Shown: piece by piece, positions 1 to 28,109 of the stretch | How the letters are laid out: every line of letters begins with the position of its first letter | Position numbering within the stretch: position 1 is the first letter of the stretch | Origin: a virus | Direction: 5' to 3' (one strand) | Virus record (IMG/VR): IMGVR_UViG_3300008113_001198 | Span: 1 to 28,109 of that record | Length of the DNA: 28,109 nucleotides | The notes under the pieces: generated by a model | Database searches by the model: none | The model's input: only the letters and a program-made list of their open reading frames with translations | Told to the model about the DNA's origin: nothing | Program-made: the position numbers and the translations under genes

Positions 1-471
1 GCGCTTGTCCAGCCCCGGCAGCACCTTGCCGCCACCCTTGTTCCACAGCAAGAAACCATCCGCTGCGGCCTCCCACTCACCCCGGTTGGCCTTGATGCGG
101 ATGGTGCTGCGCTGGAGGTTGCCCAAGCCTACGTTGAAGGCAAAAGATACCAGAGCGTCAAACCGGCCTTGACTGCCAGCACAGCCGGGAACAAGTCGAA
201 GAACACCGCGTTCAAAAGACGCGACGTCCGCTGCGAATAAGTCGTCGGTTTCTTTTTTCGTCCAGACACGGCTGTCCTCCTGCTTGAGCGGCATCTCCTT
301 GCGGATCATGGGAATGTCGTCTTTGGTGCGCATCATCGGCAGGCGAATCTGCTCCTGATACAGCACATGGCCATACCCAATTGTCCAGATGTGCGCCGGG
401 CACAGGTACGGGCGGTTGCGGTAGCCTTCGTACTTGTGCATCAGGTCGGCGCCGACCTTGCTCAGTTTCAC
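1..471 (-). CDS. Endolysin, T4/P1-type lysozyme (GH24), C-terminus cut by window edge
   Basis: It should cleave the glycan strands of host peptidoglycan at lysis. The frame is open from 471 to base 1 (157 codons). Near the N-terminus it reads KYEGYRNRPYLCP followed by WTIGYGH, the family's active-site signature: Glu14, then Cys at +9 and Thr at +15. This is the spacing of the T4 Glu-Asp-Thr triad with Cys in the middle, as in P1 Lyz. Further on, AFNVGLGNL and LLWNKGGGKVLPGL are typical C-terminal lysozyme motifs; only a few residues should be missing. The GTG start at 471 has GGAG six bases upstream and overlaps the TGA of the holin-like gene (GTGA), which decided the start. No signal peptide or N-terminal anchor is visible, so export probably depends on a holin. 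Confidence 0.93.
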   Translation of the reverse strand, partial: MKLSKVGADLMHKYEGYRNRPYLCPAHIWTIGYGHVLYQEQIRLPMMRTKDDIPMIRKEMPLKQEDSRVWTKKETDDLFAADVASFERGVLRLVPGCAGSQGRFDALVSFAFNVGLGNLQRSTIRIKANRGEWEAAADGFLLWNKGGGKVLPGLDKR

Positions 472-971
472 TTCCTGCTCCAAGTCCTTGACCCAAACCA
501 GTAGCCTACGATCGCGCCAAGCATCGACATCTCGTCGGGGCTGAAGATGATGTCCGAGTAGCGCAGCACGTCGTCCATGCTCTTGATCATGCCGGGGTTC
601 GTGTACAGGTAGTAGCACAGGAACAGGTTGATCAGCACCAACTCCAGCACGAAGATGTACGTCACGGTCGGGCGCACGGTGCCGACGTAGGAGGCGACCC
701 ACTTATGCGCCCTGTCGAGCACCTTCTCGTCGTGTTGCAGCGCGGCCTCGGTCATCTGCGCCTCGGTCTGCATCATGACCTGCTCGGTGCGGATTTCCTC
801 GATGCGCTGTTGCGCGGCATACCCTTGAGCAGCCAGAGCCAACTCGCGCTCGTTTTGCATCCGCGCCAGCGCCAACTCGTGCTTCTGGTCGGCCTTGTTC
901 TGGAAGTATTCGAGCAGCTTGGGCAGGCCGCTGATGAGCAAGCCGCCGAGGGTGGAGATGAGTGAGAGCAT
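468..971 (-). CDS. Holin-like membrane protein (3-TM GTA-holin type)
   Basis: A 167-residue protein with a hydrophobic N-terminus (about 1-20), a charged helical coiled-coil stretch (about 25-95), a strong membrane segment (about 101-124) and a second short hydrophobic segment (about 148-161) ending in WFGSRTWSRK. A long helix, a membrane segment after an Arg-Pro, and a final WFGSRT-like tail resemble the family called holin of three TMs for gene-transfer-agent release. It lies directly before the endolysin and overlaps it by four bases, which supports the holin call. The ribosome site AAGGAAGG is four bases before ATG. The family assignment is from memory of the pattern; a structural membrane protein is the alternative. 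Confidence 0.6.
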   Translation of the reverse strand: MLSLISTLGGLLISGLPKLLEYFQNKADQKHELALARMQNERELALAAQGYAAQQRIEEIRTEQVMMQTEAQMTEAALQHDEKVLDRAHKWVASYVGTVRPTVTYIFVLELVLINLFLCYYLYTNPGMIKSMDDVLRYSDIIFSPDEMSMLGAIVGYWFGSRTWSRK

Positions 972-972
972 A

Positions 973-1452
973 TTACCTTCCTTGTGCAGTTGCTTCCATG
1001 ATGAACCAGACGGTTGCGCCGATCACGACGAGCACCACCAAGCCGCCGATCAGGAGGACAAACAGCTCGTCCATCTCCTGCTGCCGCTTCTTGGCGGCTT
1101 CCTTCTTGCGCCTGGCCGCGTGTGCGGCGTCGGCCTCCATCTTCTGGGCGCGCGCCGCAATGCGCTGCCAGACGTCCATCTTGTTGGACTGAAAGAACAG
1201 CATCTTGATCTGGTCTTCGAACTGCTTGGCCTGCTCGATCGCCATCTCCAGTTCAAGCGCCTTGCCCAGCGCCGACCCCTTGAACTCGCCCTGCTGAGAC
1301 TTTTGGACGACCTCGATGGCGTCGGCCTTGGCGTCGAAGTACTTGCCCAGCACCGGGCCGAGCGACGTCACATCATCGACCGTTGCAGCTACCTTCTTGA
1401 CAAGCTCGACGGCTGATGAGATCGCTGCAAGGGCGGTGATGGGGTCGAGCAT
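973..1452 (-). CDS. Tail-anchored helical membrane protein, unknown function
   Basis: A 159-residue protein, not recognised. Residues 1-125 look mostly helical and charged, ending in a Lys/Arg/Ala-rich stretch (AARRKKEAAKKRQQE). A single strong membrane segment follows at about 131-151, with a short polar tail. It would sit in the inner membrane with the large domain in the cytoplasm (basic residues before the segment). It lies between two other membrane genes and before the endolysin, so a role in lysis or lysis timing is possible. AAGG lies eight bases before the ATG. Confidence 0.7.
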   Translation of the reverse strand: MLDPITALAAISSAVELVKKVAATVDDVTSLGPVLGKYFDAKADAIEVVQKSQQGEFKGSALGKALELEMAIEQAKQFEDQIKMLFFQSNKMDVWQRIAARAQKMEADAAHAARRKKEAAKKRQQEMDELFVLLIGGLVVLVVIGATVWFIMEATAQGR

Positions 1453-1453
1453 G

Positions 1454-1666
1454 TTAGCTGCCTTTGAGGTGCCCTGCGACCCAAGTGACGGCGCCGCCGA
1501 CAGCAGAGGCGATGGTCATGCCCATCCAGAAGCCGCCCTTGCCCTTGTTGGCGAGCGCGAGCAACTCCTCGATCTGACGTTCCATCTTGTCGATCTTTTT
1601 GTCCATGTCCTGCACGCGCTGCCACATGGCGCCGTACCGCACCGGATCGATTTCTCCCGGCTCCAT
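1454..1666 (-). CDS. Small coiled-coil plus membrane-segment protein (possible holin or lysis accessory)
   Basis: A 70-residue protein. Residues about 15-40 form a heptad-like charged helix (VQDMDKKIDKMERQIEELLAL), followed by a Gly/Ala-rich membrane segment at about 46-66 (FWMGMTIASAVGGAVTWVAG). A short coiled coil followed by one membrane helix is the plan of XhlA-like haemolysin/holin helpers, but no specific motif fixes the family. Its stop lies one base before the next gene's ATG. No clear ribosome site is visible; the start was taken because it follows closely on the preceding stop. Confidence 0.6.
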   Translation of the reverse strand: MEPGEIDPVRYGAMWQRVQDMDKKIDKMERQIEELLALANKGKGGFWMGMTIASAVGGAVTWVAGHLKGS

Positions 1667-1670
1667 ACGC

Positions 1671-1895
1671 TTACGGCATCAACGCCTTGAGTTGCTCAGG
1701 CGTCTGTGCTGCGTCCATCTGAGTTTGCATGGCGGCGTACTTATCACGGATGGCCTGGCGCGCAGCCTCAGCCGCAGCGGCCTCGCTGGGGATGGTGGCC
1801 TTGACGTCCAGCGGCGCGAACTCAGCAGCGCGGGCGGCGCGGCGAGCGTCGTGGGCGATAGCCTTCGCCTTGTTGATGTCGATTACGATGCCCAT
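1671..1895 (-). CDS. Small Ala-rich helical protein, unknown function
   Basis: About 74 residues, with an N-terminal MGIVIDINKAKAIAHDARR and an Ala/Arg/Glu-rich helical body. Two in-frame ATGs exist at 1901 and 1895. The second is chosen because GAGGAG lies seven bases before it but only one base before the first. It overlaps the end of the upstream gene by 13 bases. The pair with that gene sits between the fibre genes and the lysis genes, a common place for fibre-associated chaperone-like proteins; that role is only positional inference. Confidence 0.65.
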   Translation of the reverse strand: MGIVIDINKAKAIAHDARRAARAAEFAPLDVKATIPSEAAAAEAARQAIRDKYAAMQTQMDAAQTPEQLKALMP

Positions 1896-2074
1896 GACCA
1901 TGCTCCTCGGAAAGTGCGATCAGACGGAATGTCAGCGACATCCACGATCTGGAAGGGTTTGCCTGCCGGCACGTCCTTGGCCGCGATCTCTTCAATCGTC
2001 AGGCCGCACTCGGCAGCAGGCACGATGACGGACACGCCGCCATCGTCGTTGGGGTAAATGATGCGCTGGTTCAT
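1883..2074 (-). CDS. Small conserved phage protein downstream of fibre genes, unknown function
   Basis: A 63-residue soluble protein beginning MNQRIIYPNDDGGVSVIVP and containing AKDVPAGKPFQIVDVADIP. I recall very similar short proteins in many phage genomes near tail-fibre genes, with no assigned function. The ribosome site AAGGAG is six bases before ATG. The same AAGGAGCC leader precedes the genes starting at 3744 and 8753, so these starts are well supported. It overlaps the following gene. Confidence 0.7.
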   Translation of the reverse strand: MNQRIIYPNDDGGVSVIVPAAECGLTIEEIAAKDVPAGKPFQIVDVADIPSDRTFRGAWSWAS

Positions 2075-2083
2075 GATGGCTCC

Positions 2084-3145
2084 TTAACGTAAGATGGCAA
2101 CGTTAACGTTGCTTGGGTCTAAAAAAGCGCCAGTTGTTGATGCCTGCGTTGCTAGCCTAACACTTGATGTAACTCGCGTTTGAGGGCCTCCAGACCAAGA
2201 ATTTGTCCCGACTGTATCAGTTGACGCACTCCACGCTACTGCATAGTTTGCATCCGGCAGTGCCGTGGTGAAGTTCACCGTGTAGTCACCCGTGCCGTTG
2301 TCCGTGATGCTCGTCACGTTGCCCGAGGCGCGGATCGCAACCGTGCCGGTGCCGTTGAAGTTGACCCATGCACGGCAGGGGTAGATGGGTGCAGTGCCCG
2401 ACACCGTGGCGAACTGCGCCGAGTTGATGTTGGGCGTCGTGAACGTGGGGTTGGCAACCGTCGTCGCCAGCGTCGCAGCGCCTGTGATGATCCCGTTACC
2501 GTCTATCGTGATTGGCATGCCGGTATCGTCAGCGACTCGGATTTGGCAGTTACTTGTGCCAACACCGTTAGTTCCAACAGGTGCGACAAACCTTGGAGTT
2601 GCTGACGTTGTTGTCAGCGCGGCAGAGCCTGAAAGAATGTAGTTCACGTCCGGCATCGCAGTTGTGAAGTTGACCGTGTAGTCACCCGTACCGTTGTCTG
2701 TGATCGAACTGACGTTGCCGCTGTCGCGGATCGCCACGGTGCCCGTGCCGTTGAAGTTCACCCAAGCGCGGGCGGCGTACACGGGCGCGGTGCCGATGTT
2801 GCCCAGCGCCGGGGCGCTGTTGCGGTACCAGGTGGTGTTGGCTTGGCGGTACACGAAGCTCATGGCGCTGTTGGCGGCCATCAGCGACACCTGAGTGCCG
2901 CCGATCGACTGGCCCGTGTTGCCGGCGATCGTGAGCGCCGTGATCTGCTGCGTGGTGGTGATGGTGATCACCATGCCGTCAGCCGGCGAGCCGGGCATCG
3001 TGATCGTGCCCGTCGCCAGCGTGCCGGCGGGCACCGCGATCAGGGTCGTGGTGCCCGAGGCGAAGGTGTACGAGAAGCCCGTCGTCAGGACTTGGAAGTC
3101 ATACGACTGCAAGACACCGTTGTTTCCATCGATTTTTGTTGGCAT
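2084..3145 (-). CDS. Fibre-like structural protein with an internal duplication
   Basis: A 353-residue, Thr/Ser/Gly/Ala-rich protein with alternating hydrophobic and small residues, the composition of a beta-rich phage fibre or receptor-binding protein. Residues 126-169 and 258-301 are copies of one 44-residue unit containing RAWVNFNGTGTVAIR and TDNGTGDYTVNFTTA; I count 40 identical positions. The N-terminal part (SYTFASGTTTLIAVPAGT, then a TITMPGSP-like strand) resembles fibre proteins that attach at the N-terminus. It is the most downstream of three fibre-like genes and starts six bases after the previous stop. No catalytic motif is visible, so a binding role is inferred from composition and position. 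Confidence 0.7.
   Translation of the reverse strand: MPTKIDGNNGVLQSYDFQVLTTGFSYTFASGTTTLIAVPAGTLATGTITMPGSPADGMVITITTTQQITALTIAGNTGQSIGGTQVSLMAANSAMSFVYRQANTTWYRNSAPALGNIGTAPVYAARAWVNFNGTGTVAIRDSGNVSSITDNGTGDYTVNFTTAMPDVNYILSGSAALTTTSATPRFVAPVGTNGVGTSNCQIRVADDTGMPITIDGNGIITGAATLATTVANPTFTTPNINSAQFATVSGTAPIYPCRAWVNFNGTGTVAIRASGNVTSITDNGTGDYTVNFTTALPDANYAVAWSASTDTVGTNSWSGGPQTRVTSSVRLATQASTTGAFLDPSNVNVAILR
2243..2374. repeat. Second copy of the 132-bp intragenic duplication
   Basis: Encodes residues 258-301 of the fibre-like gene at 2084-3145 and matches the copy at 2639-2770. The two differ at about four residues, so the duplication looks recent or is kept similar by recombination. Confidence 0.8.
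2639..2770. repeat. First copy of the 132-bp intragenic duplication
   Basis: Encodes residues 126-169 of the same fibre-like gene. Both copies start with RAWVNFNGTGTVAIR and end with PD-x-NY. Confidence 0.8.
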
Positions 3146-3150
3146 GGTGT

Positions 3151-3744
3151 TTACTCGTACAAAATGTTGATGGAGCCAGCGTCGAAGGTGTCAGTGCCAC
3201 CGACGGTGGTGATGCGGACGCGATCGAGGGTGCCACCGAGTGTTACAGTGCCGCCACCAAAAAGCGCGTTAGTGCTCAGTTGCCGGTATGTATGACTAGA
3301 AACCCACACGTTTGATCCGACTAACGTAATTATCATGTGGCCGGAGATTGCAGCAGCAGAGGTCGTACTTCCCAAAACAAATCCGGTGCTAGCACTTGAT
3401 CCGCCTGTGGCACTGGAGGTGTTCACAGTAACTCCAGTAGAAACGTAGCCAGTCGATACGATTCCGCTGCTAATTCCAATTTGTATCTGAATCTCGCTGG
3501 CGCCACTCGTGCTCACGCCATTAAACATCACCGTAATACGCTTCACCCACGACGGGATGCCGGTGAAATCAATGTTGGTCCCACTGGTCGATGCCTGCGA
3601 AGTGCCCGAGACGATCGCGCTGTTGATGCCGGCGACCACCACGTTGCCGGTGCCTGCGGGCATCGTGGCCGTGAAGCTGCTCGCGGTGGCTGGCGGGTTG
3701 ATCTCAACCGAGCCGCCGCTTGCCGAAACTAATTTAACGCCCAT
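3151..3744 (-). CDS. Fibre-like structural protein
   Basis: A 197-residue Ser/Thr/Gly-rich protein. The N-terminus (MGVKLVSASGGSVEINPPAT, then TATMPAGTGNVVVAG) is a pattern often seen at the start of phage fibre-like proteins. The middle (IPSWVKRITVMFNGVS) resembles a motif I have seen in many phage distal tail proteins. The C-terminus is beta-rich, ending GGTDTFDAGSINILYE. AAGGAG lies five bases before ATG. It sits between two other fibre-like genes with gaps of under ten bases, so they are probably co-translated parts of one adsorption apparatus. No enzyme motif is seen. Confidence 0.65.
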   Translation of the reverse strand: MGVKLVSASGGSVEINPPATASSFTATMPAGTGNVVVAGINSAIVSGTSQASTSGTNIDFTGIPSWVKRITVMFNGVSTSGASEIQIQIGISSGIVSTGYVSTGVTVNTSSATGGSSASTGFVLGSTTSAAAISGHMIITLVGSNVWVSSHTYRQLSTNALFGGGTVTLGGTLDRVRITTVGGTDTFDAGSINILYE

Positions 3745-3753
3745 GACGGCTCC

Positions 3754-4431
3754 TTAAACTATTGACCATACACTGGTAGACGGCACGGTCACGGTGATGC
3801 TGTTAGCAACCGAAACGGGGCCGAAGGTGCCGGCGTTCTTGTCAGCGGGGATGGTGTAGTTCTGCGTCACGGTCAAGCTGTTCTCGAAGAACACCGTGTC
3901 GGAGCCGCCGCCCGTCGCACCGCCACCCAGAGCGCCCCACGCGCCGTTGTAGCCCTCGAACTTGGTCGTGGTGCTATTGTAGCGAACCATGCCCTCCTCG
4001 GGGCTTGCTGGCCGCTCGCCTGTGGTGCCGACGTTGATGATCGCAGCGCCCGTGCCCTCAAGGGTCATCAGGTCCACGACGTTCAGGTTGGTAAACGTCC
4101 CCTCGTTGGGCACGCTGCTGCCGATGGGTGGGGGCGACGCGAACGAGTTGGTCGTCAGGGGCACCGACACGTAATCGACCGTGAACAACGGCACGTTGGT
4201 GGGCGTGGTCAGGGTGTACTTGTACGTGGTGGTGTCGGTCAGCCACACGTTGGCCTGACCGGCCGAGTCCAAGATGATCGGGTTGGTGTTTAGGGTGTTT
4301 TGGGTGTGGTCTGTGTACGTGGCGATCGGCGTGGTCGTGCCCGCCGCGTAGGTGAACAGCTTGCCACCGACAAGAGGCAACCCATCAGTCCCGAAAAACT
4401 GTAGCTTTGGCGGCGGAGAGAGTGAGGCCAT
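3754..4431 (-). CDS. Fibre-like protein with a C-terminal module shared with the 9115-10704 gene
   Basis: A 225-residue protein. The N-terminal 80 residues (PKLQFFGTDGLPLVGGKLFTY, then TYTDHTQNTLN and ILDSAGQANVW) match a pattern common in phage tail proteins, where a beta-rich domain describes an added-argument-like fold of unknown role. The last 43 residues (from ENSLTVTQNY to VPSTSVWSIV) are clearly similar to the last 43 of the 529-residue fibre-like protein encoded at 9115-10704. AAGGA lies seven bases before ATG. It is the first of three consecutive fibre-like genes after the ejection-protein genes, where P22 carries its tailspike region. Confidence 0.7.
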   Translation of the reverse strand: MASLSPPPKLQFFGTDGLPLVGGKLFTYAAGTTTPIATYTDHTQNTLNTNPIILDSAGQANVWLTDTTTYKYTLTTPTNVPLFTVDYVSVPLTTNSFASPPPIGSSVPNEGTFTNLNVVDLMTLEGTGAAIINVGTTGERPASPEEGMVRYNSTTTKFEGYNGAWGALGGGATGGGSDTVFFENSLTVTQNYTIPADKNAGTFGPVSVANSITVTVPSTSVWSIV

Positions 4432-4486
4432 GTCTTAGTCCTTGGTGGATTCTAGCTAATTGCGGTCAGCGCGCAAGGGCATCTGG

Positions 4487-6157
4487 TCAGGGTCTTTGAG
4501 CAGCTACAGGCGCGGCAACCAGCGTGGACAGCAGCGCGTTGTTTAGCGGCTCGGTAGCCATCAAGCTGTTGATCGGACGATCGTAGGTGGGTAACGCGCG
4601 GCGCTGGCCCATCGGCGACAGCAGGTAGTTACGCGCCCCGTAAGACACTGCACCAGGCGCCATCGCGCCAAGCATTGCTCCTGCCGAAGCGCCTTGCGCC
4701 CCTCCGAACATTGCGCCTGCGCCCGCCCCTACGCCGCCACCCAAAGTCGGGCCAAGCATGGTGCCTGCGCCGGGCGTGCCCATCGTACCCGGCGACACCA
4801 TCACAGGCCGCGCGACGTTGGCAAAACGTGCGATCAGGTCAAGATCGCCGCTGAAGTAACGCCCTTTGTTCTGAAGATCGTTTGCCAGTTGCCGGGCGTT
4901 AACGGAGCCGCCGCCCTCAACGATAGCGTCTTCCACGGCGTGGCTGATCGCCATGCGCTGCCGCGAAGCGCGGAACTGATCTAGCATAGCCTGCGCGTTC
5001 ATGTTTCCGGCAGTTTGGAGCGATCGCTCGATCTGGTCTTCCAAAGCATTGCTGATCGCGCGCTGCGCCAGCCCCAGTTCGTTGTCGCCGCGAGCCAAGT
5101 TGGCGCGGGAGGCTTCGCGCAAAGTGCGTGTGGCGCCCACAGCGTCGGCGGCGTTGAACTGCCCGACACGGTAGTTAGCCACCAAGTCTTGCACTGGCTG
5201 CGGTATCGCGTTAGGGAACGACCGACCTGGGCCGGTGTACGCGGCCAAAACATTGTTTAGCGCCGCGTCAAAATCTGGGTCGGCGCGCACAACGCCGAGG
5301 TTGTTTAGCGGCGCGTACCCTCGTTGATACTCTTGCCCGCGAATCTGACGCATGTTTTCGCGGGTAAGCGGCGCGTCGTCCGGCAAGCTCAACGCTCTGC
5401 GGGACAGGCGATCCGTTACCTGTTGGTTCTGCGACGCGGCCTCTTGCTGAGTCCGAGTCTTGCCGCCCAAACGCTCAAGCAGCACGTTCTGTGCGCTGGG
5501 TGTAATGCTGCCAGGCGTGACAAGATAGCCTTCAGCCTGCCCTGCGCGGATCGTCAGGTCGCGCACAGCGTTGCGGGCCTGCTCGGCCTGCAAGCGCGCT
5601 TGTCTGGCTTGCGCGGCGCTGGTTATCGCAGCGGGCGTTGTCATAGCCACTGCCATACCGGCCACGGGGCTGCCAGTAAGCTCCGCAGTCGTTTGCCCGG
5701 CAGTGCCAGCGGCCAAACCTTTAGCGGCGCTGGCGGTCAGTTCACGCACCGACGCGGCTGGCGAAATCGCGCCGCCTGTAGCGGCCTGCAAGCCAACGTC
5801 AAGAATGCGCTGGCCGGTGGTCATGCCTTCAGTTGGCTTGATCAGGCCGGCTTTTTGATATATCTCCGTCACTCGTTGGCGCGGGGCGGTAACTTCAGGC
5901 GCCAGCGCAGGGTAGCCTGCTGCCGTTACTGCGGTGCCATACGCCATCTTGGCGAGGTTGGCAATGTTTTGCGGCGTGTTGATAAACAAGTCGATTGCGC
6001 CAGTAATCGCTTTGTACGGGGCGCTGGTGGCGACGTCTAGCGTAGATGGCGGCCGGCGCGGGCCGGGGATGCCGCTGGGTGGCGCGGCGTTAAATTCCGC
6101 AAATGGGTTTGGCTGCGCCGCAGGCGTAGCAAACTGGGCAAACGGATTTGTCGCCAT
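4487..6157 (-). CDS. Ejection-type internal virion protein (P22 gp16 position)
   Basis: A 556-residue Ala/Gln/Gly-rich protein. The N-terminus repeats an NPFAQF / NPFAEF motif that I have seen in phage internal proteins. The middle is helical and rich in Gln/Arg (ARQARLQAEQARNAVRDL). Residues about 473-502 are a glycine/alanine zipper (GGGVGAGAGAMFGGAQGASA) able to enter a membrane. This fits a protein carried in the head and released into the cell envelope to help DNA enter, the role of P22 gp16, gp20 and gp7. No lytic transglycosylase motif was seen. Its ATG shares a base with the previous stop (TAATG). The function comes from gene order and composition, not sequence identity. Confidence 0.65.
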   Translation of the reverse strand: MATNPFAQFATPAAQPNPFAEFNAAPPSGIPGPRRPPSTLDVATSAPYKAITGAIDLFINTPQNIANLAKMAYGTAVTAAGYPALAPEVTAPRQRVTEIYQKAGLIKPTEGMTTGQRILDVGLQAATGGAISPAASVRELTASAAKGLAAGTAGQTTAELTGSPVAGMAVAMTTPAAITSAAQARQARLQAEQARNAVRDLTIRAGQAEGYLVTPGSITPSAQNVLLERLGGKTRTQQEAASQNQQVTDRLSRRALSLPDDAPLTRENMRQIRGQEYQRGYAPLNNLGVVRADPDFDAALNNVLAAYTGPGRSFPNAIPQPVQDLVANYRVGQFNAADAVGATRTLREASRANLARGDNELGLAQRAISNALEDQIERSLQTAGNMNAQAMLDQFRASRQRMAISHAVEDAIVEGGGSVNARQLANDLQNKGRYFSGDLDLIARFANVARPVMVSPGTMGTPGAGTMLGPTLGGGVGAGAGAMFGGAQGASAGAMLGAMAPGAVSYGARNYLLSPMGQRRALPTYDRPINSLMATEPLNNALLSTLVAAPVAAQRP

Positions 6158-8145
6158 TATTGACCCCTTGCACGTTTAGCTGCGCCGGCCCCAAAAATTG
6201 CGTCGAATTGCGCGTCGGTACCTCGGCCAGCCTTAAGGGCGTCGATTGCCGCCTGCGGGATGGCTTGCGCGGCTCCTGCGGAACCCGCACCTGCGCTAGG
6301 CGATGCAAGGTATTTTTTCAGCTCAGGCCGGTCAAACAGCGACTTGCCGCCTTCACCGCTGAACCATGCGTTCTCTGCGCCTTCATATGTCTTTTTGTTA
6401 GCCCACCAATCATCGTAGAAATTGCGCTGGGCTATGTCTCGCTGAAGTTGCGCTTTGGCAACGTCAATGATGAATCTGTTAGCCGCGACGGTGTTTCCAA
6501 ACTGGGCGCCGGTCTGCGTAATACGCTGCGCGTCAGCCTCAGTCTGCGGGCCTTTCTGCTCCAACTGGCGCTGAAGCACAGCTTGTTGCGTTGCGGAAAG
6601 AAACGTCTGTGCGTCCGTGGCAAATTTTTCCGCCTCTTTAACACCCAAGGCCGCAAGCAAAGACGCGCCCGCTTTTTTGACTTCGGTTCCGAAGCCAGTT
6701 GTAAACCCTTGGTCTAGGATTTTGGCTTGAGTCTCCATTGCGGGCAGCGTCCGCGCGGCCAAACGAGCAGCAGTAGCTATGTCGCCATACTGTTTGACGT
6801 TAAGCTCGCCTTTGCCTTTTTGTTCTGCGCTTTCTAATCTTCCGCCTACGGCGCTAGCCGTAGCCGTGACATTGCTGGTCGACCTGTTTATCCCGCCGGT
6901 GTACGGCACTGGAACTTGTTTACCTGTTGCGTCTACGCCAATCGTAAACTGTTGGCGGGTGTCTTTGTCAAAATAGACAGGCGTGTCGGTGCCTTTGACG
7001 ACACCAATTATGTCAACGCGCGGCCCAGCCTGCGCTTGGGACGTTCTTGAAAACTCCGCGAACCCTTCTTTGGTAATCGGGAAGCCCAGTTCACGCATCT
7101 TCCTGATCGTTTCAGGAGCGCGCGACGACTGCATAGCTTCTTCAATTTGCTTGAGCAGCAGTTGTGCTTCGGCTTTGGCCTCGGGCCTGTTGATGCCCGA
7201 TACCCGACGGTAATCACTGAGCAAACTTTGCAGGTTAGGTGCAGCAGCCGCCAACTGGTTGACGCTTTCCGGCGGCGCAGCGCCTTGCTGAGCGGCCAAC
7301 ACGTTGGCAGCAGGCGCGGCGGCGGGTGCAAAAGCACTTGCCGGCAAGGAGGGGGCGTAGTTGAAGTCTTGAGCCGCGCGCGTTTCCGGCGACAGCAAAT
7401 CGCGGCTGAGTTGCGAGAATGCAGGCACTTGCCCAGCCGACACGCCGGGAATCTTCATGCTCGGCAAAGCACGTTCTAAGGCGGCGCGCTCATCTGGGTT
7501 TGCCCGCAGAACCGCAGCTATTTGAGGCGCGTTAAGACCAGTAGACCGTCCCACATTCAGTTCTGTTAAATACTCCCGCATTCCGGCTTTTAAGCCGCTT
7601 GGCCCCATACCTGCCACTACCGCCGCTTTGTCTTCCGCCGATAGTGGAGGCCGTTGCGGGGGCACCACCCCGATGTCAAGCGCGTCGGCGCTGTCAAACG
7701 TGCCCGTACCAAGAGTGCCCATAGGCACATCTTTGCCCGCGATCCGAAAGGACGGCGTAACGCCGGCACCGGGGGCTGCGCCAGCAGGAGCGCCAGCAGC
7801 GGTTCCGGTACGACCGCGCTGGTAGTCTTCCCACTGCCGTTGGCTTCTTATCGTTTCTCGTATCGCAGCGCCCCGTTCTATGTAGTCTGGGTTGCCGGAC
7901 TTGATCATTTCCTCGGCAGCGGCCTCAAGGTCAGGAGGGCCACCCTTTGCTACGATAGCCCTGCGGATGTTGTCCAGAGCCGCGCGGTCTTGACGGTATT
8001 TTTCAAGCTGCATGTCCGCAACTTCAGCCTGGCGTTGCGCGCCGACGATGCTTTGAAGCTGCGCGTACTCGGCCAGCGCGTTACGCGGCTGGTACTCCGT
8101 CGTAGGACGGTACGACATCGCGATCTGAGGGTTGACAAGTGCCAT
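6157..8145 (-). CDS. Ejection-type internal virion protein (P22 gp20 position)
   Basis: A 662-residue, largely helical protein rich in Ala, Gln, Glu and Arg. The N-terminal 60 residues form a Gln/Arg-rich helix (QLQSIVGAQRQAEVADMQLE); residues about 115-135 are an Ala/Gly/Pro linker; the last third is again helical with many Gln (FLSATQQAVLQRQLEQKGPQ). It is the second of three adjacent genes filling the slots of P22 gp7, gp20 and gp16, so an injected DNA-transfer protein is the best reading. The stop overlaps the next ATG, so synthesis of the two is probably coupled. No recognised enzyme domain is visible. Confidence 0.65.
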   Translation of the reverse strand: MALVNPQIAMSYRPTTEYQPRNALAEYAQLQSIVGAQRQAEVADMQLEKYRQDRAALDNIRRAIVAKGGPPDLEAAAEEMIKSGNPDYIERGAAIRETIRSQRQWEDYQRGRTGTAAGAPAGAAPGAGVTPSFRIAGKDVPMGTLGTGTFDSADALDIGVVPPQRPPLSAEDKAAVVAGMGPSGLKAGMREYLTELNVGRSTGLNAPQIAAVLRANPDERAALERALPSMKIPGVSAGQVPAFSQLSRDLLSPETRAAQDFNYAPSLPASAFAPAAAPAANVLAAQQGAAPPESVNQLAAAAPNLQSLLSDYRRVSGINRPEAKAEAQLLLKQIEEAMQSSRAPETIRKMRELGFPITKEGFAEFSRTSQAQAGPRVDIIGVVKGTDTPVYFDKDTRQQFTIGVDATGKQVPVPYTGGINRSTSNVTATASAVGGRLESAEQKGKGELNVKQYGDIATAARLAARTLPAMETQAKILDQGFTTGFGTEVKKAGASLLAALGVKEAEKFATDAQTFLSATQQAVLQRQLEQKGPQTEADAQRITQTGAQFGNTVAANRFIIDVAKAQLQRDIAQRNFYDDWWANKKTYEGAENAWFSGEGGKSLFDRPELKKYLASPSAGAGSAGAAQAIPQAAIDALKAGRGTDAQFDAIFGAGAAKRARGQ

Positions 8146-8147
8146 GA

Positions 8148-8753
8148 TCAGTCCTTATCCAAACACACCGTAGCCACAAGTGTGTTTGCTGTGCCTATGT
8201 AGCCCGAGGCGCGGGCTTGGCCGCCGGCACCGATGGCCTCGGCCATGTTTGATCCGAACTGCCCGGCCTGCCCGGCAAGTTGCTGCGACGCAGTCTGACC
8301 GACACCGGCCAGCGATTGCAGCGGGTTCAGACGCGCTTGGCGCTCGGTCTGGTAGCGGTTAAAAGCATTTTGAAATTCTTGCGAACCCATCTCTTGGCCG
8401 TAGCGCGTCAGCGACTTGCCCGTGCCGCCAGACAGCAGGCCGCCGCGAGCCGCCGCCGACCGCTCCAGCGCCTTCTGGCCCTCGGACAAACGAAAGCCGT
8501 AGCCCGGATCGGCTTGGAATTGCTCCATTCCAAACGGCGTGTACTCGGTTGCGAGCGGGATGAGCTTGTTGAGCGCAAGTTCGCCGGCCTCTCGGTAGGG
8601 CTTGCCAAGCTCAACTTGTCGTTCAAAAATTTCGCGCTGCACCTCGGCCGCGCGGTCTGCTGCTGCGGCTTGCGTGTCTGCTGCGCGGCTAGACGCGCGC
8701 GATCCTAAAAGCGAGCTACCAAGAATTGCTGCGGGGATCATCCATGCGGCCAT
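8148..8753 (-). CDS. DNA-transfer (ejection) protein, P22 gp7 position
   Basis: A 201-residue protein. The N-terminus is a hydrophobic Ala-rich helix (AAWMIPAAILGSSLLGSRAS), followed by an Ala/Asp/Arg coiled-coil stretch. The central part (FQADPGYGFRLSEGQKALE, then ARGGLLSGGTGKSLTRYGQE) is a strongly conserved signature of phage proteins usually annotated as DNA-transfer or injection proteins. The C-terminus ends abruptly in TLVATVCLDKD, unlike the Gly/Ala-rich tails I remember, so it may be shortened. The ribosome site AAGGAG is six bases before ATG. It precedes two large ejection-type genes with gaps of under three bases. Confidence 0.75.
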   Translation of the reverse strand: MAAWMIPAAILGSSLLGSRASSRAADTQAAAADRAAEVQREIFERQVELGKPYREAGELALNKLIPLATEYTPFGMEQFQADPGYGFRLSEGQKALERSAAARGGLLSGGTGKSLTRYGQEMGSQEFQNAFNRYQTERQARLNPLQSLAGVGQTASQQLAGQAGQFGSNMAEAIGAGGQARASGYIGTANTLVATVCLDKD

Positions 8754-8763
8754 GTTAGGCTCC

Positions 8764-9105
8764 TTATGTCACTTCGCGCCCACTGACGCGCATGTTGATG
8801 GCGCTGGCAGCACTGGCAATCGTTGAGATGAACGAGGCTGTTGGCATGATCTGCCCCACCAATTCAGGAAACGTGTAGACCTCGGCCGCCGCTAGACTTT
8901 TGGTCTTGGTGATCAAGTTTTTATCGCCAGGGGTGTCCGAACCTGTGACCAAGTTTACACTGATTGTGGCCGGGCTACCACTGACATTTGTCGCAGTGAA
9001 CTTGTCGATGATCGTGGCCGTGGCGTTGGTCGGCACGATGTACTGAGTGGTCTGGGTGTCCTCCACCAGCTTTGCAGGCACTAGGTTTCGCGCTGTGACG
9101 GTCAT
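8764..9105 (-). CDS. Small structural (tail-associated) protein
   Basis: A 113-residue soluble protein with alternating beta-strand pattern: MTVTARNLVPAKLVEDTQTT, then YIVPTNATATIIDKFTATNV. This layout (a target variable, then a strand pair about tissue of Thr/Ala residues) is common in small phage structural proteins next to fibre genes. It lies between the large fibre-like gene and the ejection cluster. AAGGA lies six bases before ATG. The function is not known; virion association is inferred from position. Confidence 0.6.
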   Translation of the reverse strand: MTVTARNLVPAKLVEDTQTTQYIVPTNATATIIDKFTATNVSGSPATISVNLVTGSDTPGDKNLITKTKSLAAAEVYTFPELVGQIMPTASFISTIASAASAINMRVSGREVT

Positions 9106-9114
9106 GTCAATTCC

Positions 9115-10704
9115 TTAAAGAACAGCCCACGACGAGCCTGACGGCACCGTAACCGTGACGCCAGAGGCCACCGAGATCGGGCCAGAGGACATCCCGTTGT
9201 TGCCGGCGGTGATCGAATAGTTGGCCGAAATCGTGGCGCTATTTTCCCACAGCCCCAGCGCCGTGATGTTGCTGCTGCCCCCAGACGCCGCAGCCCACTT
9301 GAGGCCCGTAGCCGTGGTCGAGTCGGCCGTCAGCACCTGGTTGTTCGTGCCCACGGCCAGCCGCACGTTGTCCGTGCCGTCGAACCCGATCAGGTCGCCC
9401 TTGGTGGTCAGCGGCGACAAGGCGTCAAACGCCGCCGTTTGAGTGGTCTGGCCCGTGCCGCCGTTGGCGATCGCCACCGTGCCAGTCACGTTGGCCGCAG
9501 TGCCCGTGGTGTTCTGATTGAGGGTTGGGAAATCGCCCGCGACAGCAATCGTCAGCGCGCCAGTCCCTGTCGTGGACTTTAGGATGCCAGTTGCCAGCGA
9601 ACTAGTGCCAGCCGAGTAGTCGGTGCCCGCCGTGGCCGCAGAGATCGCCGTGCCGTTGCCCTTGAGCACCCCAGTCACGCTGGTCGTGAGCGTCAGGGAC
9701 GGCGTTGTGCCGCCGCTAGAAGTGCCCGCAAACCCGTTGGCCGTCGCCACAGCCACCGAGGTCAGGTACGCTCCTGCCGGCTGCTTGCTGTTGAACGTGC
9801 TCCAGTCGGTGCTGGACAGGTAGCCGTCGGCGCTGGACGTAGCGACCGGTATACTGAGCGTAGGGGTTAACCCTCCCGTAGACGCCAGCGGGGCCGAGGC
9901 GCCAACTGAACTGACGTAGCTCAGGGCCGGCACGTCGGCAGCAACTATTGTGCGGAAAGAAGGCACGCCAGCAGAGCCGTTGGGCGCGGCCAAGAACGTA
10001 TTGGCGCTCTGGGACGCGAAGTCCGACGGCGTGACGGCCAGCGTGCCGCCCAGCGTCAGGCTGCCCGAGGTGGTCACCGTGCCGGTCAGGGTCAGTCCGC
10101 TGACCGTGCCCGTGCCACTGACCGACGTCACCGTGCCCGAACCAGTGCCCGCGCCGATGGCCGTGCGGAACGTAGGCGCATCCATCGTGGTGATGCTGTT
10201 GTCCGCGTTGATCTGGACAAACGTGATGGCGCTGGGGTTACCCAAGGTGAAGAAGTTAGCCCCCACCGTCGTGGCGCCGAGCGACGTGCGGCCCGTGGCG
10301 GCCACAAGGTTCGTGGCCCCGCCGTCCCACTGCAACCGCTCCGAATAAGCCGTGTCCCAATTCGTTTGGCTTGCAGTGGTGGGGATAGAGTAACCAGCCG
10401 TATAAGTGACCGCCAGCGTGCCGGCCGTGGTGACCGGGTTGCCGGAGACGGACAGCCCCGTGGGCACCGTCATGTTGACCGAGGTCACCGTGCCCGAGCC
10501 GCCGCCCCCACCACCACCGGAGTCTGGTATCGGCGGAGGGCCGACTTGCAGGTCGTCTAGCGACGTCTGGTTGCCGCCGTTGCCGGCAAGGTTGAACAGG
10601 TTGAGAAAAAACCGATACCACTCACGCGACACCATCCCCGTGCGCGGATCAATGATCTCGACACGGTTAGAGGGTATGTTGGTGATATTTTGCTGTTCAG
10701 GCAT
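9115..10704 (-). CDS. Large fibre-like tail protein in the P22 gp26 position
   Basis: A 529-residue protein. The N-terminal 45 residues (SNRVEIIDPRTGMVSREWYRF and the following FLNLFNLAG) look like a virion-anchoring domain. A Pro/Gly linker follows (PPPIPDSGGGGGGGSG). The rest is a Gly/Thr/Val-rich repetitive shaft with repeated GTVTSV-type motifs. Two modules are shared with other genes here: the GTVAIANGGTGQTTQ unit with the glycine-rich gene at 17193-18348, and the last 43 residues with the gene at 3754-4431. It starts inside the end of the gp10-like gene (8-base overlap), where P22 has its tail needle gene, so it may be the distal tail fibre. No needle or tailspike catalytic motif was seen. 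Confidence 0.75.
   Translation of the reverse strand: MPEQQNITNIPSNRVEIIDPRTGMVSREWYRFFLNLFNLAGNGGNQTSLDDLQVGPPPIPDSGGGGGGGSGTVTSVNMTVPTGLSVSGNPVTTAGTLAVTYTAGYSIPTTASQTNWDTAYSERLQWDGGATNLVAATGRTSLGATTVGANFFTLGNPSAITFVQINADNSITTMDAPTFRTAIGAGTGSGTVTSVSGTGTVSGLTLTGTVTTSGSLTLGGTLAVTPSDFASQSANTFLAAPNGSAGVPSFRTIVAADVPALSYVSSVGASAPLASTGGLTPTLSIPVATSSADGYLSSTDWSTFNSKQPAGAYLTSVAVATANGFAGTSSGGTTPSLTLTTSVTGVLKGNGTAISAATAGTDYSAGTSSLATGILKSTTGTGALTIAVAGDFPTLNQNTTGTAANVTGTVAIANGGTGQTTQTAAFDALSPLTTKGDLIGFDGTDNVRLAVGTNNQVLTADSTTATGLKWAAASGGSSNITALGLWENSATISANYSITAGNNGMSSGPISVASGVTVTVPSGSSWAVL
9280..9483. repeat. Fibre module shared with 18057-18260
   Basis: Encodes about 68 residues starting GTVAIANGGTGQTTQ and containing TTKGDLI and NQVLTADST. 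The copy at 18057-18260, in the glycine-rich gene, is similar along its whole length. Confidence 0.75.
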
Positions 10705-12142
10705 TGGTCGGCGACATGATCAGTTCGGCGTCCATGATAGCGAGCTTGACAGGGTCTGTGCCCGAAATCTCATACACACGGTCACGCAGCTTTAGCGTCA
10801 TGCCCAACCGCCGCCAAAAAACGCGGCGGTAGTATTCACCAATCTTGCCTACGGGCGCCCAATACTCGTTAGACCAAGTGTGGCCGCCGTCGTCCGACCA
10901 GCGCAGCATCATCTGAGGGTTGCTGCCTTGGCCGGTGTTGGTGCCGACGCCTGTTTCACAATCGACTTGCAGGCTGTGGTGCGCGGTCCTTTTGAGGGTG
11001 TTGGTGCCGGGCGGCAGTGCCCGCCACGAACGCAGCCACTTCTGGATGTCGCCGTTGTCAGCGTACTCGTTCAGGTCGAAGGCGTAGATGTTGCCGTTCT
11101 CGAAGTCGCCGACAACGATCTGGTCGTCGTAGACCGCCTGGCAGTTAGACCGATGGCGCACAAAGTTGCCGTTAGACCAGCCGGCCCGCTCGTGCCAGGC
11201 TTGGGTCGCCACGTCGTAGACCCAAGTGGTCTGGGCGCTCGGAAAAATCAGCACGTAGAAGGCGTGGCCGTCTTGCTGGTAGGTGTAGCCGATCGCGTCC
11301 GACAGGTTGCCGTACTGCTGGATTTGCCACTCAATCGCATGGGTCGAGATGCGTGTGCCGGTGTAGCCGTTGGCGCGGTAGACGATGCCTCGGCCGCGAG
11401 CGTCAGACCCCAGCCAAAACAGGCCGTTGTCGAGCTTGGCAACCGAGTACGGGGCAGCGCAGCCGATCTCGTTGAACGCGCCTTGGATGCGCTGCAACGG
11501 GAAGTCAGGCAGGCCCGCGTCGTACCAGACCTCGATCGAGTTGGTGCCGAACAGCCACGCCTCGCGGTGATCGACGATCAGCGACACCAAGCCGTCCGGG
11601 TCGCCCTCGGCGCTGGCGAAGTCGAGCGGATCGACGGACAAGCCGTCGAGCAAGGACGTCACCCACACCCGCGCGCTGTTAGGTTCGTTGAACACGAAGT
11701 AGCCGTCAAGGTAGCCCACCTTGACCGCGCCGGGGAAATCCGGGTCAGTGATCTTAGCGAACACCTCAGTGGTCGCGTTGTAGATGAAGCCGTCGGGGTT
11801 GCAGGCGATGAAAATCTGCGTGCCGTTGTCCGATATGGACACCGGGCCAGTGCCTGTCACCGTGCCCAAAGGCTTGATCTTCCAGCGAGTCGTGTCGCCG
11901 ATCACGTTGAGCCGGTAGAACGTGTCGCCTGAAACGGCGTACAGGTACTCCTTGAGCACCCACAGCCCACGGATCGGGCCGCTGCCGGCCGCAACCAGCC
12001 GGCGCAGGCCAGGGCAGCGCGACAGAAACGCCGCGCTCTTGCCGCCCTCGGGCACGATCTCGGGGTACATGTTGACCATGCGGTTGTCCGCAGCGTTGAC
12101 GCTGCGGGCGACGTAGCTGGAACCTAAGATCGGCGTTTTCAT
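10697..12142 (-). CDS. Packaged-DNA stabilization / head-tail plug protein (P22 gp10-like)
   Basis: A 481-residue protein matching the phage-stabilisation family of P22 gp10, which joins the portal-gp4 ring to the tail needle and helps hold packaged DNA. The start reads MKTPILGSSYVARSVNAADN, then RMVNMYPEIVPEGGKSAAF, a typical N-terminus; repeated beta units (GLWVLKEYLYAVSGDTFYRL; AWLFGTNSIEVWYDAG) follow the propeller-like pattern of the family. P22 gp10 is about 472 residues. The ATG at 12142 shares one base with the preceding stop (TGATG); an in-frame TTG one codon earlier is less likely. It follows the gp4-like gene, as in P22. Confidence 0.88.
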   Translation of the reverse strand: MKTPILGSSYVARSVNAADNRMVNMYPEIVPEGGKSAAFLSRCPGLRRLVAAGSGPIRGLWVLKEYLYAVSGDTFYRLNVIGDTTRWKIKPLGTVTGTGPVSISDNGTQIFIACNPDGFIYNATTEVFAKITDPDFPGAVKVGYLDGYFVFNEPNSARVWVTSLLDGLSVDPLDFASAEGDPDGLVSLIVDHREAWLFGTNSIEVWYDAGLPDFPLQRIQGAFNEIGCAAPYSVAKLDNGLFWLGSDARGRGIVYRANGYTGTRISTHAIEWQIQQYGNLSDAIGYTYQQDGHAFYVLIFPSAQTTWVYDVATQAWHERAGWSNGNFVRHRSNCQAVYDDQIVVGDFENGNIYAFDLNEYADNGDIQKWLRSWRALPPGTNTLKRTAHHSLQVDCETGVGTNTGQGSNPQMMLRWSDDGGHTWSNEYWAPVGKIGEYYRRVFWRRLGMTLKLRDRVYEISGTDPVKLAIMDAELIMSPTNA

Positions 12143-12825
12143 CAATAGTTGCCGGCGTAGATGTTGAACCGCTGCCGCGTCGCAATCAGCGAGTACGGCA
12201 TCGACATCACATCGTCAGGGTTGTTGATGCGCTTGAGGTTGCGCTTGCTGGTCATGGCAATACGCTGCACTTGAGGTGACGGCTCGACGCCAAACTCTGG
12301 CGCAAGCTCGCAAGCCAAGTTATACGTGAAGGCCCGCAGGTAGCCTGGCGGGAAAAGAATCTCAGTGACCAACTCAGCCGGCTGCGTTAGCTCTTGCACG
12401 CTGATGAAGTGCCACTCCAGCAGCCGTGTCGGGCGCGGGTAAATGTAGATGTCGAAGTTCGGGTAGGTGTTGTTGACGAACATCACCTGCGGAAAGGTCG
12501 AGGTCACGGTCTTGACCGCAATGCCGTCGTACTGCTGCTGATTAATCAGCTTGATGCCGTAAGACACGCCTGTGCCGGGGTCTTTGAAGCGCACCAAGGA
12601 GCCGCTAGGGCCAAGGGTTTCGTTGATTGAGCCAACCGGCCAGTTGACGATCTGGTCGATGGTGGCAAAGACAGACAACCGCTCGGTGTTCCACGAGTCG
12701 ATCATCTGGTTGAGCGCCATCAAGGCGTCTTGAGACACAACGGCCGACGGCGTTTCGCTCTCGGCCAGCACACCTAGCAGCCGCAACGCCCGGTTAATCT
12801 GTTCGCCTGCGGTGTAGGTCGCCAT
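12142..12825 (-). CDS. Head completion / tail accessory protein (P22 gp4-like)
   Basis: A 227-residue protein resembling the P22 gp4 family, which binds the portal ring after packaging and forms the platform for gp10. The N-terminal helices (AGEQINRALRLLGVLAESET, then ALMALNQMIDSWNTERL) and a conserved middle (FDIYIYPRPTRLLEWHF) fit the family. P22 gp4 is shorter (about 166 residues), but longer relatives are common. Its RBS (GAGGA) lies within the end of the preceding gene. No muramidase motif was identified here, though P22 gp4 itself has been reported to have such activity. Confidence 0.85.
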   Translation of the reverse strand: MATYTAGEQINRALRLLGVLAESETPSAVVSQDALMALNQMIDSWNTERLSVFATIDQIVNWPVGSINETLGPSGSLVRFKDPGTGVSYGIKLINQQQYDGIAVKTVTSTFPQVMFVNNTYPNFDIYIYPRPTRLLEWHFISVQELTQPAELVTEILFPPGYLRAFTYNLACELAPEFGVEPSPQVQRIAMTSKRNLKRINNPDDVMSMPYSLIATRQRFNIYAGNY

Positions 12826-12826
12826 G

Positions 12827-13015
12827 CTATTCCTCTTGGATTAAAACGTCCTTAATGCGCCGGCTGCGCCGCGCCACAGGCTCGGGGCTGACTTCTTCAA
12901 CTTCTGGTTCAAGATTGTACCTTGACCAACCGTTCTGGAGGTCAAGTTCAGCCTCGATGTCCATCGTAGCGACTTTGGCGCCGTGGACAGGATGGGTTAG
13001 GTAGATTGCTGCCAT
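12827..13015 (-). CDS. Small conserved phage protein, unknown function
   Basis: A 62-residue protein starting MAAIYLTHPVHGAKVATMD and ending in an acidic then basic tail (PEVEEVSPEP, then RRSRRIKD). I recall short proteins with the same THP-HG-KVA opening next to capsid genes in other phages, without an assigned role. Its last codons supply the ribosome site of the gp4-like gene two bases downstream. Its own leader has no obvious Shine-Dalgarno motif. It follows a hairpin, so it may be expressed less than the capsid genes before it. Confidence 0.65.
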   Translation of the reverse strand: MAAIYLTHPVHGAKVATMDIEAELDLQNGWSRYNLEPEVEEVSPEPVARRSRRIKDVLIQEE

Positions 13016-13021
13016 GTGTAG

Positions 13022-13050
13022 AAACGGAGCCGAGATTGTCGGCCCCGTTT
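13022..13050 (-). terminator. Hairpin after the decoration-gene cluster (possible attenuator)
   Basis: A 12-bp stem (13022-13033 with 13039-13050) and a 5-base loop. On the minus strand it has one G-U pair. No clear U-run follows on the minus side, only a short T stretch, so termination would be partial; on the plus side TTTAGTTTT follows. It separates the 13055-13468 gene from 12827-13015. Confidence 0.55.
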
Positions 13051-13054
13051 AGTT

Positions 13055-13468
13055 TTACAGTACGTGAATCACCGCAAAGTTGATCACCACGGCCTCGGAC
13101 AGCGAACCGCCCGAAAGGTTGCGTAGGGTGATCGTGCAACTTCCGGTAGCCTTGCCAGAAATCCAGCAGTTGTAGGCGCCAGCAGTAGCACCGGAAGACA
13201 CGCTCAACACCACAACGTCTTTAGCGCCGATAACGCTGTTGGTCAGCGTGAACGAGACGTTCGTGGCGTTAGCCAGAGCGGCGTTGTTCATCGTAATCTG
13301 ACCAGCGGACTTGTTCAAGGTCACGCCCGTCGATTTGTCAGTCAATTGCGTGACCGTACCACTCGCTTCTGCGGTGTAGCCCAGCTCACCACCAGACAGC
13401 ACTGAGTCAGACCCAATGATGTTCTGGTCTTCAAAAGCCACACCAATTGGTTTGGTATTGGAGGACAT
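13055..13468 (-). CDS. Capsid-associated (decoration-like) protein with Ig-like strands
   Basis: A 137-residue protein. The start at 13468 (MSSNTKPIGVAFEDQNIIG) is chosen because AGGA lies six bases before it; an upstream in-frame ATG at 13534 would run back through a terminator and into the previous gene. The first 50 residues include SGGELGYTAEASGTVTQLTD, and the rest alternates small and hydrophobic residues (SFTLTNSVIGAKDVVVLSVS) as in a beta sandwich. Its place right after coat and another decoration-like gene, with its own terminator-flanked unit, suggests an abundant capsid-surface protein. This is inference. Confidence 0.75.
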   Translation of the reverse strand: MSSNTKPIGVAFEDQNIIGSDSVLSGGELGYTAEASGTVTQLTDKSTGVTLNKSAGQITMNNAALANATNVSFTLTNSVIGAKDVVVLSVSSGATAGAYNCWISGKATGSCTITLRNLSGGSLSEAVVINFAVIHVL

Positions 13469-13480
13469 AGTGTTTCCTTT

Positions 13481-13505
13481 AAAAACAGGGGGCCGAAGCC
13501 CCCTG
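13481..13505 (-). terminator. Rho-independent terminator with UUCG tetraloop
   Basis: On the minus strand: an 8-bp G/C-rich stem (CAGGGGGC with GCCCCCTG, 13486-13505), a TTCG loop, and immediately TTTTT (13485-13481). It lies between the two decoration-like genes, so transcript beyond it is probably reduced. Confidence 0.8.
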
Positions 13506-13509
13506 GCTA

Positions 13510-13908
13510 TCACGAGATGCGGTAGCAGGTCCAAGAACCGTCGCCGGTCTTGCGGGCACGGAAGTGGCCCGAGGTAGTTTCAGTCACAACCATGTTGCCG
13601 ACCAACGTCCAGCCCGTGGCCGTAGCCACAGTCACGTCGTCAGTGCCAGCATCAATGTTGATGACGAAGAAGTCAAACGCAGCGTTCACTTTAGACGCGC
13701 TAGAAACGTCAGCCTCCAGGTCTGCCACGGTGGGCAGAGTCAGGTTGCCGGCGGTGCCGTTGAAGGTGAACAGGCCGTTTGCCAGTTGAGCAGCCGTAGC
13801 GGTAGCTGCGGCGGTCAGTGCAGTCGGGGCACCCTGAACAAACAGTTGAGCTTCGCCGACGTTGCCGTCGCCAATCTGGTAGCCACCAGCGCCATTAGGA
13901 AGAGCCAT
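13510..13908 (-). CDS. Capsid-associated (decoration-like) protein
   Basis: A 132-residue protein starting MALPNGAGGYQIGDGNVGEA, followed by Ala/Thr-rich text and a regular strand pattern (FFVINIDAGTDDVTVATATG, then a C-terminal WTCYRIS). I remember similar proteins directly behind P22-like coat genes, where they are thought to be structural, but I cannot name the family. Its ribosome site AAAGGA precedes ATG by a usual distance. Hairpins lie on both sides (13940-13953 and 13481-13505), making it a separate, tunable unit of the head operon. The GC-rich loop-sequence repeats around it are described separately. Confidence 0.72.
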   Translation of the reverse strand: MALPNGAGGYQIGDGNVGEAQLFVQGAPTALTAAATATAAQLANGLFTFNGTAGNLTLPTVADLEADVSSASKVNAAFDFFVINIDAGTDDVTVATATGWTLVGNMVVTETTSGHFRARKTGDGSWTCYRIS

Positions 13909-13922
13909 GATAAATTCCTTTC

Positions 13923-13953
13923 AAAAAAGTTACGAGAACGGGGCCGAAGCCCC
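13923..13953 (-). terminator. UUCG hairpin after the coat gene, weak terminator
   Basis: On the minus strand GGGGC-TTCG-GCCCC (13953-13940), then 11 bases, then TTTTTT (13928-13923). The distance to the T-run makes full termination doubtful; the hairpin may instead stabilise the coat mRNA 3' end. Confidence 0.6.
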
Positions 13954-13959
13954 ATTCGA

Positions 13960-15168
13960 TCAGCCCCAGAGGCGAACGCCCATCTGAGGACGAATCACGC
14001 TGTAGCCGTACAGCACGTCAATACGGCAAGGCATACGGTCGTTGTTGATGTCGTACTGACGAACAACGCGCAGGCTGATGCCATTGTGAACGGCGCGGGC
14101 GGCCATGTCCACACCTTGCGGCAGGAGCAGGTCGGCGGTAGCGAAGGTGATCGCGTCCTTGTGGTAGACCAAGTTTTGAGCGTACTGGCTAGAAGCCGCA
14201 CCCACAAACACCACGGCTTTGCTGTTCTGCGGCAGAACGTCCACAGTAGCCAGAGCATGGCTGGCCGAGTACATCGGGGCCACGGTGATGTTGCCGGCGC
14301 CAGAGCCGTTCAGGGTCACGTCAGCGGCTGCGACGAACTGGAACAGCGAACCAGTGGATTCACGGGTCTGCGGGTTCACAGCGAAGCAGTCAGCAACAGT
14401 GAACACGTCGCCGAGCTTGACGGTAGCGTTTGCACCGGCGCCGGTGATGGCGATGGTGGTGGCGCCTTCAGCGGTCACAGCAGCCGACAGCGAGCCGCCG
14501 GTAGCGGTGCGCGAGCCGGTGGTGAATTGCTTGATCGACTGAGACATGTTGACTTCTTCGTAGCCTAGCACGCCCAGACCCATCATGCCGTTCTTAAACT
14601 GCTTGCTGATGGTGTCGGTCGGGTTGAACAGGCCTTTCATGCCTTCAACCAAGCCAGCGTTGGCAGCCGGGTTGACGGTGGCGTAGCGCGGCGACATGAC
14701 CGCAGCGTTCTCGTTGAGCTTCTGCTGGGCTTGCAGCAGAACCAGCGAGGTAGCGGGCGTGGTGCCAGGCGTGCCGACGGTATTGCCGATGTACTTGTAG
14801 CTGTTTGCCACGTCGGCGTCGATGGACGAGGCCAACTGGCTAATACGAGGCTTCAAGACACGCTCTGCGAAGTCGTCCAACTGCATGGTCAGTTCGGCAG
14901 AGGTGAAGTTCACGCCGATGTGCTTCTGCGAAGAAACAGTCAGGGTGGTGAACTGCTCGTTGTCGTCCTGAACTTGCAGGGCCGCGCCGTCGGTGACCAG
15001 AGCGCGGTCAGGCAGACGGATACGCAGGGTCGAACCGATCTTGGCACCTTCAACAGCAAAGCTGTCGTCGTACTGACGGTTCACGTTACGGGTGAGCACG
15101 AGGTTGTTCTCCAGAATCTCCAGAGCCTTCCGCGTGATCATGTCAATGGTAAGAATGCTATTCGCCAT
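13960..15168 (-). CDS. Major capsid protein (P22 gp5-like coat protein)
   Basis: A 402-residue protein of the P22 coat family (HK97 fold). It starts MANSILTIDMITRKALEILE, then NNLVLTRNVNRQYDDSF and GAKIGSTLRIRLP, the conserved N-arm and E-loop region. Residues about 220-290 carry KLGDVFTVADCFAVNPQTRE, which falls in the inserted I-domain of P22 gp5. P22 gp5 is 430 residues, so the length fits. AAAGGA lies eight bases before ATG. It follows the scaffold gene as in P22 and is bounded downstream by a hairpin, as expected for the most abundant product. Assembly should need the scaffold encoded just upstream. Confidence 0.93.
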   Translation of the reverse strand: MANSILTIDMITRKALEILENNLVLTRNVNRQYDDSFAVEGAKIGSTLRIRLPDRALVTDGAALQVQDDNEQFTTLTVSSQKHIGVNFTSAELTMQLDDFAERVLKPRISQLASSIDADVANSYKYIGNTVGTPGTTPATSLVLLQAQQKLNENAAVMSPRYATVNPAANAGLVEGMKGLFNPTDTISKQFKNGMMGLGVLGYEEVNMSQSIKQFTTGSRTATGGSLSAAVTAEGATTIAITGAGANATVKLGDVFTVADCFAVNPQTRESTGSLFQFVAAADVTLNGSGAGNITVAPMYSASHALATVDVLPQNSKAVVFVGAASSQYAQNLVYHKDAITFATADLLLPQGVDMAARAVHNGISLRVVRQYDINNDRMPCRIDVLYGYSVIRPQMGVRLWG

Positions 15169-15189
15169 GATGCGAGTCCTTTCAAAGTT

Positions 15190-15981
15190 TTAGCGGTTCA
15201 TTTGCGCTTGCAGCTTCTTCATCTGCCGGGCACGTTCAGCTTCAATCCAGTCCGACGTACTCATGGCCTTCACAGAGCGAGGGTCAGTCGTATCGTAGGA
15301 CGAGCTTCCGCTGGTTCGTGCGGTAACAGGCGAAATCGGTGCTGGCGCAGACGTTGTTGGTTTTACGATGGGATTGGTGCCAAGTTTGGCCTCAATCTTT
15401 CCAATCTCACGAGCCTGCAAAAGAGGTGACAGACGGGAAATGCGATCAGCTTCCTTCGGGTTGGTTCCCAGCCAGTAGGCTAGGTCCGGCCCCATGTCGG
15501 ACGCCTTGATTGTCTCGGCCATCACGTCGGTGACTCGAAGCTGCGGGTTGTAGGCGACTTGTTCAAAGTCGTCGTACTTGGCCCTGGCTTCTTCCTCACG
15601 CTCGTGATAGGCGTCGTTAATCTCAGCCTGCTGCTTCTGGAACTCACGCTGCGCGAGCAGTTCTTCGGCTTTTCTGACCGCCAACGCTTCCGCGTAGGCA
15701 TCAGGAGACTCGAAATGCTCGATAGGCGGGACTTCTTTCGGCGCTTGCGGTTGTGCAAGTTTTGCCTGCTGCTCACGTTCCCATTTGCGTTGCTCTCGGG
15801 CAAGGCGCTTGCTGATCATCGCATCGATCTCAGCCTGGGAAAATTTCTTCTCCTCGGGCGTCTGCTCGGGTTGATTCTCAGCTACTTCCGGCGCGTTTTG
15901 TGCACTTTCCGGGGCGGCCGTCGCCTCGGGTGCTGGCGCGGATTCAACTTCCGCTAAGGCTTGTTGGACTTCTTCAGTCAT
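15190..15981 (-). CDS. Scaffolding protein (P22 gp8-like in role)
   Basis: A 263-residue acidic, highly helical protein. The first 45 residues are Glu/Ala/Pro-rich and probably disordered; residues about 48-125 form a long charged helix (KFSQAEIDAMISKRLAREQR and on); the C-terminus ends in a basic helix (DWIEAERARQMKKLQAQMNR). In P22 gp8 a basic C-terminal helix-turn-helix binds coat protein, and this tail fits that role. It lies immediately before the coat gene. P22 gp8 is 303 residues. A protease domain is not visible, so scaffold is probably released whole. Confidence 0.82.
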   Translation of the reverse strand: MTEEVQQALAEVESAPAPEATAAPESAQNAPEVAENQPEQTPEEKKFSQAEIDAMISKRLAREQRKWEREQQAKLAQPQAPKEVPPIEHFESPDAYAEALAVRKAEELLAQREFQKQQAEINDAYHEREEEARAKYDDFEQVAYNPQLRVTDVMAETIKASDMGPDLAYWLGTNPKEADRISRLSPLLQAREIGKIEAKLGTNPIVKPTTSAPAPISPVTARTSGSSSYDTTDPRSVKAMSTSDWIEAERARQMKKLQAQMNR

Positions 15982-16031
15982 TTCATGTTCCGTAGGAACC
16001 CTGGTCTACTGGGCCAGTACAGTTTTTTACA

Positions 16032-16520
16032 TTATGCGCTAATAGACGCAACTTTATCTTGGAATGCTTTGACACGAGCTTGCAAAGCGGCTTCTTGTTC
16101 AGCCAAAACAGCAGCGCGGGCGTTCAAGTCTGCTTCTTTACTTGCCAGTGCGGCGGCCTTGGCGTCAGCAGCGGCTTCACGCTTGCCTACGTCGGCCTCA
16201 CGCCCAGCCAGCGTAGCGTTTGTGGTCTTAGCAAAATTAGCCGCTGCGCTCTGTTGGGCTTGAGCTTCTGCCAATGCGGCAGCAGCGTCAGATTGCATCT
16301 GAGCCGCTTCAGCTTGCACTTGAGCGGCAGTGGCGCGGGCCGCACTTAGCTCTTGCTTGGCTTTTTCACGATCAGCCGCAGCGTCTTGAACAGCGGACAA
16401 GGCGCCTTGACGAGCGGCTAGCTCGTCGCGCAGCATAGCCATGTTCGCCAAATCAATCGGTAGCTGCTTGGTGAAATACTCAACGTAGTTCAACGCAGGG
16501 GTGTCGTTGGAGACTTGCAT
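16032..16520 (-). CDS. Ala-rich coiled-coil protein upstream of scaffold, unknown function
   Basis: A 162-residue protein. The first 30 residues (NDTPALNYVEYFTKQLPIDL) are ordinary; residues about 35-160 are one long Ala/Glu/Gln/Lys helix with heptads (AAQVQAEAAQMQSDAAAALA; KREAAADAKAAALASKEADL). It has no membrane segment or known domain. It lies directly before the scaffold gene, so a scaffold helper or an internal head protein is possible. GAGG lies five bases before ATG. Repetitive Ala codons make it prone to internal recombination. Confidence 0.7.
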   Translation of the reverse strand: MQVSNDTPALNYVEYFTKQLPIDLANMAMLRDELAARQGALSAVQDAAADREKAKQELSAARATAAQVQAEAAQMQSDAAAALAEAQAQQSAAANFAKTTNATLAGREADVGKREAAADAKAAALASKEADLNARAAVLAEQEAALQARVKAFQDKVASISA

Positions 16521-16529
16521 TTTGACCTC

Positions 16530-16835
16530 TTAGGAGTAGTAAGTGACGTTGAGTTTTGCGCCGCTGACTTGCTCGATAAATTGAATCTGAGACAAGTCGC
16601 CATCGTACTGCAAAGTCACACCCGCAGCCAAGGGCATCCCAACACTTGCAGTCGGGGCAACATTGTCGTCGCGCCAACGAACGGCTTGGCCTTCGGGCGT
16701 GATGATTGCAATGCGGGGGGTGCCTACCAAGCCGCTTAAATCGCGCTTAGGGACCGTCAGTCGGGTAGCAGAACTCAAACTTGTAATCTGCTGGTAGCCC
16801 ATCACTGACGTGATTGCTTTGAGGTTGATCGCCAT
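16530..16835 (-). CDS. Small structural protein, unknown function
   Basis: A 101-residue soluble protein. MAINLKAITSVMGYQQITSL is followed by RIAIITPEGQAVRWRDDNVA and ASVGMPLAAGVTLQYDGDLS, a pattern I associate with phage proteins of unknown role next to capsid genes. Strand-rich and without charged clusters, it may be a capsid or connector component. TAGGAG lies seven bases before ATG. Its ATG overlaps the preceding tiny gene's stop (TAATG). Confidence 0.7.
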   Translation of the reverse strand: MAINLKAITSVMGYQQITSLSSATRLTVPKRDLSGLVGTPRIAIITPEGQAVRWRDDNVAPTASVGMPLAAGVTLQYDGDLSQIQFIEQVSGAKLNVTYYS

Positions 16836-16954
16836 TAAAATCTCCTACGTTCAGTAAATGACCGCAACTTGATCAAAAGTTGCTCAGTTGCTTGCACAAC
16901 GCCAGCAAAGAAACCGCCAGCAAAAAAATCTCCGCCAAAAAAAGGGCCGCCCAT
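16835..16954 (-). CDS. 39-residue FFGG-repeat micropeptide
   Basis: Starts MGGPFFGGDFFAGGFFAGVV and continues QATEQLLIKLRSFTERRRF. The Phe-Phe-Gly-Gly repeats would make it sticky or membrane-associated, with a basic amphipathic tail. Its TAA overlaps the next gene's ATG (TAATG), and it begins three bases after the previous stop, so it fits the operon exactly; that is the main support. I have seen short FFGG-rich phage genes in this sort of position but know no function. No strong ribosome site is visible; translation may depend on coupling. Confidence 0.65.
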   Translation of the reverse strand: MGGPFFGGDFFAGGFFAGVVQATEQLLIKLRSFTERRRF

Positions 16955-16957
16955 AGG

Positions 16958-17185
16958 TCAATTTTCGCCGGTTTCTGGCGTATTTTCAACCACAAACTCC
17001 ATAACCCACACCTGTCGCCACACACCGTCAGCATCCTGCTGCGGCTCTTGCTCAACAGCAACCATGCCTGACTGGCGTGGCATAGGCGTTGGCATCACCA
17101 GCGGAATGCCTTCAGCTTGCAGCAGTTCGACGTTGGCATTGGCAGGAATGCTGCCGTCTGCATTGAGTAGAAATTGCTTTGGCAT
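16958..17185 (-). CDS. Small protein paired with the glycine-rich adhesin
   Basis: A 75-residue protein starting MPKQFLLNADGSIPANANVE, then LLQAEGIPLVMPTPMPRQSG, and ending in an acidic tail (EFVVENTPETGEN). Short proteins with the same opening follow glycine-rich tail proteins in other phages, as I recall; an assembly-chaperone role like that of tail-fibre assembly proteins is plausible but unproven. GAGG lies five bases before ATG. It follows the glycine-rich gene by seven bases. Confidence 0.7.
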   Translation of the reverse strand: MPKQFLLNADGSIPANANVELLQAEGIPLVMPTPMPRQSGMVAVEQEPQQDADGVWRQVWVMEFVVENTPETGEN

Positions 17186-17192
17186 ATCAACC

Positions 17193-18348
17193 TCAGAAGA
17201 ACGTCACGACACGGACATAGCCGTTACCGCCGTTACCACCAGCACCGGAGTTCACGCCGTGACCCGCACCGCCTCCACCGCCGCCGCCTCCGGGATAACC
17301 ACCATTGCCGCCATTGCCTGCGGTAGTCGTTCCTGAGCCGCCAGAGCCGCCGCCATCACCTCCTACAAAATAAGTAATTGAATTAGAACCGTTGCCTCCG
17401 GAACCATTGGTAGTCCCTGCCGAACCGCCGCCAGTAGTCGTTGCGGTACTCGTTGAATTAAGTGCTCCGCCTAGACCACCAGAAGAGCCTGTTGACGCGC
17501 TTGTAGAACCTGCTTGAAAACCAGCACCTCCAGCGCCTCCACCTGCCCTATAACCGCCTCTACTTCCGGCTGATCCATTAAGGGAGGCGCCTGTTCCACC
17601 GCCTGCGGTATATTGCGTATTACTAAGTACAACCTCTCCAAGCCCACCGCCGCCACCGCCAGCAGAACCACTTGCAGTAGTGCCACCGTTACCGCCAAAT
17701 GCACCTCTAGCAAGACCCCAAGAACCAAAAGATGTATTACCGCCATCAGATGCGTTTTGCCCGCTTGTGTCGTCAGTAGTCCTAGCAGCTCCTCCGGTAG
17801 AACCGGCTCCAACAGTAACTGTTTCTGTAGAGCCAAGAGAGCTTGCAGGAATCCACAGTTCTGTACGACCACCACCTCCACCCCCGCCACCGCCAAATGC
17901 GGCTGTGCCAGATGAAGCCAAAGCTCGCCTTCGACCAGAACCACCACCGCCGCCACCACCGTACATCAGCACATAGACCAGCTTTGCCCCCGCAGGCTTA
18001 GTCCATGTTGATGTGCCAGTGCTAGTGAACTCTTGAATGTCTGCGCTGGAAATGCCACCGCCTCCAGTAGCCCACGCTACACCAGAAGCGGCAGTTGAAT
18101 CAGCCGTCAATACCTGCCCATTCGTACCAACGGGAACGCGCACATTGTCGGTTCCGTTGTTGGCGATCAGATCGCCCTTGGTAGTCGTTGGTGACAGCGC
18201 GTCAAATGCGGCGGTCTGTGTTGTTTGACCCGTCCCGCCGTTGGCAATAGCAAGAGTCCCAGTCAACGAATGGCTGGCGTCACGCAGCAGCGCCGGTGGC
18301 GCTAAACGTGCCGTCGGCGGGCGTTGAGTGGTTGACTGTTAAGGTCAT
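17193..18348 (-). CDS. Glycine-rich tail adhesin, reading frame broken near 18280
   Basis: The ATG at 18348 overlaps the previous stop (ATGA) and reads MTLTVNHSTPADGTFSATGA, then hits TGA at 18282-18280. The rest continues in another frame from DASHSLTGTLAIANGGTGQT to 17193. Adding two G's at the TGAC would read Ala-Trp-Asp-Ala-Ser and restore a single protein, so a 2-base deletion or sequencing error is likely. The rest has a module shared with the 9115-10704 gene, a strand pair (FTSTGTSTWTKPAGAKLVYV), then polyglycine runs (GGGGGGGSG and many GG pairs) to the end. Glycine-rich C-termini of this kind are known in phage adhesins such as T2/T4-type gp38, where they form a polyglycine sandwich that binds the receptor. 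If the break is real, a start at TTG 18266 could still make the main part. Confidence 0.75.
18057..18260. repeat. Fibre module shared with 9280-9483
   Basis: Encodes about 68 residues from GTLAIANGGTGQTTQ to ATGGG, similar to the unit in the large fibre-like gene 8.8 kb away. Confidence 0.75.
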
Positions 18349-18710
18349 GCCAGAAACTTGAGTTTGTACAGCGTGGTCAGGTACAGTTCGACAATATTAT
18401 CGATCAACTGCTGCAAAGTAGAGTCTTCTTTTTTCGCCACCTTGTAGCGCATCTCCTCGACCTCAGCCAGCGACGATTCGAGGAACTCGATGATGTTGGT
18501 TGTCTTCTTGGCCGAGTGCAGGCTGATCGGCCCGATAAGCCCGTGACGGCCTTGGTACGCCTCGGCAAACGCATCGGCGTGGTCGATGATGGTGTCGTAG
18601 AACGTGTTGAGCGCCACATGCTTAGAGTAGCTGCGCGTGTTCAGGTGCACCGAGTGGGCCACATCACGGGCCAAGAACAAGACGCCCATAAAGTTGGCGG
18701 CGGTGCTCAT
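18345..18710 (-). CDS. Dps/ferritin-like four-helix protein (possibly DUF5856)
   Basis: A 121-residue helical protein. Residues His19, His31, Asp46 and Glu50 have exactly the spacing of the E. coli Dps ferroxidase ligands (His51, His63, Asp78, Glu82); the position of Asp67 is Asn35. Around them IIDHADAFAEA resembles the LIDHLDTMAER helix of Dps, and HLNTR resembles its HWNMR, though that match needs a shift of three residues. I believe it belongs to a phage-borne family named DUF5856, but not with certainty. It starts inside the end of the portal gene (ATGA) and ends overlapping the next gene, so it is co-translated with head genes. It is shorter than Dps (about 167). Iron binding is inference; a helical portal partner is the alternative. 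Confidence 0.6.
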   Translation of the reverse strand: MSTAANFMGVLFLARDVAHSVHLNTRSYSKHVALNTFYDTIIDHADAFAEAYQGRHGLIGPISLHSAKKTTNIIEFLESSLAEVEEMRYKVAKKEDSTLQQLIDNIVELYLTTLYKLKFLA

Positions 18711-20860
18711 TGCATAGCTCCTTGGGGTGGCATCTCGGGCTGCATCTCAGGCATCTGCGCGTTCAAGTTGTTGCTTTCCATCGCAGCGGCCACGACGCCC
18801 ATAGCGATGTCTTGAATCTGCTGCTCGGTCATGCCGGCCTGCACGGCGCTGATGCGCTGCGTCTCGGCCTGGTACGCCTTGATCTCCGCCTCGAACTCCT
18901 TGATCGACAGATCACGCGCTTCCATCGACTTCTGCACGTTTTGCAACATGCCGGCCATCTGCTGCATCTCTTGGTTCATGGCCTCCATCTGCTGCTTGGC
19001 CGCTGCCAGCGCCGGGTTGTCCTCGTCGTCGCCAAGGATGGCCGGATCGATCACCTTGGCAAAGCGTTGCGACATTTCCTGAGCGCCCGGCCAGTCCATG
19101 TTCTTGACGAACAGGTCGCCAGCCACACGCCAGAGGTCTGGGTTGCCTTGCAGTAGCTGGGCCATTGCTTCACGCGACTCTTGGCGCTTGGTGGCAAAGC
19201 CGGGGCCAGTAATGACCATGACGTCATACTTGCCGACGCCGGGGTTGTAGATTTTCTCGACCACGATGCCCTGCTCGTTGACAATCTTCTTGACCGGCTC
19301 GGGCTGCATCGGGTTGATCTTGACCATCTTAGACTGGCCGTCCTCGCCGACGATGCGGGCGATGCGCTGCGTGTCGTAGATTTTCGGGATCAGGTCGATC
19401 AGTTGCCGGCCGATGTAGCGGATAAACCGAGCGTAGTTGTCCACGTAATGGTACGTGCCGGTGTCCGACTCACGCTGACGGGCTAGGATGGCCTTGCCGC
19501 TGCGCTCGTTGGACGTTTGGCCCAGCGAGGCGTTGTACTGGCCGGTCGTGTTCTTGATGTCATCAGACGCACCCATCTTGGCCTGAATCAGGCCGGTCTG
19601 CGGCAGCGGCGGGGCTGCGCGCTGGGGCAGCGGCAGCACGGCGCCTGCGCCGTCGGTGACGTCCGGGTTGACCTCAAGGTAGGGCCAGTTCTGGGTGTTT
19701 GCAGTCTTCCACTGCATCTCGTAACCCTCGAACTGACCGCCGTAGCCGATGAACGGCGCCTTGGGGGCCAAGGCCAGCATCTCGGCTTCTTGGCTCGTCC
19801 AGTAGTTGTACATGCGCTGCGCGTCTTTGGCGTTACGCACAAGGCCGCTGACGTACAGCCGGCCCTCAACCTCGAACTCGTTGCCCACGCAGCGCACCAC
19901 CGGGATGTGCGAACCGGCCCAGTCAGACCGCTCAAGCACCTCGTAGCCGTTGATTTTGAGCCACTTGACCTTCTTGCGGTCAGACGGGCGCGAGCGCAGG
20001 GGCTTGCCAAACTGCATCCGCAGCATCTTATCCTCGGGCGTGCCTTGGAACGCCGTGACATTGCCGGGGTACAGGTTGAGTGTCTCTTTGGTGTTCTCGA
20101 TGTAGAAATACTCGGCGATACGCACCGTGTTTTCGTTCATCCACTGGCTAAAGCCTTGGTCGCCCACGCCCAGCGTTTGCAGCGTGGTGATGGGCGCGGC
20201 GTCCGGGTACTGGCGCTCGTACTCGTCCTTAGGGATGTCCTCGGTGATGAAGCACCAACGAGCGTCAGAGCCGCACGGGTCTTGGATCAGCGGGTCCATG
20301 TAGACGCTAAACGAGTTGCGGATGCGCCCGATCTTGATGTCTTGGTCGAACGTGTTGTCGTCGCAATACTCGGTCAAGATGCGCGCGTAGCCCTCGCCGT
20401 AGGACACCTGGTTCTCGCAGGCGGTGTCGTAGGCCACGTCGGCGTCCGAGATGTACTCGATGTGCCGGATCATGCCGTTGAAGATTTCCGCTACCTCGAC
20501 GTCAGCGCCGTCGTCGGCCGGAATCACCTTGGGCTGCGGCCTGTTTTGCCGCTGCTCGTTGGTCACCTGATGGACGTGCTGCGGCAGCTTGTTGATGGTC
20601 AGGCACGGCCTGGCGTTGATCGTCTGGCCCTGCACCGCACCGCGAGTTGCCAGCACGTCGGCCGGCCACTGCCAGTGGTTGTCGGGCGAGCCGGCGTAAA
20701 AGCGCAGATCGTCTAGCTCGTCCTCACGCGACTCAGACAGCGCAGAAATCGCCATGTTCAGGCGGCTGCGGGCCGTCGAGAGCACCTCGGAGTCGCTCTT
20801 GTCCTTGGCCGAGCCGCCTTCGCTGACCGCGCCAGCAGCGGCGATTCCTGTGTAGTCCAT
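18707..20860 (-). CDS. Portal protein (P22-like)
   Basis: A 717-residue protein, close to the 725 of P22 portal. The core reads DDLRFYAGSPDNHWQWPADV, RPCLTINKLPQHVHQVTNEQ and WCFITEDIPKDEYERQYPDA, typical of the P22 portal family. It forms the dodecameric channel for DNA packaging at one head vertex. Residues about 618-668 are a Gln/Met/Glu-rich helix (KQQMEAMNQEMQQMAG) that corresponds to the C-terminal barrel of P22 portal. The final 20 residues are Met/Pro/Gln-rich. It lies upstream of scaffold and coat with other genes in between. Its stop overlaps the next ATG (ATGA). Confidence 0.93.
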   Translation of the reverse strand: MDYTGIAAAGAVSEGGSAKDKSDSEVLSTARSRLNMAISALSESREDELDDLRFYAGSPDNHWQWPADVLATRGAVQGQTINARPCLTINKLPQHVHQVTNEQRQNRPQPKVIPADDGADVEVAEIFNGMIRHIEYISDADVAYDTACENQVSYGEGYARILTEYCDDNTFDQDIKIGRIRNSFSVYMDPLIQDPCGSDARWCFITEDIPKDEYERQYPDAAPITTLQTLGVGDQGFSQWMNENTVRIAEYFYIENTKETLNLYPGNVTAFQGTPEDKMLRMQFGKPLRSRPSDRKKVKWLKINGYEVLERSDWAGSHIPVVRCVGNEFEVEGRLYVSGLVRNAKDAQRMYNYWTSQEAEMLALAPKAPFIGYGGQFEGYEMQWKTANTQNWPYLEVNPDVTDGAGAVLPLPQRAAPPLPQTGLIQAKMGASDDIKNTTGQYNASLGQTSNERSGKAILARQRESDTGTYHYVDNYARFIRYIGRQLIDLIPKIYDTQRIARIVGEDGQSKMVKINPMQPEPVKKIVNEQGIVVEKIYNPGVGKYDVMVITGPGFATKRQESREAMAQLLQGNPDLWRVAGDLFVKNMDWPGAQEMSQRFAKVIDPAILGDDEDNPALAAAKQQMEAMNQEMQQMAGMLQNVQKSMEARDLSIKEFEAEIKAYQAETQRISAVQAGMTEQQIQDIAMGVVAAAMESNNLNAQMPEMQPEMPPQGAMQ

Positions 20861-20862
20861 GA

Positions 20863-21048
20863 TTACTTGATCTTGCTCAGAACCTTGGCAACGGTCGCCT
20901 TGACGTTGTTGCCTGCGGGAATGCTACCGTGGCAGCCCATGCCGGGCATCTTAGAGTACGTCTCTTTGTTGCGGTCAGGCATCCCGCCGCCGGACATCTT
21001 CGGCTCGCGAGCGTTGAGTTTGCTAATGGGTTCGAGGTGCTTGCTCAT
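20863..21048 (-). CDS. Small basic protein before portal, unknown function
   Basis: A 61-residue, Lys/Gly/Met-rich protein (MSKHLEPISKLNAREPKMSG, later YSKMPGMGCHGSIPAGNNVK). No known domain. Its ATG overlaps the previous stop (ATGA) and it ends two bases before the portal ATG. One of four consecutive small basic genes between terminase and portal; the role is unknown. Confidence 0.65.
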   Translation of the reverse strand: MSKHLEPISKLNAREPKMSGGGMPDRNKETYSKMPGMGCHGSIPAGNNVKATVAKVLSKIK

Positions 21049-21182
21049 TTCTTTCCTTTCGGCGCAGCGCGCTTGACAGCATATGCGATGGCAACGGCCT
21101 GTTTGACCGGCTTGCCAGCCTTGACTTCAGCCTTCACGTTCTTGCGGAAGGCTTCCTTACTAGCAGACTTGACGAGCGGCAT
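21045..21182 (-). CDS. 45-residue basic protein, unknown function
   Basis: Reads MPLVKSASKEAFRKNVKAEV, then KAGKPVKQAVAIAYAVKRAA and PKGKK. Nearly identical short basic proteins are familiar from many phage genomes near terminase and portal, without a known role; nucleic-acid binding is possible because of its charge. Its ATG shares a base with the previous stop (TAATG) and its TGA overlaps the next ATG, so it fits the operon tightly. Confidence 0.75.
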   Translation of the reverse strand: MPLVKSASKEAFRKNVKAEVKAGKPVKQAVAIAYAVKRAAPKGKK

Positions 21183-21334
21183 TACTTGCCCTTCTTGGCC
21201 GACTGTTTGAACGCCTTGTTGGTCGGCGCGCCCGGCGAGCCGGGCTTCCTCATTTTTTCTCCGCTACCGGCTTTGATGCGCTCGCGCTTGGCGTGAATTG
21301 CAGCATATAGACCAGGGTCACCAGGCTTTTTCAT
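21182..21334 (-). CDS. 50-residue basic protein, unknown function
   Basis: Reads MKKPGDPGLYAAIHAKRERI, then KAGSGEKMRKPGSPGAPTNK. Two KPG-PG motifs and a Lys-rich end recall short phage proteins found with the previous gene. The start at 21334 is chosen over ATGs at 21415 and 21379, which lie inside the preceding gene, because GGAAG precedes it and the gene begins one base after that stop. Confidence 0.72.
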   Translation of the reverse strand: MKKPGDPGLYAAIHAKRERIKAGSGEKMRKPGSPGAPTNKAFKQSAKKGK

Positions 21335-21335
21335 G

Positions 21336-21593
21336 TCAGCACTTCCATCGTTTAAGTGACGCTTTGGCGCGTTCGCCATCTTTGGCTTTCTCAGCCACTG
21401 CGGACATTCTGGCACAGAAGGACGCCTTGCGGCCAGCGTCGGCCTTGGTCTTGGGGCTGGGCGCCGGCGGCTTGAGGTTGGAGCCGGTGGCTGCGTTGTA
21501 CTTGGCGCGGCCCTTGGCGGTCAGGCCCGCGCCCTTGCTGACGGGTAGCTTCTCGCCCCGCCCAACGCTAAGAGACACGCCTTTTTTCGCCAT
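21336..21593 (-). CDS. 85-residue basic phage protein (DUF6321-like)
   Basis: Reads MAKKGVSLSVGRGEKLPVSK, then GAGLTAKGRAKYNAATGSNL, SFCARMSAVAEKAKD and a final LKRWKC. GLTAKGRAKYN...TGSNL with FCARM and a terminal Trp-Lys-Cys is a conserved phage signature that I associate with a family of unknown function (DUF6321, from memory). Two cysteines at the conserved places could bind metal. The ATG at 21593 overlaps the terminase stop (TAATG); an in-frame ATG five codons earlier would lie inside terminase and is less likely. Confidence 0.75.
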   Translation of the reverse strand: MAKKGVSLSVGRGEKLPVSKGAGLTAKGRAKYNAATGSNLKPPAPSPKTKADAGRKASFCARMSAVAEKAKDGERAKASLKRWKC

Positions 21594-23122
21594 TACGCCC
21601 CCATCCATGAGGTTGAGACAGTACCGTAGCCCATCGACCGCGCGGTGCGCTGCTTGTCTTCGCGCATCTCGCGGTGCGCCACAGGGAAGGCAAACGTCAA
21701 CGCTATTGCATCGGCTGCGTCGGGGCTTGCCAAACCACGGGCTTTCATGTCCTTTTTGGACTCTAGGTAGATCGTACCACGAGAATCGGGCTTCATCTTA
21801 GGCGAAATCAGGTCAGACTTCAAGAACCTGTCGTTTGGCACGCTCGCCGACTTCAGCCAGTCGCGCATCTCACCCCAGATTTCCGCCCTCTTGTTGCCGT
21901 ACATGATCGGGTTCTTGGCCTTGTTGCCGAAGTTCACGCCCCTGATCTTGTACCGCTGCTCCTTGAGCCGGTCCACGACCCCTGCCCCTAGCCCGCCCTC
22001 GTCGATGTTGACCAGCGTCGGCTTGAACTCCTCGATCGCGTCGATGACGTGCCCGACCACCGTCATGGTGTCGTCGCCTCGGTGCCTAATCAGCTTCAAA
22101 ATGTCGCGCCCCTGACGCACGGCGATGACGGTCGCGTCCGCCCCGAACCGCGCCGGGTCTACACCCACCACGATCGGCGCCGATTCGTCCTTGTAGGGCT
22201 GCCGTTTCATCGCCGCGTCCACGATGCCGATGCTGATGAACTGGTCGTCGCCCTCGTTGGGGAACTGACCGTACACCTCGACGTGCGCTTGGCTGCTGTC
22301 CGGCCCGTATTCCGCGATGATCTGCTCATAGACCTGCTTGTCGGTGCCCTCAACCGTCCTTGCGTCCACAATTTTCGACTTCCAGAACTCGCGTTTGCTG
22401 TTAAACGCCTCGTAGAAGTACCCCGTGTTGCGGCGCGGGTTGGAAAACGCCAGCCAGAAGCGATTTGGCGTGTTTTCTGTGAAAAAACCGCTCGTCACGG
22501 CCCAGATCGAGTCGTCAATACCCGACGCCTCGTCAAAAATCACCATCACACCGTCGAAGTTGTGTACGCCAGCGTAGGCGTCAGGGTTCTCCGCCGACCA
22601 CAGCCGCCCCTCGACGCCCCAGTAGCGCGTGCCTTTTCGCAGATCGCGCTCGACTAGCTCAGTGAGCCACTTGGCCGGCATCAGCCTGGTCGCGCTGACC
22701 TCGAACCAATGGCTGTTAATCGACATCGCCAGCCACTTTGTCAGTTCGGCCCAGGTTATTGACCTTAACTGGCTCTCCGAGTTAGCCGAGATGATGGTCG
22801 TCGAGCCGATCCGCGTGGACAGCATCCAGTCCGTGATCCAACTGACTAGCGCCGACTTGCCGATACCACGGCCCGAACTGACTGCCAAGCGCAGCACGTC
22901 GAAGTCTAGACGGCCGCCGTTCTGCTTGATGTGCTCGGCCATAGTCGCGAGCACCTCGCGCTGCCACTTACGCGGTCCAGTGAAGTGCTCCAGCGGCGTG
23001 CCCTTGACGCCCCACGGATACGCGAACATCACGAACGCGAGCGGGTTGTCCTTGATGGCCGGCGACCACAGCCGAGCCATTAGCTCCTGTTCGTCCTGCG
23101 CGCTGTAGCGTGTGGTCTGCAT
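21593..23122 (-). CDS. terL: Terminase large subunit
   Basis: A 509-residue packaging motor. Walker A SSGRGIGKS is at about 82-90, Walker B VMVIFDEAS at 192-200 with the catalytic Glu. The C-terminal nuclease has an RNase H-like set of acids: Asp322 (GVDPARFGAD), Asp374 (NIDEGGLG) and Asp468/Asp471 (SPDAADAI). A complete ATPase plus nuclease and a normal length (about 500) indicate an active enzyme that cuts concatemers and pumps DNA through the portal. Its ATG shares one base with the stop of a 23-codon ORF, and it lies six bases after the small-subunit stop. Headful (P22-like) packaging is likely from the virion type but not shown. Confidence 0.95.
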   Translation of the reverse strand: MQTTRYSAQDEQELMARLWSPAIKDNPLAFVMFAYPWGVKGTPLEHFTGPRKWQREVLATMAEHIKQNGGRLDFDVLRLAVSSGRGIGKSALVSWITDWMLSTRIGSTTIISANSESQLRSITWAELTKWLAMSINSHWFEVSATRLMPAKWLTELVERDLRKGTRYWGVEGRLWSAENPDAYAGVHNFDGVMVIFDEASGIDDSIWAVTSGFFTENTPNRFWLAFSNPRRNTGYFYEAFNSKREFWKSKIVDARTVEGTDKQVYEQIIAEYGPDSSQAHVEVYGQFPNEGDDQFISIGIVDAAMKRQPYKDESAPIVVGVDPARFGADATVIAVRQGRDILKLIRHRGDDTMTVVGHVIDAIEEFKPTLVNIDEGGLGAGVVDRLKEQRYKIRGVNFGNKAKNPIMYGNKRAEIWGEMRDWLKSASVPNDRFLKSDLISPKMKPDSRGTIYLESKKDMKARGLASPDAADAIALTFAFPVAHREMREDKQRTARSMGYGTVSTSWMGA

Positions 23123-23193
23123 TACAGATCAAACAGCGGGCTGACGAGCCAGATGATCACTAGAAATAAGGCGATCCACAGAAGTATTTTCAT
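23122..23193 (-). CDS. 23-residue hydrophobic micropeptide overlapping the small terminase gene
   Basis: An out-of-frame ORF inside the 3' end of the small terminase gene. It reads MKILLWIALFLVIIWLVSPL plus three residues, one complete membrane helix. GAGG lies six to seven bases before its ATG, and its TAA overlaps the terminase large ATG (TAATG). The membrane-helix composition, the ribosome site and the coupled stop support translation; the short length means it could be chance. Possible roles are a membrane micropeptide or translational coupling of the terminase genes. Confidence 0.5.
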   Translation of the reverse strand: MKILLWIALFLVIIWLVSPLFDL

Positions 23194-23593
23194 TGATAGC
23201 CTCTACGTCGGTGACGTCCAGTACGCGGCGCTGCGCCTCCTGTAGCGCGGCCGTGATGCTGATTTGCTGGTTGACGTCCACACTGATGGCCTGCTTGGCG
23301 ACCCAGCCGTGGACGTTCTGCAAGATCGCCAGCGCCGCCTTGGCGTCGCCCTGCTGCGCTGCCTGGTGCAGCAACTCGCTCATCTCCATCTCGCCCTCGG
23401 CGCGGCCCTTGAGTTCGGCGTACTCCGCGATCTCGTCGAACTGCTTGAGTAGCTGGTACTCCTTGGGCAACATGCCGGCGGCCAACGCGAGAGCGTCGCC
23501 CTTGAGGCCGCGCTTGGCAGCCTTGTATATGCGATGGAGCCGATCCTCAGTCGCACGCAACTGACGCGGCTCATACGGCAAAGTCTCGAACAT
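23129..23593 (-). CDS. terS: Terminase small subunit
   Basis: A 154-residue helical protein. Near the N-terminus TEDRLHRIYKAAKRGLKGDA is followed by LALAAGMLPKEYQLLKQFDE, a helix-turn-helix-like DNA-binding part. The centre (AELKGRAEGEMEMSELLHQA, AILQNVHGWVAKQA) is typical of small terminase subunits in this group. It recognises phage DNA and feeds it to the large subunit. It is the first leftward gene of the late operon. No ribosome site is visible before ATG; a TATATT lies only six bases upstream, so the mRNA might be leaderless. Residues 135-154 also overlap the micropeptide ORF. Confidence 0.82.
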   Translation of the reverse strand: MFETLPYEPRQLRATEDRLHRIYKAAKRGLKGDALALAAGMLPKEYQLLKQFDEIAEYAELKGRAEGEMEMSELLHQAAQQGDAKAALAILQNVHGWVAKQAISVDVNQQISITAALQEAQRRVLDVTDVEAINENTSVDRLISSDHLARQPAV

Positions 23594-23599
23594 GCGCGG

Positions 23600-23628
23600 A
23601 ATATACCAAAAATTTTTGAAAAAAGAAA
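23600..23628 (-). promoter_or_regulatory. Weak candidate promoter for the leftward late operon
   Basis: TATATT at 23605-23600 on the minus strand is a good -10 box, but the -35 region is only a T-rich tract (TTTCTT). It lies six bases before the terminase ATG, within an A/T-rich stretch (23601-23636), implying a leaderless transcript. Other starts further upstream are equally possible. Confidence 0.3.
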
Positions 23629-23836
23629 AAAGGTTTGGTGCTGTGGATTTCTAGCAAAAAATAAAAAGGTTTGCAGCCCCTCCGCTGCTGTGACCTTCAC
23701 CCCGTCGGCCCTCCCCCCCGGTCATGTGGACAATGTGGACAATGGTTTTGCAGTCGCTAGGCTTGCGTGCCTGCGCGCCGGTGTGGCGTGGACAATGTGG
23801 ACAATGGCCGGTCAAGCGCAAGGCTTGCGTAGGCGT

Positions 23837-23858
23837 GGGCGTGGGGCGTGGGCGTGGG
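23837..23858 (+). other. G-quadruplex motif
   Basis: Four G-runs of 3, 4, 3 and 3 bases, each separated by the loop CGT, at 23837-23839, 23843-23846, 23850-23852 and 23856-23858. It matches the G3+ N1-7 rule and sits two bases before a DnaA box. Confidence 0.6.
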
Positions 23859-23949
23859 TTTGTGGACAATGTGGACATGTGGACAATCGATTTTAAGTCG
23901 GTCAACCCCCTTTGCGGGCGTGCGGGCTGTCGGCGCGGCCCATTGTCAC

Positions 23950-23969
23950 TACTGTACATCCATACAGTA
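23950..23969. promoter_or_regulatory. LexA (SOS) box
   Basis: TACTGTACATCCATACAGTA matches the E. coli SOS box at 17 of 20 positions, with an intact CTGT-N8-ACAG core. It overlaps possible -10 elements on both strands (TATATT at 23968-23973 on plus, TATACT at 23971-23966 on minus), so host LexA could repress transcription here until DNA damage. Confidence 0.6.
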
Positions 23970-24063
23970 TATTTATCTCCCCATAAACCTATAAACTGAT
24001 AGTCCACATTGTCCACAAAGCCCATTTCCCCAATGGCGCGACGTGGACAATGCGCGCCCCGAA

Positions 24064-24085
24064 ACGTTGACCACACGTTGACCAC
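24064..24085 (+). repeat. Tandem 11-bp repeat (ACGTTGACCAC x2)
   Basis: Two exact direct copies within the origin-like region. Each contains TTGACCAC, a DnaA-box-like variant, so they may be iterons. Confidence 0.7.
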
Positions 24086-24119
24086 GATTGTCCACAATCC
24101 CGACTAAATTGTAAGGGTG

Positions 24120-24148
24120 TTGCATTGTGCAAAAGAATCCTTTATGAT
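24120..24148 (+). promoter_or_regulatory. Sigma70-type promoter for the rightward operon
   Basis: TTGCAT (24120-24125), a 17-base spacer and TATGAT (24143-24148). The -35 box is part of an inverted repeat (TTGCA-TTG-TGCAA, 24120-24132) that could be an operator. Transcription would begin near 24155 and leave a leader of about 40 bases before the ATG at 24195. Confidence 0.65.
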
Positions 24149-24194
24149 CGCGCACATGGCAACATCGCCATTCAGTAGAGTAAAGGCAAACCCC

Positions 24195-24854
24195 ATGCAA
24201 GTACATTTGACCCTCAAATCCGCCAACGTCAAAACTGGCCCGATTCCCGTCAGCACCACGTCAAAAGAGTCGTGCCCGACGGACTGCGCGATGCGCGACG
24301 CGTGCTACGCGGCCAGCGGGCCACTCGCGCTGCACTGGTCCGCCGTCACTGCCGGCCAACGCGGGACGGACTGGGCGACGTTTACCGGCCAAATCGCTGC
24401 GCTGCCCGACGGCCAACTCTGGCGCCACAACCAAGCGGGCGATTTGCCCGGCGACGGCGCGACAATTGACCCGGTCAAACTTGGCGAGCTTGTCGCTGCA
24501 AATCGCGGCCGTCGCGGGTTCACATACTCTCATTACCGCGACGGTGCATCGTTGTCGTGGATTCAAACGGCCAACGAATGGGGCTTTACCGTCAACTTGT
24601 CCGCAAACGATTTGCACGACGCGGACGCGTTGGCCGACACCGGCGCCGGGCCGGTCGTCGTCGTGCTGCCGTCAACTCAGACTAGCAACACCGAAACACC
24701 GGCCGGCCGCAAAGTAGTGATTTGCCCGGCCACACAACGCGACGACGTTTCCTGCGCGACATGCCAACTGTGCCAGCGCCAGCGCAGCACCATTGTCGGG
24801 TTCCCGGCTCACGGCTCGCGCCAGCGCGTGATTAACATCCGTTTGGCCGCGTAA
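24195..24854 (+). CDS. Cysteine-rich phage protein (DUF7227 / gp88-like), unknown function
   Basis: A 219-residue protein recognised as a family widespread in phages (DUF7227, from memory). It opens MQVHLTLKSANVKTGPIPVS. Cys27, Cys31 and Cys37 (CPTDCAMRDAC) and Cys177, Cys187, Cys190 and Cys193 form two groups that could hold a metal or Fe-S cluster. Between them RHNQAGDLPG and GFTVNLSAND suggest repeated beta-alpha units like a small TIM-type barrel. It is the first gene after the rightward promoter and next to the origin, so it may act early. The ATG at 24195 is chosen because the promoter lies downstream of the longer ORF's start at 24117. AAAGG is eight bases before ATG. Confidence 0.72.
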   Translation: MQVHLTLKSANVKTGPIPVSTTSKESCPTDCAMRDACYAASGPLALHWSAVTAGQRGTDWATFTGQIAALPDGQLWRHNQAGDLPGDGATIDPVKLGELVAANRGRRGFTYSHYRDGASLSWIQTANEWGFTVNLSANDLHDADALADTGAGPVVVVLPSTQTSNTETPAGRKVVICPATQRDDVSCATCQLCQRQRSTIVGFPAHGSRQRVINIRLAA

Positions 24855-24874
24855 GATCAACGGCTCATGCGGCC

Positions 24875-24907
24875 ATGCGGCCGCATCGGCCGGGCGATTT
24901 TGCCCGG
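24875..24907. other. Palindrome and hairpin in the 72-base gap
   Basis: A perfect 12-base palindrome ATGCGGCCGCAT (24875-24886) is followed by the hairpin CCGGGC-GATTTT-GCCCGG (24890-24907). No T-run follows. It could slow transcription or protect mRNA between the first gene and the small genes. Confidence 0.5.
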
Positions 24908-24926
24908 GTAACAGTAAAGGCCAGAC

Positions 24927-25064
24927 ATGCAAGTAAATCAAACCCTTACCCTGCACCTATTCGGGCGCCCTGAGCGCGTCCGCATTCTCGCCATTCGGCG
25001 CGCCGGTACAGTCGACGTCGAGCGCCTATCGGACGGCCGGTGCTTTCGGGTGAGCGGACTATGA
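24927..25064 (+). CDS. 45-residue protein, unknown function
   Basis: Reads MQVNQTLTLHLFGRPERVRI, then LAIRRAGTVDVERLSDGRCF. A compact beta-rich, basic protein with no known domain. AAAGG lies six bases before ATG and its TGA overlaps the next ATG (ATGA). It is the second gene of the rightward operon. Confidence 0.7.
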   Translation: MQVNQTLTLHLFGRPERVRILAIRRAGTVDVERLSDGRCFRVSGL

Positions 25065-25198
25065 GCGCGCATCGTGAGCACTACAAGCCGGCGCCGGTGC
25101 AGCGCCCCGAGCCGGTCCGGGACGTGTTGACGGCACTGGCCATTGGGATAGTGCTGGCCATGCTGGCACTGGCCTATTTTGACATTCTCTGGCCATGA
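25061..25198 (+). CDS. 45-residue single-span membrane protein
   Basis: The first 21 residues (MSAHREHYKPAPVQRPEPVR) are basic and proline-rich; a membrane segment follows at about 22-41 (VLTALAIGIVLAMLALAYF), then DILWP. The basic N-terminus should lie in the cytoplasm. It overlaps both neighbours by four bases (ATGA), so it is co-translated. The function is unknown. Confidence 0.72.
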   Translation: MSAHREHYKPAPVQRPEPVRDVLTALAIGIVLAMLALAYFDILWP

Positions 25199-25377
25199 AA
25201 ACCAAAGCCCAACGCCAGGCCGACTGGCTGGCCCAATTTACCGACGCGCTACTGACCCGCGTACCGCGCCTGGCCGGCCGCATAGATTGGGACGCGGCCC
25301 GGTACTACTACCTTTATGGCACGCCCGTCGCGGATGCCGTCGATCAATACATCATCGCAAGGAACATTGAAACATGA
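25195..25377 (+). CDS. 60-residue protein, unknown function
   Basis: Reads MKTKAQRQADWLAQFTDALL, then a Trp/Tyr-rich middle (IDWDAARYYYLYGTPVADAV) and DQYIIARNIET. Probably a small helical protein. It overlaps both neighbours by four bases. No known domain. Confidence 0.7.
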   Translation: MKTKAQRQADWLAQFTDALLTRVPRLAGRIDWDAARYYYLYGTPVADAVDQYIIARNIET

Positions 25378-25631
25378 GCGCATCTGAAATACATCTGAAA
25401 TGGTGGTTCGCTGCATCTGAAAACGGCCATGTGGCCGGCGCCGGAGACGTTGAACTCACCAAAACGATTAGCCGGCGCGACGCGCAGCTAATCGCGGCCG
25501 CGCCGGATTTGCTGGCCGCGCTCGAATCCGCGATTCAGTGGGCCGCGCCCATGAAAGACGCCCCACGCGACGCCCGGCCGGATTGGTTTAACCAAGCCCG
25601 CGCAGCCATCACCAAAGCCACCGGAGACTAA
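25374..25631 (+). CDS. 85-residue protein with the LIAAAPDLLAALE motif
   Basis: Begins MSASEIHLKWWFAASENGHV; the C-terminal half (RRDAQLIAAAPDLLAALESA, then ARAAITKATGD) is a helix pair that recurs in many unrelated phage accessory proteins, in which it usually forms the C-terminus. Its role there is unknown. It overlaps the previous gene (ATGA) and stops four bases before the next one. Confidence 0.72.
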   Translation: MSASEIHLKWWFAASENGHVAGAGDVELTKTISRRDAQLIAAAPDLLAALESAIQWAAPMKDAPRDARPDWFNQARAAITKATGD

Positions 25632-25635
25632 CCCC

Positions 25636-25941
25636 ATGATTACCATCACCCACGGAAAAGCCACGTTTACCGTCAAACCCGAAAACGCCGAACCGACACG
25701 CGAACTACTGGCCTTGATTGACAAGTCCAAGGGCCGCAAGGGGCGCAAGCTCAAGCGGGAGACGGCCGTGCGGCGCCAGTATCCGGTTTTCACGCCGGGC
25801 ATGAGCACGGCCGAATACGTGCGCCGATACGCGGCCTTAAACACCCCTTTGATCCCGGTCACATACGAGCACGCGGACCGGCCAGCGGCCATGCTGGATC
25901 CGTCTATTCCTGAAGTGGTGGAGTTGCCATGCGAACAATAG
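25636..25941 (+). CDS. 101-residue protein, unknown function
   Basis: Starts MITITHGKATFTVKPENAEP; residues about 30-48 are very basic (KSKGRKGRKLKRETAVRRQY). The rest (GMSTAEYVRRYAALNTPLIP) is helical with an acidic end. The basic stretch may bind nucleic acid. It overlaps the next gene by 13 bases. Confidence 0.68.
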   Translation: MITITHGKATFTVKPENAEPTRELLALIDKSKGRKGRKLKRETAVRRQYPVFTPGMSTAEYVRRYAALNTPLIPVTYEHADRPAAMLDPSIPEVVELPCEQ

Positions 25942-26144
25942 GCTATTTGCACCACTTCGGCGAGATCGAGCTTGATTGCGAGCTTGAATACGATCCCGGC
26001 CAGACGGCTGACGAGATCAATCCGCCGTTTCCGCCGGCCGCGTACCTTACCAGCGCCAAGGTGGGCGGAGTCGACATCCTGCCCTTGCTCGGAAACGATC
26101 TAATAGGTCAAATCGAGGAAGGCGCGATATGGTCGCAGGACTGA
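25929..26144 (+). CDS. 71-residue acidic protein, unknown function
   Basis: Reads MRTIGYLHHFGEIELDCELE, later VGGVDILPLLGNDLIGQIEE. The ILPLL-x-DxI-xxIEE end resembles short phage proteins I have seen with no known role. Its start lies within the previous gene, and it contains the ribosome site and ATG of the micropeptide that follows. Confidence 0.68.
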   Translation: MRTIGYLHHFGEIELDCELEYDPGQTADEINPPFPPAAYLTSAKVGGVDILPLLGNDLIGQIEEGAIWSQD

Positions 26145-26191
26145 TTGCTGTTACACTGGTCGCACTGCTAGTGGTCTTCCTCGATCTCTAA
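26129..26191 (+). CDS. 20-residue hydrophobic micropeptide at the operon end
   Basis: Reads MVAGLIAVTLVALLVVFLDL, a single membrane helix without charges except the penultimate acid. AGGAAGG lies six bases before ATG. It overlaps the end of the 71-residue gene in another frame and is the last ORF before the terminator. A similar one-helix ORF lies in the terminase overlap. Confidence 0.5.
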   Translation: MVAGLIAVTLVALLVVFLDL

Positions 26192-26205
26192 CGCAGTTGC
26201 CCTTC

Positions 26206-26236
26206 AGGCCCGGCCTTACCCGCCGGGCCTTTTTTA
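26206..26236 (+). terminator. Rho-independent terminator of the rightward operon
   Basis: AGGCCCGGC (26206-26214), a 7-base loop, GCCGGGCCT (26222-26230), then TTTTTTA. A perfect 9-bp stem and T-run on the plus side only; on the minus side no T-run follows. The T-run overlaps the stop codon of the converging replication gene. Confidence 0.85.
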
Positions 26237-28109
26237 TTTCACCCGCACCATCAGGGCCGGCGCGGTTTCCTCGACCATGTCGCGCAGTTCGGACTTGCTG
26301 TGCTGCACCATGTCAGGCGCGCAGAACACGTGTTTTTTAGCGTCATAGGCGCGCGACTTCAGGCGCCCGCAATCGACCCATCCGGCTTCCTTGAGGGCGT
26401 GCAGCAGCGCAGCCTGGGGCACTTTGACCCCAGAGGGTGCACTGCCCGCTACGCGGTCGCACAGGGCGTGAAAAGGCGAGCCGACGACACCCTTGGCGAA
26501 CTCACCCCGCCGGGCGCGCATCATCTCGACCAGATAGCTTTCGGCCATGCTCATGCCATGCTCGACTAGGTTGGCCTTAAATTCAGTCCAAGCCGGCGCG
26601 GCCGATGGGTTAAACGCCGAGACGTCACGGGCGTGCAGCCAGGCGGCGATCGCTTCATAGCCGCCGGCCTTGTACCAACCCCAGAGCCGCGCGGCAGCGT
26701 CCGGGGCCATGCGCGGCGCCGTAGACCAAAGGGCAAACCAGCGACGATCCTGCGAGTCGATCGAGATCGGCACGGGGTCGTTGGAAAACGCCAGCACGAA
26801 CATGCGGTTCAGGCTGTCGTACGGGTGCAGCCCCTTCCTGTTGATCGTGAGCATGTCCGGCGGCGCGGCGATCACGGGCTTTAGTTTGTTGGCCAGGGCG
26901 CGGCGCTCTCGGGCCTCGGGTTCTTTCAGTTCGTTCAAAATCAGGATTTCGGACTCCAGCGCGTAGCCCCACTGGCTGCCGAGCGTGTCGTTGTCGAGCA
27001 GCCCCCGGTTTTTCAGTTGCGGCCCGCACACGGCCCAGATGAACGGCGCCCACAGCGTATCCTTGCCGCAGCCTTGATCGCCACCATGCAGCACCGCGTG
27101 GTTGATCTTGACCTCGGGGTGCTGGACTTTATAGGCCATCACGTTAAAGACGTGCTCGCGCTCGGACGTCTCGGGGATGAGCGCCGCGCAGTGGGCCAGC
27201 CAAGGGCTGACGTCAGCGCCGGCATCGGCGTCGATCGGCGGCCGGGCGTCGCGCCAGCGGTTGCCGTACACGTCACCGTCACGCGCCACGAGCACGCCCT
27301 CGCCAGCGGCGTAGGTGATGCCGACTAGGGCGCGGGCGCCCATCTCTTGGCGGTTTTCGTCGAAGCAGTACGACGCTTCGATCTTGGGCTTCTTGCCGAA
27401 GCGCGACCGGCACTCGATGTGCCGGAACAAGGCGTTGAAGGTGGAGCGGCTGATCTCGCGGCGGTCTTGCAGGTCAAAGTAGTGGTCGCCCTCTTGGACA
27501 TAACAGAACCGCTTGTACCAGTCGGCCATTGTGGTGCGGCCTAGCTCCTTACGCTCCACCTCGGCGATCACGCGCTTGGCCTCGTCGGGGAACGCCTTGG
27601 TCGGCTCTAGCTTGTCGAGCGCGCCGGCCATCATCGATGCTAGTAGCTCATCGCGCAGGCCAGGCGCGTGGGACGGGCCGCCTTGGCTCGCCACCCACTC
27701 AAGGAACGTATTGCTGTCCAGATCGATGCAATGGCTGTGCAGGCAGCAGAACGCCCGCATGGACGGGTTATAGCGCCCTTCCGGGTTGCCGTCGCTGTGC
27801 TCGGCACTGTTGGGGCAGATGACGCCAGCCCAGCCCTGCGCGTTGGGCTTGGCTAGCACCAGCCCCTGCCCCGACAGCCAAGCCAGCACGTCGTCGGCCC
27901 CGTCGTCAGACACGCGGATGGGGCGGTAGGGGTTGGCGCCGGCCTCGGTCGGGGTGACGCCGAGCGCCTCGCATATCTGGGGTAGGGTGAACTGCCGCTC
28001 GGGATGAAACTCGACTAGGCGCGAGGCGAAGCGGTTGCGGCCGGGCTTCATGTTGATCGAACCGGGCAGGCGGAAGTTACGCACCGGGTTGATCGCGCCC
28101 CGGTCGCTG
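26234..28109 (-). CDS. Replication protein: primase-like N-terminus, zinc motif and SF3 helicase (DUF5906-like), 5' end cut
   Basis: The frame stays open to the window edge, so the start is outside; the visible part has about 624 codons. The first visible residues (AINPVRNFRLPGSINMKPGR) are the type of end that follows an archaeo-eukaryotic primase domain. Counting from the GTG at 28084, a zinc-like cluster lies at about 90-119 (CPNSAEHSDG and FCCLHSHC), Walker A GGDQGCGKDT at 334-343, Walker B ILILNEL near 380-386, sensor-1 AFSND near 432-436 and likely arginine finger DRRWF near 446-450. This matches SF3 helicases of the DUF5906 / NrS-1-polymerase type. It should unwind and prime at the phage origin, which lies about 2 kb away. 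It converges on the rightward operon. Confidence 0.88.
   Translation of the reverse strand, partial: SDRGAINPVRNFRLPGSINMKPGRNRFASRLVEFHPERQFTLPQICEALGVTPTEAGANPYRPIRVSDDGADDVLAWLSGQGLVLAKPNAQGWAGVICPNSAEHSDGNPEGRYNPSMRAFCCLHSHCIDLDSNTFLEWVASQGGPSHAPGLRDELLASMMAGALDKLEPTKAFPDEAKRVIAEVERKELGRTTMADWYKRFCYVQEGDHYFDLQDRREISRSTFNALFRHIECRSRFGKKPKIEASYCFDENRQEMGARALVGITYAAGEGVLVARDGDVYGNRWRDARPPIDADAGADVSPWLAHCAALIPETSEREHVFNVMAYKVQHPEVKINHAVLHGGDQGCGKDTLWAPFIWAVCGPQLKNRGLLDNDTLGSQWGYALESEILILNELKEPEARERRALANKLKPVIAAPPDMLTINRKGLHPYDSLNRMFVLAFSNDPVPISIDSQDRRWFALWSTAPRMAPDAAARLWGWYKAGGYEAIAAWLHARDVSAFNPSAAPAWTEFKANLVEHGMSMAESYLVEMMRARRGEFAKGVVGSPFHALCDRVAGSAPSGVKVPQAALLHALKEAGWVDCGRLKSRAYDAKKHVFCAPDMVQHSKSELRDMVEETAPALMVRVK

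Follow-up and report, generated by a model that had tools for sequence, protein, structure and literature searches.

LexA control of phage genes is already known, and the phages concerned are few and mostly temperate, with a partner repressor. In the Bacillus thuringiensis phage GIL01, the P1 promoter is under the control of host LexA together with the phage protein gp7 (PMC4551915, PMC6182141), and host LexA is also reported to control a promoter of CTX-phi (Kimsey and Waldor 2009, as cited in PMC9437464). LexA-controlled antirepressors have been described in the Gifsy prophages (PMC3121763) and, as summarized in PMC9437464 from Kim and Ryu 2013, in SPC32H-type prophages. Lytic deferment mediated by the host regulators CtrA or Spo0A has also been described (PMC9437464). 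Among the papers covered by our literature search, none provided a direct precedent for a LexA box in a virulent or metagenomic phage. The box described here lies on the probable late promoter of a P22-like podovirus, which is an unusual placement, and we give a probability of roughly 0.55 to its being a host LexA operator that would hold down late transcription until the SOS response.

The window, namely the whole stretch of 28,109 nucleotides analysed here (IMG/VR virus record IMGVR_UViG_3300008113_001198), comprises most of a P22-like podovirus, including the portal, major head protein and head closure genes, and the record itself is probably incomplete. Leftward of the box the main genes are all on the minus strand, from the small and large terminase through portal, scaffold, head and tail to probable lysis genes, and these terminase, structural and lysis genes form a putative LexA-gated late operon (Table 1). 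Rightward lie short plus-strand genes, the DUF7227 gene first, followed by a minus-strand primase-like gene. Among relatives, the DUF7227 gene is more frequent where a LexA-type or degraded element is present (14 records) than where there is none (3 records). The nearest named relatives are DSL-LC05, a metagenome-assembled phage (PMC10611076) and the sole match in a near-DNA search among phages, and MW202483; the structural module is also common to P26218, a cultured lytic Rhodoferax phage (PMC4657236), at 34-47% identity.

Table 1. Coordinates of the box and of neighbouring features in the window.
Feature	Position	Strand	Remarks
LexA-type box TACTGTACATCCATACAGTA	23950..23969	.	half-sites CTGT 23952-23955 and ACAG 23964-23967
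Predicted leftward sigma-70 promoter TTTATA-18-TATACT	23966..23995	-	-35 at 23995-23990, -10 at 23971-23966
Predicted rightward promoter TTGCAT-17-TATGAT for accessory genes	24120..24148	+	counterparts in relatives; not overlapped by box
GTGGACAAT(G) repeats	23725..23887	.	direct orientation, left of box
GTGGACAAT(G) repeats	23999..24096	.	mostly inverted, right of box
Small terminase subunit	23129..23593	-	synteny; position matches annotated small subunit of DSL-LC05; first gene of leftward operon
Large terminase subunit	21593..23122	-	phrog_2
Portal, scaffold, major head protein, head closure, tail, probable lysis genes	468..20860	-	order as in DSL-LC05
DUF7227 protein	24195..24854	+	phrog_2554; first rightward gene

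The preliminary description of this DNA had claimed a 20-base LexA-like palindrome with an intact core, and this is borne out: TACTGTACATCCATACAGTA matches the E. coli LexA consensus TACTGTATATATATACAGTA at 17 of 20 positions, is the sole site in the window with at most three mismatches to it, and had no equivalent when the window was dinucleotide-shuffled 100 times. The intact CTGT-N8-ACAG motif also has a single copy in the window, at this position. With one mismatch allowed, the core is found 13 times in the window against 10.65 expected, which is chance level; the core alone is therefore no proof, and the extended 20-base match together with conservation provides the real test. A chance match as the origin of the box is ruled out by the shuffles and by the conserved half-sites in relatives.

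Close terminase relatives were found in bins labelled Rhodoferax, Burkholderiales and Methylococcaceae, and Comamonadaceae-like bacteria are the likeliest hosts; since binning is weak evidence of a host, this assignment remains inferential. The 48 boxes of our host matrix come from lexA promoters in Comamonadaceae-like genomes, members of the family to which the Rhodoferax bin belongs. The comparison with the predicted host LexA motif that had been proposed for this box gives a score of 19.2 bits, within the range of the lexA boxes of this bin-inferred host group (median 21.2 bits, with 25% of the 48 sites scoring lower than the phage box), and the runner-up site in the window reaches 6.0 bits. 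The lexA promoters of the host family carry doublets of CTGT/CTGG-N8-ACAG/CCAG boxes about 19 bp apart, CTGG half-sites being common there too, and similar boxes are found in the recA promoters of four of these genomes. The CTGT-N8-ACAG type of LexA motif is reportedly general to beta- and gammaproteobacteria (Erill et al. 2007). In a phage contig of the Rhodoferax bin (L084), two overlapping LexA-like boxes lie 18 bp apart, some 240-280 bp to the right of the gene for the small terminase, an arrangement that resembles the host lexA doublets.

Relatives were gathered by their large terminase, and the region is present in 67 records, the window included. In 18 of these records (16 distinct), a CTG(T/G)-N8-ACAG palindrome occupies the same position, to the right of the small terminase gene and at a distance of 240-505 bp from it. 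Over the 16 distinct boxed relatives, a set first found via the palindrome itself, and hence subject to selection, and later anchored on the right half alone, mean pairwise identity reaches 0.94 in the CTGT half and 0.98 in the right half and falls to 0.48 in the spacer and 0.30 in the left flank; CTG and the right half vary little or not at all, and the spacer and left flank have drifted. Such conservation of half-sites around a varying spacer, found in a subset of the relatives, is the signature of a site putatively read by a symmetric dimer. An ACAG right half is paired with a CTGT or CTGG left half in 16 of 16 cases, and an ATAG right half in 3 of 10 (Fisher p=0.0002, for relatives that are not independent samples and with the omission of four right-half matches elsewhere in the region, devoid of a left half and judged to be other features); with those four included, the proportions are 17/21 and 3/10 (p=0.013). 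Two near-complete boxed relatives have one such box per genome; one boxed relative with a 123-base terminal repeat (G035) is probably complete. It is highly improbable that the conserved part is only the leftward -10 element and that the likeness to LexA boxes is incidental: conservation is highest in the right half, which holds this -10 and survives as TATATAGTA where relatives have no LexA box, but a promoter alone leaves the conserved left CTGT, with its drifting spacer, unexplained.

The -10 hexamer of the leftward promoter overlaps the right edge of the box, and the expected transcription start falls within it. The preliminary description had placed possible -10 elements on both strands. 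The leftward TATACT stands, as most boxed relatives have it too, with an unchanged offset; the rightward TATATT is not retained, since relatives show no -35 in a consistent position relative to it. The -35 signal of the leftward promoter averages 1.45 over the 16 boxed relatives, compared with -0.34 in composition shuffles (p=0.003), several of these relatives having no recognisable -35; in relatives without a LexA box, TACTAT is often retained at the -10 position. In the window the leftward promoter is a weak match to the consensus and lies about 370 bp from its first gene, that of the small terminase, and another promoter closer to this gene is possible. Directly before the small terminase start codon, a TATATT is present on the minus strand (23593-23610) with no clear ribosome-binding site, and may represent a second promoter or a leaderless start. 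The rightward promoter is situated approximately 150 bp from the box and has no box of its own; a placement of the box on this promoter is rejected by position.

LexA might also bind the box and act elsewhere, by controlling a short leftward RNA or the distant rightward accessory genes, or by blocking an origin. The long leader of about 370 bp, with its weak terminator-like hairpin on the minus strand (23688-23673), and the flanking repeats as possible origin iterons are in keeping with such roles; however, the stability of the hairpin region does not exceed that of shuffled sequences (z 0.16), the rightward promoter is distant and boxless, and no replication initiator is tied to the repeats, so that we regard this alternative as unlikely. 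The repeats lie on the two sides of the box in opposite orientation. In relatives, repeats are found at the same place, with a unit that differs by lineage (TTGGGTCAT, GGCAATGTA); the unit is CCCAGTGGGTCAG in the intergenic region of DSL-LC05 and GTTGTAGCAG in P26218, and the repeats of MW202483 are GTAAAC-rich. These lineage-specific repeats suggest hypervariable operators or iterons. As regards features of an iteron-type origin, repeats and an AT-rich stretch are seen. The earlier label of an origin, and with it a coupling of replication to DNA damage, has nothing in its favour beyond the surrounding repeats. Of the two couplings first proposed, late operon or replication, that of the late operon is the better supported, because the box overlaps the leftward promoter-like element and lies some 150 bp from the rightward promoter.

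The distribution of the box among relatives is patchy. A LexA-grade box is lacking in 49 of the 67 records; in 13 of these the element is degraded or different, and in 36 none was recognised. Two relatives counted as boxed (L004 and L005) obtain low scores with the host matrix. The terminase tree calls for approximately ten gains or losses of the LexA-type element, of which seven or more are forced by supported branches; the element is still clustered, being present in 8 of the 10 members of the window's own clade. Two records (L002 and L010) have a large terminase essentially identical to that of the window and a broken box, CTGTACA-CCATACTGTATAC or close to it. This break corresponds to a one-base deletion plus a substitution, in natural variants with a near-identical terminase. 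As most relatives, including these two, lack a LexA-grade box, the switch would be facultative, or the region would be exchanged as a module. In another set of records (L019, L023, L025, L027, L028, L076 and others), AGCTATATAGTATTAC occupies the position of the box, with a conserved centre and not conserved half-sites.

These replacements bear on the proposal that the box is the operator of a phage regulator from an undescribed family, LexA-like by coincidence. Relatives with other elements at the same spot, such as TATATAGCTATATA, with its conserved centre, in one group and a TTTCA...TGAAA palindrome in L083, give the appearance of an operator and its protein switching together, and many small genes are unannotated. 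Nevertheless, the likeness to host LexA boxes extends to the CTGG variant and to the overlapping doublet of L084, no S24 or HTH_3 protein was found, and no cluster of small genes is both confined to the boxed relatives and present in all of them; we therefore consider this proposal rather improbable. Searches of 24 records with profiles for Peptidase_S24, phage integrase and HTH_3 found nothing; eleven of these records measure 34-54 kb (nine contigs and two named complete genomes), and the same searches recovered their targets in control genomes. These profiles missed a gene of DSL-LC05 annotated as 'repressor protein C', and other kinds of repressor are thus possible. A phage-borne LexA or CI was thus not found with the S24 and HTH_3 profiles. 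Nor did the profiles reveal, in the 24 records, the S24-family or HTH_3 repressor and the integrase of a temperate phage of the lambda CI type, with its own SOS-cleavable repressor, the window being probably incomplete. A prophage state was also rejected: no integrase was found in the 24 records, and the matches to bacterial assemblies at 81% identity or more are short binned contigs with no clear integrations.

Thus, the reading of the palindrome as a host LexA box has gained from its conservation, from its match to the boxes of the likely host and from the lack of a recognised LexA- or CI-like repressor in the phages; its supposed origin setting is unsupported beyond the repeats. We infer that host LexA binds the box, which is well supported by sequence; promoter activity, late-gene repression and a delay of lysis are conditional on the mechanism that follows. 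The palindrome would be an operator on which bound LexA covers the -10 element and the start of the leftward promoter into the terminase, structural and lysis genes. Late transcription would then be held down in the undamaged cell, and lysis delayed, until RecA filaments, formed after DNA damage or an SOS response caused by the phage, induce the self-cleavage of LexA and the promoter opens. Only tentatively do we extend this to an apparently non-lysogenic podovirus lineage that delays its late genes via host LexA alone, by a switch readily gained and lost. If true, the timing of virion production would depend on cellular DNA damage instead of a phage repressor, and the viral output of lakes would be tied to UV and other DNA damage.

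Compared with described phages, DSL-LC05 (OR003940; PMC10611076) and P26218 (NC_029061; PMC4657236) share with the window the P22-like structural module, a similar layout and repeats in the same intergenic region, and differ in that no LexA box is found in either, nor in MW202483. GIL01, which has host LexA sites in a phage promoter and does not integrate, is comparable to the arrangement predicted here; however, it is temperate, its lysogenic/early promoter is the target of LexA and gp7 together, and its late genes are served by a LexA-like activator of the phage, whereas here a single site lies on what is probably a late promoter and we found no partner of that kind. In CTX-phi, as predicted here, a host LexA box overlaps a phage promoter, but this phage is filamentous. 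CTX-phi also has its own repressor, RstR. In Gifsy and SPC32H-type prophages a LexA box ties the phage switch to SOS, as proposed here; in those prophages the protein under LexA control is an antirepressor, whose target is a phage repressor, and here we found neither of the two. CtrA- or Spo0A-mediated deferment involves other regulators (of the cell cycle and sporulation) and other phages, and resembles our proposal in that a host regulator delays lytic steps outside classical lysogeny. In this common group of freshwater phages without recognised lysogeny genes, the box appears as the only recognisable damage-sensing element, and near-identical natural variants with and without it make an SOS-gated 'lytic deferment' directly testable.
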